The notes under the pieces were generated by a model, which did no database searches, was not told where the DNA came from, and saw only the letters and a list, made by a program, of their open reading frames with translations. DNA of 64,000 nt from Solidesulfovibrio aerotolerans (GTDB lineage: Bacteria > Desulfobacterota > Desulfovibrionia > Desulfovibrionales > Desulfovibrionaceae). Positions 1-64,000 of the stretch are shown piece after piece. Positions within the stretch are counted from its first letter, which is position 1. Each line of letters starts with the position of its first letter. The stretch lies in NCBI RefSeq assembly GCF_009856865.1, contig NZ_WVUD01000006.1:1-64000 (forward strand), read 5' to 3'. Both the position numbers and the translations under genes were made by a program.

Positions 1-118
1 AGTCGTTCACAGGAAGCCTCCGTCTGTTTGAACTTTGAGCGGTTCAAGCGATGGAGGCTTCCGATTCCCGGAACTGTCAAACTTTGTGAGTCCCCCGGCA
101 GAGCCGGGGGTTTACTCG
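1..118 (+). mobile_element. Right end of an IS200/IS605-type (tnpB) element with omega-RNA-like hairpins
   Basis: The window opens in a strongly structured stretch. A 10-bp stem, GGAAGCCTCC at 12-21 with GGAGGCTTCC at 53-62, encloses an inner stem, TTGAAC at 28-33 with GTTCAA at 42-47. It is followed by a terminal hairpin, CCCCCGGC at 92-99 with GCCGGGGG at 103-110. This layout, a long bulged stem and then a subterminal GC hairpin a few bases before the element end, is what IS200/IS605 tnpB elements carry at their right end, where the omega (re)RNA scaffold lies. The tnpB body would be to the left of the window. The exact end, about 114-118, is a guess, because I cannot see the left end or an empty site. 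Confidence 0.5.
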
Positions 119-333
119 TTATTATTATGTTCGGAGCAATTCGTTGCTGGATCGACTATGTCCATTTTTTCTGTAAGTTTAAGTCCAGAAGTTGGTTTTG
201 ATCCAAATTGTATGCCGTTAAAGCTGTTTGGTAATGGCTCAAACGAGTATGCTGAGGCATGGAGTCCTAAAATAATACACAGAAATAAAACAGAAGCTGA
301 GAACGATTTGAGATAAGGTTTGCTTGTTGTCAT
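112..333 (-). pseudogene. N-terminal fragment of a secreted small protein, cut off by the IS end
   Basis: A gene start is convincing: AGGAGG lies 8 bases before ATG at 333. The product begins with a hydrophobic signal sequence ending near ASA-YS. After this comes a segment containing FNGIQFGS, resembling the FxGIxWGT opening of short periplasmic proteins common in sulfate reducers (recognised by eye, not by search). The reading frame stops after 73 residues exactly where the IS200/IS605-like right end begins, so the 3' part of the gene is missing. I infer insertion of the element into this gene. A naturally short protein is the alternative. Confidence 0.45.
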
Positions 334-662
334 TGAGTCATCCTCCTCATTGTATACGTTGAAATCAATAATTACGATTGGACCAAAATATGGTCAAGCG
401 TTAGGTTGTCGCGTCTCCCAGTTTAATGGCACGTCGGGAGGGAGTGTACGGACTGGTGGCGCAATTTTGAGCCGCGAGGTTACCGGGCACTGAACACAGA
501 TTTGTGTCAAGCGCCGGGTGGACCTCGACGAATTGGCCGGGGTAGGGGAGGTGTGGAGAAAGGTGCAGCAATTTCGGGTATATGAGAAAATATAATTTAT
601 TAAGTCGTGTAAAAACAGAGTGTTAAATGTGTTTGAATGGTCCCCGTCCTCCAAGTATTTTC

Positions 663-695
663 AAGCGGGTACAACACAATGTGTTGTAACCGCTT
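663..695. terminator. Long inverted repeat downstream of the efflux operon; otherwise empty 334-735
   Basis: AAGCGG at 663-668 pairs with CCGCTT at 690-695, and ACAACAC at 671-677 pairs with GTGTTGT at 681-687, giving a nearly perfect hairpin with a tiny loop. It lies 40 bases beyond the stop codon of the RND gene, so it probably ends that transcript. Only the plus-strand side has a modest T-rich tail, so it may work in both directions. In the rest of 334-735 I see no convincing gene. Confidence 0.5.
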
Positions 696-735
696 TTCTG
701 TTTTGTCCCATTGGCCCCGCTCTGGTCCCATGGTC

Positions 736-3700
736 CTATTGGGGCGGTCTCTGGATACGAAACACCATGGCATAGAGCGCCGGCGTAAACAGCAGGGTCA
801 ACAGGGTCGCCACCAAAAGCCCGCCCATGATGGCAAAGGCCATGGGTCCCCAAAAAACGTTTCGTGTGAGGGGAATCATGGCCAGGATCGCCGCCAGCGC
901 CGTCAATACCACCGGCCGGCTCCGCCGCAGGGTGGCACCAATGACAGCCTCCCAGGGCGCAATCGCGTCCCGCCTGTCCTGGGAGATCTGATCCACGAGG
1001 ATGACGGTGTTGCGCATGATCATGCCGGCCAGGGAGAGGACACCGAGCATGGCCACAAAACCGAAGGGCCGGTTAAAGGCAAGCAACGCGCCAACCGCCC
1101 CGATCAGCCCCAGGGGAGCCGTGGAGACGACGAGAAACAGACTCGGGAAGCTTTGCAACTGAAACATCAACAGCACGAGCATGACCCCGGCCATCAGCGG
1201 CAACAGTACCACGATGGCGGCATTGGCCTTGCTGCTTTCCTCAAGGGCCCCGCCGGTTTCGATACGGTAGCCCGGCGGGAGCGTCTTTTCGATGGGCTTA
1301 AGCCGGGGCAGGATTTCCATGGAGACGTCCGGCGGCTGCACCCCGTCGATGACTTCCGCCCGGACGGTGATATTGAGGTCGCGGTTTTGCCGCCACAGGA
1401 TGGGTTCCTCGGCGATATATTGAATTTTGGCCACCTGGGAGAGGGGAATGGGCTGGCCGTTGCGGGCGCTGATCGTCAGATCGGCGAGGATTTCCGGGCG
1501 CAGGCGTTCCTCGGGAACGGCCCGGGCAACGATATTGACCAATTCGGTGCCGTCCCGGACCTGGGAGATGGTGACCCCGGACAGGAGCATCTGGAGGGCC
1601 TCGGCGATATCCTGCGGGGTCAGGCCGAGCACCCTGGCCCGGTCCTGGTCCACCACCAGCCGGATGGCTTTGGCCTGCTCGTTCCAGTCCAGATTGACAT
1701 CATAGACCTTGGGATTGGCCCGCATGACCTCGCGGACCTCGTAAGCAATGGCCCGAACCTTGAGCGGGTCCGGCCCGATGACTCGAAATTGCACGGGAAA
1801 TCCCACTGGCGGCCCCAAAAAGAGCGTCGTCACCCGCACCCGGGCCTGGGAGAGGCCACCCGTGGCGACAAAGGCCTCGACGCGGTTTTTCAGCTGGTCC
1901 CGGGCCTGGGCATCCCTGGTATTGAGGACGACGACACCGTAGCTGGCATTGGGCAGCTCCGGGGCCATGGGCAGGAACCAGCGCGGCGGACCGGAGCCGA
2001 TATAGCTGGTGGCGCTCCTAATGGCAGCATCGTCCTTGAGGAACGTCTCCATGGTTTCTATCGCAGCGGCTGTGGCCTTAAAGGACGAGCCTTCCGGCAA
2101 ACGCATTTCCACCAGAAGTTCCGCACGTGAAGAGGCCGGAAAAAACTGGAGCGACAGAAAGGCCGCGCCGACGCAGGCCAGGAGGAAAAGCCCCAAGGTC
2201 GCGCCAACCACGATGTTGCGGTGCATGACGCACCAGGTGATGCAGGTGCGCAGGCGTTTATATGTCGGGGTTTCGTAAATGGCGTCGCCACCCTCATGGG
2301 CCGCGCCGTGAAACTGCGGCAACAGCTTGTAGCCCAGGTAGGGCGTGAATACCACGGCCACGAGCCAGGATGAGAGCAGGGCGATGGTCACCACCCAGAA
2401 AATGCCGCCAGCGTATTCTCCAGAGGACGACTTGGCCAGTCCGACGGGCAGAAAGCCGGCGGCCGTGACCAGCGTGCCGGTCAGCATGGGAAAGGCCGTG
2501 GCGTTCCAGGCGAAGGTGGCAGCCTTGATCCGGTCAAATCCCTGCTCCATTTTCACCACCATCATCTCGACCGAAATGATGGCATCATCCACCAGCAGGC
2601 CCAGGGCGATGATGAGCGCGCCAAGCGATATTCGTTCAAGGCTCATGCCAAGCGCAGACATGATCGCCAGAACCATGGACAGCACCAGCGGCACGGCCAG
2701 GGCCACGACAATGCCTGTGCGCCAGCCCAGCGACAGGAAGCTCACGGCCAGGACGATGACCAGGGCCTCAAGAAACGAGCGGAGGAATTCGGACACCGAG
2801 TCATCGACCACTTCCGCCTGATCTGCCACCGTGCTGATGGTAAAGCCCAGGGGCAGGTCTTTGCGGATGTGCTCCATGGCTTGGTTGAGGCGCTGGCCAA
2901 GCTCCAGGATATTGCCGCCCTTGGCCATAACCACGCCCAGGGCGATGGCCGGCTTGCCTGCATGCCGGACAATAAACGTCGGCGGATCCTGGGCGTCCCG
3001 GCGCAAGGCGGCGATGTCCCCGAGCCGGAACACCTTGCCGGCATGTTGGATGGGCACTTCCGCCAGGGCCTGGGCACCGGTCAGTGCGCCGTCCACGCGC
3101 AGATGGATGGTGTCCGTATCCGTGTCCAGATTGCCGGCCGGTGTCACGGCATTCTGTCGTGCGATGGAGTTGAAAACGGTCTGGGCCGTAAGGCCAAGGG
3201 TGGCCAGTTTGGCGTGGTTGAGCTCCACGAAAATGCACTCGGCCTGTTCCCCGTAAAAGCGGACCTTGGTCACGGAAGGCACGCGCAGCAAGGCCTGGCG
3301 GATGTTTTCGGCCTCGTCCTTGAGTTCACGCATGGTGAAGCCGTCGCCTGTAAGCAGATAGAGCACAGAGTCCACATCGCCAAACTCGTCATTAAAAAAC
3401 GGACCGAGCACGCCCGTGGGCAAAGTGCCCTTGATGTCGCCCACGCGTTTTCGGGCCTGGTACCAGCTCTCGCCCACTGCCGTTGCCGGCGCGCTGTCCC
3501 GCAGGATCAGCTGCATGACCACGCTGTCCGGCCGGCAGTAGGTTTTCACCTTGTCGAAATACGGGACTTCCTGGAGCTTTTTCTCGATGGGATCGGCCAC
3601 CAGACGCTGCATCTCGTCAGCCGTGGCCCCGGGCCAGTTGGCGCTTACGATCATCGACTTGACAGTGAATTCGGGGTCCTCGGCCCGCCCGAGCTGCAAA

Positions 3701-3792
3701 TAGGACCAGATGCCGGCCAGGGATACGACGAGGATGAGAAAGAGCGTGAGCGGCCGGTGGGTGACGGCCCACTCCGACAGGTTTAAGCGCAT
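736..3792 (-). CDS. RND-family efflux pump inner-membrane permease (AcrB/HAE1 type)
   Basis: The 1018-residue product has full RND length. It starts with a cytoplasmic stretch and a first membrane helix, carries the conserved GRAEDPEFTVK segment just after it, and has a large periplasmic loop. A multi-helix block contains LGLLVDDAII, whose paired Asp residues match the proton-relay pair of TM4, and the second half repeats the arrangement with RNTVILVDQI near the C-terminus. It should export drugs or toxic organics from periplasm or inner membrane using proton influx, with the adaptor encoded directly upstream. Its ATG overlaps the adaptor stop in a TAATG arrangement, so the two are translationally coupled. 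No outer-membrane TolC-type partner is encoded here; the pump presumably borrows one from elsewhere. Confidence 0.95.
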   Translation of the reverse strand: MRLNLSEWAVTHRPLTLFLILVVSLAGIWSYLQLGRAEDPEFTVKSMIVSANWPGATADEMQRLVADPIEKKLQEVPYFDKVKTYCRPDSVVMQLILRDSAPATAVGESWYQARKRVGDIKGTLPTGVLGPFFNDEFGDVDSVLYLLTGDGFTMRELKDEAENIRQALLRVPSVTKVRFYGEQAECIFVELNHAKLATLGLTAQTVFNSIARQNAVTPAGNLDTDTDTIHLRVDGALTGAQALAEVPIQHAGKVFRLGDIAALRRDAQDPPTFIVRHAGKPAIALGVVMAKGGNILELGQRLNQAMEHIRKDLPLGFTISTVADQAEVVDDSVSEFLRSFLEALVIVLAVSFLSLGWRTGIVVALAVPLVLSMVLAIMSALGMSLERISLGALIIALGLLVDDAIISVEMMVVKMEQGFDRIKAATFAWNATAFPMLTGTLVTAAGFLPVGLAKSSSGEYAGGIFWVVTIALLSSWLVAVVFTPYLGYKLLPQFHGAAHEGGDAIYETPTYKRLRTCITWCVMHRNIVVGATLGLFLLACVGAAFLSLQFFPASSRAELLVEMRLPEGSSFKATAAAIETMETFLKDDAAIRSATSYIGSGPPRWFLPMAPELPNASYGVVVLNTRDAQARDQLKNRVEAFVATGGLSQARVRVTTLFLGPPVGFPVQFRVIGPDPLKVRAIAYEVREVMRANPKVYDVNLDWNEQAKAIRLVVDQDRARVLGLTPQDIAEALQMLLSGVTISQVRDGTELVNIVARAVPEERLRPEILADLTISARNGQPIPLSQVAKIQYIAEEPILWRQNRDLNITVRAEVIDGVQPPDVSMEILPRLKPIEKTLPPGYRIETGGALEESSKANAAIVVLLPLMAGVMLVLLMFQLQSFPSLFLVVSTAPLGLIGAVGALLAFNRPFGFVAMLGVLSLAGMIMRNTVILVDQISQDRRDAIAPWEAVIGATLRRSRPVVLTALAAILAMIPLTRNVFWGPMAFAIMGGLLVATLLTLLFTPALYAMVFRIQRPPQ

Positions 3793-4931
3793 TACTTGCC
3801 GCTCTCCTTCGGCGCGTCGGCCAGACGGACGGTCATGCCGGCATCGAGCTTCTGGACGCCGGAGGTGACAATGGCGTCGCCGGTGGCAAGCTGCCCGAGT
3901 ACGAAGGCATCCCGGTCGGAGTAGTGGTCAATCGTCACGGGCCGAAGCGCCAGTCGCCCGGTCTGCGGTTCGACAATCCACACGCCAGGGCCGCCGCCCT
4001 GGTTAAATAGGGCGCTGGCCGGAATGCGGAAGATACGTCCGTTGGCGGGAGCTGTCAGACGCAGGGTCGCGGTCATGCCCAGGCGTACCGCGTCGTCGGT
4101 GTCCGGCAGCGCATAGCGTACGGCATAGGTCCGGGTGGCCGGATCAGCGGCCGGGGCGGTTTCCCGCAACACGGCCCGATAGCGTACGTCCCGGTTGGAC
4201 CAGAGGGTTATTTCCGCGGTGGTATCCTTAATGTCCTGCAGCCGCCGTTCGGGAATGTCAGCCTGGACTTCCAGCGCGCCGTCCCTGGCTATGGCCACGA
4301 CGCTCTGGCCCAGGGACACGACCTGCCCGGCCTCGGCATTGACTTTGGTGACCACTCCGTCTGTGCTGGCCAGGAGATTGGCGTAGCCAAGCTGGCTCAC
4401 GGCCAGCTTGTGGGTTCGCTCCGCTTTCTCCAGACGCGCCCGGGCCTCCTCGCCGGCAAGATGCTTCAGATCGTATTCGGACTGGCTGACCACATGCCGG
4501 GCCAGCAGTGTGGTATAGCGCTGTTCCTCGGTGGCGGCCTGCTCCTGGTTGGAAATAGCGGCCTTCCATTCCGCCAGGGTGCTTTCCGTCGCCAGCCGGA
4601 GGTCTTTTTCATCAAGGCCGGCCAGCACCTGCCCGGCATGGACGCGGTCTCCGACATCCACCAGCCGTTTTTCGATTCGCCCCCCCACCCGGAAGGATTC
4701 CTCCACCTCATGGCGCGCCACGATCACGCCGGAATAGGTGCGGTTCTCAACCCCCGAGTCCTGACTGACCCGCATGGTCCTGACCACAGGAACAGCCGGA
4801 CGGTTGCCGCCGGCTTCCTTGCAGCCGGGCAGCAAGAGGCAAAACACAAGGGGGAAAAATCTCGCCCAACGGATCGCCACTGTGGATTGGGGCGACAGGG
4901 ATTTGGTGCGCAAAGGCATAGCAGACGCCAT
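3792..4931 (-). CDS. RND efflux periplasmic adaptor subunit (HlyD/MFP family lipoprotein)
   Basis: The 379-residue product has an N-terminal hydrophobic segment ending in a lipobox, LLPGC, with the lipidated Cys at about residue 37. It therefore is anchored in the inner membrane facing the periplasm. The barrel-sandwich/lipoyl halves can be seen around VGDRVHAGQVLAGLDEKDL and the later STDGVVTKVNAEAGQVV segment, separated by an Ala/Glu-rich coiled-coil hairpin. A beta-barrel and membrane-proximal domain follow. It would connect the RND permease encoded downstream to an outer-membrane channel. It lies 25 bases after the TetR gene and overlaps the permease start by one base, so the three genes form one operon. 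Confidence 0.93.
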   Translation of the reverse strand: MASAMPLRTKSLSPQSTVAIRWARFFPLVFCLLLPGCKEAGGNRPAVPVVRTMRVSQDSGVENRTYSGVIVARHEVEESFRVGGRIEKRLVDVGDRVHAGQVLAGLDEKDLRLATESTLAEWKAAISNQEQAATEEQRYTTLLARHVVSQSEYDLKHLAGEEARARLEKAERTHKLAVSQLGYANLLASTDGVVTKVNAEAGQVVSLGQSVVAIARDGALEVQADIPERRLQDIKDTTAEITLWSNRDVRYRAVLRETAPAADPATRTYAVRYALPDTDDAVRLGMTATLRLTAPANGRIFRIPASALFNQGGGPGVWIVEPQTGRLALRPVTIDHYSDRDAFVLGQLATGDAIVTSGVQKLDAGMTVRLADAPKESGK

Positions 4932-4956
4932 CCAGGTTGGAAGGTGGAAAGGGTAT

Positions 4957-5580
4957 TCAGGCTTTGGCGCTCAGGCCATAAAAAAGAAGATCAAGGAGTT
5001 GTTCAAGCTCCTCCAGCATACTGCCGTCACCGTCTGTTTCGTTCATTCGATGTTCAAGAAGGGATGGATACAGGAAAACAGCCAGAGCTTCATGGATGGC
5101 GATTGCCATTTTGGAGGCGTCCATTTGACGAAATTCCCCGGCGGACATTCCTTGCTCAAGAATTATAGAGATATTATCACACATGCGGTAGCTGTGTTGT
5201 TGTACGACATCCCAGTGTTCGTCCATGGCCACGGCAACCATGTCGTAGAGTTTTCTTTCCTTGATAATGCTGCGCTTGATGATGGTATGGTAGGCGATGA
5301 TGAAGCGGGTCAGCCTCTCAGTCGCCGTGCTTTCTCCGCCAAGCGATGCCAAGCTTTGGGCTTCGATACTGTGCACCAGCCGGTCGCAAATCGCTTCGTT
5401 TATGGCCGCCTTGGTGGCGAAATAGCGATAGACATTGGCCGGGCTCATGCCCAGGGCTTTGGCGATGTCCGCCACGGTGGTCTTGGCGTATCCTATATCC
5501 CGGAAAAGCTGTTCGGCCGTGGCAACAATGCGCTGCTTGATGGCTTCGGCATCGAGTTCGGAAGTTTTTTTACGTCCCAC
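4957..5580 (-). CDS. TetR-family repressor of the adjacent efflux operon
   Basis: The product has 207 residues. After a short basic N-terminus (MGRKKTSELD) the helix-turn-helix is plain, with TVADIAKALGMSPANVYRYF at about residues 37-56. The rest is the variable all-helical ligand-binding half. TetR genes next to MFP/RND genes usually encode local repressors released by pump substrates, so control of its own operon is likely (inference). The gene is first in the operon, 25 bases before the adaptor. The AT-rich region upstream of its start carries an inverted repeat that could be the operator. Confidence 0.9.
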   Translation of the reverse strand: MGRKKTSELDAEAIKQRIVATAEQLFRDIGYAKTTVADIAKALGMSPANVYRYFATKAAINEAICDRLVHSIEAQSLASLGGESTATERLTRFIIAYHTIIKRSIIKERKLYDMVAVAMDEHWDVVQQHSYRMCDNISIILEQGMSAGEFRQMDASKMAIAIHEALAVFLYPSLLEHRMNETDGDGSMLEELEQLLDLLFYGLSAKA

Positions 5581-5637
5581 GTGTCGCCTTCTCTGGTTGT
5601 GGCCCCTGCGGTCCGGGGCTCAATCTTGATTTAAATT

Positions 5638-5668
5638 TAATGATGATTTTTATGATTTATCATTTTAT
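5638..5668. promoter_or_regulatory. AT-rich promoter/operator candidate for the TetR-MFP-RND operon
   Basis: Directly upstream of the TetR gene the composition drops to almost pure A/T. The inverted pair AATGAT and ATCATT is separated by about 15 bases. Such a low-GC island in a high-GC genome is typical of a promoter, and the inverted repeat is a plausible site for the TetR dimer. No precise -35/-10 call is made. Confidence 0.35.
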
Positions 5669-5930
5669 AAGTCAAGGCATTTCGCGCCGCCATTTAACAA
5701 GATGAAATTGCAGTGTTTTCTAGGTGCTCATGGTGCGGTGGGCCGTCTCGAGAGCTTCACGAGCCTTGATGCGGCGGAGGGGGGCAGCAGTTTGGGAGCC
5801 AGGATGTCGCGGATGGGGCGCGCGCCTGTCGCGTGGTGGTCTGGATGGCAACGGGCCAAACGCCCCCCAGGATGCAGACACCAAGGAGAGGGGATTCGTA
5901 CCATGCCGACAGTATCATTTTTAACGGGAA

Positions 5931-6125
5931 TCAGCCAATGAACTTCGTGGCTTTCAACTCTGGAAAGATAGGCCAGTGATCAAGGGGCTTGTCCTTTAAA
6001 ACAAGCCCCAGGTAGCGTTTGGCGCAGCCAATCCAATCCTGTAAGGATGCAGTCCACCTGCATGAAGCGCCAGATGCAAGTTGATGAGAGGCACCTATGG
6101 CGATTCTGAACCACATTCGTTTCAA
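5931..6125 (-). other. Short ORF of uncertain reality (64 codons)
   Basis: A 64-codon frame ends at 5931 and encodes a Trp-rich peptide (WFRIAIGASHQL ... DHWPIFPELKA). It has no clear ribosome-binding site and I do not recognise the family. A perfect 9-bp hairpin (5984-6009) lies inside it. It could be the C-terminal remnant of a decayed gene, or chance. The remainder of 5669-6183 shows no gene I can support. Confidence 0.2.
5984..6009. terminator. Hairpin downstream of the MetA-type outer-membrane gene
   Basis: GGGGCTTGT at 5984-5992 pairs perfectly with ACAAGCCCC at 6001-6009 around an 8-base A/T-rich loop. It is about 175 bases beyond the stop of the gene at 6184 and has no long T run, so a terminator role is likely but not secure. 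Confidence 0.35.
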
Positions 6126-6183
6126 ATCAGAAGGCTTTTTCTTCTTAATGAACGCTGTTTAAGCTTGTCGCCACAGCTGTTTA

Positions 6184-7041
6184 TTAGAATATAAACCCAA
6201 GGCGCGCTCCGAATGAACTGGTCATGATGCCGTTGTACACGCTGGCGTCGGTCTTGCCGTTGATCATCAGCTGGGTGTGCGGCGTGAGCATGTAAGCGAA
6301 CGAAAGCCCCAAGGTGTGGGAGTCGACCCAGTCCTTTTGCCATGTATCGTTGATTGTAGTCTCACCCCCGTGGAGGTAGTAGTAGTCGAAGGAACCGAAG
6401 AAGTCCTTTGTAAAATTGTAGCTCAAATGGGTTTCTCCGCCGTACGAGGCGGCCTTGGACGAAGTGACCGTGCGGTTTTCCGCGTCCCGGGCGTCGTTGT
6501 TGTCGGAATAGAATTGGACATGCGCCGCGACTTCGAGCCAGGTGCTGTCGCCAAACCCTTTGGCGACGCAGACCTCGTGTTTGGTGGCCCAGCGGTTGGA
6601 CCCGAAGTTCACCGGACTGTTGGGGTCATAGCGTCCGGTGGGAGCGGTCAGAAAAGGCGTGTAGGCGAAAATGAACTTGTATTCCTTGTTGTTGATGAAC
6701 CAGATGGTGGCGGCGAAGGTGGCGTCGCCGAGTCCGCCCGAGGGACTCTTGATGAGATCGGCCTCGCCAAAGGGAAGGATGAGCTGTGGATCGACGGTGA
6801 ACGGTCCGATGCTCGTGTAGTAGACGGGACGGAAGACGCCGACGTTGGCATAATAATTCGTATTGCCGCTGACTTTCGTTCCTTTGTGGTAGTAGTCGTT
6901 CCCGTAATAATGGTCGTAGTAAAAAGCGACAAAGACACTGCCCGGGTCCAGCGGCAGGTAATCCCTCGGGCTGTTGGCCAGGGCCAGGCCCGGCATGGTC
7001 AAGGCTGTGATCAGGGCCCACAGGCAGAATGTATTTCGCAT
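6184..7041 (-). CDS. Outer-membrane beta-barrel protein, MetA-pathway-of-phenol-degradation type
   Basis: I place the start at ATG 7041, preceded by a GGGGGGAAGG Shine-Dalgarno stretch. A longer frame exists but lacks a signal peptide. From this start the product has 285 residues, with a clear signal sequence (MRNTFCLWALITALTMPGLALA), then alternating aromatic beta strands and a C-terminal Phe (ARLGFIF*), as expected for an outer-membrane barrel. The pattern DYLPLDPGSVFVAFYYDHYYG followed by repeated strand-turn units matches the family named after the MetA-pathway phenol-degradation protein, thought to move hydrophobic compounds through the outer membrane. It is next to an iron alcohol dehydrogenase in the same direction, so a shared role with an alcohol or aromatic substrate is possible (inference). 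Confidence 0.8.
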   Translation of the reverse strand: MRNTFCLWALITALTMPGLALANSPRDYLPLDPGSVFVAFYYDHYYGNDYYHKGTKVSGNTNYYANVGVFRPVYYTSIGPFTVDPQLILPFGEADLIKSPSGGLGDATFAATIWFINNKEYKFIFAYTPFLTAPTGRYDPNSPVNFGSNRWATKHEVCVAKGFGDSTWLEVAAHVQFYSDNNDARDAENRTVTSSKAASYGGETHLSYNFTKDFFGSFDYYYLHGGETTINDTWQKDWVDSHTLGLSFAYMLTPHTQLMINGKTDASVYNGIMTSSFGARLGFIF

Positions 7042-7228
7042 GATCCTTCCCCCCTGAAGGTTTTGCGGAATGGCCGCAGGGCGACAGGTGCAACAGCGCC
7101 TGTCCGTCCGCAGGTGTTGTGTGGGCATGGACGGCGCGGGCTGGCGGACCCGTTTCGGGAAAGGTCACGGCCGTCATGCGGGCATGTCCAGGCCGGGGGA
7201 CGGACTGGCCGCCCCCCGGTCGTCGTGG

Positions 7229-8428
7229 CTACAGTGAATTTTTAAAGATGCGTTCCACCACGGCCTCGTTCACCTTGATGGGGGCCAGGGGCAAGAGCAC
7301 CTTGGACAGGGAAGATGCCATGGTCAATTTGACCAGAGCCGGGATGTCGGCCTCGGAGTAGTAGCCGGCCATGCTGGTGGACTGGCCCACACTGTGGCAC
7401 CAGGCACGCAGCTTTTCCACCACGAAGTCGGTCTCGCTGGGTTCGCCCTTGAGGCCCGGGATAGCCGGCGAGAACAGGTCGGCGATGACTTCCGGCACGG
7501 CCGGATAAATCTCCTGGACGATGGCTGGCATAAGGATGCCCAGACCATCGCCGTGGGTGACCTTGGTGTTGATGGCGCTCATGGCGTGCTCCATGACGTG
7601 GGTGATGTGGAGCATGCCCTGGTAGAAGCTGATGCCGGCGATGGCCGAAGCATACATGAGCCAGTAGCGGGCCGTGAGGTTGGAGGGCTCGACAATGGCC
7701 GTCGGCAGGTACGTAATAACCAGCCGGATGGCCTCTTTGGACAGCTCGATGCAATAGGGCGTGGTCGTGATTGTGGTGGCCGCTTCCAGGGCATGGTTCA
7801 CGGCATCCATGGAAGTGGAGATGGTCTGCGTGGTGGGCATGGTCGCCGTCAGGGCAGGGTCTTCAATGGTGTAGGTGGAAAAAATGTGCGGCGAAAAGAT
7901 GGCGGGCTTGTCCTCGCCGTCGGACTGGGCCACGGCGCCGTAGCCGCACTCGGAGCCTGTTCCGTGAGAGGTGTTGATAAGAATGAGCGGCACGGCCCCG
8001 GTGATGGGTTCGCCCTTCTCGTAGAATTCCACGGCCTTTTTGCCGGGATGCTTTATGAGCACAGCGGCCGTCTTGGCCGTGTCCATGGCGCTGCCGCCGC
8101 CGATGGCGAGGATGGCGTCGGCCTTGAAGTCCAGGCCCATTGCAGCAGCGTCTTCGCAGTTGGTATAGGTGGGATTGGGCCGCACCTTGTCATAGTGCTT
8201 CCACTTCACGTTTTTGTTCAGGGCCGGCTCCACGCTGTTCCAGGCACCGCTGGCCTTGTAGGCGATGGAATCAGTGACCACGAGGATGTTCTTAATGCCT
8301 TTAAGGGCCATCTCCGCCAGAATGGAGTCGATCTTGGCAATGGCTCCAACCCCGAAATAGGTGATCGGCCTGGGTGTTTGCAGAACAAAAACCTTGTTGA
8401 TGTCGATCTTTTTTTCCCAATGAGACAT
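7229..8428 (-). CDS. Iron-containing (group III) alcohol dehydrogenase
   Basis: The start is ATG 8428 with GAGGAG upstream, giving 399 residues, the usual length for the family. The NAD-binding signature IGGGSAMDTAKTAA is at about residues 95-108. The metal ligands can be seen as the Asp and His of MDAVNHALEAATT, the His residues in HITHVMEHAMSA, and the His of THGDGLGI. It should reversibly oxidise a short-chain alcohol or diol to the aldehyde in the cytoplasm, feeding or draining NADH. Desulfovibrio species use such enzymes for ethanol, glycerol or propanediol. The upstream palindrome at 8453-8468 suggests dedicated control. Substrate cannot be read from the sequence. Confidence 0.93.
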   Translation of the reverse strand: MSHWEKKIDINKVFVLQTPRPITYFGVGAIAKIDSILAEMALKGIKNILVVTDSIAYKASGAWNSVEPALNKNVKWKHYDKVRPNPTYTNCEDAAAMGLDFKADAILAIGGGSAMDTAKTAAVLIKHPGKKAVEFYEKGEPITGAVPLILINTSHGTGSECGYGAVAQSDGEDKPAIFSPHIFSTYTIEDPALTATMPTTQTISTSMDAVNHALEAATTITTTPYCIELSKEAIRLVITYLPTAIVEPSNLTARYWLMYASAIAGISFYQGMLHITHVMEHAMSAINTKVTHGDGLGILMPAIVQEIYPAVPEVIADLFSPAIPGLKGEPSETDFVVEKLRAWCHSVGQSTSMAGYYSEADIPALVKLTMASSLSKVLLPLAPIKVNEAVVERIFKNSL

Positions 8429-8452
8429 AGCTGGGCTCCTCGTTGCTGATTG

Positions 8453-8468
8453 TTTGCAATATTGCAAA
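8453..8468. promoter_or_regulatory. Perfect 16-bp palindrome upstream of the alcohol dehydrogenase
   Basis: TTTGCAATATTGCAAA is a perfect palindrome 24 bases upstream of the ATG. A related element containing ATTGCAACAAA lies about 110 bases further upstream, near 8570. A two-site arrangement of this kind suggests a dimeric regulator. No regulator gene is adjacent. The rest of 8469-8861 shows no gene. Confidence 0.45.
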
Positions 8469-8861
8469 AATCAAGGCATAAGATCTCCACGGCATCTCGA
8501 TGCGAAACTATTTCAAGAGACTGTGCAAAGCGACTCGTCCTTGGCAGCCGCCTGCACCTTGCTTGCTTTATTGCAACAAATCGTCCAGGCCAGGGGACCA
8601 AGGGAAACATGGCCAAAGGGGGGGAGGGCCATCTGCGGTTGTCTGCTGAAAAAATGTATTTTTACAGGGTGATACTTGGCGGGCAATTATATAAAAAGCT
8701 TCAAGTGTATGTAAAATGTTTCTATATGCCAGTGCGTTAGAGTTTGTTGCGGGGAAAAGTATTTTTTAAAGCCAGAAAAGGATACCGTTGCACTCTCTCG
8801 ACGAAATCATGTCCAATTTATGGACATGCAAGGCTAACATGCCCATGAATTGGACAAAGAA

Positions 8862-9158
8862 GTGTGAGCGCGCAATACGGCGTATCTTGCCAAGTCACGA
8901 GAAAAGGCGCAGGAGCTCAGGCAGCGATGAGCAGGAGACAGGGATCGAGGTGTAGGCCCCGGAGCGCCTTGCGTTTTGCATCGGTGGTGCCGGCCGGCAA
9001 GTGCTCGAAGCGGTGTCGCAGAGAGCGGCGTGGCTCCAGGCCGTTGGCCTTGACCGTATTGATGCGGCAGTAAAACGGCGGCCGAGGTGTGGGCTCCAAG
9101 TGGATGGCCTGAGAACAACCAGTTTTTGCGTCCCACGGCAAAGCGCTATGTCAAACAG
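8862..9158 (-). mobile_element. IS66-family element remnant: terminal repeat plus transposase C-terminus
   Basis: Read on the minus strand, the sequence gives FAVGRKNWLFSGHP followed, after a frameshift, by TVKANGLEP and FEHLPAGTTDAKRKAL. These are the hallmark end of the IS66 transposase (TnpC). The frame stops at 8917, and about 55 bases further lies an end resembling an IS66 terminal repeat beginning GTGTGAGCGCGC at 8862. Only the last 80 or so codons remain, so the element is dead. A second, diverged copy of the same end is at 10204-10350. Confidence 0.7.
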
Positions 9159-9204
9159 AACACTCTCCAATCATTTGGGGTTTGTCCCTGAAACTGGTGA
9201 CGTC

Positions 9205-10146
9205 ATGCGTCCGCGTGTTTTTATTTCTGGAGCCTCGGGCTTCATCGGCCGGGCGTGCTGCGCCCGGTTGGTTCAATCCGGCTTTGGGGTCCGAGCCGGC
9301 TTGCGAAAATATTGCCAGTTGGCGGAAGGCGTTGAGCCGGCGATAGTGGGAGATCTGTCTGGCGCCACGCAGTTCAGCGACGCTTTGCGCGGCGTGGACG
9401 TGATCGTCCATCTTGCCTCGCGGGTCCATATGCTGCGCGACACGGCCAGGGATAAACTGCAGGCCTTCCGGCTGGTCAATGTCGAGGGGACATTAACCCT
9501 TGCCCGCCAAGCGGCCTTGGCCGGGGTGAAGCGTTTCGTCTTCATCAGCTCGATCGGCGTTAACGGGACGCAGACCTTTGCTTCCCCGTTTGGTCCCGAC
9601 GACGCGCCGAGGCCAAATTCACCCTATGCCAGATCAAAATTCGAGGCTGAAACCGGCCTGCGAAAGATTGCCGATCAGTCGTCCTTGGAAGTTGTCATCA
9701 TTCGCCCCCCCCTGGTCTATGGTCCAGGCGCACCAGGAAATTTCGGCGTACTCATTCGCTTGCTGCAACGCGGTTGGCCGTTGCCGTTCGGCAGTGTCCG
9801 CAACAAACGCAGTTATGTTTTCCTGGACAATCTCGTGGATCTGATCGCCACCTGCGTCGTGCATTCGCAGGCAGCCAACGAGACGTTCTTGGTGTCCGAT
9901 GGGGACGACCTCTCTACTCCCGAATTGATGCTGCGCCTGGGCCGGTTTATGGACAGGCCGGCCAAACTTGTGCCTGTGCCGCCGGTGCTGCTGCGGTCCG
10001 GCGCAAGAATCCTTGGCCGGCCGGAAATATATAGCAGGCTCTGCGGCTCCCTGCAGGTCGACATCAGCAAAACCATCAGTCTCCTGCAATGGACGCCGCC
10101 GATCAGTGTGAACGAAGGTTTGCGACGCGCGTCCAGAAGACTCTAA
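9205..10146 (+). CDS. NAD-dependent sugar-nucleotide epimerase/dehydratase (extended SDR)
   Basis: From ATG 9205 the product has 313 residues and begins with the Rossmann motif FISGASGFIGRACCARL. The catalytic triad of extended SDR enzymes appears as SSIGVNG and YARSK(F). It contains RPPLVYGPGAPGNFG, which is common in UDP-sugar 4-epimerase relatives of the WbpV/GalE group. A role in O-antigen or capsule sugar synthesis is likely, with the exact substrate unknown. The start is uncertain: the Shine-Dalgarno site is weak and IS66 debris lies immediately upstream, so the original promoter may have been lost. It sits alone between two IS66 remnants, without the glycosyltransferases that usually accompany such genes. 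Confidence 0.8.
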   Translation: MRPRVFISGASGFIGRACCARLVQSGFGVRAGLRKYCQLAEGVEPAIVGDLSGATQFSDALRGVDVIVHLASRVHMLRDTARDKLQAFRLVNVEGTLTLARQAALAGVKRFVFISSIGVNGTQTFASPFGPDDAPRPNSPYARSKFEAETGLRKIADQSSLEVVIIRPPLVYGPGAPGNFGVLIRLLQRGWPLPFGSVRNKRSYVFLDNLVDLIATCVVHSQAANETFLVSDGDDLSTPELMLRLGRFMDRPAKLVPVPPVLLRSGARILGRPEIYSRLCGSLQVDISKTISLLQWTPPISVNEGLRRASRRL

Positions 10147-10203
10147 CTGCCGGTCTCTTGGGCGGTTGGGCCAAATCCGCTCTTGCCTTCTTGGTCATCA
10201 TAG

Positions 10204-10350
10204 GTAAGCGCCTGACAAGGCGCATCCTGTCAGGTCGAGAGGAAAGCGTCAGAAGCTCAGGCAGAGATGATCAGGGAGCAGGGATCAAGATATTGGGGGA
10301 GGAGGGCCTTGCGTTGGGCATCGGTCGTTGCCGCCGGCAAGTGCTCAAAG
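10204..10350 (-). mobile_element. Second IS66-family right-end remnant
   Basis: The segment begins with GTAAGCGCC, a classical IS66 terminal sequence, and runs through the transposase stop at 10257 into codons for FEHLPAATTDAQRKALLP. It matches the remnant at 8862-9030 in order and spacing. Similarity to that copy breaks sharply at about 10350, where integrase sequence begins. It is therefore a terminal fragment of an IS66 copy joined to unrelated DNA. Confidence 0.65.
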
Positions 10351-10838
10351 ATGCGCCACTCGGCCTTGTCGAAGTCGACTTCCGACCATTTGGCATGGCG
10401 CAGCTCGCCAGGGCGCACGGACAGCATCGGGGCCAGCCGCAGCACGCTCATGGTCACAAAATCGAAGCGGCGAATGGTCCGGTCGGCATGGGAGGCGGTC
10501 CAGTTCTCCTTGAACTTTGAGAACCATTCCCGCGCCACCTTCTCAAAGCTCACGGCGTCGGCGGCGATTCCGGCTTTATCTTCTTTGCGTAGGGCGCTCG
10601 GGCAAATTCCGTTGGCGATGAGCTTTCGGGCGTCGTCGCGTCGCTCTCGGGCGTCCTTGAGGGACACGTCAGGATAGACGCCGAGGGAGATTTTTTTTTC
10701 CTTGCCCCCAAGTCGATACTTGAGACGCCACCACTTGCCCCCAGCAGTGGCAACTTCCAGATAGAGGCCGCCGCCATCGAACAATTTGATGGCGGCGGCT
10801 CCCGGTTTAGCGTTGCGGACAGCGGTATCTGTGAGCAT
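10257..10838 (-). pseudogene. Chimeric, broken P4-type integrase fused to an IS66 transposase tail
   Basis: The N-terminal part (from ATG 10838, MLTDTAVRNAKPG) is the DUF4102-type arm-binding domain of P4-like tyrosine integrases (KISLGVYPDVSLKDARERRD). The core-binding region is cut short after HADRTIRRFD and jumps to a catalytic-domain piece (SVRPGELRHAKWSEVDFDKAEWRI). Then at about 10350 the frame passes into the IS66 TnpC tail (FEHLPAATTDAQ). The catalytic His-x-x-Arg and Tyr are absent, so it cannot recombine DNA. A longer in-frame start at 10916 is possible but adds non-conserved residues. It marks an older integrated island whose integrase was destroyed by deletion and IS66 insertion. 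Confidence 0.75.
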
Positions 10839-10931
10839 GTGGGGCAACTTCTGGCGGAAATTTTCATGTCCAGCCTTGTTGCCCCAATTGTTGCCCCCAG
10901 AGTGGGCGGATGTCACCGGACCTAAAAAGAC

Positions 10932-10959
10932 GAAGCCGGACTATCTCTAGCCCGGCTTC
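10932..10959. repeat. Inverted repeat upstream of the broken integrase
   Basis: GAAGCCGG at 10932-10939 pairs with CCGGCTTC at 10952-10959 around a 12-base loop. It could be a terminator from an earlier neighbour or an old attachment-site structure. The surrounding 10917-11242 contains no gene I can support. Confidence 0.35.
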
Positions 10960-11156
10960 ATGCTGAAATCTTTGGTCTTTTGGACTTTATCGGATCGTGT
11001 TGGAAGGTCTTTTGGGGTGGGGACAACCACATTGGTTCTTTAACATGCTTGTATGTTTTATAAAGATTGATTCTTGTTTTGGCGGTTATACGTAAAGTTA
11101 TACGGTTTTTGAGAGCGCTGGAAAATATTTTCCGACTCCACCTTGTCCGCCATGGG

Positions 11157-11167
11157 CGGGGGGGGGG
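11157..11167. repeat. Run of eleven G residues
   Basis: A homopolymeric G11 tract lies about 75 bases upstream of the decayed nuclease gene. Such tracts slip during replication and are also a common place for sequencing error. Confidence 0.6.
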
Positions 11168-11242
11168 GGCGCTCGACCTCCCCGGCTTGGCATAAGCGCT
11201 TATCTCGCCTGCGCCCGAAACCGATATGCACGAGGACCAGCA

Positions 11243-11715
11243 ATGCCCCGCCACCTGTCCGCACTCCTCTGGCTGGTCCTGACTCCTGGGTCTTCTCCTG
11301 TCCCCGCCTCAAATCCACGCAGTGGACTCCTGGCAGGGGAAGGTGGTGGGTGTCGTGGACGGCGCGACCCTGGGTGGCCAAGTCCGATGGTCAGGTCGAG
11401 CGTGTCAGGCTCTTCGCAATCGGCGTCCCCGCAGCCGGGCAAGCCGCAGCCGATGCGGCGCAAAGGCGGACGGCGTCATGGTGCCGCCAATGGGGGGACG
11501 TGGCCGAAGTCCGGCCGATGGGACATGACCGCGAAGGCCGGGTGGTCGCCCGGGTCCTCGTAGGCCGGGAAGACGTGGCCGAGGTGCTCACGAAGGCTTG
11601 CCTTGCCATTGTGGACATGCGGCGTTGCCGAGAGCAGTTCACCCCGGAATGCGTCTCCTGGAACGCCTGGGAGCTTCAATGTCGAGATGAAAAAAAGGGG
11701 CTCTGGGCACAATGA
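11243..11715 (+). pseudogene. Decayed thermonuclease-like (SNase) gene
   Basis: Three consecutive frame pieces rebuild a secreted staphylococcal-nuclease homologue: a signal-like start (MPRHLSALLWLVL), then LLLSPPQIHAVDSWQGKVVGVVDGATL in a second frame, then DGQVERVRLFAIGVPAAGQ to the end LWAQ in a third. The breaks fall near 11285 and 11371. The Arg of VERVRLF and the Arg of DREGRVVA, at the usual catalytic positions, remain. The position normally occupied by Glu in the CPExGQ motif reads PAAGQ, so activity would be lost even without the frameshifts. It overlaps the following PLD gene by ATGA, showing the pair was once an operon. Confidence 0.7.
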
Positions 11716-12249
11716 CCAGTCAAATCGTAAGGAAGGGCATCCTCGCCGCGCTCCTCTTTGTCCTGCCGGTGTTTCCTTCCTTCGCCTACGACCTGACCCT
11801 CAATGACACCCCCGTCAGCCTGTATTTCAGCCCCAGAGGCGGCGGGCAAAAGGCCATCATTGAGTGCCCTCGGGCAGGCGAAGGAAAGCGTCTACGTCCA
11901 GGCCTACAGCTTCACGAGTGCCCCTCATTGCCAAGGCCCTGGTGGACGCGGCCAAGCGCGGGTGAAGGTCGAAGCCCTTCTGGACAAGAGCCAGCGGAGG
12001 GCGACCTACACAGGGGCGTCCTTCCTGAAAAACGCGGGTATCCCGGTCTACATCGACGTGGCCCACGCCATCGCCCACAACAAGGTCATGGTGGTCGACG
12101 GGCAGACGGTCGTGACGGGGAGCTTCAACTTTACGAAAGCGGCCGAGGAGCGAAACGCCGAGAATCTGCTCATCATTAAGGACAAGGGGCTGGCCCGGCT
12201 TTACATGGAAAACTGGGAGCGGCACAAAGATCATTCGGAGGATTATTGA
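11712..12249 (+). pseudogene. Decayed phospholipase-D-superfamily endonuclease
   Basis: The start at 11712 encodes a signal peptide (ILAALLFVLPVFPSFA) and the opening of a single-domain PLD nuclease (VSLYFSPRGGGQKAII). The frame then breaks. ALGQAKESVYVQAYSFTSAP continues in a second frame, IAKALVDAAKRG in a third, and VKVEALLDKSQ onward returns to the second. The catalytic HKD motif is intact as HNKVMVVDGQTVVTGSFNFT near 12070-12135. Three or more single-base losses make it a pseudogene. Nuc-like secreted PLD nucleases next to thermonucleases occur on mobile elements; the two decayed together here. Confidence 0.75.
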
Positions 12250-12261
12250 GAACCACCATAT

Positions 12262-12423
12262 TTATCTCGCAGGCCCGCTCTTCACCCACGCCGGCCGGGC
12301 ATCTGGCCGCGCTACGCGACCAGCTGTGCTGGCTCCCAGACGGCCAGTGAGCCCTCGTAATCCTTCACCGAGAAGTAACCGAAGCCGCGAATCTCCACGG
12401 CAGCAGTCCCAGTAGGTATGCAG
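12262..12423 (-). pseudogene. IHF/HU-like DNA-binding protein fragment
   Basis: On the minus strand, VEIRGFGYFSVKDYEG matches the beta-arm region of integration host factor or HU. One frame over, LTGRLGASTAGRV and PAWVKSGPAR continue the same alignment to the usual C-terminus. The N-terminal helices are missing and there is a frameshift, so it is a remnant. Such genes are frequent passengers on integrative elements. 12424-12565 shows no other gene. Confidence 0.5.
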
Positions 12424-12565
12424 TTTCAATAGCGGCCGGCTGGTCCTGGCCCAGGACCAGCCGGCCGATACAAGAATATTTCCCGGCGGCTCCAGGCCTC
12501 TCCCCAAGAACTCAGGGGTCGTCGCTGGCTTCGTCGTAACGGCTGTCTGCAAGGGGGGCGGCACC

Positions 12566-14257
12566 TTAGCGCAACAGCAGCACCATGACCAGCCCCCACA
12601 TGGTCAGCAGGGTGTTGCTGATGGCATAGGGCACGGTATAGCCAAGCATGGGGATGGTGCTTTGGGCTGCGTCGTTGACCATGCCGACCGAGGCCGTGCT
12701 GGTGCGCGCCCCGCCGCAGCAGCCAAGGTTTAGGGCCGGGTCGATTTTAAAGACATGCTTGGCGAGAAGCGGGGCCAGGAGCATGGGCACGGCCGTGGCC
12801 ACGGCCCCCCAGAAAAAAAGGCCCCAGCCGGCGGACTTGAGGCCGGCGATAAAGCTTGGTCCCGAGGAGATACCGACCACGGCGATGAAGGTATTAAGGC
12901 CCACGGAATTCATGAACCACAGCGACGGGGCCGGGATGCGACCGAAGGTGGGATGCACCGAGCGCAGCCAGCCGGCCACAAGGCCCAGGATCAGCGCCCC
13001 GCCGGAGGAGGACAGGGTGATGGGGATGCCGGAAACCGGCACCGTGACCGACCCCAGGACGCCGCCCAGGGCAATGGCCAGCCCGACAAAGACCATGTCG
13101 GTCATGTTCGAGGGCCGGTCCTCGTAACCGAGCTGGGCGGCCAGCCGGTCCAGGTGGTTGGTGGTGCCGGACACCTTCAGGATGTCGCCCCGGTAGAGCT
13201 TGGTCTGGGCCAGGATCGGGATGTCGATGCCAGCGGCTCCCCGGGTGATCTTGCGCAGGTGCACTCCCCGGGCAAAGGGTTCCTTGGCCAGATCCAGAAG
13301 CGTGCGACCGTTGACGCTTTTTTTGGTGATAACGAGATGGACCGATTCCAGGGGAATGGACAGCAGTTCACGATCCTCCACTTCCACAGCCAGCTTTTCC
13401 ATGATGCCGACCAGGCTCTCGTGGTGCCCGGACACGGCCACCACGTCCCCGGCCCCAAGAACAGTGTCCGGCGTAAATTCGACGATCCGCCCTCCCTGGC
13501 GCAGCCGCTCCACAAAGACCGGCGGATTGGCCAGCTTTGATTCCACGGCTGCAACCGTCAGCCCGTCCAGGCGGCCGCCTTTTTCGACGGCATAGGCCCG
13601 GGCGTCGATGGCGTGCCAGGCCGAATGGATGCCGCCGGCCGGCGTGCCATGGGACAGTTTGGCCTCGTAGTCCCGGCAGGCCTTGGGCAGGTCGATGCCC
13701 AGGAGCTTGGGTCCGAGAAAGGCCAGAATCCAGCCCGTGCCCAGGGTGCCGAAGAAATAGCAGACCGCATAAGCCACCGGGATTTCCTTCAGCAGGGCCG
13801 ACGCCTTGTCCGGCGGCAGCCCGAGCTTGCCGATGGCGTCTGTGGACAGGCCCATGGCGGCCGAAATGGTCTGCGCCCCGGCGAACAGCCCGGCCCCGAA
13901 ACCGATGTCAAAGCCGCCAAGGCGCACACAGACGTAGGTCACTCCCAGACACAGCAGGCAGATGACCACGGCGAAAAGAGCCTGCGGCCCGCCGTCCGAG
14001 GCCAGCCCGCGCACGAACTGCGGCCCCACGCCGTAGCCGATGGCAAACAGGAACAGGATGAAAAAGACGGCCTTGACGTTCTCCGAGACCGGGATATCGA
14101 GCTGGCCGACCAGGACGCCGGTTAAAAGGACGCCGGTCACAGCACCCAGGCTGAAGTTCTTAAATTTAAGGCCGCCAACCCAATAGCCCAGGCCAAGGGT
14201 CAGGAAGATAGCCAGCTCGCTGTGCTGGCGCAGGGTGGTCACGATCCATTCAAGCAT
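12566..14257 (-). CDS. aspT: AspT-type aspartate/alanine antiporter
   Basis: From ATG 14257 (AGG 6 bases upstream) the protein has 563 residues, close to the 543 of Tetragenococcus AspT. Two blocks of membrane helices, each opening with a GLGYWVGGLKFKNFSLGAV-like segment or its C-terminal counterpart (VGLAIALGGVLGSVTVPVSG), flank a soluble centre. That centre holds two TrkA-C-like domains (about residues 205-375), the AAEx/Asp-Al_Ex architecture. The family exchanges aspartate for alanine across the inner membrane; one net negative charge enters per turnover. It lies 101 bases after aspartate 4-decarboxylase, its classical partner. Other AAEx members carry succinate or other dicarboxylates, but the neighbour makes aspartate the best guess. 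Confidence 0.88.
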   Translation of the reverse strand: MLEWIVTTLRQHSELAIFLTLGLGYWVGGLKFKNFSLGAVTGVLLTGVLVGQLDIPVSENVKAVFFILFLFAIGYGVGPQFVRGLASDGGPQALFAVVICLLCLGVTYVCVRLGGFDIGFGAGLFAGAQTISAAMGLSTDAIGKLGLPPDKASALLKEIPVAYAVCYFFGTLGTGWILAFLGPKLLGIDLPKACRDYEAKLSHGTPAGGIHSAWHAIDARAYAVEKGGRLDGLTVAAVESKLANPPVFVERLRQGGRIVEFTPDTVLGAGDVVAVSGHHESLVGIMEKLAVEVEDRELLSIPLESVHLVITKKSVNGRTLLDLAKEPFARGVHLRKITRGAAGIDIPILAQTKLYRGDILKVSGTTNHLDRLAAQLGYEDRPSNMTDMVFVGLAIALGGVLGSVTVPVSGIPITLSSSGGALILGLVAGWLRSVHPTFGRIPAPSLWFMNSVGLNTFIAVVGISSGPSFIAGLKSAGWGLFFWGAVATAVPMLLAPLLAKHVFKIDPALNLGCCGGARTSTASVGMVNDAAQSTIPMLGYTVPYAISNTLLTMWGLVMVLLLR

Positions 14258-14358
14258 AGAATACCTCATGGGGCGCCTGGGCGGCCGGTTGGCACAATCA
14301 AAGGCGATTGCGCAAACCGGTCGCACGTTGTCGGCAGGGCCGCGTCAATCCGGGCCGG

Positions 14359-15960
14359 TTAGCGGGAAGCGTCCCACTCGGCTTTGTAGTCGGCCAGCAG
14401 CTCGCTGATGGCCTTGCCGATCTTGCCGTATTCCGGCGTGTCCAGGTTGGCCTGGGAGACCCGCACCGACATGGTGGGACCAGCAAACCCGCCGCCGTCC
14501 ATGAGGACCACGTCCTTGTCCGCCGCCAGCCGCCAGACAAAGTCGATGGGTTCGTGGGCGTCGCGCAGCCAGTCGTCGAAGTCCTGGCCGTAGCGGGCTA
14601 CGGCCAGTTTGTGGATGTCGATGGTGGTGTAGTAGCGGGCAAAGGAGTCGTCGGTGTCCGGGGCGGGGATGCCGATGCCGTCAAAAAGCGCTTCGTAGCG
14701 TTCCTTGACCAGTCCCTGGGCCTCCTGCTTGTAGAGGTGAAACTCCGTGTCGAGCAGTTCGGCCAGGGCGAAAAAGACCATCATGGCCTGCTGGGGCGTG
14801 GACAGGCCGGCGGTGTGATTAAGGGCCACGGCCCGGCTGTCGGCCACCAGCCGGTCGATGAGTTTAAGGCCGTCAGGGTTGGTGGCAATGGACTCGTAGC
14901 GTGTATGTAGGGCGGCGCGCTTGTCGGCCGGCAGGGTGGCGATCATGGCGTCAAGGACGTTGTCCTGGTACAGGCCGATGACCCCGAGCCGCCAGCCGGT
15001 GCAGCCGAAATATTTGGAGAAGGAATAGACCAGGATGGTGTTGCGCGGGGCAATGGCGGCCAGGGAGCGGAAGCCGTTGACGAAGGTGCCGTAGACGTCG
15101 TCGGTGAGGATGATGAGATCCTGGCGTTTGGTGCGTACCAGTTCGGCAATGGTTTGCAGGGAGGCTTCGGTGAGGCTCACCGACGGCGGATTGGACGGGT
15201 TGACTAGGAAGAAGGCCTTGACCGCCGGGTCGTGGAGTTTTTCCAGTTCCGCGTCCGGGAACTGCCAGCCCTTTTCCTCGTCCATGGCCACATCCACGCT
15301 GACCAGGCCGTAGTCGGCCAGGGGCGGAATTTCCAGGTAGGGCGAAAAGATGGGGGTGGCGATGGCCAGCTTGTCGCCAGGGTTGAGCAGTCCGTTTTCC
15401 TTAAGCGTATTGAAGATGTAGCTTATGGCCGCCGTGCCGCCTTCGACCAGGAAGAGGTCCATGGTCCCGGCCGGCGGGCGGCTGTCGAACATGGTCTCGT
15501 TGAGATAGGCCTGGATGACTTTTTCGGTCAGGGGCAGCACCCGGTCCGGGGTGGGGTAGTGGTCGCCTATGATGGCGTCGGCCAGTTCGCCCACAAAGGC
15601 GTCGCCGTCAAGAGAGAGCTTTCCGGTGGCGTAGGCGTAGGCATCGGCCAGGAACTGGGCGCCGTTGTGGTCGCCGTGGGCCTGACAAAAGGCCAGCAGG
15701 CGCGCCCCGCTGCCGGCTGCGGCCGGCGCGCCGGCCATGCCCGGCCGGCTCATGACCCGGCGGGCCTCGGCCAGGGCGAAGCTGCCAAACAGGAAATAGG
15801 CCTCGCGCGGGGCGGTGGCGATCCAGTTGGGATTGCCGCGCCCGGCATTAATCATCATTTTTTCATGGGCCGTCTGGGCCAGATCGGCCAGCTTGTTTTT
15901 CAGTTCAAAGGGGCTGAGGCTCTCGTAGCGTTTTTCCTCGTCGCGCTGTCCATCCTGCAT
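14359..15960 (-). CDS. aspD: Aspartate 4-decarboxylase (bifunctional with aspartate aminotransferase)
   Basis: At 533 residues the protein is much longer than AspC aminotransferases (about 400) and equals AspD of Tetragenococcus. Fold-type I PLP residues are visible: NPSNPP near residue 255, TDDVYGTF near 286, and the PLP lysine in YSFSKYFGCTGWR at Lys316. It should convert L-aspartate to L-alanine and CO2 in the cytoplasm, consuming a proton. ATG 15960 has GGAG nine bases upstream. It is in line with asparaginase (93 bases upstream) and AspT (downstream), so the substrate supply and product exit are encoded together. Confidence 0.92.
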   Translation of the reverse strand: MQDGQRDEEKRYESLSPFELKNKLADLAQTAHEKMMINAGRGNPNWIATAPREAYFLFGSFALAEARRVMSRPGMAGAPAAAGSGARLLAFCQAHGDHNGAQFLADAYAYATGKLSLDGDAFVGELADAIIGDHYPTPDRVLPLTEKVIQAYLNETMFDSRPPAGTMDLFLVEGGTAAISYIFNTLKENGLLNPGDKLAIATPIFSPYLEIPPLADYGLVSVDVAMDEEKGWQFPDAELEKLHDPAVKAFFLVNPSNPPSVSLTEASLQTIAELVRTKRQDLIILTDDVYGTFVNGFRSLAAIAPRNTILVYSFSKYFGCTGWRLGVIGLYQDNVLDAMIATLPADKRAALHTRYESIATNPDGLKLIDRLVADSRAVALNHTAGLSTPQQAMMVFFALAELLDTEFHLYKQEAQGLVKERYEALFDGIGIPAPDTDDSFARYYTTIDIHKLAVARYGQDFDDWLRDAHEPIDFVWRLAADKDVVLMDGGGFAGPTMSVRVSQANLDTPEYGKIGKAISELLADYKAEWDASR

Positions 15961-16053
15961 GGGATCATCTCCGTGTCGGGGTTGATTCGTTGGGAGCGAG
16001 GGGAACCTGCCGGTCGATGCGCTGGCCGCCGGGCCGGCGGCACCTTACGGCGC

Positions 16054-17166
16054 TTAAAAAAGAGCCTTGAGTTTGGCTGCGTCCGGGCCGTAGCCGGCCA
16101 GCCCCAGCATGAGGAGCAGGCGGGCTTTTTGCCCTGGCAGATCCCCGGCCAGGATGCAGCCGTCTTTTTCGAGCATCAGGCCGCCGCCCAGGTCGCCGTA
16201 TACCGGCTCCACAGACCCGTAGTAGACCGTGGTGGAAATGACCACGACCACGCCTTTGGACAGGGCGTATTTGACGGCCCCGTAGACGGCTTCGTTGACG
16301 TTGCCGGAGCCGACGCCGTTAATGACAATTCCCTTGGCCCCGTCGTCCACGGCGTGGCGCACGAAGGCACCGTCGTCGCCGGCATAGGTGGCCAGAAAGG
16401 CGACCTTGGGCAGGGTTTCGGGCAGGGGCAAGCGGACCCGGCGCAGCCGGTCGTTAAAGCGCGAGACCGTGCCGCTGGTGATGTAACCCAGATACCCCTT
16501 TTCGCCGGACTCAAAGGTCTGCACATTGGTTGTCTGGGTTTTGCGCACGTCGCGGGCGGAGTTGATGTACCCGTTTAGGGTGACGGTGACGCCCCAGTCG
16601 CGGCTATTGGGTGAGCAGACCTGGAGCACGGCGTTGTACAGGTTGCCTGGGCCGTCAGGAAACGGGCTTGACGCGTCGTTCATGGCCCCTGTGAAGACGA
16701 CGGGCTTATCACTTGTAAGCGTGGCGTCGAGGAAAAACGAGCCTTCGGCCATGGTGTCGGTGCCATGGGTTACGACCACGCCGCCCACCTCGGGCCGGTT
16801 CAGGGCCGCGTCCACGGCCCGACTCAGACCCGCCCAACGCTCCGGAGTCATTTGCGAACTGTCGATATTGGAATAGTTAACCACTTCGATGCGGGCCAGG
16901 GTGGCCAGTCCCGGTACGGCGGCGATGAGATCGTCGCCGGAAACGGTCGGCACCGCCCCGCCCGTTTTGGGGTCGGTCTTTTCCGCAATGGTGCCGCCGG
17001 TCGAAACCACCACCACCAGGGGCAGGGCCTTGGCTCCGTTTTTGGCGGCCGGGGCGGAGCCCTGGGGAGCCGCCGCCCCGGCTGTTATAGCAGCTCCTGG
17101 CCCCAGGGTCAGGGTCAGAAACAGGACCGTCAGGATTGCCAGAATCGGGGTGCGCGCCATGGGCAT
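16054..17166 (-). CDS. ansB: Periplasmic type II L-asparaginase
   Basis: The 370-residue product has a signal peptide (ILAILTVLFLTLTLGPGAAITAGA) and then a complete asparaginase/glutaminase fold. The first catalytic Thr is in STGGTIA (Thr59), the second set in THGTDTMAEG (Thr136, Asp137), and the Lys in DVRKTQTTN (Lys209). It hydrolyses asparagine to aspartate and ammonia in the periplasm. AAGGAG precedes ATG 17166. The place between a porin gene and AspD/AspT suggests that asparagine enters through the outer membrane and is made into aspartate for the exchanger. Confidence 0.93.
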   Translation of the reverse strand: MPMARTPILAILTVLFLTLTLGPGAAITAGAAAPQGSAPAAKNGAKALPLVVVVSTGGTIAEKTDPKTGGAVPTVSGDDLIAAVPGLATLARIEVVNYSNIDSSQMTPERWAGLSRAVDAALNRPEVGGVVVTHGTDTMAEGSFFLDATLTSDKPVVFTGAMNDASSPFPDGPGNLYNAVLQVCSPNSRDWGVTVTLNGYINSARDVRKTQTTNVQTFESGEKGYLGYITSGTVSRFNDRLRRVRLPLPETLPKVAFLATYAGDDGAFVRHAVDDGAKGIVINGVGSGNVNEAVYGAVKYALSKGVVVVISTTVYYGSVEPVYGDLGGGLMLEKDGCILAGDLPGQKARLLLMLGLAGYGPDAAKLKALF

Positions 17167-17244
17167 GGGCCGTCTCCTTGGGTTGCGGGTTGGTCTTAGA
17201 GCCGGGCCGGCCTGTGTTCGCGGCGGGCCGTCCGTCAGGACTTC

Positions 17245-18675
17245 TTAAAACGTATAGATAAGCCCCACGGCTCCCTGCCAGGCATTGCCGGCCTTATCCG
17301 CCATGTGCTGTCCCCAGATGCTTTTGCGAAACCCCTGGCCCTTGGCCCAGCCGGTTTCCAGCACCAGCTTCAGTGCCTCGTTTATGGCATAGGTATGTTC
17401 GCTGGCCACGGAGAGGGCGGATTCGCCCTGGGCCAGATCCTGGCCCATCGTCACGTAATTGCCGGGGCCGCCGGAAACGGCCATGGCCTGGCGCAGTCCG
17501 GCCGGAGAATTGGTGCCGGTGGCCACGGAGAAGGCCACCAGGGAGGTCAGTCTGGGGAGCAGGCCGATGGCATTGAAGTTGAGCGTCAGCCCCATGCTGC
17601 CCTGGGGATTGGTGTTCATGGAGGCGTTGGTGAGATCCTGGTTGGCGCTGAAAAGAAACGACCCGGTCGGTCCCCAGGTGGTGACGATATACGGCAGGCG
17701 CTCGGAGCCATTGGCGAGGCTGGCGTCTTCGCCGGCGCCGTACCAGCCCATGAGCTGGGGCGTGACCCAGGTGAGTCCGGTATATTCCAGGGCCAGATCG
17801 GCAAACCAGCCCTGGCGGTGGTTGCGGGAGGCATCGGCGAAGCCGGCGTTGCCGTATGCGACGTCGGCGGAGATCCGAATCGGGTCCAGGGCGTTGGCGG
17901 TCAGGGTCGCGCCGGCCCACACGGCCGCGTTCTGGTTATTATGATAACCGGTCGGGGTCAAAAACGAACCGGCCGACACCATGTTCTGGCTCATGCCGCT
18001 TGGCAGGTCGGCATCCTTGCCAAGCACGCCAACCGCGCCCCAGGGGGTGACGGCGAGGCCCGGGACGGTCAGGTTCAGACTGGCGAAGGCCAGATCGAAC
18101 TCGTCACCGACCTGGGTGGTGGTGGTGTCGTACGTCCGGTTGGTGTCCACCAGCCGGCTAAATCCGACGGTGCCGGAAAGGGTCTCTGCCATAATCGGGC
18201 CGGAAACCACCATGGCGGCGGCGTCGCTGTTGCCCGAGTCCGTGGACAGGACCACAGAATCGTAGAAAATCGTGGAATGGGGCAGGGACAGAGGCTGGTA
18301 GCCGGCCGTGACAGTCACCTTCGTGTCCGGCACGGTCAGTTGCAGATAGCACTGGTAGGGCTGCACGGCCGGAACCGGATTGGCGGCCGTTAAGTAGTTC
18401 GTGCCCCAGGTCTGGTTCTGGACGCGAAGGCCCAAGCGAAAGGCAAGGTGGTCGCCGGCTGCCAAATCCATGTGAAGCCGCAGACGCTGCCAGATGTCGA
18501 AAGTATCGGCGGTCTGGCTGCCATCAGTGCTTTGCCCGGTGTAGTTCTGGTTGGAAAAAAAAGTCCCCTGGACGCGGAAATCGCCGTAGAGTTTGACCGA
18601 GGTGGCCGTGGCCGTGGTGCAAACGGCCAGTGATGCCAGCAAAATGCCCACGATGGAGAGAACCATTCGAATCAT
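17245..18675 (-). CDS. Outer-membrane homotrimeric porin (Desulfovibrio type)
   Basis: The 476-residue protein has a signal sequence (IVGILLASLAVCTTATAT) followed at once by SVKLYGDFRVQGTFFSNQNY, the opening common to Desulfovibrio trimeric porins. It continues as amphipathic strands and ends in GLIYTF with the terminal Phe needed for barrel assembly. It should form a diffusion channel for small solutes. As the first gene of the asparaginase/AspD/AspT series (78 bases upstream of asparaginase) it may be tuned to amino-acid entry, which is inference; general porins also occur alone. Confidence 0.85.
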   Translation of the reverse strand: MIRMVLSIVGILLASLAVCTTATATSVKLYGDFRVQGTFFSNQNYTGQSTDGSQTADTFDIWQRLRLHMDLAAGDHLAFRLGLRVQNQTWGTNYLTAANPVPAVQPYQCYLQLTVPDTKVTVTAGYQPLSLPHSTIFYDSVVLSTDSGNSDAAAMVVSGPIMAETLSGTVGFSRLVDTNRTYDTTTTQVGDEFDLAFASLNLTVPGLAVTPWGAVGVLGKDADLPSGMSQNMVSAGSFLTPTGYHNNQNAAVWAGATLTANALDPIRISADVAYGNAGFADASRNHRQGWFADLALEYTGLTWVTPQLMGWYGAGEDASLANGSERLPYIVTTWGPTGSFLFSANQDLTNASMNTNPQGSMGLTLNFNAIGLLPRLTSLVAFSVATGTNSPAGLRQAMAVSGGPGNYVTMGQDLAQGESALSVASEHTYAINEALKLVLETGWAKGQGFRKSIWGQHMADKAGNAWQGAVGLIYTF

Positions 18676-18840
18676 TGGCGTTCCTTTACAGCGGGCTGTG
18701 GCAGATTGGGGACAACAGGCAGGGGAACTCCGACAATAAACGGTCCAACGCCGGGGCAGCCGGGCGCAGCGGCGGTGCGGATTGTTCAGGTCTCATCAAA
18801 ACAACGGCCCTGCTGCCAATTCCTGTTGCTGCATGACAAG

Positions 18841-18905
18841 CCCAGGCCTCGGCTGCACTACAGGCATGTTACAATTTTTCTTGTGCAGCATAAAACAGTC
18901 CTGGG
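18841..18905. promoter_or_regulatory. Nested inverted repeats upstream of the porin cluster
   Basis: CCCAGG at 18841-18846 pairs with CCTGGG at 18900-18905, and inside these GCTGCAC at 18852-18858 pairs with GTGCAGC at 18883-18889. The enclosed loop is A/T-rich. The structure lies about 170 bases upstream of the first gene of the asparagine cluster, where a promoter and operator are expected. 18676-19047 otherwise holds no gene. Confidence 0.35.
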
Positions 18906-19047
18906 CAAAAATATAGAGCAATTTTTACCCAGACCATTACGACCGATCCAGCTAAAAAAGATAGTCTGAGCCTGTTTACAATGAAGTCACTTGGTCTATC
19001 GACCCAAACTCCGCCCCCGGCACTCGCCTGATCCGCCAGCATATGTC

Positions 19048-19176
19048 CTACGGCGTATACTGGTCAAAAAGAGGCTGCACTTCGCCGTCCTTGTCCAGGG
19101 AGGCGACGGCACCTTTCGTGGCCAACCAGTGGAGCGGGTCGAACATGTTGGGCATGGGGAAGAGATATCGGGAACC
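19048..19176 (-). pseudogene. C-terminal fragment of an unknown protein
   Basis: The minus strand contains a clean 42-codon C-terminus, GSRYLFPMPNMFDPLHWLATKG and onward to LFDQYTP*, preceded by an in-frame stop. The composition (FDPLHWL, SLDKDGEVQPLF) looks like real protein rather than chance, but I do not recognise the family. The upstream part is missing, so it is a broken gene in the mosaic region. Confidence 0.4.
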
Positions 19177-19537
19177 TCAGGTGGAGGGAAGTGTCGGCGA
19201 ACCCTTTCGCACCCGGGTCGGCCGGCCGCGAACCATAAGGGGGGGCATGTTTTGGGCAAAAAACGAAGGCCAGGCGTAAACCCTTAAAAACTGGCCGTAA
19301 AATCGTCTTTCGCTCTGAGGATGGAGAACGTCCCGGATTGTTCCGAAGAACGCAGGGAAGGGGCGTCTGGAGAGTAGGCGAAGGTGGGTGAGGCGGGTTT
19401 TCTTTCGCGGCAGGATAGGGAAGCTATTTTGGAAGCGTTCGGGGCCGGTTCAATTTTGGCCAGGGGTGTGCGGCCGGTTTCTTTGCTGCGAAGCCAGGAA
19501 GCTCTTGGAAACTTCCATTTCCACGGAGCCCCTGGCA

Positions 19538-19655
19538 AAGTTATGTGCGAGCGCAATCTTACCTTGAGATGGGCGTGCTCGCCCTCTTTTTGGCTGGAGT
19601 CTGGCTTCCGGCCTCCCCGAGCCTGGGAAGCTCGACGAACTCCGCTTCGATTGGG
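19538..19655 (-). repeat. IS-like fragment, copy A (possible IS66 accessory-gene 3' end)
   Basis: About 115 bases are nearly identical to 24418-24535 and in the same orientation. On the minus strand both copies read AEFVELPRL(G/W)EAGSQTPAK and stop after TPISR. This resembles the tail of an IS66 TnpA-type accessory protein, though that name is tentative. The wider region 19284-19700 gives only short mutually shifted frames, so this is debris. The copies flank the sensor-kinase operon. Confidence 0.55.
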
Positions 19656-19758
19656 CTTGCCTCAATACGTACAAGATCCAGAGGAGGCGAACCGTCACCG
19701 TGCTGGGTGATGCTGTAGCGGCCGTTTTTCAATCACGAGCTCTGACTCTAGCCTGGAT

Positions 19759-20919
19759 TCAGAATTTCGCTACCCCGTGGGCGGGTACATCGCGCCAGCG
19801 GTCCTTATAGTATAGGACGGTCTTGAGTTCGGCGAAAAAGGCCTCCACCACGGCCGGATCAAAGGCCGTGCCTGCACCCTGGCGGATGATGCGCTGGCAG
19901 GCATCCTCGGGAAAGGCGGGCTTATATGGGCGATGGTTGCCAACGGCGTCGTAGACGTCCACCACCGAGACTATGCGGGCCTCCAGGGCAATGGACTCCC
20001 CGGGCAGCCCCTTGGGATAGCCGGTCCCGTCCCAGCGTTCGTGGTGGGACAGGGCGATGGTCTGGGCCAGGGGCATGAGCCGCTGTTCCGCGCCCCGGGC
20101 GGGCAGTGGACCGGCGATGGTGCAGACCACGGCCTCGGTCTGGCCCTCGGCCAGGGGCTGGCTGAGGATCATGCAGCCGTATTCGCAGTGGCGCTGCATG
20201 ACGGCCCATTCCGCAGGGGTAAGCGGACCGGGCTTGAGCAGGATGTGGTCGGGCACGCCGATCTTGCCGATGTCGTGCAGGGGGGCGGCCTCACGCAACA
20301 TCTCTACCCGAGCTGGGTCCAGGCCCAGGCTGAGGCCCAGGGCGGCGCACATCTCGCCCACCCGGATGACGTGGCGGCCGGTCTCGTTGTCGCGGTATTC
20401 CGCCGCCTTGCCCAGGCTGTAGAGAATCTGGCGGCGGGTGTCGCGCAGTTCGTCCGTGCGCGCATCCACCAGGGCTTCCAGGTTGTGCTGGTAGTTGCGG
20501 TTTTCCCGCAGGAGACGGGCGCGCTCCAAGACCCGTGACAGGGCGTGCTCCACCACGGCAAAGCGCGACACCGGTTTGGTGATGTAGTCCCAGGCCCCCA
20601 GACGGATGGCCTCCACGGCCTTGTCCACGGCTCCGACGCCAGAGACCACGATCAGGGGCAGTTCCGGGGCGCGGACCCGGACCCGCTCGATAAAGGCGTA
20701 GCCGTCCATGACCGGCATGTTGAGGTCCACCATGACCACGTCCGGGGCGAAGCGTTCCAGGACCTCCAAACCCTCGGCCCCGTTGGCGGCCAGGGCGGTC
20801 AGGCAGTTCATGTCTTCCAGATAATCGGCCAGGGTGCGGCGCAGCATGACTTCGTCGTCAATGACCAGCACCCGCACCGCCTGCCCGGGAGGCAGGCCCA
20901 GGGCCTTAGCGAAGGGCAT
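19759..20919 (-). CDS. Response regulator with HD-GYP c-di-GMP phosphodiesterase domain
   Basis: ATG 20919 overlaps the stop of the upstream receiver gene by 14 bases; the longer frame is out-of-frame reading of that gene. The 386-residue product has a receiver domain (VLVIDDEVMLRRTLADYL, phospho-acceptor Asp in VVMVDLNMPVMDG, Lys in YITKPV) and then an HD-GYP domain with HDIGKIGVPDHILLKPG and HHERWDGTGYPKGLPG. The GYP variant matches c-di-GMP-hydrolysing enzymes. Between RHCEYGCMIL and the HHE motif there is an extra stretch of about 20 residues (TEAVVCTIAGPLPARGAEQR) not usual in the family. It should lower c-di-GMP on phosphorylation by the kinase encoded upstream. Confidence 0.9.
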   Translation of the reverse strand: MPFAKALGLPPGQAVRVLVIDDEVMLRRTLADYLEDMNCLTALAANGAEGLEVLERFAPDVVMVDLNMPVMDGYAFIERVRVRAPELPLIVVSGVGAVDKAVEAIRLGAWDYITKPVSRFAVVEHALSRVLERARLLRENRNYQHNLEALVDARTDELRDTRRQILYSLGKAAEYRDNETGRHVIRVGEMCAALGLSLGLDPARVEMLREAAPLHDIGKIGVPDHILLKPGPLTPAEWAVMQRHCEYGCMILSQPLAEGQTEAVVCTIAGPLPARGAEQRLMPLAQTIALSHHERWDGTGYPKGLPGESIALEARIVSVVDVYDAVGNHRPYKPAFPEDACQRIIRQGAGTAFDPAVVEAFFAELKTVLYYKDRWRDVPAHGVAKF

Positions 20920-21286
20920 TGTCAAGGGCACGGACGATCGCCGCCATGTCAGCCACGGGCTTGTAGAGCACGCCCCGGAAGCCGGGGATGTCCTGGATGG
21001 TCGCCTTGGGGAGCTGCTCCTCGGGGGAGCCGGTATGGATGAGAAAGCGCAGGGCCGGGTACAGGGCCTGGGCCTGGAGCATGAACTCGATGCCGCTTGA
21101 ACCCGGCAGACGCAGGTCCACCAGACACACGTCAACGGCCTGACGCCGCAGCAGGTCCAGGCCGGACTCGGCATCCTCCGCCACGAACGCCTCGAAGCGC
21201 CCTTCGTCTTCCAGGTAATCCTGGGCGGCCAGGCCCAGCAGGGCCTCGTCGTCGATAATCAGCACGCGGATGCGCTCGGAAGTCAT
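20906..21286 (-). CDS. Single-domain response regulator (CheY-like)
   Basis: ATG 21286 lies 8 bases after the kinase stop and gives 126 residues, just a receiver domain. The acidic pair IIDDEALLG, phospho-acceptor Asp in VCLVDLRLPGSSGIE, Thr in LIHTGSPEEQ and Lys in VLYKPV are all present. There is no output domain. It probably relays phosphate between the kinase and the HD-GYP regulator or competes for it; all three genes overlap or nearly touch. Confidence 0.88.
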   Translation of the reverse strand: MTSERIRVLIIDDEALLGLAAQDYLEDEGRFEAFVAEDAESGLDLLRRQAVDVCLVDLRLPGSSGIEFMLQAQALYPALRFLIHTGSPEEQLPKATIQDIPGFRGVLYKPVADMAAIVRALDNALR

Positions 21287-21294
21287 GGCTGTGC

Positions 21295-24237
21295 CTACCC
21301 CAGGGGAATCTCGATGGCAAACGTGGTTCCCTGGCCGGGACGCGACGCCACGGAGATTCTCCCCTTGTGCTTCTGGGCGATGATGAAAAACCCCACAGAC
21401 AGGCCAAGGCCTGTGCCTTCGCCCTGGGGCTTGGTGGTAAAAAACGGCTCGAACACGCGGCGGCGGGTGGCCTCGTCCATGCCCGGCCCGTTGTCCCGGA
21501 TCTCGATGCGGGCGGCGTCGGAGTCGTGGAGGGTGACCAGACGCAGGGTGGGCGTGTCGGGCCGCTGGCCACGGTCCATCATGGCCTGGGCCGCGTTCTT
21601 GATGATGTTGAGCAGCACCTGGACGATCTCCGTCTCCATGCACTCCACCGGCGGCAGGGTCGTATCGTAATCACGTTCGATACGGATACCCTTGAAGTCG
21701 TAGCGCTTTTTGAGGTCGTAATCATTGGCGGCCAGATCCACGGCCATGTCGAGGAGGGCGTTTATGTTGCAGGAGGCGCGCAGGGACTGGCTGCTGCGGC
21801 TGAAATCGAGCATAGTGCGGATGATCCGGGCGGCCCGGTCGCCGGCCTCCTGGATGCCGCGCAGGTATTCGTCGATGTTGCGGGCGCGCACGTAGGCGGC
21901 GATGGAATCAATTTCCAAGCCGAGCCGCCGGGCCGCCTCCAGATTGCCCGGCAGGGTAGGCGATAACCGGCGCTCCATGTTCTGCACCGACTGCAAGATG
22001 ATGCCTAGGGGGTTGTTGAGTTCGTGGGCCATGCCCGCGGCCAGCCCGCCCACGCTCATCATCTTTTCAGTCTGGATCATCAGCTCCTGCATCTTCTTGT
22101 GCTCGGTAATGTCTACGATGACGCCGATCAGCCCGCCTGACGCGCCACCGGACAGGTGAAATCCGGTGACCGAGTATAGGGTCTGGTGCACCGCGCCGTC
22201 GGCCAGGGGGATGGGCATTTCCTTGTGCACCGCCTCGGCCCCGGCAATAACGGCCTCGTCCTCGGCATGATAGGCGGCCCGGTCCTCGGCCGGCAGATAG
22301 TCCAGCTCCAGCACCGTCTTGCCGACGAGATCCTGCCGGCGCACCCCGAACCAGTCCTCATAGGCCTTGTTAAAGCCCAGGAACCGGCAGTCCGTGCCCT
22401 TGTAAAAGACCGCGTAGGGGATGGTGTCCAGGAGCGCCTGCTGGAAGGCCAGCTGGTCGGCCAGTTGCATCTCCAGCCGCTTGCGCCCGGTGATGTCCCG
22501 GAAAATGCCCTCCACGCCAAGCACCCGACCCTCGCCGTCGCGGTAATAGGCACTGGTGGTGGAAACCAGCACCGGCCCTCCGGTTTTGTCCTTGAGCGTG
22601 ACCTCGTAGTCCAGGACCCGGCCCTCGACCGCGATGCGCTCCAGAAGGGCGTGGCGTTTGTCCGTTTCCATCCAGAAATCCGCAGCCGACCGGCCGAGCA
22701 GTTCCTCGGCCGAATCGTAGCCGAGCTGGCGCGGCGTGGAGGGGCTGAGCATCACCAGCCGGCCTTCGCGGTCGGTGCGGTAGTACATATCCTGGATGTT
22801 CTCAATGACGGAACGGTACCGGGCCTCGCTTTCGCGCAGAGCCTCCTCGGCCTGCCGGCGCTCGGCCACGTCCTCGACGACGCCGTTGATGCAGGCCGGT
22901 TCGCCTGCGGCGTCATACTGGAGGGAGGCGTTGATGATGGCCGGAAACGCCTGACCGTCCCGACGCCCCAGGAGCGCTTCCAGGCGCAGACCCTGGGACG
23001 AGACGGCCAGGGCGCTGCGGATATCCCGGGAGCCTTGGGGCCGCAGATAGCTGCTAAGCGGCAGATGTTCGAGGCCGCCGAGCATGGCCTCGGGGCTGGC
23101 GAACCCGTGCATGCGGGCCAGGGCAGCGTTGACCTCCTGTAGGCCGTCGCCGTAGGTGCAGCGGAAGATGCCGATGGGTGCATGATCGAAGATGGCCCGG
23201 TATTTTTCTTCGCTGGCCCGCAGGGCCTGCTGGAAGGCCAGGCTGCGGTCCAGTTCGGCCGCCAGTTCCCGGGCCTTGGTCTGGTAGGCCCGCCGCAGCG
23301 CCCGGGCGCGGTAGAGCAGGACGCCAAGCAGCACCACGGTGACCGAGAGCAGCCCGATGGCGGCGTACAGCAGCCCGGTCAGGGTGCGTATCTGGCGCTC
23401 CTGGGGATGGACCCATTTGTCCAGCAAGGCGCGCCGACGCTCCTGGGGAATGTTGGCCAGGGCTTTCTGGATGGCGGAAAAAAGCAGCGGCCGGTCGCTG
23501 CGCACAGCCATGGACAAGGCCGTCTCGTGCTCCGTGGTCGCGGCCACCCGCAGATTGCGCAGGCCTTCCTGCTCGATGTAATACGAGGCCACGCCAACGT
23601 TCTCCACAAAGGCATCAAGATCGCCGAACGCGGTCTGGCGCAGGCCTTCCTGGATGTTGTTCACCGGCACGATGGTGAACGAGTCCGGGTAATTGCTCTT
23701 GAGGAAAGCGTGGGAAACGTAGCCGTTGACCACTCCCACGCGCAGGCCGTGGAGATCGGCCAATCCGTCGATGGACTTGAAATTCTTCTGGGTGAACACC
23801 ACCGTGGGCAGAAGCACGTAGGGGTCGGTAAACAGCAGGTACTGGGCGCGCTGGGCCGTGTAGGCCATAGCCGGGGCCATGTCGGCCCGACGCTCTTTGA
23901 GACTTTCTAGCAGCGCCGGCCAGTCGTGCTCGGCTTCGGCCCGGATGCTGACGCCCAAGCTGTCCTCGATCTCTTTGATGAAATCGGCGGCCAGCCCCGA
24001 GAATCGGCCGTCCTCGCCCAGGAACTCAAACGGCGGGTATTTCCAGTCGTAGACGAGGCGGATCTGCTTGAGCTCGGCCAGAGCGGCCCGCTCCTCGGGA
24101 GAAAGGATATCCGCCGCACGGGCAGCCGCGGCCAAGCCGAGCAGCACGGCCAGCCCCCAGGCCAGACACAGCGGCCCCAAGCCCCAGGCTCGTCCGTGAT
24201 TCCGTGCCAGCATCGCCCCTCCCGGCCTGGACTGCAC
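21295..24237 (-). CDS. Hybrid-input sensor histidine kinase with periplasmic amino-acid-binding domain and PAS domains
   Basis: The 980-residue protein starts with a signal sequence (about 1-41) and a bacterial solute-binding type 3 domain (about 45-275; KQIRLVYDWKYPPFEFLGEDG), so the sensor faces the periplasm. A single membrane helix follows (about 285-308), then three PAS/PAC units (about 345-735). The kinase core has GMAHELNNPLG (phospho-His) and an ATPase domain with NIIKNAAQAM, DNGPGMD and GTGLGLSVG. Solute-binding type 3 domains usually bind polar amino acids, which fits the asparagine/aspartate cluster 2.6 kb away; the link is inference. The first gene of a three-gene operon, it lies inside IS-flanked DNA. 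Confidence 0.93.
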   Translation of the reverse strand: MQSRPGGAMLARNHGRAWGLGPLCLAWGLAVLLGLAAAARAADILSPEERAALAELKQIRLVYDWKYPPFEFLGEDGRFSGLAADFIKEIEDSLGVSIRAEAEHDWPALLESLKERRADMAPAMAYTAQRAQYLLFTDPYVLLPTVVFTQKNFKSIDGLADLHGLRVGVVNGYVSHAFLKSNYPDSFTIVPVNNIQEGLRQTAFGDLDAFVENVGVASYYIEQEGLRNLRVAATTEHETALSMAVRSDRPLLFSAIQKALANIPQERRRALLDKWVHPQERQIRTLTGLLYAAIGLLSVTVVLLGVLLYRARALRRAYQTKARELAAELDRSLAFQQALRASEEKYRAIFDHAPIGIFRCTYGDGLQEVNAALARMHGFASPEAMLGGLEHLPLSSYLRPQGSRDIRSALAVSSQGLRLEALLGRRDGQAFPAIINASLQYDAAGEPACINGVVEDVAERRQAEEALRESEARYRSVIENIQDMYYRTDREGRLVMLSPSTPRQLGYDSAEELLGRSAADFWMETDKRHALLERIAVEGRVLDYEVTLKDKTGGPVLVSTTSAYYRDGEGRVLGVEGIFRDITGRKRLEMQLADQLAFQQALLDTIPYAVFYKGTDCRFLGFNKAYEDWFGVRRQDLVGKTVLELDYLPAEDRAAYHAEDEAVIAGAEAVHKEMPIPLADGAVHQTLYSVTGFHLSGGASGGLIGVIVDITEHKKMQELMIQTEKMMSVGGLAAGMAHELNNPLGIILQSVQNMERRLSPTLPGNLEAARRLGLEIDSIAAYVRARNIDEYLRGIQEAGDRAARIIRTMLDFSRSSQSLRASCNINALLDMAVDLAANDYDLKKRYDFKGIRIERDYDTTLPPVECMETEIVQVLLNIIKNAAQAMMDRGQRPDTPTLRLVTLHDSDAARIEIRDNGPGMDEATRRRVFEPFFTTKPQGEGTGLGLSVGFFIIAQKHKGRISVASRPGQGTTFAIEIPLG

Positions 24238-24417
24238 CAGCTAAAATACACCACTTTTTAAATATCGCACAGACGGCGCAGGCTGTCAAAAATTCACCAG
24301 TCCTTGGTGTCGCGAGCACATGATATGACCGGCTTAGGTATCGCATAATCCGACCGACGACGAAGATTCTCCGCGAGGGAGGGCAGCCCTGGGGATATCG
24401 GCGGCTCGCAGTGGAGC

Positions 24418-24535
24418 CCTGGCAAAGATCCGTGCGAGCGCCACCTTACCTTGAGATGGGCGTGCTCGCCCTCTCTTTGGCTGGCGTCTGGCTTCCGGCC
24501 TCCCAGAGCCTGGGAAGCTCGACGAACTCCGCTTC
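24418..24535 (-). repeat. IS-like fragment, copy B (direct repeat of 19538-19655)
   Basis: Nearly identical to copy A and in the same orientation; on the minus strand it reads IEAEFVELPRLWEAGSQTPAKERASTPISR in pieces and then a stop. Upstream coding (KSNGLSGGIVVNIIRHQPQA) extends this copy slightly further than copy A. The region 24238-24691 holds no intact gene. Confidence 0.55.
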
Positions 24536-24691
24536 GATGGCCTGCGGCTGGTGCCTGATGATATTGACCACGATGCCACCACTGAGGCCGTTGCTCTTGG
24601 CCCTGGCCATCTGGAACGCCATGAGGCCGCAAGACGTCATTGGCTCGGACGTCCGGTTGACTCCTGAACGCGAAGCGGGCTTCAACCAGGA

Positions 24692-24919
24692 GTGGCCCTA
24701 AATGACGACCTGTTCCGACCGAGGGGTGGCGGTGCATTTTTCCGGCAAGGCGTCAAGCTGCCCGTGTCTCCTGTGGACCGCCGGATCACCTGGGCAGAGA
24801 TCGCCGGGGGCTTGCAGGAACTGTACGAGATTTTCGACCCCGAGGGCCGGGCGGTAGGGGTGATCGACGCCGGGGACGTGCGCGGCGGGATATTTCAAAA
24901 CGTGACGGGGGTGTGGTGA
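24692..24919 (+). CDS. Small hypothetical protein upstream of the AlpA-like gene
   Basis: Up to 75 codons end in TGA that overlaps the next ATG (TGATG), suggesting coupling with the AlpA-like gene. The C-terminal half (RRITWAEIAGGLQELYEIFDPEGRAVGVIDAGD) looks like a genuine small protein. The N-terminal part may be read-through from IS debris, so the start is uncertain, possibly near 24763. I do not recognise the family. Confidence 0.45.
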   Translation: MALNDDLFRPRGGGAFFRQGVKLPVSPVDRRITWAEIAGGLQELYEIFDPEGRAVGVIDAGDVRGGIFQNVTGVW

Positions 24920-25155
24920 TGGCTGACCAGGATTTGCTCAACGACGACGACAGGCTCTTGAGGGCCACAGATGCAAGACGGCTCCTGGGTCAAATGTCCA
25001 AAACGACGTTCTATCGGAACATCGAACGGGGGATCATCCCGGAGCCCCGTTACATCGGAGGCACGTCCGTCTGGCGGCTTGGCGACCTTCGTGCCGTGGT
25101 CAACCAGCTCCCCGAGAAACCCTACACCGCCGACGCCTTGAGCGTGTCCAGGTAG
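24919..25155 (+). CDS. AlpA-like excisionase/transcriptional regulator
   Basis: From ATG 24919 the product has 78 residues with a MerR/AlpA-type winged helix: LLRATDARRLLGQMSKTTFYRNIERGIIPEPRYIGGTSVWRLGDLRAVV. The pattern of an HTH with TFYR and a later R-x-W-R-x-GDL is that of AlpA proteins, which activate or direct integrase excision on P4-type islands. Its 3' end overlaps the convergent integrase gene by about 34 bases. The combination with the integrase beside ssrA is a typical island recombination module. Confidence 0.75.
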   Translation: MADQDLLNDDDRLLRATDARRLLGQMSKTTFYRNIERGIIPEPRYIGGTSVWRLGDLRAVVNQLPEKPYTADALSVSR

Positions 25156-26324
25156 TCAGCCCATGTCTGCATCAACTCCCGACGCTCTGCCATGTATTGG
25201 GCGCGGTTATATACGGCTCGTATTTTATCCGCGCCCTTGTGGGCAAGCTGGGCTTCTATCACGTCCGGCCTGTGTCCGAGTTCATTGAGCAGGGTTGAGG
25301 CCATGGCCCGGAAGCCGTGGGCGGTCATCTGGTCCTTGCCATAGCCCATAATCCGCAGCGCCGTGTTGACGCCGTTTTCAGAAAGCGGCCGGTCCTTTCC
25401 TCGGGGGCCTGGGAACACAAACTTTCCGCCCCCGGTCAACGGCTGAAGCCCCCTGAGAACGCCAACAGCTTGCCCCGACAGCGGGACGCGATGTTCGACC
25501 CGCGTTTTCATCTTGGGAGCAGGAATCGTCCATTCTGACGCTTCAAAATCAATCTCTTCCCATTCCGCATGTCGTATCTCCCCAGGCCGGCAAAACACGA
25601 GCGCCGAGAAGGCGAGAGCGGCCCGGACGACGGCAGACCCCTTGTAATCGTCGATGGCCAGCATGAGAGCACCGACCTCTTTTGGCTTCGTCAGGGCGGC
25701 GTGTTGTCCCTTTGAAAATGGGACCAGGGCACCGCGTAAATCCCGGCAGGGGTCAGATGCAACAACTCCGGTTGCGACTCCATACCGAAATATCTGCGAG
25801 CAGAACGCCAGTACGCGACTGGCCGTCTCAAACGCCCGGCGTTCTTCGATACGTCGCAGGAGGGACAGCACATCCATCGGGCCAATCTCGGCTATTGGCC
25901 GTTCTCCGATGTGCGGATAAACGTCAAGCCGCAGGCGACCCTCAACGGTGATCGTGTAGCTTTCAGCCCAGACGTTCCGTTGATTTGCAACGTACTCCAG
26001 GGCCACGGCCTTGAATGTCACAGCGCCTTCGCTACCCGCCCCATCCCCATCCGCCCGGGCCTGCTTCTTCGCCTGCCCCGGGTCGGCTCCTTCGCGCAGC
26101 ATCTTGCGGGATGCATCCCGCAAGACTCGCGCATCCTTTAGGCTGACATCTGGCCAAGCGCCCAGACTGAGCCTCTTTTCCTTCCCGTCGAATTTGTACT
26201 TCCAACGCCAATGCTTCCCCCCGGCAGCGCTCAGCTCCAAGTACAGCCCCTGACTGTCGTGGAACCGCTCTATCTTGCCGGAAGGCTTTATGGTCTTGAT
26301 CTTGATTTCGGTCAGTAGGGGCAA
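25122..26324 (-). CDS. P4-type tyrosine integrase (ssrA-associated)
   Basis: The 400-residue product is full-length: an arm-binding DUF4102 domain (KRLSLGAWPDVSLKDARVLRD), a SAM-like core-binding domain, and a catalytic domain with Arg in FCRPGEIRHAEW, HGFRAMASTLLNELG, the LAHK His and a Tyr in AVYNRAQY. All catalytic residues are visible, so it may be active. TTG 26324 with GAGG upstream is the best start. It ends toward the island interior and starts about 165 bases from the 3' end of ssrA, where such integrases insert their element. Confidence 0.92.
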   Translation of the reverse strand: MPLLTEIKIKTIKPSGKIERFHDSQGLYLELSAAGGKHWRWKYKFDGKEKRLSLGAWPDVSLKDARVLRDASRKMLREGADPGQAKKQARADGDGAGSEGAVTFKAVALEYVANQRNVWAESYTITVEGRLRLDVYPHIGERPIAEIGPMDVLSLLRRIEERRAFETASRVLAFCSQIFRYGVATGVVASDPCRDLRGALVPFSKGQHAALTKPKEVGALMLAIDDYKGSAVVRAALAFSALVFCRPGEIRHAEWEEIDFEASEWTIPAPKMKTRVEHRVPLSGQAVGVLRGLQPLTGGGKFVFPGPRGKDRPLSENGVNTALRIMGYGKDQMTAHGFRAMASTLLNELGHRPDVIEAQLAHKGADKIRAVYNRAQYMAERRELMQTWADYLDTLKASAV

Positions 26325-26438
26325 AATAATCCTCGGGCGTGCTCTTGGATTCGATTTTGCCCCATTTTTGCCCCAAACGTGTTTGGGCTATCAAGGAACC
26401 AGATGGAACCGGAAGGGACTGCGAAGGTCTGAAAAGTT

Positions 26439-26473
26439 AAGTCCCACGCGGCTTTTGGGGCTGCGTGGGACTT
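26439..26473 (-). terminator. Terminator-like hairpin 3' of ssrA
   Basis: AAGTCCCACGCgGC at 26439 onward pairs with GCgTGGGACTT ending 26473. It is just beyond the tmRNA 3' end on the minus strand. The outer stem AAGTCCCAC/GTGGGACTT is shared with the hairpin 3' of the tRNA-Ser gene at 27524-27558. Confidence 0.6.
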
Positions 26474-26488
26474 GGTGAAAAAGTGGGG

Positions 26489-26847
26489 TGGTGGAGGTGG
26501 GGGGAATCGAACCCCCGTCCGAGAATGCTCCACTCCGGGCGTCTACAGGCTTAGACCGAAAAACAATCTCGCCTCGGGCAGGCCTTTCGGCCGGGCCGCC
26601 TCCGGCCAGTCCGTCTATTGTCTCGTGCTTACCCCAACGGACGAGGGTTCGCGCCAGCCTGATGGGGTTTGGCGTTCCGGTCCAGCATATCAGGCGTCAA
26701 CTGATGGAACGCTGACTGTTAATTAAGCAGCCAGAGCGTAGTCGTAGTCGTTGGCAGTTAACCAGTTGCCGCGTGTTTTACGAGGCCTCGCGGCACCTCG
26801 GCCTGCAACCAGGGTTTCACTATCCCCGTCGAAACCAGGGCACCCCC
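26489..26847 (-). ncRNA. ssrA: tmRNA (transfer-messenger RNA)
   Basis: The acceptor strands pair: GGGGGTG at the 5' end (26847-26841) with CACCTCC before A and an encoded CCA (26489-26491). The 3' part has the T-arm with GGTTCGATTCC. The tag frame at 26755-26723 reads ANDYDYALAA then TAA, the tag type known from Desulfovibrio. The 5' part has the conserved GGTTTCGACGGGGAT. The 359-nt RNA is intact. It rescues stalled ribosomes with SmpB and tags the products for proteases such as ClpXP or FtsH. Its 3' end is the likely attachment site of the adjacent integrase. Confidence 0.97.
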
Positions 26848-26898
26848 GTCGAAAAATATATGTAACGCATTTCCCCTGAAGCGCAAGGGGGAAACCGC

Positions 26899-27144
26899 CT
26901 AAAAAAACCGGATTTTGGAGGTGTAGCCCCGTTCCTTCATACAGGCGTCGGCATCCCGGTCAACCTGCGTCAAAGGACGGTCCGGGAAGGGTGGCGTGTT
27001 TACCGCCAGCGACGCATTGCTGTAGCAATCGGTGTAGTCGTCTTCGACAGCGGACAGCTCGGTTCCGGGCTTGGCGTAGGGCGGACGTGTACACCCGGTG
27101 GCCAAAGCCAGCGAGATAAGCAGCAAGGGAATGATACGGCGCAT
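26899..27144 (-). CDS. Small lipoprotein of unknown function
   Basis: From ATG 27144 (AAGGAG upstream) the product has 81 residues with a lipobox signal sequence (MRRIIPLLLISLALATGC), so it is exported and lipid-anchored. The mature part contains two further Cys (DDYTDCYSNAS and DADACMKERGYT), which could form a disulfide. The pattern of CxxxAS and CMxxRGY resembles short conserved lipoproteins of Proteobacteria, whose function is not known. A longer frame to 27534 lacks a signal. Confidence 0.7.
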   Translation of the reverse strand: MRRIIPLLLISLALATGCTRPPYAKPGTELSAVEDDYTDCYSNASLAVNTPPFPDRPLTQVDRDADACMKERGYTSKIRFF

Positions 27145-27523
27145 GGACTCAACTCCTTGCGTCGCCTCGCCAGCCATGGCGCGGCGACAGGGTGACGGGT
27201 AATATGGCATGCCGTGGAGCAGGCATCGAATGACACCCCGACAATCTTTCTGATTTCTTACCGTTTGCCGGCCTTTCCGAAAAGCACTTTTTCGCAGACC
27301 TGGTTGCGGGCGGGCTCTCGATTTGCCGGGAAGCCGCGTTGCTGTAGCTTTGCCAGGTCGTGGCTGCCCGCCCAGCCGTGGGTGTCCACTCGGCCAGGGT
27401 GGGCCTGGGTTGGAAATAAGAGAGTCGGAGTCGCAAGGAATGTGTCTCGGTAAAGGGATACCGTCATGACGGCTGTCGCCGACACGCAGGAGGCCCATGG
27501 GAGCCATGTGCATCAGCAAAGAC

Positions 27524-27558
27524 AAGTCCCACAAGGCTTTTGAAACCCTGTGGGACTT
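27524..27558 (-). terminator. Terminator-like hairpin 3' of tRNA-Ser; 27145-27523 without supported gene
   Basis: AAGTCCCACAaGG at 27524-27536 pairs with CCcTGTGGGACTT at 27546-27558, directly downstream of the tRNA on the minus strand. The stem closely resembles that after ssrA. In 27145-27523 there is an open minus-strand frame, 27258-27485, but nothing recognisable in it. Confidence 0.6.
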
Positions 27559-27573
27559 GATGAGAAACTGTAT

Positions 27574-27667
27574 TGGCGGAGAGGGTGGGATTCGAACCCA
27601 CGTGCAGGCTATTAACCCGCAACCCGATTTCGAGTCGGGCCCGTTACGACCACTTCGGTACCTCTCC
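27574..27667 (-). tRNA. tRNA-Ser (anticodon CGA)
   Basis: The acceptor GGAGAGG at 27667-27661 pairs with CCTCTCC before G and an encoded CCA (27574-27576). The anticodon stem CCCGA/TCGGG encloses CTCGAAA, giving anticodon CGA for UCG codons. The long variable arm (GGGTTAATAGCC region) and the T-loop GTTCGAATC confirm a class II serine tRNA. Length is 94 nt with CCA. Confidence 0.96.
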
Positions 27668-27791
27668 GCTCTGAGAACCGCAACGAATTTGGAAAGCTAG
27701 CCGGCAACCGAGGTCTTGGCAAGCGTTTTTTTTTTGACCGTGGTTTTTTGACTGCGCTTATATTGAAAGCAGCCAGGAGTGCCACAACGGC

Positions 27792-28325
27792 TTACGTTTT
27801 TTGTCGGCCGCGCCGGCTGCGGAAAAAATCCCGCAGCAGCGTGCCGCAGTCCTCGGCCAAAACCCCGGCCACCACATCGAAACGGTGGTTGAGAAAGGGC
27901 AGATCCGGGCCGCAGAGTTGGGAAGAAACGGCCCCGGTGCGCGGGTCCGGCGCGCCGTAGACCAGCAGTCCCACCCGGGCGTGGACAATGGCTCCTAAAC
28001 ACATAAGGCACGGTTCCAGGGTTACCACCAGGGTCGTGTCGAGAAGCCGGTAGTTCCCGATGCTGGCCGCCGCCTGGCGGATGGCCAGCAGCTCGGCGTG
28101 GGCCGTCGGGTCGGAACTGGAAATCGGGGCATTGCCGGCCCGGGCCAGCACTTCGCCGTGGGCCGACAGCAAGACCGCGCCAACCGGCGCTTCGCCGGCG
28201 ACCGCCGCCTGGCGGGCGTTTTCCAGGGCGAGCTGCATCACCGCTGCATAACTCGCCCACCCCGGCGGCGGCGGGGGCAAGATATCCGTGCCGGCGGCAT
28301 AGCGTTTGGCCGGCTTAAGCGGCAT
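27792..28325 (-). CDS. tadA: tRNA-specific adenosine deaminase
   Basis: The 177-residue protein carries the zinc cytidine/deoxycytidylate deaminase signature: HAELLA with the His ligand and catalytic Glu, and EPCLMCLGAI with the two Cys ligands. NAPISSSDPTAHAE and VYGAPDPRTGAVSS are characteristic of TadA rather than free-base deaminases. It changes A34 to inosine in tRNA-Arg(ACG). An N-terminal stretch of about 25 residues rich in Pro precedes the domain and may be partly untranslated; no alternative ATG gives a better ribosome site. Confidence 0.93.
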   Translation of the reverse strand: MPLKPAKRYAAGTDILPPPPPGWASYAAVMQLALENARQAAVAGEAPVGAVLLSAHGEVLARAGNAPISSSDPTAHAELLAIRQAAASIGNYRLLDTTLVVTLEPCLMCLGAIVHARVGLLVYGAPDPRTGAVSSQLCGPDLPFLNHRFDVVAGVLAEDCGTLLRDFFRSRRGRQKT

Positions 28326-28476
28326 GGAGCATCCTTGGGACGTCAGAAGTGCAAAGGCCGCTGGTCAACAGTGGTTCCCGACGCTTTCCTTGCGGCATTG
28401 CCCGGCTGACGGAAGTGCATTGCTCACTCCCTCCCCGTCGCGGCAACGCCGTTCCCCCTTAATCCATTTGGGGGGT

Positions 28477-28497
28477 CCGGGGGCCTCAGGCCCCCGG
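28477..28497. terminator. GC-rich hairpin after purQ
   Basis: CCGGGGGCCT and AGGCCCCCGG form a perfect 10-bp stem with a one-base loop, 45 bases beyond the purQ stop and about 150 bases upstream of the tadA start. It has no T tail; it may be a transcription end or a REP-type repeat of this genome. Confidence 0.5.
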
Positions 28498-28542
28498 CCG
28501 CCGGAGGCATTCCCCGGCCGGGCCGGGAGCTGGTTCGGTTAT

Positions 28543-29355
28543 TTACGCCGAGGCGCGCAGATGGGCGACGGCGTTTTCAAACAGCACCGTGCCCAGCGTC
28601 GGACGTTCGCCCCGGGTGTAGCCGGGGTGGTTGGTCGGGTGGTTGAACGCCTCGGGATGGGGCATGAGTCCGAGAATGCGGCCGGTGGGGTCGGTCAGCC
28701 CGGCGATGGCGTGGGGCGAGCCGTTGGGGTTGGCCGGATACTCCATGGTGATCTGCCCGGTGGCCGGATCGGCATATTGGAGGGCAACGGCTCCGCTGGC
28801 CAGCAGTTCGTCGAGCACGGCCGGTTCCATGGGCACGAGTTTGCCCTCGCCGTGGCGCACGGGCAAATCAAGGAGGGTCAGGCCCTTGGTGAAGATGCAC
28901 GGGCTGGCGGGATTGGCGGCCAGGGCCACCCAGCGGTCTTCGAAACGGGCCGAGTCGTTGTTGGCCAGACTCACCTGGCGGGCGAAATAGGCCCCGCCAA
29001 GGGCCGGCAGCAGGCCGAGCTTGACCAGCAGTTGGAAACCGTTGCAGATGCCGAGGATGAGGCCCCCGGCATCGAAAAAGGTCCGCAGTTGGTCGAGCAA
29101 AGGCTCGCCGGCAGCGGTGGCGGCATGTTTCCAGCGAACCGCTGCGGCCTGGGCCGCACCGAGATCGTCGCCGTCCAGAAATCCGCCGGGGAAGACCAGA
29201 AAGTTATAGGCATCGATGCGTGTCCGGCCGGCCACGATATCGGAAAAAAACACAATATCCGTGACGTCAGAGCCGGCCATGCGGGCGGCATGGGCCGATT
29301 CCACCTCGCAGTTGGTGCCAAAGCCGGTGATCACGAGGGTGCGCACCTGGGGCAT
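28543..29355 (-). CDS. purQ: Phosphoribosylformylglycinamidine synthase, glutaminase subunit
   Basis: The protein from ATG 29355 (GGGAGG upstream; the longer TTG start covers that site) has 270 residues. The class I amidotransferase nucleophile is in GICNGFQLLVKLGLLP, and the His-Glu pair in GLMPHPEAF. FPGGFLDGDDLGA and NNDSARFEDRWV mark PurQ. It supplies ammonia to PurL for the fourth step of purine synthesis. The partner purL is not adjacent. Confidence 0.93.
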   Translation of the reverse strand: MPQVRTLVITGFGTNCEVESAHAARMAGSDVTDIVFFSDIVAGRTRIDAYNFLVFPGGFLDGDDLGAAQAAAVRWKHAATAAGEPLLDQLRTFFDAGGLILGICNGFQLLVKLGLLPALGGAYFARQVSLANNDSARFEDRWVALAANPASPCIFTKGLTLLDLPVRHGEGKLVPMEPAVLDELLASGAVALQYADPATGQITMEYPANPNGSPHAIAGLTDPTGRILGLMPHPEAFNHPTNHPGYTRGERPTLGTVLFENAVAHLRASA

Positions 29356-29384
29356 ATGGGGAAATCCTCCCAAGGGTTCCTTGA

Positions 29385-31169
<1,785 letters not shown>

Positions 31170-31194
31170 TCCGAACACGCCGCCAAAGTGGCTG

Positions 31195-31238
31195 CCAACG
31201 TCCGGGGAAAAACGTTTTTCCCCGGACGTTGGCTTTTT
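31195..31238 (+). terminator. Strong intrinsic terminator after pyrG
   Basis: CCAACGTCCGGGGAAAAA and its complement ending GGACGTTGG form an uninterrupted hairpin of at least 17 bp, followed by CTTTTTG. It ends the pyrG transcript. The following 31239-31465 contains no gene. Confidence 0.9.
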
Positions 31239-31465
31239 GCGGTCGCCAGAGCGAGAGGGGAGTAGGGGCTCGCGTGGCGCGGTATGCCTGCCGTATCCTC
31301 TGGTCCTGTCGGTATTTTTCGGGTAGTAAAGGCCTGACGGCAATCGAGGTTGGACTCGTGTTGCCGGCCCGTGCCGGCCCTGGTCCGGCTCCGTTGTTGC
31401 GGCGCGCGGTGTGTGCCGCGACAAGGGAGCCGGGCCAGGGACGAATCATGACGGGGAGGTGACCC

Positions 31466-32002
31466 ATGCCTGTGGATGCGAGTCTGGCCGCAAGCCGAGC
31501 CCGGGAAGTCAAACTGCTGGTTTTGGACGTCGATGGCGTCATGACCGACGGCGGCCTATATATTGACGCCCAGGGTGGGATCGCCAAGCGGTTTAACGTC
31601 CACGACGGCCTGGGCATTAAGGCGGCCCAGGCGGTGGGACTGGACGTCGCGGTCATAAGCGGCCTGGACAGTCCGGCCGTGGCGGCCCGCATGGCCGAAC
31701 TGGACATCGCCGAGTACCATCCCGGGCATCTGCGCAAGGTGGCCGTCTTGGAAGGCATCCTCAAACGCCAGGGCCTCGGGCCGCAGCAGGCGGCCTACCT
31801 TGGCGACGACTGGGTGGACGCCGGCCCGATGGAACTGGTCGGACTGCCCATGGCCGTGGCCGACGCCCAGCCGGAAATTCTCGATCTGGCCCTGTGGGTG
31901 TCGCGGCGGGGCGGCGGGCAGGGAGCGGTGCGCGAGGCGGTGCGCTTTATTTTGGCCACCCAGGGACGGCTGGAAGCCGCCTACCAATGGTTCCTGGGCT
32001 AA
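31466..32002 (+). CDS. kdsC: 3-deoxy-D-manno-octulosonate 8-phosphate phosphatase (HAD family)
   Basis: The 178-residue protein has the HAD motif LLVLDVDGVMTDGGL with the nucleophile and acid Asp, the VISGLDSPAVAARM loop, and the motif III/IV region YLGDDWVDAGPME. It fits KdsC, which makes free KDO for lipopolysaccharide. AGGTGA precedes ATG 31466. In related genomes kdsA precedes and lptC/lptA/lptB follow; neither is present here. Confidence 0.9.
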   Translation: MPVDASLAASRAREVKLLVLDVDGVMTDGGLYIDAQGGIAKRFNVHDGLGIKAAQAVGLDVAVISGLDSPAVAARMAELDIAEYHPGHLRKVAVLEGILKRQGLGPQQAAYLGDDWVDAGPMELVGLPMAVADAQPEILDLALWVSRRGGGQGAVREAVRFILATQGRLEAAYQWFLG

Positions 32003-32038
32003 GGGCCGCCGGGGCCGATTGCCACAACGCTTCAATTA

Positions 32039-32053
32039 TGGCATGGTTTTTGT
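32039..32053 (+). promoter_or_regulatory. Sigma-54-like promoter candidate before rpoN
   Basis: TGGCATGGTTTTTGT matches the -24/-12 consensus TGGCAY-N5-TTGC with the GG and the TTG in correct spacing and a single mismatch (T for C) at the -12 element. It lies 82 bases upstream of the rpoN start and would suggest autogenous control. One mismatch makes it weak. Confidence 0.3.
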
Positions 32054-32134
32054 CCAGCGGGGCGGCTCATGGTCGCTGCCCGCAGACGGCTTGAAACCTC
32101 AGACGCACACATAGCTCGCGGACGGCGGTAAAAC

Positions 32135-33571
32135 ATGGCCCTGGAACTGCGACAGCAGCTTAAACTTTCCCAACAGCTGGTGATGACTCCCCAGCTGCAA
32201 CAAGCGATCAAGCTTTTACAGCTTTCACGGCTGGAGCTGCTCGAAAACGTGCAGCAGGAGCTGTTGGAAAATCCGCTTCTGGAGGAAACCTCCGACGACG
32301 ACCGGCAGCCCGAGCGCGTCATGGCCGAAGACAATCTCGGTCCCACCGGCAATTCCAGCGACGCGGCCATGGAAAAGGAATTGCTCAAAAACGCCGAATG
32401 GGACGACTATCTCGGCGATTTCGCCAGCACCGGCCGCCAGTCCCAGTCGCGCGACTCTGAAATTCCCGAAGAGGGTATGGCCTATGATGCCCGCCTGGCC
32501 TCCAAGCCCTCCCTTGACGGGCATCTGGGCTGGCAGATGCATCTGTCCAATTTCACTCCCCAGCAAGTGACCATCGGCGAGACCATCATCGGCAGCCTCA
32601 ACTCCGCAGGCTATCTGCGGGCCACGGTGGAGGAAATCGCCCAGATGGCGTCGGCCGAGCCGGCAGCGGTCGAGACCGTGCTCTATCGCCTCCAGCGCTT
32701 CGATCCCGTGGGCGTGGCCGCCCGCACCCCCAGCGAATGCCTGCTGATCCAGATCGAAGTCTGCGGCTACGAAGATCCAATCCTTATCGAACTGGTGCGC
32801 GAACACCTGGAAGATCTGGAAAAAAAGCGTTATAAGCCGCTTTGCAAAAAATTTCATATGACCATGGAAAAGCTCAAGGAATATCTGGAGATGATCCAGA
32901 CCCTTGATCCCATGCCCGGAGCCAGCTACGGTTCGGGAGATCCGATCTACGTCAGTCCCGATGCCTTTGTGTACAAGTATGGAGACGATTTTATCATCGT
33001 GCTCAATGAGGAAGGCATGCCGCGCCTGGGCCTGAATACCTCCTACACGGACGGCACCAATCCCAAAAATGACAAGGACAAGGACTATCTGCAAGACAAG
33101 ATGCGCTCGGCCATGTGGCTGATGAAAAGTCTGTATCAGCGCCAGCGAACCTTGTATAAGGTGCTTGAGAGTATCGTTAAGTTCCAGCGGGGTTTTTTCG
33201 ATGACGGCGTCACCAAGCTGCGCCCGCTTATTTTAAAGGATGTGGCCGACGATATCAGCATGCATGAATCCACGGTCAGCCGCATCACTTCCAACAAATA
33301 CGTGGCCACCCCGCATGGCATCTATGAGTTGAAGTTCTTTTTTAACAGTTCCCTGGAGCTTGACGACGGCAGCACGGTCGGTTCCGAGTCGGTCAAAGCC
33401 GTGATCAAAAAGCTTATTTCCGGCGAAAATGCCAAGAAGCCCATCAGCGATGAGGCCATTGCCGATACGCTCAAGGAAGAACTGCAAATCAACATCGCCC
33501 GGCGCACCGTGGCCAAATACCGCACAGCCATGGGCATAGAGTCGTCATCGAAACGCAAAACGGTTTTCTGA
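32135..33571 (+). CDS. rpoN: RNA polymerase sigma-54 factor
   Basis: The 478-residue protein opens with the Gln/Leu-rich region I (ELRQQLKLSQQLVMTPQLQQAIKLLQ), which receives activator signals, an acidic linker, the core-binding region, and a C-terminal RpoN box ARRTVAKYR near residue 465 that contacts the -24 element. It directs RNA polymerase to promoters that need AAA+ activators. It is followed by hpf, ptsN and rapZ, a conserved proteobacterial order. Confidence 0.98.
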   Translation: MALELRQQLKLSQQLVMTPQLQQAIKLLQLSRLELLENVQQELLENPLLEETSDDDRQPERVMAEDNLGPTGNSSDAAMEKELLKNAEWDDYLGDFASTGRQSQSRDSEIPEEGMAYDARLASKPSLDGHLGWQMHLSNFTPQQVTIGETIIGSLNSAGYLRATVEEIAQMASAEPAAVETVLYRLQRFDPVGVAARTPSECLLIQIEVCGYEDPILIELVREHLEDLEKKRYKPLCKKFHMTMEKLKEYLEMIQTLDPMPGASYGSGDPIYVSPDAFVYKYGDDFIIVLNEEGMPRLGLNTSYTDGTNPKNDKDKDYLQDKMRSAMWLMKSLYQRQRTLYKVLESIVKFQRGFFDDGVTKLRPLILKDVADDISMHESTVSRITSNKYVATPHGIYELKFFFNSSLELDDGSTVGSESVKAVIKKLISGENAKKPISDEAIADTLKEELQINIARRTVAKYRTAMGIESSSKRKTVF

Positions 33572-33623
33572 TGCTTCTGGTCGGGCCTTCCCGGCCTCTC
33601 ACTACGCCATCCTGGAGGACACC

Positions 33624-34172
33624 ATGAACATTACTTTCAATTTCAAGAATTTCGAACCTTCCGACCACTTGCGCGACTATGCCCGCAAGCGTTTTGAAAA
33701 GCTGTCCAAATACACAACGGACGTTGAAGCTTCGGAATTGCAGGTCAATCTGGCCGTGGAAAAGACCCGGCAGTTGGCGGATGTCATCTTTCAGGCCGAC
33801 AATATGCATATCTCGGCCCATGAAGTTTCCGAAGACATGTATTCCACCATTGACCTGATCCTTGACAAGGTCGAAGTCCAGGCCAAGAAGTTCCGCGAAA
33901 AGCAGAAGGACCGTCGTCGCCAGACCGTGGAAGCGGTCCGCATGGACGTCATCAGCATCAGCGAAGATGCCGAAGGCGGCCGCGTGCCCACCATCATCGA
34001 GACCGACAAGTACGAGCCCAAGCCCATGGCCGTGGAAGAAGCCGCCCTGCAGCTTGAGGCCCTGAAGTACGAGTTCCTGGTGTTTATCAATTCCGAAAGC
34101 GAACGGCCCAATGTCATCTACCGACTGCGCAACGGCGACTTCGGCCTTATCGATCCTGGAACGGGCGTCTAA
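33624..34172 (+). CDS. hpf: Ribosome hibernation promoting factor, long form
   Basis: At 182 residues it has an N-terminal S30AE domain (MNITFNFKNFEPSDHLRDYARKRFEKL) and the C-terminal dimerisation domain of long HPF (KPMAVEEAALQLEALKYEFLVFINSESERP). It inactivates ribosomes in stationary phase by forming 100S dimers. GGAGGA precedes the start. The stop directly abuts the ptsN ATG. Confidence 0.95.
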   Translation: MNITFNFKNFEPSDHLRDYARKRFEKLSKYTTDVEASELQVNLAVEKTRQLADVIFQADNMHISAHEVSEDMYSTIDLILDKVEVQAKKFREKQKDRRRQTVEAVRMDVISISEDAEGGRVPTIIETDKYEPKPMAVEEAALQLEALKYEFLVFINSESERPNVIYRLRNGDFGLIDPGTGV

Positions 34173-34625
34173 ATGCGGTTAGAGGACTATCTCCAGCCTG
34201 ATTTTATCATCGGGGAACTTGCGTCGGAGTCCAAGTCCGAGGTGCTGGCGGAACTGGTGGCCCCGATCAAGGCGCACTGGCCCGAGTTCGACGCCAAGCG
34301 CGCCCATCAGGTGTTGCTTGACCGGGAGAATCTGGGCACCACGGGCATCGGCGACGGGGTGGCCATCCCCCACGGCAAGATGGAGAGCCTCGAACGCATT
34401 GTCATCGTCGTCGGGCGAAGCCGTGCGGGCGTCAGTTTCGATGCGTTGGATTTCAAACCCTGCCGCATCTTTTTTCTGGTGCTCGCGCCCGAACATGTTG
34501 CGGGCCTGCATTTGCGCATTCTGGCCCACATCTCCAGGCTTTTGTCCGATGAATCCTTTCGGCGGGCCTTTTTAACCGCTGAAAACGACGTCGCCCTGTG
34601 GCAGGTTCTGACTGCCGCCGCCTAA
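34173..34625 (+). CDS. ptsN: PTS IIA-type regulatory protein (nitrogen PTS)
   Basis: The 150-residue product is a fructose/PtsN-type EIIA domain with the phospho-His in GIGDGVAIPHGKME (about residue 66). It is expected to receive phosphate from NPr and to regulate rather than transport. Its ATG follows the hpf TAA without a gap, so the two are coupled. Confidence 0.93.
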   Translation: MRLEDYLQPDFIIGELASESKSEVLAELVAPIKAHWPEFDAKRAHQVLLDRENLGTTGIGDGVAIPHGKMESLERIVIVVGRSRAGVSFDALDFKPCRIFFLVLAPEHVAGLHLRILAHISRLLSDESFRRAFLTAENDVALWQVLTAAA

Positions 34626-34646
34626 AAAGGGTCATTCCAATTACAC

Positions 34647-34680
34647 CCCCGCGCGTTTGTTGTCATACAAACGCGCGGGG
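34647..34680. promoter_or_regulatory. Perfect 14-bp hairpin between ptsN and rapZ
   Basis: CCCCGCGCGTTTGT at 34647-34660 pairs without mismatch with ACAAACGCGCGGGG at 34667-34680 around a six-base loop. There is no T tract after it, so it is more likely an RNA-processing or attenuating structure in the operon transcript than a full terminator. Confidence 0.5.
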
Positions 34681-34715
34681 CATCTGTTACAGCCTGGGGC
34701 CGGAGAGGGCATGTC

Positions 34716-35603
34716 ATGGATAACGCGGCCAAGGATCTTGTCATCGTCATTTTGACCGGGCTGTCCGGTTCCGGCAAAAGTACGGCCCTGCGCGTCTTTG
34801 AAGATCTGGGTTTTTTTTGCGTGGACGGCCTGCCCGTCAGCCTCGTGCCCAAACTCATGAACTTGTTCGATGACAAGGGCGGCCAGCGCTATAAGGGCCT
34901 GGCTCTGGGTATGGACGTGCGCCAAGCCGACCTGGATACGGACTGGGGGGCCACCCTGGCCCATATCAAGGTCAAGGACGTTGCACCCCAGATCCTTTTT
35001 TTCGAAGCCGACACCGGCGAGATCATCCGGCGCTACGCCACCACCCGCCGGCCGCATCCTCTGGAAAGCGATCAGCGGGGGCTGGAGCAGGCGGTGCTGG
35101 AAGAGCGCGAGCGCATGCGCCCCCTGCGGGAAGCTGCCGACATGGTGCTCGACACCACCCATTTCACCATCCATGACCTGCGGCGCAAGTTGCAGGAAAA
35201 ATGGGCCTCCATCCGGCCCACCGCCGGCACGCTCAAGGTCCACGTCATGAGTTTCGGTTTCAAGTACGGGCCGCCGTCTGAAGCCGATATGGTTTTTGAT
35301 CTGCGCTTTTTGCCCAACCCGTATTTCAACAAGGATTTGCGGGAACACACCGGCAAGGAGGCGGCCGTTCGCGACTACGTGCTGGCCGAAGATCCGGGCC
35401 GGGAGTTTATCCGGCGCCTCAACGAATTTCTCCTCTACCTTCTGCCGCTCTACGCCAAGGAAGGCCGCTTCCGCCTGACCCTGGCCTTTGGCTGCACCGG
35501 CGGCCGGCACCGTTCGGTGGCTGTGGCCGAGTCCGTCTTTGACACGCTGTCCAAGGCTGGCTACAATATTTCGCTTGAACATCGACATATTGAACGCGGC
35601 TAG
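34716..35603 (+). CDS. rapZ: RNase adapter protein / nucleotide-binding regulator
   Basis: The 295-residue protein has a Walker A motif GLSGSGKST near the N-terminus, the LDTTHFTIHDLRR region, and the conserved C-terminal RNA-binding part (DMVFDLRFLPNPYF, and FGCTGGRHRSVAVAE). In enteric bacteria RapZ delivers GlmZ to RNase E and so controls glmS; in other phyla only the ATP-binding fold is established. Here it is between ptsN and a mannose-type PTS. Confidence 0.95.
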   Translation: MDNAAKDLVIVILTGLSGSGKSTALRVFEDLGFFCVDGLPVSLVPKLMNLFDDKGGQRYKGLALGMDVRQADLDTDWGATLAHIKVKDVAPQILFFEADTGEIIRRYATTRRPHPLESDQRGLEQAVLEERERMRPLREAADMVLDTTHFTIHDLRRKLQEKWASIRPTAGTLKVHVMSFGFKYGPPSEADMVFDLRFLPNPYFNKDLREHTGKEAAVRDYVLAEDPGREFIRRLNEFLLYLLPLYAKEGRFRLTLAFGCTGGRHRSVAVAESVFDTLSKAGYNISLEHRHIERG

Positions 35604-35679
35604 CGGATGGACGGAGACTGCCTGGGCTGTCCGGCAATCGTAGTTTGAAGATGGAGCGCACGCTCCGGGATGTTACCTT

Positions 35680-36117
35680 ATGAATGCTCAGTCCCGAACG
35701 GACACGCCGGTAGGCGTGGTGGTCGTCACCCACACCGACTATGGGTCGCGGCTCATTGCTGCAGCGGAATTCATCCTTGGCCCGCAGGAATTCTGCCAGG
35801 CGGTCAGCGTCGATATGACCAAAGCCGTGGACGAAACCCTGGTGGCGTTAAAGACTGCCATCAAGGAAACCGACCGGGGCGGTGGAGTTCTCATTCTCAC
35901 CGACATGTTCGGCGGCACGCCGACCAACATGAGCCTGTCGCTTTTGGCTTCAGGCCACCTGGAAGTGCTCACCGGCGTCAATCTGCCCATGTTGATAAAA
36001 ATTCTCGGTTCCCGGACCAAGGCCCTGGAAACCCTGGCTGTGGAAGCCAAGCAGGCCGGTTGCCAGGGCATCGTGGTGGCCGGTGAGGTGTTGCGCAAAA
36101 AGGTGGCCGAGGGCTAG
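35680..36117 (+). CDS. PTS system mannose/fructose-family IIA component
   Basis: The 145-residue protein is an EIIA-Man type domain: GVVVVTHTDYGSRLIAAAEFILG has the phospho-His near residue 18, and ILTDMFGGTPTNMSLSLL is typical. It would accept phosphate from HPr and pass it to the IIB protein encoded 2 bases downstream. Confidence 0.92.
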   Translation: MNAQSRTDTPVGVVVVTHTDYGSRLIAAAEFILGPQEFCQAVSVDMTKAVDETLVALKTAIKETDRGGGVLILTDMFGGTPTNMSLSLLASGHLEVLTGVNLPMLIKILGSRTKALETLAVEAKQAGCQGIVVAGEVLRKKVAEG

Positions 36118-36119
36118 CC

Positions 36120-36581
36120 ATGGCCTTTGTGCGCATCGACAACCGCCTTGTGCACGGCCAGATTATCGAAACCTGGCTGCCGTTCACCCTGGCCCGCCGG
36201 ATTGTGGTGGTCAACGACGCCCTGGCCGCCGATCCGCTGCGCCAGGAAATCATGTCCCTGGCCATTCCGGCCGGGGTGGACATCGTGTTTTTAGCTGTGG
36301 CCGCACTGGCCGGTTATTGCAATCACGCCCCCTTGGATATTGGCGAGGCGCTCATCCTTTTTTCCAACTGCCGCGATGCCCAGGCCGCCTACGAACACGG
36401 CTTCGATTTTGCCAATCTCAATCTTGGCAATCTCCATTATGCCCCGGGAAAACGCCAGGTCTGCCCCCATGTGGCGCTGTCCCAGGAGGACGAATCCTGC
36501 CTGGATTTCTTCCGGGACAAGGGCGTGCGTCTGGATTATCGTTGCGTGCCGGGCGACCCGGCCCAGCCGCGTTCGGTCTGA
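36120..36581 (+). CDS. PTS system mannose/fructose/sorbose-family IIB component
   Basis: The 153-residue protein starts with FVRIDNRLVHGQIIETWLP, which contains the phospho-His (about residue 14) of EIIB-Man. It fits the usual IIB length. It is linked to IIA by a 2-base gap and to the split IIC gene 183 bases downstream. The sugar is unknown. Confidence 0.92.
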   Translation: MAFVRIDNRLVHGQIIETWLPFTLARRIVVVNDALAADPLRQEIMSLAIPAGVDIVFLAVAALAGYCNHAPLDIGEALILFSNCRDAQAAYEHGFDFANLNLGNLHYAPGKRQVCPHVALSQEDESCLDFFRDKGVRLDYRCVPGDPAQPRSV

Positions 36582-36764
36582 CGACCCGCGCGTCGCCCGG
36601 CTGTCCGACGGGGCTGTCGGCCAGGGCGGATTGTACCGTTTGAGCGCCTCCAGGATGCAATCGCCCATTCGAGTCCGACGGATTTGCCAGCCGGGGCGGA
36701 TTGCCAGGAGCGTCTGGATGTGCGGCACACGCCAAACCGTTTTGTTGCAAGCGAGACACCTGCC

Positions 36765-37456
36765 ATGACCCATCAGGCCGACATCTTCCTTTACGTCCTG
36801 GGCGTCGCTTTTTTTTTGTCCTTTTCTCTGCCTTCCGTTTTGCCGTAAACGCGGCCCTGCTTGAGCGGCCGCTCATCATCGGTTTTTTCTGGGCCGCCTG
36901 CCAGGGCGATCTGGAAGGGACCATGCGGCTGTGTATTTTTTACGAACTCTTCTGGCTCGACGCCATCCCGGCCGGGACGCAGATCCCGCCCAACGCCGCT
37001 GCCGCCACCCTGGCCGGCCTCTCCCTTATGCACGTCTATTCCCTGTCCACCCCGGCCGAGGCCTTGTTCGTGGCTGCGGGCACTTCCATTCTGGCCCGGC
37101 TGTTTGCGGCCTTGGAAGGGGCGCAACGGGTGGTGGAGAACATTGTTTTTTCCCGATACGCTGCGGCCCGCCAGCGCCAGCGCGCCCCTTTTCAACCGGG
37201 TCGGCTTGTCCGGCGGGCGTTGGTGAATATGGTCCTCATCCAGGGTGTGGCCTTTAGCGTGGCCCTGGCTGCGCTGGTTGCACTTTTTGCCGTGGCCCTG
37301 CCCCCGGTTTGGCCGTATCTGGCTTCGTCCAAGGCCACCTGGGGGCAGTTATGGATTCTGGGCAGCCTGGGGGCTGTCCTTTCCCTGCGCTATCGGCCGG
37401 CTTATGTGACCCTGGCCGGCGGCATGGGCGTGGCCGTTGCCTGGCGGTTTTTTTAA
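36765..37456 (+). CDS. PTS mannose-family IIC component, split by a frameshift at a T9 run
   Basis: ATG 36765 begins MTHQADIFLYVLGVAFF in one frame, which stops at 36848. The -1 frame continues VLFSAFRFAVNAALLERPLIIGFFW to 37456, with the membrane helices and GDLEGTMRLCIFYELFWLDAIPAGTQIPPN of EIIC. The switch is inside nine T residues at 36809-36817, where a -1 slip gives a seamless protein of about 230 residues. No alternative ATG exists in the second frame. It may be a pseudogene, a phase-variable gene, a recoded gene or a sequencing error. No IID gene follows. Confidence 0.7.
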
Positions 37457-37693
37457 GCCTTGTATGACGGCCGTCCAACCATCCGCGGTTTCAATGGGCG
37501 TGGCGTTGCCTAGCGGTTTTTCCAGCCTGCGGCGGCGTTTGTCCCGAGGCAGCCGCCAGACGGTCGGAAAAAAGGCATCCCCGGCCAGGGGTTTTGACTT
37601 GGCAAGGGGTGGATTATGGGATATTATTCACAAGTTTTAAATGCGAACGCCGACCCGACTGGGTCTTTAAAAAACCACCTGGAGGAAAAGAGT

Positions 37694-38614
37694 ATGTCCG
37701 TTTACGTGGTTGGTCACAAAAACCCGGATACCGATTCCGTCGCCGCCGCCATTGCCGTGGCTGATCTCATGAACAAGTCCAAGGCCATGGGTGCCATTGC
37801 GGCGGCCCAGGGTCCGCTGAACCCCGAGAGCGCTTTCGTGCTTGAGAAGTTCGGCGTGGCTGCTCCTGAGATCGTCACCGACGCCACCGACAAAAAGATC
37901 ATCCTGGTTGACCACTCCGACCTGGCCCAGAGCCTGGAGAACCTGTCCAAGGGCGAGCTCGTCGGCATCTACGATCACCACAAGCTCGGCGATGTGACCA
38001 CCCCCAATCCTCTGGACATCATCGTCAAGCCCGTCGGCTGCTCCTGCACCGTGGTCAAGATGATGTACGACTGCGCCAAGGTGGAGATCTCCAAGCCCAT
38101 GGCCGGCATCATGCTGTGCGCCATCCTGTCCGACACCGTCATGTTCAAGTCCCCGACCTGCACCCCGGAAGACAAGGCCGCTGTTGAAGCGCTGGCCAAG
38201 ATCGCCGGCGTGACCGACACCATGGGTCTGGGCGTTGAAATGTTTAAGGTCAAGTCGGCCGTCGGCGGCACCCCGGCCAAGGATCTCGTTTTCCGCGACT
38301 ACAAGGACTTCGACATGGGCGGCAAAAAGATCGGCATCGGCCAGCTCGAAGTGGTCGACCTGTCCATCCTCGAGCCGGTCAAGGCCGATCTGCTGGCCGA
38401 GTGCAAAAAGGTCAAGGCTGATGGCCGCCACAGCGTTTTCCTGCTGCTCACGGACATCATGAAGGAAGGTTCCGAGATGCTGATCGTCTCCGACGATCCC
38501 AGCTACGTGACCAAAGCCTTTGGCGTCGAAGTCAAGGGCGACTCCGTGTGGCTCGACGGCGTGCTGTCCCGCAAAAAGCAGGTCGTTCCGCCTTTCGAAA
38601 AGGCTTTCGCCTAA
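37694..38614 (+). CDS. ppaC: Manganese-dependent inorganic pyrophosphatase (DHH family)
   Basis: The 306-residue protein from ATG 37694 (TGGAGG upstream) has the DHH-family motifs HKNPDTDSVAAA, DHSD, and DHHKLGD and the C-terminal DHHA2 domain with the SRKKQVVPP end. It hydrolyses pyrophosphate. In sulfate reducers this pulls ATP sulfurylase forward, so it is central to energy metabolism. It is followed by a strong terminator. The upstream gap after IIC is 237 bases. Confidence 0.97.
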   Translation: MSVYVVGHKNPDTDSVAAAIAVADLMNKSKAMGAIAAAQGPLNPESAFVLEKFGVAAPEIVTDATDKKIILVDHSDLAQSLENLSKGELVGIYDHHKLGDVTTPNPLDIIVKPVGCSCTVVKMMYDCAKVEISKPMAGIMLCAILSDTVMFKSPTCTPEDKAAVEALAKIAGVTDTMGLGVEMFKVKSAVGGTPAKDLVFRDYKDFDMGGKKIGIGQLEVVDLSILEPVKADLLAECKKVKADGRHSVFLLLTDIMKEGSEMLIVSDDPSYVTKAFGVEVKGDSVWLDGVLSRKKQVVPPFEKAFA

Positions 38615-38632
38615 GTCTGTTGGCTTAAACGC

Positions 38633-38669
38633 AAAAAAGGGAGCGGTTTTCGGACCGCTCCCTTTTTTT
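38633..38669. terminator. Intrinsic terminator after ppaC
   Basis: GGGAGCGGT at 38639-38647 pairs with ACCGCTCCC at 38654-38662, followed by seven T residues and preceded by six A residues, so it may serve both the ppaC transcript and the convergent HD-GYP gene. Confidence 0.95.
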
Positions 38670-38713
38670 GTGGGCTGGTGGGGACTGCAACCACAGCTAC
38701 GGCGCAAATGGCC

Positions 38714-40120
38714 TCAGTATTTGATCAGCCCCGAATCAATGACTTCGCGGGCGGCATCCACGGCGTCGGCGTCAAAGGCCGTGCCCCGGTGGCTGGACAG
38801 TTCCGCCAGGGCGGCGTCAGTGCCAAGGGCCGGGCGGTACGGGCGGTTTGATGCCATGGCGTCCAACACGTCGGCCACGGCCAGAATGCGGACCTCGATA
38901 CCAAGATCCGGGGCGGTAAGCCCCTGGGGATAGCCCGTGCCGTCCAGGCGTTCGTGATGGTTGCGCACGGTTTCAGCCACGGGCCAGGGAAAGTTGATGT
39001 CTTTTAAGATTTCGTAGCCCGTGACGGCGTGTTGCTTCATAAACTCCCATTCCAGGCCGACCAGGCGGCCGGGCTTGGACAGGTAGCGCACGGGAACGCT
39101 GATTTTGCCGATGTCGTGAAGCTGCCCGGCCACCCGGATGCCGGCGATGGCGTCTTCGCCCAGGCCCATGCATCGAGCCATGGCCGCAGCCAGCCGGGCC
39201 ACGGTGTCCTGGTGGCTGGCGGTGTAGGAATCGCGGAAGCGCATGGTGGTGGACAGGGATTTGACGGTCTGGTGAAAAAGGGAGCGGGTGTGCTTGAGCG
39301 TGCGGCGCAGCGCCTCCTGGGATTGCCGCCGGTCGGTCACATCTTCCATGGAGCCTTCGTACAGAACCACTGCTCCGTCGCCGTCGCGCACGGCCCGGGC
39401 ATAAATTGACCCCCACAGACGCTGGCCGTCGGTGCGGGCCAGTTCGGTTTCCATGCCCCGCACGACACCGGTCTGGGTGAGGGCGGCGTGGAGAAACTGC
39501 CGGTCTTCGGGGTGGATAAAGATGGCGGCGGCGGCGTCGCCCCGGGCGGTCAGGGCCTGCGGGGAGGCGTAACCAAGCATACGGGCCAGGGCACCGTTGA
39601 CCGTGACGAAGCGTCCGGCCGGGGTCATCTGGAAAAGTCCTTCCACGGCGCGCTCAAAAATGGCGCGGTATTTTTCTTCGGCTTCTGATAAGGCCCAGCT
39701 CGTGCTTTTTTCCTCGGTGATGTCTCGCAAAAAACCGATATAATAGAAATCTCCGGCGGGCGAAGCGGTGCGGTGGGCCGATTCTTCGATCCACAGGACA
39801 AAACCGTCGTTGCAGATGGCCTGATAGCGCTGTCCCGTGATCGAACCCGAGGCGGCCAGTTCGTCGAGTATGGTGCAGCGGACCGTCGGATCAAGGTAGA
39901 ATTGATCCGGGGCAGCGGCCATGGCGGTTAAAAAAGCCGCCGGGTCCGGATACCCGAAAAGATCGGCCATGGCCTGATTGGCCTTGGCAAAAGAGCCGTT
40001 TGCCGCGCGCAGATACACGGGCAGGGGCATATCGTTAAAGAGCAGGGCGCTGGCCTCGGCCACACCGGCACCGGTTTCGGGGCAGTTGAGGGCGAAGGTG
40101 GCGGCAATGTCGGTGGGCAT
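38714..40120 (-). CDS. PAS-PAS-HD-GYP cyclic-di-GMP phosphodiesterase
   Basis: The 468-residue soluble protein has two PAS domains (about 20-140 and 150-270) and an HD-GYP domain with LHDIGKISVPVRYLSKPG and NHHERLDGTGYPQGLTAPDLG. The catalytic HD pair and GYP signature are complete. It should hydrolyse c-di-GMP in response to a small ligand, redox or energy signal sensed by the PAS domains. It lies 5 bases after a CheY-type gene, forming a two-gene unit. Confidence 0.92.
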   Translation of the reverse strand: MPTDIAATFALNCPETGAGVAEASALLFNDMPLPVYLRAANGSFAKANQAMADLFGYPDPAAFLTAMAAAPDQFYLDPTVRCTILDELAASGSITGQRYQAICNDGFVLWIEESAHRTASPAGDFYYIGFLRDITEEKSTSWALSEAEEKYRAIFERAVEGLFQMTPAGRFVTVNGALARMLGYASPQALTARGDAAAAIFIHPEDRQFLHAALTQTGVVRGMETELARTDGQRLWGSIYARAVRDGDGAVVLYEGSMEDVTDRRQSQEALRRTLKHTRSLFHQTVKSLSTTMRFRDSYTASHQDTVARLAAAMARCMGLGEDAIAGIRVAGQLHDIGKISVPVRYLSKPGRLVGLEWEFMKQHAVTGYEILKDINFPWPVAETVRNHHERLDGTGYPQGLTAPDLGIEVRILAVADVLDAMASNRPYRPALGTDAALAELSSHRGTAFDADAVDAAREVIDSGLIKY

Positions 40121-40125
40121 GGTGG

Positions 40126-40491
40126 TCAGCGGATAAAGCGGCGCACAACGGCCACGAGGCTGGCAGGTTCAAAGGGTTTGACGATCCAGCCCGAGGCCCC
40201 GGCAGCCACGGCTTTGTCGCGCAGCGGCCGCTGGGATTCGGTGGTCAGAACCAGGACGGGTGTAAAGCGCGTATCTAAACGGGTGCGTAACTCGCCCAGC
40301 AGTTCGATGCCGCCGATATTGGGCATGTTGATGTCAGTGATGACCATGTCAAAGCCGCTTGATACCTTCTCCAGGGCGTCGGCACCGTCCACGGCTTCGA
40401 CCACGTCGAACCCGGCTTGGCGCAGGGCGCTGGAGACCAGGGAGCGTACGCTTTCAGAGTCGTCAACGGTTAAAATACGCTTATCGGCCAT
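40126..40491 (-). CDS. Single-domain response regulator (CheY-like)
   Basis: The 121-residue receiver has ILTVDDSESVRSLVSSALRQ, the phospho-Asp in MVITDINMPNIGG, the Thr in LVLTTESQ and Lys in GWIVKPFEP. There is no output domain. It resembles CheY proteins controlled by chemotaxis kinases, or a partner of the HD-GYP protein encoded downstream. Confidence 0.9.
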   Translation of the reverse strand: MADKRILTVDDSESVRSLVSSALRQAGFDVVEAVDGADALEKVSSGFDMVITDINMPNIGGIELLGELRTRLDTRFTPVLVLTTESQRPLRDKAVAAGASGWIVKPFEPASLVAVVRRFIR

Positions 40492-40711
40492 TCCTACTCC
40501 TTGCCGGCCAAGCCTTAGAGACTTACTCTAGCCGATAATAGAAGGCATCGAAACCCTTGGCAAGCCTCTCCGACCGTTTGGGGCCGCCAGGGAGCGTCCC
40601 GGTTATTGCGGCCGGGTCGCGTGGACAGGTCGGGTATGGCTGTGTTATGCCTGACGCCTTATACAACCCACGGGCCGATTGGTCCCCATCCGTCCTGCGG
40701 AGGACCCTAGT

Positions 40712-42734
<2,023 letters not shown>

Positions 42735-42745
<11 letters not shown>

Positions 42746-43586
42746 CAGCCAAAGCCTCTGGCGTCTGGGAACTGGGCGGGATATCGATTGCGCCGTCGAC
42801 CGCATCGCCGGCATCGTCAACGTCACCCCGGATTCCTTTTACGACGGCGGCCGCCACGACAGCGTGGCGGCCGCCGTCGCCCATGGTCTGCGTCTGGCCC
42901 AGGAAGGGGCGGACATCCTGGATGTGGGCGGCGAGTCCACCCGGCCGGGGGCGGCACCGGTCCCGGACGCGGCTGAGATAGCCCGGGTCGTGCCGGTCAT
43001 TGCCGCCCTGACCCGGGCGCGGCCCGACCTGCCTGTTTCCGTGGACACCTACCGGGCCGGCTGCGCCGCCGCCGCCCTGCAGGCCGGGGCGGTCATTGTC
43101 AATGACGTGTCGGCCTGTACCTTTGATCCCGGACTCCTGGAACTGGTGGCCGAACGTCGGCCGGGATACGTGCTCATGCACAGCCTGGGCCGGCCCGACG
43201 TCATGCAGCGGGATCCCCGCTATGACGATGTGGTGGCCGAGATTCTGGCCTTTTTCGAAGAAAAACTGGCCATGCTGGTGCGGGCAGGACTTCCGGAAGA
43301 CCATGTGGTCCTTGACCCGGGCATTGGTTTTGGCAAACTGCCCGAGCACAATCTGGCCATCTTGCGCCACCTGGACCGGTTCGCCGTTTTGGGCCGGCCC
43401 ATCTATCTCGGGCTGTCCAACAAATCCTTTTTCGGATCCCTTTTGGCGCTGCCTGTGACCGAGCGCGGAGAGGCTACGGCCGTTGCCTCGGCCCTGTGCG
43501 CCGGCAAGGGTGCACGCATCCACCGTGTGCACGACGTGGCCATGGTCAAAACGGCCCTGCGTCTGGCCGCAAGCCTGGCTGCCTGA
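42735..43586 (+). CDS. folP: Dihydropteroate synthase
   Basis: The 283-residue protein from ATG 42735 has the substrate loops [28 protein letters not shown] and DPGIGFGK, all typical of FolP. It condenses p-aminobenzoate with the pterin diphosphate. It is translated from within the end of ftsH and precedes cdaA, an arrangement also seen in other bacteria. Confidence 0.95.
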
Positions 43587-43618
43587 GGCGGCCGTCGCCG
43601 CCGCAAGTCAGCCGTATC

Positions 43619-44395
43619 ATGGCTATTATGCTAAATTTCTTTGATAATATTCATATTACCTGGCGCGAAATCCTCGATATCGCCGTCGTCACTTTCATTT
43701 TCTACCGCGGTCTGATGCTTATTCGCGGCACCCGGGCCGCCTCGGTGCTGCACGGGTTTTTGCTGCTCATCATTGTCTATTACGTCTCCGGCGAATTCGG
43801 ACTCAACACCCTGCATTGGCTGCTCACCAACTTTTTGGGCTCGATCTTTTTAGTCATCATCATCCTGTTCCAGGCCGACATCCGAAAGGCGCTTTCGTCG
43901 GTGGGCGCGGGGGGATTTTTCCGGTCCCGGCGGCGGGAGTCCGTCAATGAAGCGGCAATAAACGAATGCATTCTGGCGGTCTTTCAGATGGCCCGGGCCA
44001 AGATCGGGGCATTGATCGTCTTTGAGCGCCGGGTGCCCCTGGGCGACTGGATCGAGCGCGGCGTGGAGCTTGGAGCCCGGCCCAGCCGGGAACTGCTCGG
44101 CACCATTTTTTTCCCGGACACCCCCTTGCACGACGGGGCGGTCATTATCCAGGGTGACACCGTGGCCGCTGCCGGCTGCATTTTACCGCTCATTGCCGGC
44201 GTGACCCTGGACGCCAGTCTCGGCACCCGGCATCGGGCGGCCCTTGGCATTACCGAGGAAACCGACGCCTTGGCCGTGGTGGTGTCTGAGGAGCGGGGGG
44301 TGGTGTCGGTGGCCCAGGGTGGCAAACTTGTTTCCCCGGTGGACGAATTGACACTGAAAAACATGCTGTGGAATCTGTCGGCCAAACGCACATGA
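43619..44395 (+). CDS. cdaA: Diadenylate cyclase (c-di-AMP synthase)
   Basis: The 258-residue protein has three N-terminal membrane helices (about 15-75) followed by a DisA_N domain with FPDTPLHDGAVII (DGA) and GTRHRAALGI (RHR), the catalytic motifs. It makes c-di-AMP from two ATP. The start could also be ATG 43628. Its stop overlaps the YbbR start as ATGA. Confidence 0.95.
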   Translation: MAIMLNFFDNIHITWREILDIAVVTFIFYRGLMLIRGTRAASVLHGFLLLIIVYYVSGEFGLNTLHWLLTNFLGSIFLVIIILFQADIRKALSSVGAGGFFRSRRRESVNEAAINECILAVFQMARAKIGALIVFERRVPLGDWIERGVELGARPSRELLGTIFFPDTPLHDGAVIIQGDTVAAAGCILPLIAGVTLDASLGTRHRAALGITEETDALAVVVSEERGVVSVAQGGKLVSPVDELTLKNMLWNLSAKRT

Positions 44396-45288
44396 AACCG
44401 AACTGGCAATACCTCCTGTTGGCCTTGGCCATGGCCCTTTTTTGCTGGTATCTGGTGACCGGCCGGGAAAAGGTTGATACCTGGATGCCCATGCGGGTGG
44501 AGATGACCGGGCTGCCCGAGGATCTCTACATCAAATCCGGTATGGTCGCGACCGTGGACGTGTTGGTGCGCGGGCCGCGCGGCGTGGCCCGCAAAATCGA
44601 CGAGAGTCAGATCGTTTACAGTCTGCATCTCGGCAGGATCGCGGCCGGCAAAAATATCGTCCTTTTTGAGACAAAAAACGTGCCCCTGCCCAAGGTTTAC
44701 GAGGTGGTGGAGATTCGTCCCACCCGGCTGGAACTTGAAGTCGAGCGTCGGGCGGTCAAGACCGTGCCGGTCAAGGTCGTGTTGCGTGCTTCACCGCCGG
44801 ATGGCTTCGCCATGTCGGCGGCGCGGGCGACGCCGGATGCGGTGCGCCTCAGCGGTCCGGCCGGCAAGCTCGACAAAATCACCGAAATTCGCACCCAGCC
44901 CGTGACCCTGCCTCAACCGCCACCAGCCCGTTTCGACGACCGGGTGCCGCTGGATGTGCCGGAGGATCTGGAAGCGACGCCGCCGGCAGTGCAGGTGGTC
45001 ATGGGTTTTACCGCAAAGGAATCGGAGATCACCCTGCGCGCCCCGCTGGCGATAAAAAAGCCCAAAGGCCGCGAGGCGGAAGTCTCCCCCCAAGCCGTGA
45101 CGTTGCGCATCAAGGGTCCGGCAGCCATTGTGGCAGACAAGGATTTCCCGGGATTGGTGGAAGCCACGCTGGAGTTAAAGCCGGACATCGAACCCGGAAA
45201 GTACGAAGCATCCTATCGGGTTAAAATGCCCCAGGGATGCGAACTTATTGAGGCCAAACCCGACAAGGTGTCGCTCACTGTAAAATAA
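44392..45288 (+). CDS. ybbR: YbbR-domain regulator of diadenylate cyclase
   Basis: From ATG 44392 the product has 298 residues, one N-terminal membrane helix ([16 protein letters not shown]) and YbbR repeats on the outside ([20 protein letters not shown] and similar). In Gram-positive bacteria CdaR binds CdaA and adjusts c-di-AMP formation; here the overlap with cdaA and the glmM neighbour give the same trio. Confidence 0.9.
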
Positions 45289-45316
45289 AGCCAGCCTCAA
45301 CCGACTGGAACGGAAC

Positions 45317-46660
<1,344 letters not shown>

Positions 46661-46669
<9 letters not shown>

Positions 46670-46705
46670 CAGCCGCTGCGCTGACAGCCGCTGCGCTGAC
46701 AGCCG
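46661..46705. repeat. Three perfect 15-bp tandem repeats across the glmM stop codon
   Basis: CTGCGCTGACAGCCG occurs three times without a mismatch and then a partial copy (CTGCGG). The first copy contains the last glmM codons and its TGA; the repeat carries the stop in each unit, so gain or loss of a unit leaves the protein unchanged. Confidence 0.9.
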
Positions 46706-46909
46706 CTGCGGCAGTGGGATCACCGGAAATGTCTTTTGGGACTGGACTTGTGAAAGCAAAGGATTTACCGTCCATTGGTGATGCCGGGAGCCACGGAAAC
46801 GCGTGTTGGCGGCATCATCGGGTGGGTCAATATCCGGACGGCCGGCGCATGGGCGCGGTTCGCCGCCTCCGAAAAATACCGGGCAGTGCGCGCATTCAAG
46901 GAGAAGAGC

Positions 46910-47782
46910 ATGGAAATTAAGAAGGTGGTCATTCCCGTCGCCGGATGGGGTACGCGGTCCTTGCCGGCCACGAAGAACATCCCCAAGGAAATGCTGCCCG
47001 TCTATAACAAACCTGTGGTGCAGTATGTGGTTGAAGAAGCCCAGGCCTCGGGCCTGCAGGATGTGGTCTTCGTCACCAACCGCAACAAGACCATCATCGA
47101 AGATCACTTCGATTACAACCTGACCCTTGAGGATCTGCTCTCCCGCACCGGGAAGACGGAGATGCTTAAAAAGGTCCGGGAAGTGGCGGAAATGGTCAAC
47201 ATCATCTCCGTACGCCAGAAAAAGCAGCTGGGCCTGGGCCACGCCGTGCTGTGCGCCCGCGAGATCTGCAAAAACGATCCCTTTGCCGTCATGGTCGGCG
47301 ACGACCTTATGTTTAGCATGGAGCCGGGCATCAAGCAGCTCCTGACCGTGGCCATGACCGAGCATATGCCGGTCGTCGGCGTCATGGAAGTGCCGCCCCA
47401 CATGGTGTCGCGCTACGGCATCATCGATGGCGAAGAATTTGCTCCGGGCATGTACCGCGTGCGCGATCTGGTGGAAAAGCCCAAAGTCAACGAGGCCCCT
47501 TCGCGTCTGGCCATCGTTGGCCGCTATGTCCTTTTCCCGGATATCTTTTACCATCTGGAGAAGGTGGCTCCGGGGCACGGCGGCGAAATCCAGCTCACCG
47601 ATGCGCTCAAGGGGCTGGCCGGCAACAACCGGTTGCTCGCCGTCAAGATCCAGGGCCAGCGCTTCGACGCCGGCGACTGGGTGGACTATCTCACCGCCAA
47701 CATCTATTTCGCCCTGCACGACGAGGTTTTGCGCGAGTCGCTGGTGCCCCGTCTGCGCGAGTTGCTGCCTTTTGGGAATTAG
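46910..47782 (+). CDS. galU: UTP-glucose-1-phosphate uridylyltransferase
   Basis: The 290-residue protein has the GalU signature VIPVAGWGTRSLPATKNIPKEMLP with the nucleotide-binding loop, VVEEAQASGLQDVVFVTNR, and EIQLTDAL. It makes UDP-glucose for polysaccharides. ATG 46910 has a GGAGAAG ribosome site. Longer upstream frames have no support. Confidence 0.96.
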   Translation: MEIKKVVIPVAGWGTRSLPATKNIPKEMLPVYNKPVVQYVVEEAQASGLQDVVFVTNRNKTIIEDHFDYNLTLEDLLSRTGKTEMLKKVREVAEMVNIISVRQKKQLGLGHAVLCAREICKNDPFAVMVGDDLMFSMEPGIKQLLTVAMTEHMPVVGVMEVPPHMVSRYGIIDGEEFAPGMYRVRDLVEKPKVNEAPSRLAIVGRYVLFPDIFYHLEKVAPGHGGEIQLTDALKGLAGNNRLLAVKIQGQRFDAGDWVDYLTANIYFALHDEVLRESLVPRLRELLPFGN

Positions 47783-47821
47783 GCCGTTCGTCCTGCCCTG
47801 GCAGTGTCCATCGACGTATCG

Positions 47822-47847
47822 CGCCCGGGGGGATCGCCCTCCGGGCG
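47822..47847 (+). terminator. Hairpin after galU
   Basis: CGCCCGG and CCGGGCG form a stem with an inner GGG/CCC extension, then TTTGC ATTT. It lies 40 bases after galU and 107 bases before priA; the T tail is weak, so some read-through is likely. Confidence 0.5.
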
Positions 47848-47953
47848 TTTGCATTTGGACAACGCGTTGCCAGCCGCTGCCGTGCCCAGGGGGCCTGACC
47901 CAGGGGCGCATCCCCCTCAAACGCGCCGCCCTGTCGGGTAAGGACGCCAGCCC

Positions 47954-50332
47954 ATGACTGCCGCCATTGCCGTGGCGTTGACCGCGCCGCCGTACAGCAT
48001 CCTCACCTACGCCCTGCCGCCGCATTTCGGCCTGACGGATTTTCCGGTTGGGCTGCGCCTGATCGTGCCTGTGGCCGGTTGGCTGCGCACCGGCGTTGTC
48101 TGGGAGCAGGACGCCCCCCGACCGGCCGGGGTGACCCTGCGCCCGGTCGTCTGGCCACTCGAGCGTGCGCCGCTGTGTGACGCCGCCTATCTCCAGCTCG
48201 TCAACACCCTGGCCAGCCGGCACATGGCCCCGCCCGGACGCATTCTGGGGACGCTGTTGCCGCGCGGGCTGCGTACGGCCAAAGTGGTGTTTGAAAACGA
48301 CGAGGCCGGCCTGCCCAGATTGCTGACCGCCCAGGCCCTTTCACGCAAATCCCCTGACGAGCAGGCCCAACTCGCGACCGCTTGGCGGGCCGGGGCCATG
48401 CGTTGCCGCCTCGATGCCGCGGCGCGCGATCCGTTGTGCTCTTTGGCGGCCGATCCGCCCTGGCCGGTGCGTCCCGGAGCGGCCAAGCAGCTGGCTGTGC
48501 TCGATCTGCTGTGCGACCTCGGCCCGACTTCCTTATCCGATCTCAAAAAACGCCTTGGCCCCGGGACGCTCCCAATCCTGCGCCGCCTCGCCAGTCTGGA
48601 GCTGGTGCGTTTTGACGAAGGCGAGGCCACCTGTCCGCTACCCGAGCCAGGCAGTGGCCAAGCGTCGGAAATGCCGCCGCTCACAGCCGAACAGGCTGCT
48701 GCCCTGGCCACCCTGGCCCCTGTGCTGGACCAGCCGGACGGTGCGGCCCGACTGGTCTACGGCGTCACCGGCAGCGGCAAGACGCGCCTTTATATGGAGC
48801 TGACCCGTCTGACCCTGGCCAAGGGACGCCAGGTGTTGCTGCTTGCCCCGGAAGTGGCCCTGGCCGCCAAGCTCCACCGGGCTGCTCTACGGGCCTTTCC
48901 TGAAGCTTGTCCCGTACTTTCCCATGGCTACCAGCCGCCGGCCGTGCGGGAGCAGGCCTTTGCCCGGGCGGCTGCCGCTGACGCCCCGGCCATTGTGGCC
49001 GGCACACGGTCGGCCCTGCTATTGCCGCTGCGCAATATCGGGCTCATCGTCCTTGACGAGGAGCATGACGGGGCCTTTAAACAAGAGGACCGGCTGCCGT
49101 ATCAGGCCAAGGAAGTGGCGTTTTTCCGGGCCAATCAGTCCGGGGCGCTCCTCGTGCTCGGTTCAGCCACCCCGGATGTGAAGACGTATTACGCTGCCAA
49201 GGCCGGCCATGTACCCATGGTGCGTCTGGCCCACCGGGTGGGAGGGGGCGGCCTGCCGGCCATCGAACTGGTGGACATGCGCGGAGCGGGCAAGCTGACG
49301 GCTGTTGCCGGCAAACGCGAAACCGGGGACCGCACCGGCGTGCTGACGGATCTGGCTGCCGCCGCCCTGGCCGAAACAGTGGCGGCCGGCGATCAGGCCA
49401 TGATTCTGCTCAACCGCCGCGGCTATGCGCCGCTGCTTTTTTGCCTGGACTGCGAAGCGCCGGTGCGCTGCCCGCGCTGCGAACTGTCCCTGACTTTCCA
49501 CAAGGACCGCGAGCGGCTGGTGTGCCATTACTGCGGCCTGGCCCGGCCCCATCCCTCGCCGTGCCCGATCTGCGGCGGGGCGAGCTTTTTGCCCATGGGC
49601 GTGGGGTCCGAACTGCTGGAGGAACAATTGTCCGGGGTGCTGCCGGCAACGGCCCGGGTGGCCCGCCTGGACCGCGACGTGGCCCGGCGTCCCGAACGGG
49701 CCGAGGCCATCCTGGCGGAATTTGCCTCGGGCCAGGCCCAGGTGCTGGTCGGTACCCAGATGCTCTCCAAGGGGCACCATTTCCCGGACGTGACCCTGGT
49801 CATTGCCGCCGATGCCGATCTGGGCCGCAATCTGCCCGATTACCGGGCCTCGGAGCGCACCTTTCAACTGCTCACCCAGGTGGCCGGCCGGGCCGGGCGG
49901 GGCGAGCGGCCGGGGCGGGTGCTTATCCAGACGCGGATGCCGGATGATCCGTTTTTCGCCCATGTTGTTCGCAGTGATTTTGAAGGCTTTTACGAACTGG
50001 AGCTTTCCCGGCGTCGCCGGTTATGCTATCCGCCTTTTACCCGTCTGGGGTTGGCCCGCTTGAGTTTTCCCCGGGAAGTGGAAGACGGTTTCGGGCTGGT
50101 GGCGGCCGTTGGGGAAGCGATGCGTCTGGCCGCAGCACCCCTTGGGGTGCGGGTGCTCGGGCCGGCTCCTGCCCCCTTGGCTCTGGTTGCCGGGCGCAGG
50201 CGGTTTCATTGCTTGCTCAAATCGCCGGATTGGCCGGCCGTGCGGCAGGTGTTTGCCGCCGGCCGCCAGGCCTTGGCCGGTGCGGCCAACATCCGGTTCG
50301 TCCTTGATCTCGATCCCGTGGATATGCTCTAA
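47954..50332 (+). CDS. priA: Primosomal protein N' (replication restart helicase)
   Basis: The 792-residue protein has an N-terminal DNA-binding domain, Walker A VTGSGKTRLYMEL, DEEHD, and the zinc-binding insert CLDCEAPVRCPRCELSLTFH ... CHYCGLA...CPICGG with eight Cys. It unwinds and loads DnaB at stalled forks. The last helicase motifs (QVLVGTQMLSKGHHFP, QVAGRAGRGERPG) are complete. The HPPD-like gene starts 24 bases downstream. Confidence 0.95.
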   Translation: MTAAIAVALTAPPYSILTYALPPHFGLTDFPVGLRLIVPVAGWLRTGVVWEQDAPRPAGVTLRPVVWPLERAPLCDAAYLQLVNTLASRHMAPPGRILGTLLPRGLRTAKVVFENDEAGLPRLLTAQALSRKSPDEQAQLATAWRAGAMRCRLDAAARDPLCSLAADPPWPVRPGAAKQLAVLDLLCDLGPTSLSDLKKRLGPGTLPILRRLASLELVRFDEGEATCPLPEPGSGQASEMPPLTAEQAAALATLAPVLDQPDGAARLVYGVTGSGKTRLYMELTRLTLAKGRQVLLLAPEVALAAKLHRAALRAFPEACPVLSHGYQPPAVREQAFARAAAADAPAIVAGTRSALLLPLRNIGLIVLDEEHDGAFKQEDRLPYQAKEVAFFRANQSGALLVLGSATPDVKTYYAAKAGHVPMVRLAHRVGGGGLPAIELVDMRGAGKLTAVAGKRETGDRTGVLTDLAAAALAETVAAGDQAMILLNRRGYAPLLFCLDCEAPVRCPRCELSLTFHKDRERLVCHYCGLARPHPSPCPICGGASFLPMGVGSELLEEQLSGVLPATARVARLDRDVARRPERAEAILAEFASGQAQVLVGTQMLSKGHHFPDVTLVIAADADLGRNLPDYRASERTFQLLTQVAGRAGRGERPGRVLIQTRMPDDPFFAHVVRSDFEGFYELELSRRRRLCYPPFTRLGLARLSFPREVEDGFGLVAAVGEAMRLAAAPLGVRVLGPAPAPLALVAGRRRFHCLLKSPDWPAVRQVFAAGRQALAGAANIRFVLDLDPVDML

Positions 50333-50356
50333 CGCGCCATTTTTTGGAGGCAGCTT

Positions 50357-51457
50357 TTGAACGACGCGTTTGCAAATGATGATGGGCAGTTGTTGCGTGC
50401 GGTCGAGAAAACCTTGACCGAACGCCGCCAGGCCGGGCTGGACGGTCTGGTCGGCGGACTGGCCGCCGTTGTCCTTAATGTCGCCCCGGCCGATCTCGTG
50501 CCTGCGGCCGAGGAGTTGCTCGGGTCCACCGGCCTTCGTTTCGAGGCCGCCCTTACCGATCCGCTGACCGCCGACGGCGCGCCGGCCCTTGTGCTGCGCG
50601 ATGGCCTTGGAGCGGATTTTCTCATTAAAAGCCGTCCCGCCGGCCAGGACAATCCGTTTCTGCCGTATAACACCGGCGCCAAGACCGGACAGGACGCGGC
50701 GGCGCGCCTGGAAACCTTCGTTTTCATCTGCCATGACCTTCCCCGTTACGTGGCCCTGCAACAGGCACGGGGCGTGGCGTTTTTAACGCCGGCCCCCCTG
50801 GTGACGGAGACGTTCTCCTTTATACAGACCGCGCCCTCGGCCCATACCGGCAATTCGCTGGGCTTTCTCCAGTGGCATGGCCGACCGGGAGCCTACGCCC
50901 ACGCCCGGAGTCGGCTGCTGCCCCTGGCCCCGGTCAAACCGGAGCGTCCCTGGCTGGCTCACCTGGGCGGCCTCGATCATGTGGCCACGCGGGTGCAGGC
51001 CCGGCACCGCGACAGCGCCATCACAGAGTTTTTGGCCCTGACCAATTACCGCTTTGATTTCGCAGTCTACGTTGCATCGCTCAATTCCATCACCAATGTG
51101 GCCCGTCTGGGCCTTGGCGACTACGCCCAGGTCTTCACTTCGGGCATCATGCCGGCAGATGGTCAGGCGGATGCCGGCCCAACCGAGGGGTTTATTCGCA
51201 ATTACGGGCTGCGGCCCCACCACATGGCCTTTGGCACGGACAGCATTGAAGACGTGGTGGCCGGGCTGACCGCTGACGGCATGCAGTTTTTGTCGCCCCT
51301 GGTTGGTTCGCGGGAAGAGGGCCTCAAGCAGATTTTTTCGGCCATGTCGGCGCGAACTCTGCTGGTCAATGAGTATATAGAGCGCTATGATGGCTTTGAT
51401 GGGTTTTTTACCAAAAGTAATGTGACCCGACTGACCAAGGCGACGGAAAATCAGTAG
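50357..51457 (+). CDS. 4-hydroxyphenylpyruvate-dioxygenase-like VOC protein
   Basis: The start is a TTG with GGAGG 7 bases upstream. The 366-residue protein has two tandem VOC modules. The C-terminal one keeps the likely iron ligands: the His in GGLDHVATRV, the His in RPHHMAFGTDSIED and the Glu in VNEYIERYDGFDGFF. The N-terminal half is more diverged and has HDLPRYVALQQARG. HPPD needs oxygen to make homogentisate, which is odd in a strict anaerobe, so another VOC reaction or an oxygen-defence role is possible. The rest of a tyrosine-degradation pathway is not here. Confidence 0.65.
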   Translation: MNDAFANDDGQLLRAVEKTLTERRQAGLDGLVGGLAAVVLNVAPADLVPAAEELLGSTGLRFEAALTDPLTADGAPALVLRDGLGADFLIKSRPAGQDNPFLPYNTGAKTGQDAAARLETFVFICHDLPRYVALQQARGVAFLTPAPLVTETFSFIQTAPSAHTGNSLGFLQWHGRPGAYAHARSRLLPLAPVKPERPWLAHLGGLDHVATRVQARHRDSAITEFLALTNYRFDFAVYVASLNSITNVARLGLGDYAQVFTSGIMPADGQADAGPTEGFIRNYGLRPHHMAFGTDSIEDVVAGLTADGMQFLSPLVGSREEGLKQIFSAMSARTLLVNEYIERYDGFDGFFTKSNVTRLTKATENQ

Positions 51458-51560
51458 CCGGAGTGGTTTTTAAGGCTGCGGCGAATTTTCAGGTGCCTGT
51501 CGGGAAGAGCGGAGTGCCCGGATACCGCTTCGCTTTTTCTTCTTCTCCGGACGGCACAGC

Positions 51561-53594
51561 ATGTCAATCCAAGAGCGTTACCAACAGCAGAAAGTGAGTG
51601 GCCGCATGCCGGTCAGTATTGCATTATTGTATACAGTTCTTGGATTTTTGTGGATTCTCTTTTCCGACAAATTGGCCGACATGCTTTTTCGATATGACCC
51701 AGATATGCTCTTGCGAGTCTCTTCCTATAAAGGATTTGCTTTTGTTGTCGTCACCTCGCTTTTGCTTTTCTTCCTACTCAAGCGCCACGTCAAAGCCTAT
51801 CACCGCAAGGAACTGGAGCTGCTTCAAAGTGAAGAGCGCTATCGTCTGGTCGTGGAATATGCTCCGGACGCCATCCTCATCCATGACGGCGTCCGGTTTG
51901 TGTTTGCCAATACCGAAGCTGCCAAAATTTTCGGTGCCGATGCACCGGATCGGCTCGTTGGTCGCGAAATTTTTAGCCTTGTCCATGAGGATTTTCGAGC
52001 CTCCGTGGCCGAGCGCATGGCCCAAAACCTCGTTGCGAAAGTCCCGGTCATGCTGCGTGAACAGTGCTATCTGCGGTTGGACGGCACATCCCTGGAAGTG
52101 GAGGTATCGGCGGTTCCTTTTGCCTTGAACGGCGCTGATGGTGCCCTGATCTTTATGCGCAATATCGGCCCGCGCAAGGCCGCCGAGCGCAGCCTGCGGG
52201 AAAGCGAGGCCAAATACCGTCTGCTGGCCGACAATGCCCACGACCTCATCTATACCCTTGATGCATCCCTGCGTCTGACCTACATCAGTCCTTCGGTGAA
52301 AAAATTGCTTGGCTTTACCGTGGATGAAGCCCTGGCCAGATCCATGGAAGAGACCCTGACGCCCGAATCTGCCGCCCGGGTCAAGGAGGCCGTTCGCCAA
52401 AGCATGGAGGCCGATCCTGCCGGGCGCAGCGCGCCGCGTGCGATCGATATTGAAATGTACCGCAAAGACGGGACAACGGTCTGGGTGGAAGCGGTGGTGC
52501 GCAGGATCTTTGACGCCAAAGGCAAACTTATTGGCTTTGTAGGCGTCTCGCGTGACAGCAGCGAGCGGCGGCGGGTCGAAGAGGAGCTGCAGCTGTCCCG
52601 ACAGTTCACGGCGTTGGTGCTGGCGGCCATTCCCGACCCGGTGTTCGTCAAGGACAGCAGCCACCGGTTTGTGCAGGTCAATGAGGCCTTGTGCGCCATG
52701 CTGGGCCAGCCGGCTGACGCCATTATCGGCAAAGCGGATGTGGATTTCGTGTCCCGCGACGAGGCGGTAGTGTTTGTCGAACGCGATAATCTGGTGCTGG
52801 AAACCGGCCAGCCCGATCTTTACGAAGAGCGATTGACCGACAGCCAGGGACAGACCCACATCCTGGTCACACGCAAGGGGCTTTTTGTCGATCCCAAGGG
52901 GAACCGCTATATCGTCGGCGTCATTCGGGACGTCACCAGCGACAAGATCAGGGAGCGGCAGTTACGCGATTCCTTGTTGGAAAAGGAAGTGCTGCTCAAG
53001 GAAGTCCACCACCGGGTCAAAAACAATCTCCAGATCATCTCCAGTCTGCTGTTCCTGCAAAAAGACACCGTTAACGATCCGGCTATCCAGACTATCTTTG
53101 AGGAAAGCCGTAACCGCATCGCCTCCATGGCGCTTATTCATGAAGAGCTGTACCGCTCCGGCGATCTGGCCCGGGTCGATCTCAAAGAATATCTGGAGCG
53201 GCTGGCCCCCAAAGTGGTGCAATCACTTCGCGGCTCGAAAAGTATCGGCTTTGCCCTCAATCTGGCCGAGTGCCGGGTCAGCGTGGACAAGGCCATTCCC
53301 TTTGGGCTGGCCATCAATGAACTGCTGACCAATGCCGTCAAACATGGGTTTGCCAACCGCGACGCCGGCAACATCCGGGTGGCCCTTACTTGCGAGGCGG
53401 GCATGATCCTGGCCGTGGTGGAGGACGACGGGGTCGGGTTGCCGCCGGGATTTCATCCAGACGCCGTTCGCTCGCTTGGCATGCAGCTCGTGGTGCAGTT
53501 GACCCGGCAGTTGCGCGGCGGGCTGACCTTTGGCAGCAGTCCCCAGGGGGCTGCCTTCCGCCTCACCTTCCCTTTGGCTGATCCGGCCGCGTAG
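51561..53594 (+). CDS. PAS-rich sensor histidine kinase, HisKA_2 type
   Basis: The 677-residue protein has two membrane helices near the N-terminus (about 17-37 and 53-70), with only a short loop between them, then three PAS domains (about 85-205, 210-335, 345-465). The HisKA_2 phospho-His is in EVHHRVKNNLQIISSLL, followed by an HATPase_c domain (NELLTNAVKHG, DDGVGLP). HisKA_2 kinases often lack a fixed response regulator; none is adjacent. The 3' end overlaps the convergent glycosyltransferase gene by 32 bases. Confidence 0.92.
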   Translation: MSIQERYQQQKVSGRMPVSIALLYTVLGFLWILFSDKLADMLFRYDPDMLLRVSSYKGFAFVVVTSLLLFFLLKRHVKAYHRKELELLQSEERYRLVVEYAPDAILIHDGVRFVFANTEAAKIFGADAPDRLVGREIFSLVHEDFRASVAERMAQNLVAKVPVMLREQCYLRLDGTSLEVEVSAVPFALNGADGALIFMRNIGPRKAAERSLRESEAKYRLLADNAHDLIYTLDASLRLTYISPSVKKLLGFTVDEALARSMEETLTPESAARVKEAVRQSMEADPAGRSAPRAIDIEMYRKDGTTVWVEAVVRRIFDAKGKLIGFVGVSRDSSERRRVEEELQLSRQFTALVLAAIPDPVFVKDSSHRFVQVNEALCAMLGQPADAIIGKADVDFVSRDEAVVFVERDNLVLETGQPDLYEERLTDSQGQTHILVTRKGLFVDPKGNRYIVGVIRDVTSDKIRERQLRDSLLEKEVLLKEVHHRVKNNLQIISSLLFLQKDTVNDPAIQTIFEESRNRIASMALIHEELYRSGDLARVDLKEYLERLAPKVVQSLRGSKSIGFALNLAECRVSVDKAIPFGLAINELLTNAVKHGFANRDAGNIRVALTCEAGMILAVVEDDGVGLPPGFHPDAVRSLGMQLVVQLTRQLRGGLTFGSSPQGAAFRLTFPLADPAA

Positions 53595-55260
53595 GCACCT
53601 CTGCGAGCAGCCCTGCTGCGCCCATTTCCAGCCTTTTTTGCCGCAAATCATTTGCCGCCACCGTGCGCTGCCGCTGGACCAGCTCGGCCAGATGGTCGGC
53701 GTGCTTGGCCACGAGCTTGTGCCGGTTGGCCTGGGCTGCGGCGAGCTGCTGCGGCGATTGCGGGGCCAGGGCCGGGGCCGGGCGGCGGTGGGCCACCGTC
53801 AGATGGCCCTGGTAGACGGGCGGCGTGCCGGCCAGGACCAGACGCAGATCGTGGTCCACGTCGTCGTACTGGGAGGGGCTGTAGCGGATATCGAAACCAT
53901 CGGCCCGGGCCAGCCGGTCGCGGCGAAACAGATGACAGCAGCCCATGACCGTCAGACACGGCCGCATGTGTGAAAATCCCATGAAATTGAAGCCTTGGGC
54001 GTGCAGATCGCCAATATGCAGGCCGTCGCCGCCACTGGGGGGCGGTGTGAGCATGCCGTCCACACCCTGGGCAATGGCCGGGTTTCGGGCGTCGGCCACC
54101 TGGCAGCCCCAGACCCCGGCCTCGGGATAGGCGGCGGCGGCGGCGGCCAGTCGGCCCAGCCAGTCGGGGGGCAAATCCACATCGTCGTCGAGATAGGCCA
54201 TAAAATCGGCCGACTGGGTGCGGGCATCCGCAGCCAGCCAGTTGCGGGCCGCCGGCGCGCCGATATTGACCGGCAGCCGGATGGAGACCAGTCGCTCCCG
54301 GCCCAGGCGCTCGACCCAGGCCGCGACGACCGCCGGGGTGGCGTCGCCGGAGGCGTTGTCCAGGACGAACACCTGGGTTGCGCCGTCGCACATGTTTTGA
54401 TCCGAAGCAAACAGGGAGGCCAGCGTCCGGTCGAGATCCGCGGCCTTGTTAAAGGTGTAAAGGGCCACGGCCAGACTCCCGGGCAGGCGGGAGACGGCGC
54501 GGGAGCGGCCCGAAACCAGATCGGCCAGGGCGAGCTGGGCCGAAACATGTTCGGGCATGGCCCGGACCAGGGCAGACAGCTGGTCCCGGGCCAGTGCGGC
54601 ATCGCCCAGGGCCAGGGTGGCCAGTCCCAGGCGAAACAGGCCCGCCGGCCAGGGGGCCGTGGCCGCAACAGCCTGATAGTGGGTGAGGGCGGCTGGCCGG
54701 TCGCCGGCCAGCAGGGCCAGATCGCCGGCGACTTTGGCGCGAAGGGGTGCCAGCTCGCCGGTCAGGACGCAGCCGGCCAGGCTGCCTGCCTGGTCAAAGT
54801 CGCGGACCAGCACGGCCCGGCGCAGGGCCACATGCAGCCAGAACAGGGCGTGGCGGCCGGTGCGGATCTCGTTGTCCAGGAAGCGGCTCAGGCGGGCCTC
54901 GTCCCCTGCGGCGGTCAGACGCTCAAAATAGGCCGTGCTTTCCGGGACGGTAAAGCGGCTGGCCAGGGTGGCGGCCAGGGCGGCAAAGCCCGGATCGAAG
55001 CTGCCCGGCGGCAGGGCCGGCAGCAGGGCGACCAGCGCCTGGGCCGTTGGCCCGTAGAGCGGGTCTTCTTCCAGGGCGGCCGCCAGGAGCAAGGCTTGGC
55101 GTTGCCGCCACTGCGCCTGGGCGTGGGCTGGAGCACCCTGGGCGGCGGTTGCGGCCAGGGCGGCGGCGCGCCGCAGGTGGTCGCGGCCCACCGTGCCGGC
55201 CAGGAGCAGATCGCCAAGGGCTGTCGGAAAGTGGGGATCATCCAACCACACCGGGTTCAT
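53563..55260 (-). CDS. Glycosyltransferase family 2 protein with an alpha-helical N-terminal half
   Basis: From ATG 55260 the product has 565 residues. The first 280 form an Ala/Leu-rich helical repeat-like region (TPR-like appearance). The C-terminal part is a GT-A fold: VALYTFNKAADLDRTLASLF, VFVLDNASGDATPAVVAAW, and the DXD-like YLDDDVDLPPDW. It should transfer a sugar to a surface glycan or protein. ATGA overlap with the upstream glycosyltransferase implies translational coupling. Acceptor and sugar are unknown; a glycoprotein (flagellin) role is possible. Confidence 0.85.
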   Translation of the reverse strand: MNPVWLDDPHFPTALGDLLLAGTVGRDHLRRAAALAATAAQGAPAHAQAQWRQRQALLLAAALEEDPLYGPTAQALVALLPALPPGSFDPGFAALAATLASRFTVPESTAYFERLTAAGDEARLSRFLDNEIRTGRHALFWLHVALRRAVLVRDFDQAGSLAGCVLTGELAPLRAKVAGDLALLAGDRPAALTHYQAVAATAPWPAGLFRLGLATLALGDAALARDQLSALVRAMPEHVSAQLALADLVSGRSRAVSRLPGSLAVALYTFNKAADLDRTLASLFASDQNMCDGATQVFVLDNASGDATPAVVAAWVERLGRERLVSIRLPVNIGAPAARNWLAADARTQSADFMAYLDDDVDLPPDWLGRLAAAAAAYPEAGVWGCQVADARNPAIAQGVDGMLTPPPSGGDGLHIGDLHAQGFNFMGFSHMRPCLTVMGCCHLFRRDRLARADGFDIRYSPSQYDDVDHDLRLVLAGTPPVYQGHLTVAHRRPAPALAPQSPQQLAAAQANRHKLVAKHADHLAELVQRQRTVAANDLRQKRLEMGAAGLLAEVPTRPDQPKGR

Positions 55261-56297
55261 GGCGTGTCTCCTTGGGCGGCGCTGCGCCAGGCATCTCCAA
55301 ACGCGCTGGCTCCGGTTGCGAGCCAATGGGAGCGGTCCAGGGCCTCCCGGGCCTTGCCCGCCAGTCGGCGGCGCAGGGGCGCATCGGCCACCAGCCGGGC
55401 CACGGCCTCGGCCCAGGCCTGGGGCTGGGGTCCGACCAGCAGACCGGTCTGTCCGTCTTCGACCACATCCTGGTAGGGCGGCAGATCGGCATAGATGCCG
55501 GCCGCGCCGCTGGCGGTATATTCCAGCCATTTGATGGCGCTTTTGGCCCGATCAAAGGGCGTATCGGCCAGGGGGGCCAGACCGATGGCCAGCCCCAGAC
55601 GCGGCAATTTGGCGGCGTAGGCGGCGTAATCCGGGGCAAAGGGCAGGATCGTTGCTCCGGGAAACGTCCCAGGAGCCGGCGGGCAGCCGTAAAAAACGAA
55701 GCGGCCGGAAAATCCCGCCGTCTGGGCCAGTCGGGACAAGGCTGGTTCAAGACAGGCCAGATCCGGGGCATGGGAGGGGGTGGCGGCAAAGCCGATGGCG
55801 GCCACGGGCCGCTGCGGGGGCGCGACCGGCTGCCACAGCGCTTCGGGGAGGCAGTTTGGGACCACGCGCACCCTGGCGGCCAGGGGGCGAAAGACGGCGG
55901 CCAGCCCGGGGGTGCTGACAGTGACCAGGGTGGCGCGCCCGGCCGTGTCGCGGATGTGGGGCACAAGCGCAGCCATGCGGGGGAAAAAAGGATGCCCGGC
56001 CGGGACAGCGGTAAAATCGTCGTCGGTGTCATAGACCACGGGTTTGCCGCTGGCAAAAATGGCCTCCAGGATGGGGGCGGTGCGGGGACCGGGAAAAAAG
56101 CGCTGGATGAGGACCAGATCGGCTGCGGCCAGGACATCGGTGGCCACGGTATGGCCCGGTCCGCTGGGCACGACGCCCATGAGCAGGCGCACGGCCGGCG
56201 TTAAGGCGCGCACCGGCTCAAACACCCGCAACCGGGCGCAGGCGGCCGCCGGATCGTCAAATCCGTACAGGGCGATGGTCAGTGCGGCGGCAGGCAT
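55257..56297 (-). CDS. Glycosyltransferase, GT-B family (family 1/4-like)
   Basis: From ATG 56297 the product has 346 residues. The donor-binding half has IGFAATPSHAPDLACLEPAL, SAIKWLEYTASGAAGIYADLPPYQDVVEDGQTGLLV (the E-x7-E-like region of GT4) and no membrane helices. The N-terminal half has the DTDDDF motif seen in relatives that act in pairs on polysaccharides. Its stop overlaps the GT2 start. A longer TTG start at 56342 is less likely. Confidence 0.75.
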   Translation of the reverse strand: MPAAALTIALYGFDDPAAACARLRVFEPVRALTPAVRLLMGVVPSGPGHTVATDVLAAADLVLIQRFFPGPRTAPILEAIFASGKPVVYDTDDDFTAVPAGHPFFPRMAALVPHIRDTAGRATLVTVSTPGLAAVFRPLAARVRVVPNCLPEALWQPVAPPQRPVAAIGFAATPSHAPDLACLEPALSRLAQTAGFSGRFVFYGCPPAPGTFPGATILPFAPDYAAYAAKLPRLGLAIGLAPLADTPFDRAKSAIKWLEYTASGAAGIYADLPPYQDVVEDGQTGLLVGPQPQAWAEAVARLVADAPLRRRLAGKAREALDRSHWLATGASAFGDAWRSAAQGDTP

Positions 56298-56350
56298 GGG
56301 CGGCAGGGAGGCGCGCGTCGGCCGGCCCAAACGCGCGCCCAAGGGCCGTT

Positions 56351-58477
56351 CTAGGCGCCTAACGCTTTGGGCCGACGGCCGCCGCGGAAGACGACTTCCG
56401 CCCGGGCCGTGTGGGGATCGTTGTACGAGACGCTGATATCGACCGGTTCCTTGAAGAATTCCGCCGCGCCCCGCAGGATGCCTTCGTAATATTCCGGATA
56501 GGCCCGCTTGGAGTGGTAGGTCATGACCAGCCGGTCGCCCATGTCTTCGTAGGTGAAGCGCGGGGGCATAAGACCGGGCATATCCTTGGTGAGCCGGGCA
56601 TGGGTATCGTTCATGGTCAGGAAGAAATCCTTGAGGGTATCGGCCTTGAAATAGCGCGGATAATGGCGGTGGAATCCTTTGATGGTAAACCGTCCCAGGG
56701 CCAGGAAGATGTCCTTGGTGGATTTGCCGGATTTTTCCGACGCGAAGTCGGCCATCTGGCGCAACACCTGATCCGGGTAGTTCTGGGTGGGCAGGAAGGT
56801 GGGATGCCCCATGGCCTCCTGCATGGCGTCAAACACCTTTTGGCCGAACTGTTCCCGGATGAAATCCTGCATGAGCTTGGGCAGGATGCCCTTCATATTG
56901 CCCTGGGACTGGCGCAGATTGAGCGCATTGCCTTGGCGTTGGGCAAAGGCACCGGCCAGGGTGAGCAGGGAATTGGCCAATTCGGCCAGTTCACGGGTGG
57001 CCTGGGCAGTCTGGCCGGCCCCTTCGTCGGCCTCGGCGGCCACGCGGGCGATGACTTCGATGTTGTGGCTGATCTCTTCGGCGGCGGCAGACTGTTCTTC
57101 GGCGGCGGCGGCGATCTGGGTCACCTGTCCGTTGACCTCGTTAATGCGGGCTTTGATGCGTTCCAGGGCTTCGCCGGCCTTATGGGTGGCCTCGGTGCTG
57201 GCGCTCACCCGGGATTCCGTTTCCTGCATGGAGGCCACGGCATGGCGGGAGCCGTCCTGAATTTCGCGGATGGATTTTTCCACTTCCTTGGTGGCGGTCA
57301 TGGTCTTTTCGGCCAGTTTCCTGACTTCGTCGGCAACCACGGCGAAGCCGCGTCCGGCGTCTCCGGCCCGGGCCGCTTCGATGGCGGCATTTAAGGCCAG
57401 CAGATTGGTCTGGTCGGCGATATCGTTAATGACGCTGATAATGCGGCCGATCTCGGCGGCCTGACCGTCCAGGGCGGTGAGCACCTGGCCGAGCTTGCCG
57501 GCGGATTCGGCCACGGCCTTGATGCCGACAACGGCCTCGCGCACTTCCACGGCCCCGCTTTCTGCGGCTTCATTGGCGCTGGAGGCGGCCCCGGAGGTCT
57601 GGGAGGCGTTTTGGGCCACTTCCATGACCGTGGCCGTCATTTGTTCCATGGCGGTGGCCACGGAGTCGGCCTGATCTTTTTGCTGCTGCGCCCCGCGGGC
57701 CTGCTCGTCGGAGGAGGCGGACAGCTCTTCCGAAGCCGAAGCCACCCGCTGGGAGAGTTCGTTGATTTCGTCGCCGAGGTTGCGCAGTTCGCTCTGCGTC
57801 TTTTCGAGTTCGAGTTGCTTGTTATGGATTTGCGACTGGTCGGTGATGGTGGTTACCGCGCCAAGGAGATCCCCACGCAGGCCGTGAAAGCAATCGACGG
57901 TGATATAGCAGGCCAGGGACCGGCCGTCCCACAGGGTGAGCGAACGTTCGTCATGGATGGAACTGCCGCGGTGGAGGGCGTCTTCCGTGATGGATACTCC
58001 GGATTTGTTGTAAAATGCCTGGCTGACGGTCTTGCCGATGAGGTCCGGCTGTGGCTTTCGCAGCATCACGGCCATGGATTGACTGCAATGGGTGATAATG
58101 CCGTCTTTGTTGGTGATAAAAAAAGGCGTTCCCACGGCGAGCACGGCAGAACGATAATATTCTCGCCGCAACATACTAAATTCCATGGCTTCGGCCGCTT
58201 TTTGGCCCAGCGGGCCAAACGTATTCCAGGATTCTACTTCGTCGAGCAGAAAGGTCCGCTTGTCGGAATTAATTTTTTGAAAGCCCTGGTACAAGGCGTT
58301 AATCGGTGTGCTTATGCGTTTGGCGACAATAAAAGCGACAACGCAACCAACGAAGGCCAAGGCGAACGCAAGGTATAGATTTCCGATATACGTCGAAGCG
58401 ATGATGCTGATACTCAGGAGGATTCCTTGCAAGAGACTTGCTGTCCCCGGAGAGTACGTAGATTCGTGAGTGCTCAT
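56351..58477 (-). CDS. Methyl-accepting chemotaxis protein with PAS and a C-terminal H-NOX-like heme domain
   Basis: ATG 58477 with AGGAG upstream gives 708 residues. Two membrane helices (about 13-52) have almost no loop between them, so sensing is inside the cell. A PAS domain lies at about 112-215 and the MCP signalling domain at about 255-510, with the conserved hairpin tip. The last 181 residues (from [12 protein letters not shown], residue 528) match H-NOX: NDTHARL with the proximal His near residue 626, then YHSKR (654-658), the YxSxR heme-propionate motif. H-NOX binds NO or oxygen. Its place at the C-terminus after the signalling domain is the reverse of the better-known H-NOX-MCP order. 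Confidence 0.88.
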
Positions 58478-58580
58478 AGGAACTCCTGTCCTTTTTTTTG
58501 TATCCAAAACCATTCCATCCCAAAGGTCAACATGACGAATGGAAATATCTAGCGAGTGAAATGATTAAAAACGGTTGGAC

Positions 58581-60302
58581 TCACGGGTGGGCTTCCTTTG
58601 CCGGCAAGACGGCCGGAACGCGGCCGGTGAAGCGAAAAGGGGCCAAAAGGCTCTGGCCCAGGGCCTCCAGACTGGCCGGGGCTTCGCCGTAGGTGGCCAG
58701 ACGCACGGCCGCCTGGGGCAACAGCGGCAGGTCGTAGGGCGACTGCGCGGCCACAAGGACGAGCGCTGTTGCCTTGCGTTCGGCCAGGGCTTGGGCCAGA
58801 CGGCGCTGGCCGTCCCGCTGCCGGGCGTTGGTGACCAGCAGCACCACGGTCCTGGCCTGCTCGGCTTCGGCCACGGCCCCTGCGATGGCCTGGGCATCGG
58901 GATCGACCGGCAGAAAAAGGTGCTTGGGGCCTTGCCACTGGGCCAGGGCGGCCTCGGCCTCGGCGTCGATGACGTCGCGGCCAAAACGCGGCCGGATGAC
59001 CAGGGTGGTGTCATTGGCGGCCAGGGGCAGTGTCGGCGTGGTCGGGCCAAAGGCAGTCAGGCTGCGGGCGGCGATGCGCCGGGCCAGGGCGGTGTCCTCG
59101 GCCCGTCCGACCCGGGAGGCGGCGTCAGGGGATGGCGTGGCCTGATCCTTGGCGTGAAGCAGGCCGTAGCGTTCCTTCAGGCGCAGCACCCGCAACGCGG
59201 CGGCGTTGAGGCGGGTAGCCGGGACGCGCCCGGAAGCAACCGCCGCCACCACCGCGTCCATGGCGTCCAGGCGATCCTTGGCCGGCCGGCCGGCGTCCGC
59301 GCCAATGAGCAGCACATCGGCTCCGGCGCCAAGGGCCATGACGGCCGCCTCGGACGTGCCATAGGTGTCGGCCACCGCTCCCATGCCCAGCGAATCGGTG
59401 AAAATGACCCCGTCAAAGCCCATCCGCCCCCGCAGCACCCCTTCCAGAACCCGCCGCGACAGCGTGGCCGGCAGGCCGTTATCGTCCCCGGTCAGGGCCG
59501 GGGCCACGACATGGGCGGTCATGACCGCGGGGGCGTCGGCGGCAAACGCGGCCCGAAAAGGCGGGAAATCCACCCGGCCCAGGGTCGTGGCGTCGTGGTC
59601 CACCCGGGGCAGGCCCACATGGGAATCCACGGCTGTATCGCCGTGGCCGGGAAAATGCTTGGGCGTGCAGATCATCCCGACACTGGCATAGCCGGCCGTG
59701 GCTGCGGCTGTGTTGCGGGCCACATCGGCCGGTGCGGAGCCAAAGGAGCGGATGCCGATGACCGGATTGGCCGGATTGATATTGACGTCGGCCACAGGGG
59801 CGAAATCGACGTTGATGCCGACTGCCCGGAGTTCCCGCCCTGTGGCGGCGGCGGCCTGGCGCACGAGATCGGCCCGGCCCGTTGCGGCCTGGGCCATCTG
59901 GCTTGGAAAGAGGGTGAATCCCTGACGCAGCCGGGCCACCGGGGCACCCTCCTGGTCCACCCCGACCAGAAGCCCGACGCCCTGGCCTGTAGCCGCGGCC
60001 TGGGCTTGCAGGCCGGCGGTCAGGGCGGCCACCTGGTCCGGCGTCTCGATATTGCCCGGGGCGCTGTAGAGGATGACGCCGCCGAGGTGGCGCTCGCGTA
60101 TGAGCCCGGCAATATCGGGCGAGACCGTCGGGCCTTGAAACCAGACCATAAAGATCTGGCCGACTTTCTCCTCAACCGACATGGCCGCCAGCAGGCTGGC
60201 GGCCCGCGACGCCGACCAGCCGGCCATGGGCCGGCCCAGCAGCAGCAGGGCAAGGAGCAGGGCGGCGGCCAGGACGGGATACGAACGAAAGGGTCGGACC
60301 AT
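58581..60302 (-). CDS. nagZ: Beta-N-acetylhexosaminidase-like exported GH3 enzyme
   Basis: ATG 60302 with GGAG upstream gives 573 residues, starting with a signal/anchor (FRSYPVLAAALLLALLLLGRPMAGWS). The GH3 catalytic region has KHFPGHGDTAVDSHVGLP with the acid/base His dyad and the nucleophile Asp in FTDSLGMGAVADTYG, as in NagZ. About 220 residues follow the barrel, a second GH3-like domain, so it is longer than cytosolic NagZ and closer to Bacillus/extracellular types. It cleaves GlcNAc-anhydroMurNAc links or related peptidoglycan fragments. Confidence 0.85.
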   Translation of the reverse strand: MVRPFRSYPVLAAALLLALLLLGRPMAGWSASRAASLLAAMSVEEKVGQIFMVWFQGPTVSPDIAGLIRERHLGGVILYSAPGNIETPDQVAALTAGLQAQAAATGQGVGLLVGVDQEGAPVARLRQGFTLFPSQMAQAATGRADLVRQAAAATGRELRAVGINVDFAPVADVNINPANPVIGIRSFGSAPADVARNTAAATAGYASVGMICTPKHFPGHGDTAVDSHVGLPRVDHDATTLGRVDFPPFRAAFAADAPAVMTAHVVAPALTGDDNGLPATLSRRVLEGVLRGRMGFDGVIFTDSLGMGAVADTYGTSEAAVMALGAGADVLLIGADAGRPAKDRLDAMDAVVAAVASGRVPATRLNAAALRVLRLKERYGLLHAKDQATPSPDAASRVGRAEDTALARRIAARSLTAFGPTTPTLPLAANDTTLVIRPRFGRDVIDAEAEAALAQWQGPKHLFLPVDPDAQAIAGAVAEAEQARTVVLLVTNARQRDGQRRLAQALAERKATALVLVAAQSPYDLPLLPQAAVRLATYGEAPASLEALGQSLLAPFRFTGRVPAVLPAKEAHP

Positions 60303-60409
60303 GGCGGCTCCGTGGCAGACAAACGCCCGGGGGCGTGCTGGGGTGCGGCGGCAGTTTGGGCGGCGTAGCGATGCAGCCCGGCAAGAGGACACGGAGTCGG
60401 GCCTGTTGC

Positions 60410-61630
60410 TCACAGGGGGCATTTCTGATCGTCGGTGCGTTTGTCCACGTACATGGCTGCATCGGCCTCACGCACCAGGGCGTCGATGGACTGGCCCGGG
60501 GTGTGCAGGGCCATGCCGATGGAGACGGAGAGTCCGGGCGTCCCGGAGAGCTCCCGATCCCTGGCCACCTCGGCCACACAGTGGCGTATCCGTTCGGCCA
60601 TGACCGAAGCCTGCTCCGTTCCGGCATTGGGCAGGAGCACCACGAATTCGTCGCCGCCCAGGCGCGCCAGCAGATCGTAAGCCCGCACCCGGCCGGCCAT
60701 GGCCCGGGCCACGTCGCGCAGCACCGCATCGCCGGTTTCATGGCCGTAGGTGTCGTTGACAGCCTTGAACCGGTCGAGGTCGCAAAACAGCAGGGACACC
60801 GGCGAACCCTGGCGCTCGGCCAGCGCGAGCAGCGCCGGGCCGTGGCGGCGCAGATAGGCCCGGTTGGGGATGCCGGTGAGTTCGTCGGATTCGCGTTGCC
60901 GGGTCAGTTCTTCGTGGATCTTGACGTGGAGCAGATCACCGGCCAGAACTTCGCAGAAATGCTCCAGGAAATCCGTGCCCTTTTGCATATTGTAGCGGTC
61001 GGGGTCGGTATCGGCCATGGCCAGCGCCCCGATGCGCCGCTTGGGCTGGTACTTGTCCGCCAAAGGGGCGATAAAGCACGAACCGGCCAGCAACTCCGGG
61101 CACTGGGCCAATACGGCCGGATCGAAAAAGAAATCGGGCCGGGGCAGGGCCGAGATGCGGCCGACATAGACCCGGCGGCTGGCATCGGGCCGCAGCAGGG
61201 CGTTTAACGCCGTGGTCAGGGACTTGTGGCTGGGGCAGGGGAAGCCAGGCGACAGGAAACCGGCAAAGAGCTCCCGGGAGAGCAGGCAGGTCAGGGTGTG
61301 CACGTGCATGGCCCGGGTCAAATCGGTCAGCATGCCGGGCAGTTCAGCCATGGTGCGCAGCCGCCGGGACAGGGTCAGAGCAGAGCGGAAGGTGGCAAAA
61401 GCATGGTCATTGGCCTTAAAAATTTCCTGCAGACGCTTGAGTTGCCCGCCCAGACGGCGGGCATGGTCGCGATACTGCGCAGCCTCGTCGGCCTGCCGGC
61501 TGTTCCGGGCGGCCTGATCGGCCATGGCGGCAACCAGCGCACGAAACTCAACCTGCCGGCCTTCCGGCAGGAACCGTTCCAGTTCAAGCGCCTTGGCGGC
61601 CAGATCGGTGTCTTCGAAAGAATTACTCAT
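60410..61630 (-). CDS. DUF484-GGDEF diguanylate cyclase
   Basis: The likely start, ATG 61630, gives 406 residues (no strong ribosome site). An N-terminal DUF484 GAF-like domain follows a helical segment (AAQYRDHARRLGGQLKRLQEIFKANDHAF). The GGDEF domain has DELTGIPNRAYLRRH, LLFCDLDRFKAVNDTYGHETGD and the active motif RLGGDEF. RAYD lies five residues before GGDEF, the product-inhibition I-site. It makes c-di-GMP and is product-controlled. The nearby HD-GYP proteins supply the opposite activity. Confidence 0.92.
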   Translation of the reverse strand: MSNSFEDTDLAAKALELERFLPEGRQVEFRALVAAMADQAARNSRQADEAAQYRDHARRLGGQLKRLQEIFKANDHAFATFRSALTLSRRLRTMAELPGMLTDLTRAMHVHTLTCLLSRELFAGFLSPGFPCPSHKSLTTALNALLRPDASRRVYVGRISALPRPDFFFDPAVLAQCPELLAGSCFIAPLADKYQPKRRIGALAMADTDPDRYNMQKGTDFLEHFCEVLAGDLLHVKIHEELTRQRESDELTGIPNRAYLRRHGPALLALAERQGSPVSLLFCDLDRFKAVNDTYGHETGDAVLRDVARAMAGRVRAYDLLARLGGDEFVVLLPNAGTEQASVMAERIRHCVAEVARDRELSGTPGLSVSIGMALHTPGQSIDALVREADAAMYVDKRTDDQKCPL

Positions 61631-61761
61631 GGGGGTGTCGAGGCGGCCGGGCCGGCTGCGATGCTCCATGGCCCTGGTAGCATCTTCGGCACGGGGCAAC
61701 AAGCCGCTTGGGGGCGGTGCATCGTTTTGGCCCAGGCGCACACGCCGGTCAGGGAGCGGAT

Positions 61762-63309
61762 ATGAACATTGTGGTCCAAAATCTCACGCGCTTTGGCGAT
61801 CTGCTGCAATCCCAACCGGCCCTGGCCGAACTGGCCGGGCAGGGGCATGCCCTGTCGGTGGCCTGTCTGGAAAATTTTGCCGGCGCGGCCGCACTGTTGC
61901 CCGAGGCTACCACGATTTTCCCGTTGCCCGGGGCGCGTTTCCTGGCTGGTCTGGCCGCAGACTGGCGGCAAGCCCTGACGACGGTGACGGAATTTGCCGA
62001 TGCGGTTGCGGCCAAGGCCGCCCCTGAGGCGGTGGTCAATCTGACGGCGGCCCTGTCCTCACGGCTGTTGGCCCGGCGACTTTGTGGCGACGCTGTGCGC
62101 GGCTTTTCCCTGGACGCGTTTGGCTTTCGCCACGAATCCACCCCCTGGGCCGCCTTTTTGGAGGCCTCGTCTGCCCGGCGGGGACTGAGCCCTTTTAATG
62201 TTGTGGATCTGTTTCGCAAATCGGCCGGGGTGGGCCAGGGGCGGGGCCGGTTCGCGCTGCGACGGCCTGACCCGGCGGATGCGGCCACGGCCCGGGGCCT
62301 TTTAAACGGTCTGGGCCACGGGCCGCTGGTTGTCGGTTTCCAGCTCGGGGCCAGCGCCGTGGCCCGGCAGTGGCCGGTGGCGTATTTTGCCCAGACCGCC
62401 AATCGGCTGTGGCAGGAAGTGGGCGCGGTGGCCGTGCTGGTCGGAACCGGCTCGGAAAAGCCGCTGGCCGCGCAATTTGTCAATCTTTGCCAGGGACCGT
62501 GCCTGGATCTGGTCGGGGCCACGAATCTGCCGCTTTTAGCCGCCGTTACGGCCGAGTTGCGTCTGCTTGTCACCAACGACACCGGCACCCTGCATCTGGC
62601 TGCCGGGCTTGGCATCCCCAGCGTGGCCATTTTTCTGGCCACGGCCCAGCCCTTTGACACCGGCCCCTATCGTGCGGGCTGCCTGTGCCTGGAGCCGGAC
62701 ATGCCGTGCCATCCCTGCCCCTTTGGCACGCCGTGTCCACACGACCATGCCTGTCTGGCCGCCATTGCGCCCCAAGCCGTGGCTGCTGCGGCCGTAACCT
62801 ATTGCCGCACCGGGCAGTTTGTGCCGGGCAGCTACCCCGGAGCCCGGGCCTGGCTGTCCGGTTTTGACGACACGGGATTTATGGACCTTGTTTCCCTGTC
62901 CGGCCACGATCTCGAAGCCAGGGCAATCTGGCTGCGCTGCCAGCGCCACGTCCTTCGTCAATTCCTTGACGATGTCCCCTTTACGCCGCCCGAAAGCAGC
63001 GCCAGCTCCGGGCTTGGGGACACCGAGCGGCAAAATCTGCTGCGCCTTTTGGCCCAGTCGGCCGACATGCTGCGCCTTATTGAAGGCCAGGCCGTTTTGG
63101 CCGCTCGTACCTCGGCCATGAAATCCCGTTTCCTTTCAAGCTATGAGCGCTTAAACGCCCTCTGGGCCGCCTCGCCGCACCTGGCGGTGCTGGGCCAGTT
63201 ATGGCGGCGCCAGGCCCAAGAACAGGTGGCTGATCTGGACCGGCTTGTGGCCAATATCCGCCGCTTTGCCGCCTGCATCCAGGCCTTCACCGACCTGATC
63301 GAGGCCTGA
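61762..63309 (+). CDS. Glycosyltransferase family 9 (heptosyltransferase-like) protein
   Basis: AGGGAG precedes ATG 61762. The 515-residue protein begins NIVVQNLTRFGDLLQSQPALAELAGQGH, the GT9 opening, and has VVGFQLGASAVARQWPVAYFAQ and LLVTNDTGTLHLAAGLGIPSVAIFL, the ADP-heptose site. About 170 extra C-terminal residues, mostly helical with CHPCPFGTPCPHDHAC, are added to the usual GT9 length. It should add heptose or a related sugar to the LPS core or another glycan. Confidence 0.85.
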   Translation: MNIVVQNLTRFGDLLQSQPALAELAGQGHALSVACLENFAGAAALLPEATTIFPLPGARFLAGLAADWRQALTTVTEFADAVAAKAAPEAVVNLTAALSSRLLARRLCGDAVRGFSLDAFGFRHESTPWAAFLEASSARRGLSPFNVVDLFRKSAGVGQGRGRFALRRPDPADAATARGLLNGLGHGPLVVGFQLGASAVARQWPVAYFAQTANRLWQEVGAVAVLVGTGSEKPLAAQFVNLCQGPCLDLVGATNLPLLAAVTAELRLLVTNDTGTLHLAAGLGIPSVAIFLATAQPFDTGPYRAGCLCLEPDMPCHPCPFGTPCPHDHACLAAIAPQAVAAAAVTYCRTGQFVPGSYPGARAWLSGFDDTGFMDLVSLSGHDLEARAIWLRCQRHVLRQFLDDVPFTPPESSASSGLGDTERQNLLRLLAQSADMLRLIEGQAVLAARTSAMKSRFLSSYERLNALWAASPHLAVLGQLWRRQAQEQVADLDRLVANIRRFAACIQAFTDLIEA

Positions 63310-63393
63310 TTCCTGCTGGCACGGTTGTTGAATAGTGGAGGGCGGGACAGGAAATCCTTTCCCTTCGACAATAACTCCAGCGGGAGGCGCGAC

Positions 63394-63999
63394 ATGATAA
63401 GTGTAGACGGCCGGGAAACCGGAATCGAGATCAAGCAGTTCCAGAATCTCGAGGAAATCCTGCTCCGCATCATGGAGACGGACGAACTCGAAGGACGCAT
63501 CGTCACGGATGTCTTTGTCAACAAGGAAAGTTTTTCCGAGATTTATCCCCATCAGGCCGAGGACATCGAGAGCGACGAGATCGAGTCCGTGGAAGTCAAA
63601 AGTGTTCCGGTCATGGACATGGCGCTGAGCATCACCCATGAGCTTGGCAAGGTTGTGCGGCTCATGGACCACGGCGCACGGCGCGTGGCCGAGTTGTTCC
63701 GCCAGGCCGACGATGCCGAGGCGCTGGAGGTCTACCAGGATCTCATGGACGTGACCCGGGATTTTCTCAACATGGTCGGCGTGTTGCGCAGCGAATCCAC
63801 CAAGCGTCCCAATTCCGCCTTTGACGCTGCGGCCGATGACATTTCCAATCTTTTCTCTGAAATGCTTGAAGTGCTCGAAAACGAAGACTGGATTCTCTTG
63901 GCTGACCTGCTGGAATACGAGTTCATTCCGGCCATGGGACGTTTTAAGACAGTCATCGCTGAACTGCAGGAGAGCTTCGAGACCACGGTAAAGGAATAA
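63394..63999 (+). CDS. Conserved hypothetical helical protein
   Basis: GGGAGG precedes ATG 63394. The 201-residue acidic protein is rich in helix (ITHELGKVVRLMDHGARRVAELFRQADDAEALEVYQDLMDVTRDFLNMVGVLRS) and has no signal, membrane helix or known motif that I can identify. It follows the GT9 gene with an 84-base gap and ends one base before the window edge. A role cannot be assigned. Confidence 0.7.
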   Translation: MISVDGRETGIEIKQFQNLEEILLRIMETDELEGRIVTDVFVNKESFSEIYPHQAEDIESDEIESVEVKSVPVMDMALSITHELGKVVRLMDHGARRVAELFRQADDAEALEVYQDLMDVTRDFLNMVGVLRSESTKRPNSAFDAAADDISNLFSEMLEVLENEDWILLADLLEYEFIPAMGRFKTVIAELQESFETTVKE

Positions 64000-64000
64000 C

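Follow-up and report, generated by a model that had tools for sequence, protein, structure and literature searches.

Within the 64,000-nucleotide stretch of DNA analysed here (the window), genes for a porin, an asparaginase, AspD and AspT lie adjacent to each other, all on the minus strand and separated by gaps of 78, 93 and 101 nt (Table 1). Inspection by eye places an SD-like sequence ahead of each gene, and a consensus scan returned no minus-strand terminator-like sites in the three intergenic gaps. The region yields 3 promoter-like matches where 1.4 are expected, at most roughly the level of chance; one weak match falls within aspD.

Table 1. Features of the four-gene block and of the region upstream of it
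Feature	Coordinates	Strand	Remarks
Outer-membrane homotrimeric porin (first gene)	17245..18675	-	476 aa; signal-like N terminus MIRMVLSIVGILLASLAVCTTATA
Exported L-asparaginase-type amidohydrolase	16054..17166	-	370 aa; PF00710 + PF17763 over cut-off
Aspartate 4-decarboxylase AspD	14359..15960	-	533 aa; PLP lysine Lys316
Aspartate-alanine antiporter AspT	12566..14257	-	563 aa from ATG 14257
AT-rich region, presumed promoter/operator	18676..18940	-	upstream of porin; function inferred

Family assignment of the four products

The porin belongs to the Desulfovibrio-type homotrimeric porins (NF033939; 297 bits, cut-off 250) and is the lowest-scoring of eight such matches in its own genome. Its neighbour has an asparaginase fold, with PF00710 (198.9 bits) and PF17763 (101.6 bits) both above cut-off, and is not filed as type II proper because it misses that subfamily (TIGR00520; 256.5 bits, cut-off 314.3). 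A hydrophobic N-terminal segment precedes its TGGTI motif at residue 56, as it does in the copies from two genomes of another genus (G036, G068), and on a hydropathy heuristic this points to export. Thr59, Thr136, Asp137 and Lys209, whose catalytic roles - like that of a flexible-loop Tyr - we presume to be those of E. coli AnsB, are present, and the Thr, Thr-Asp, Lys set is conserved in all 22 aligned asparaginases linked to AspD. The loop Tyr is absent from the window enzyme and also replaced in 12 of the 21 others, and the alignment gives the window's subfamily a YGDxGGG insert. With the Tyr missing and the score below the type II cut-off, the amide substrate could differ.

AspD lies well over the threshold for aspartate 4-decarboxylases (TIGR03801; 687 bits, cut-off 435.1) and is 46% identical to AspD of a lactobacillus plasmid. 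Lys316 is invariant in 15 of 15 aligned AspD sequences and has its aligned counterpart in the lysine of chain 2zy2; the L-aspartate decarboxylases 2zy2 and 3fdd are the best relatives of AspD with solved structures. AspT matches the aspartate-alanine antiporters (TIGR03802; 630.6 bits, cut-off 546.95), contains two PF06826 stretches corresponding to two Asp-Al_Ex halves, and, across 553 aligned positions, shares 35% identity with AspT of Lactiplantibacillus plasmid pSN35N-4. Its ATG is preceded by GAGG; starting instead at the GTG at 14326 would lengthen the protein to 586 aa. As background, the AAEx family is described as also including succinate and glutamate exporters (PMC9527358), and a purified L. 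casei AspD homologue as weakly active on L-aspartate (PMC6960285). A second cassette copy in the host's own genome was considered and rejected: the AspT-family protein L042 on contig 77 is 27% identical and the sole AspD-level match is that of the window (six others score 20-48 bits), so L042 is a different AAEx member.

The host encodes dsrA (629 bits, cut-off 392.85), which bears out the sulfate reducer named in the original prediction. Our coordinates and family matches likewise agree with its account of four genes in one direction, including an AspD of 533 residues with PLP Lys316 (TIGR03801 and the alignment of 15) and an AspT-type exchanger of 563 residues (TIGR03802), while the signal peptide it ascribed to the asparaginase holds as a signal-like N terminus by the hydropathy heuristic.

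Distribution and probable mobility of the block

The four-gene order, whose conservation the original prediction proposed to look for, is indeed repeated in two of three genomes (G036, G068) of another genus of the same family. DNA similarity between these and the window is confined to 12572-18589, that is to the four genes, with different flanking neighbours on both sides, so the block behaves as a single cassette placed in two different chromosomal contexts. Upstream of the porin no DNA similarity was found between the window and the G036/G068 copies, and the AT-rich region, including an imperfect palindrome at 18900-18933 (a hairpin from the terminator scan), lies outside the shared stretch. 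The porin is 58 and 56% identical to the G036 and G068 cassette porins and at most 48% identical to 29 other porin loci compared. AspD is closer to the other genus (88 and 87%) than to AspDs of its own genus (77 and 76%), whereas DsrA shows the reverse pattern, which makes lateral transfer likely. In two same-genus genomes (G115, G089), the stretches read contain AspD but neither AspT nor an asparaginase. Exact 12-mers with ungapped extension revealed no further copy of the ssrA 3' end within the window that could serve as an att repeat, which gives no support to the idea that the cassette sits inside a simple ssrA island. Nor was a clean empty site obtained among G049, G078 and G172: similarity of G049 to the G036 locus stops at a neighbouring RND gene, and what is shared in G078 and G172 is only the sensor-kinase pair, plus a 55-base match in G172.

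Across named AspD loci (the best 80 of 565), 67 have AspT no more than 3 kb from AspD and 15 an asparaginase within 4.5 kb of it, leaving 65 of these 80 - and 21 of 24 loci in the host's order - without asparaginase; six of 17 further loci of the window's phylum have one in the cluster, one of the six duplicating a named locus. At three myxobacterial loci (L092, L095, L096) an asparaginase follows AspD and AspT is not nearby. A hydrophobic N-terminal segment heads all 23 distinct linked asparaginases, the window's included (18 computed, five by eye), versus three of 20 full-length controls (L150, L152, L155; L169 borderline), a set drawn from the order alone, narrower than the linked one and taken regardless of each locus's distance from AspD (29 non-window asparaginase loci, of 43 matches, minus nine shorter than 250 aa). 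Export of the linked enzymes is what topology would require if AspT imports aspartate rather than asparagine.

Porins adjoin AspD-AspT-asparaginase groups in Desulfovibrionaceae, Omnitrophota, another family of the window's phylum and Flavobacterium, and their families vary (NF033939, OprB, OprD, Porin_O_P). A porin flanks nine of 22 asparaginase-bearing loci versus six of 95 others, a contrast inflated by at least eight records among the 95 whose titles imply no outer membrane (L075, L099, L103, L137, L139, L142, L146, L149) and standing at 9/22 versus 6/87 without them. Fisher values are merely descriptive here because the loci are not phylogenetically independent, eight of the nine being three Omnitrophota, three Flavobacterium and the two G036/G068 loci. 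As a strict outer-membrane heuristic (5/23 versus 5/97) missed porins later found by Pfam, the tally rests on curated-family matches: 53 neighbours passed a loose filter, 30 were tested (28 by Pfam, the G036/G068 porins by NF033939), and 23 candidates were left out, seven at asparaginase-bearing loci (one duplicating a tested one) and 16 elsewhere. Two candidates were kept out of the porin count, one at L118 (Phenol_MetA_deg exactly at cut-off) and one at L250 (Porin_4 below cut-off).

Asparaginase-AspD-AspT groups are present in other phyla, and also on an annotated Acetobacter plasmid; to read the original prediction's extension by porin and asparaginase as special to this window therefore finds no support. 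Of its route from outside to inside, the gene identities, signal-like N terminus, gene order and co-inheritance stand, and the wider survey backs it independently, through the export-like N termini of the 23 linked asparaginases and the porins of other families that accompany them in other lineages.

A proposed energy cycle and its alternatives

We consider it probable that the four genes make up one horizontally mobile, asparagine-fed decarboxylation/antiport cassette which conserves energy. The anatomy of the block lends good support to a predicted route from the outside to the cytoplasm, while substrates, coupling and energy gain are transferred by analogy from the AspT/AspD cycle of Tetragenococcus halophilus, whose AspT is described as an electrogenic Asp(1-)/Ala(0) exchanger that generates proton-motive force together with the decarboxylase (PMC9508256). 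By that analogy, asparagine would diffuse through the dedicated porin and be hydrolysed to aspartate and ammonium by the exported asparaginase in the periplasm; AspT would then take aspartate(1-) in and release alanine(0), and AspD would decarboxylate aspartate in the cytoplasm at the expense of one proton. Each asparagine would thereby move one negative charge inwards and use one cytoplasmic proton, and so contribute roughly one proton equivalent to the proton-motive force; no ATP would be spent, and the waste products would be alanine, CO2 and ammonium. In the window, G036 and G068 alike, the decarboxylase is encoded together with the matching precursor/product antiporter. Against this reading count the majority of AspD loci that have no asparaginase, the atypical asparaginase itself, the 35% identity of AspT to the lactobacillus plasmid protein, the other substrates described in the AAEx family, the weakly active L. 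casei homologue, the AspD of G115 and G089 that stands by itself, the failure to find shared sequence upstream of the porin and the host's alanine dehydrogenase. On a broader scale, we lean - with some hesitation - towards a diderm-wide asparagine-to-alanine energy module that was assembled several times, its AspD/AspT core constant, its porin and asparaginase subfamily swapped, and the whole moving between genera.

Alternatively, the periplasmic asparaginase may serve mainly to scavenge ammonium, with aspartate passing through alanine to pyruvate (alanine dehydrogenase), which would supply carbon as well as electrons for sulfate reduction, and exchange and energy gain being secondary. The host does encode alanine dehydrogenase (541.9 bits, cut-off 391.85), so alanine need not leave the cell and could be oxidised; moreover, D. 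vulgaris mutants in asparaginase DVU2242 are reported to have a strong fitness defect on asparagine as sole nitrogen source (PMC10102598), and E. coli in the gut to raise periplasmic AnsB, DcuA and aspartase (PMC10936423). However, an antiporter that expels alanine is ill suited to a pathway that assimilates it, AspT and AspD are found in all three cassette copies and, according to the same gut study, an E. coli mutant unable to degrade asparagine colonised like wild type (PMC10936423). Scavenging as the main role strikes us as unlikely, though not negligible. We give somewhat less credit still to a different substrate, be it glutamine, D-asparagine or an asparagine conjugate for the atypical asparaginase or another acid pair for AspT, which would leave an amidase-decarboxylase-antiporter system in place. 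The missing loop Tyr, the YGDxGGG insert and the score below the type II cut-off speak for it, as do L. casei AsnA2, which is described, alongside AsdA, as acting on fucosyl-GlcNAc-Asn (PMC6960285), and Salmonella FraE, described as acting on fructose-asparagine; yet AspD scores so far above the aspartate 4-decarboxylase cut-off that the product should be aspartate, and Thr, Thr-Asp and Lys are kept in 22 of 22 aligned asparaginases.

Proton consumption by AspD might also matter more for defence against acid than for energy, following the amidase, decarboxylase and antiporter design of the glutaminase-GadB-GadC scheme (PMC12915299). Its chemistry is that of the energy-conserving reading, so sequence cannot separate the two, but no known acid-response gene occurs among the neighbours scanned in the window or in G036, and we regard acid defence as very improbable. 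That four separately regulated genes without a common function have merely come to lie side by side - as gaps of 78-101 nt and the weak promoter-like match within aspD might suggest - is hardly credible, given that their order is kept in another genus with similarity limited to the four genes and that the AspD-AspT-asparaginase trio recurs with porins elsewhere.

If the energy-conserving reading is right, a decarboxylation/antiport energy cycle described in one lactic acid bacterium would also operate in diderm anaerobes, a sulfate reducer among them, the path from outer membrane to cytoplasm would be complete within one mobile cassette, porins of four families would gain substrate guesses, and energy gain from asparagine without sulfate would become a directly testable question in a sulfate reducer.

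Relation to known systems

A search of titles and abstract beginnings, in which subscription journals are little covered, found no published description of the four-gene arrangement. The logic of amidase, decarboxylase and antiporter is shared with glutaminase-GadB-GadC acid resistance (PMC12915299). The latter, unlike the window system, uses glutamate/GABA chemistry. Its glutaminase is not known to be exported. In E. coli, a periplasmic asparaginase (AnsB) and aspartate uptake (DcuA) are reported to be raised together (PMC10936423). There, in contrast to the route proposed here, aspartate goes to aspartase and to fumarate or nitrogen metabolism. To our knowledge, AnsB and DcuA operate without a decarboxylase or alanine exchange and their genes do not lie in one cassette. 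Closer in chemistry, the L. casei alf-2 cluster (AsnA2 and AsdA) also feeds an aspartate 4-decarboxylase homologue by asparagine amide hydrolysis, but takes glycosyl-asparagine up whole by a permease, relies on a glycosylasparaginase rather than an L-asparaginase, and has no AspT among the genes given for it in that account (PMC6960285). The same three activities, often with a porin, are combined in Acetobacter, Flavobacterium, Omnitrophota and other families of the window's phylum, albeit with different porin families and varying gene order; the Acetobacter (L118) and Flavobacterium asparaginases keep the loop Tyr that the window's lacks. With the T. halophilus cycle, finally, for whose proteins those of lactobacillus plasmids stood in when AspT and AspD were compared (35% and 46%), the cassette shares an AspD and an AspT over NCBIfam equivalog cut-offs, and it differs in its Gram-negative host and in the exported asparaginase and porin added to that core.

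Gene content of the cassette and its recurrence

The cassette genes are separated by 78, 93 and 101 nt, and a site scan found no minus-strand terminator-like site in any of these three gaps. AspT is better read as 563 residues from the ATG at 14257, because this start follows GAGG and agrees with that of the copy in G036 (a genome of g4, another genus of the family); the other candidate is a GTG upstream at 14326. Solved L-aspartate decarboxylases align with AspD across nearly the whole length, and the asparaginase reaches 256.5 bits against the type II model, below its cut-off of 314.3. The host genome encodes dsrA (above cut-off) and eight NF033939 porins, among which the cassette porin scores lowest. 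This porin is 58 and 56% identical to the two other cassette porins, does not exceed 48% identity with any of 29 further porin loci (from six genomes, 30 of 49 matches taken, five of the seven other own-genome porins included) and is therefore, judged by sequence, a distinct paralogue travelling with the cassette.

Features of the cassette and its surroundings in the window
Feature	Position	Strand	Remark
AspT	12566-14257	minus	above NCBIfam equivalog cut-off
AspD	14359-15960	minus	above NCBIfam equivalog cut-off
Asparaginase	16054-17166	minus	both Pfam asparaginase domains matched
Porin	17245-18675	minus	exceeds NF033939 cut-off
Tyrosine integrase, truncated	10257-10916		
Tyrosine integrase, complete	25122-26324		adjoins 3' end of ssrA
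tmRNA gene ssrA	26489-26847		

The original prediction, which saw in these four genes an energy module, was right in outline and is better supported than could then be known, but the module is not unique to the window: the cassette represents one version of an asparaginase-AspD-AspT arrangement that recurs elsewhere. Our literature search found no paper that describes the four-gene arrangement. Among named genome contigs (the best 80 of 565 AspD relatives), AspT is encoded no more than 3 kb from AspD at 67 loci, an asparaginase no more than 4.5 kb from it at 15, and both at 12. Seventeen further loci of the phylum include six with an asparaginase in the cluster, one of which (L251) has the same sequence as the named locus L106. 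The order is aspD-aspT-asn in Omnitrophota and Desulfarculaceae, asn-aspD-aspT at loci L072 and L257, and aspT-aspD-asn in Acetobacter and Flavobacterium. An Acetobacter plasmid is annotated with aspT, decarboxylase, asparaginase and a hypothetical protein, and a Kozakia plasmid with decarboxylase and asparaginase; lactobacillus, Bacteroides, Azospirillum and Acinetobacter plasmids are annotated with aspT and aspD but list no asparaginase. From these counts and annotations, asparaginase accompanies AspD/AspT repeatedly, though in a minority of cases.

Two aspT copies stand beside one aspD at L106 (2230-3918, 4050-5738), L250, L252 and others, hinting at antiporters with different partners. At L249, a pyridoxal-dependent decarboxylase (PF00282, 10329-11717) lies between AspD and asparaginase.

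Neighbouring porins, identified by Pfam or NCBIfam, belong to different families, which is not to claim unrelated barrels. Asparaginase-bearing clusters have NF033939 (L052 and L054, the g4 cassette loci), OprB (L074, L081, L084), OprD (L106) or Porin_O_P (L128, L134, L148); the porins next to clusters that lack an asparaginase are OprB (L079), Porin_O_P (L117, L124, L126) and DcaP (L256, L258). With three duplicate loci removed, a porin flanks 9 of 22 asparaginase-bearing loci versus 6 of 95 others (6 of 87 once eight records from organisms expected to lack an outer membrane are dropped), all being lower bounds as 30 of 53 candidate neighbours were scanned and some contigs end directly after the asparaginase (L083, L249).

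Predicted export and subtypes of the linked asparaginases

If AspT imports aspartate, an asparaginase feeding it would be expected outside the cytoplasm. A hydrophobic segment precedes the TGGT motif in all 23 distinct asparaginases encoded near AspD (window plus 22; 18 computed and five read from N termini, by a hydropathy heuristic and not SignalP), versus 3 of 20 full-length controls (L150, L152, L155; L169 is borderline), which come from the order and are taxonomically narrower than the linked set. The 22 that were aligned fall into two types. Thirteen (window, L052, L054, Omnitrophota, L072, L089 and four further phylum loci) have TGGTIAE, a YGDxGGG insert and a flexible loop without tyrosine, which we take to resemble the GatD amidotransferase loop; the other nine keep the loop tyrosine. 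Thr, Thr-Asp and Lys occupy the catalytic places in 22/22, their roles being assumed after E. coli AnsB, and because of this conservation these enzymes would be expected to hydrolyse an amide.

A twin-arginine leader (SRRDF or SRREF) precedes the catalytic domain of AspD homologues at L261 and, in the window's own family (f1), at L057, L059, L060 and L062-L065. Those compared with the window AspD share 42-47% identity with it. No AspT occurs in the stretches read around these homologues, which are apparently exported aspartate decarboxylases. Export would place proton use outside, so they could not drive the same cycle.

Distribution and probable mobility of the cassette

Of the 199 genomes searched in the order, 24 encode an AspD above cut-off; AspT adjoins it at 12 of these 24 loci, and asparaginase and NF033939 porin are also present at three, namely the window and the g4 genomes G036 and G068 (two of three in g4). 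Within the window's genus, this AspD is encoded in 3 of 14 genomes. In G115 it is surrounded by hemerythrin, aldo/keto reductase and chemotaxis genes, G089 shows the same reading-frame pattern, and neither AspT nor asparaginase occurs in the stretches read around either. A PF00710 search of 59 relatives gave 38 with a match, G115 and G089 having none; the only strong match in the genus is the cassette enzyme (195.7 bits; others 75-84).

At the DNA level the window resembles G036/G068 across 12572-18589, the four genes and nothing further. Both flanks differ: in the window the cassette is bordered by SNase and PLD-like frames and by a response regulator/kinase pair, whereas in g4 it sits between an RND pump and an AMP-binding gene accompanied by ABC transporter genes. 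The window AspD is closer to g4 (88/87%) than to its genus (77/76%), whereas DsrA is closer to four genus genomes (91.3-97.5%; a second copy in G115, 90.2%) than to three of g4 (87.9/86.3/84.2%). Lateral transfer would most simply explain this contrast, with hidden paralogy and loss a possible alternative. One tyrosine integrase lies on each side of the cassette; the 3' end of ssrA is a usual island target, and no att repeat was found in the window.

The SNase-domain and PLD-like frames occupy 11143-12249; the PLD gene, with its signal-like start (11712-12179) and body (11803-12249) in different frames, may be frame-shifted. A 122-nt direct repeat (93% identical; 19530-19651 and 24417-24538) flanks 19759-24237, which encodes a histidine kinase with a solute-binding domain and an HD-type response regulator. 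The DNA of this pair matches G078 and G172 at 92.6-92.8% identity, and as the similarity is confined to 19751-24289, the pair looks like another moving unit.

Proposed energetics in relation to known systems

Gene identity, order, a signal-like N terminus and co-inheritance are direct observations on the cassette. Its porin substrate, deamidase substrate, exchange stoichiometry and energy gain we infer. In Tetragenococcus halophilus, according to PMC9508256, the exchange of Asp(1-) for Ala(0) by AspT is electrogenic and, together with the decarboxylase, generates a proton-motive force sufficient to drive ATP synthesis. Carried over to the cassette, this would give roughly one proton equivalent per asparagine and release alanine, CO2 and ammonium. 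The host genome encodes an alanine dehydrogenase, by which the alanine might be oxidised. D. vulgaris, according to PMC10102598, needs its asparaginase DVU2242, which may or may not be related to the window enzyme, for asparagine as nitrogen source.
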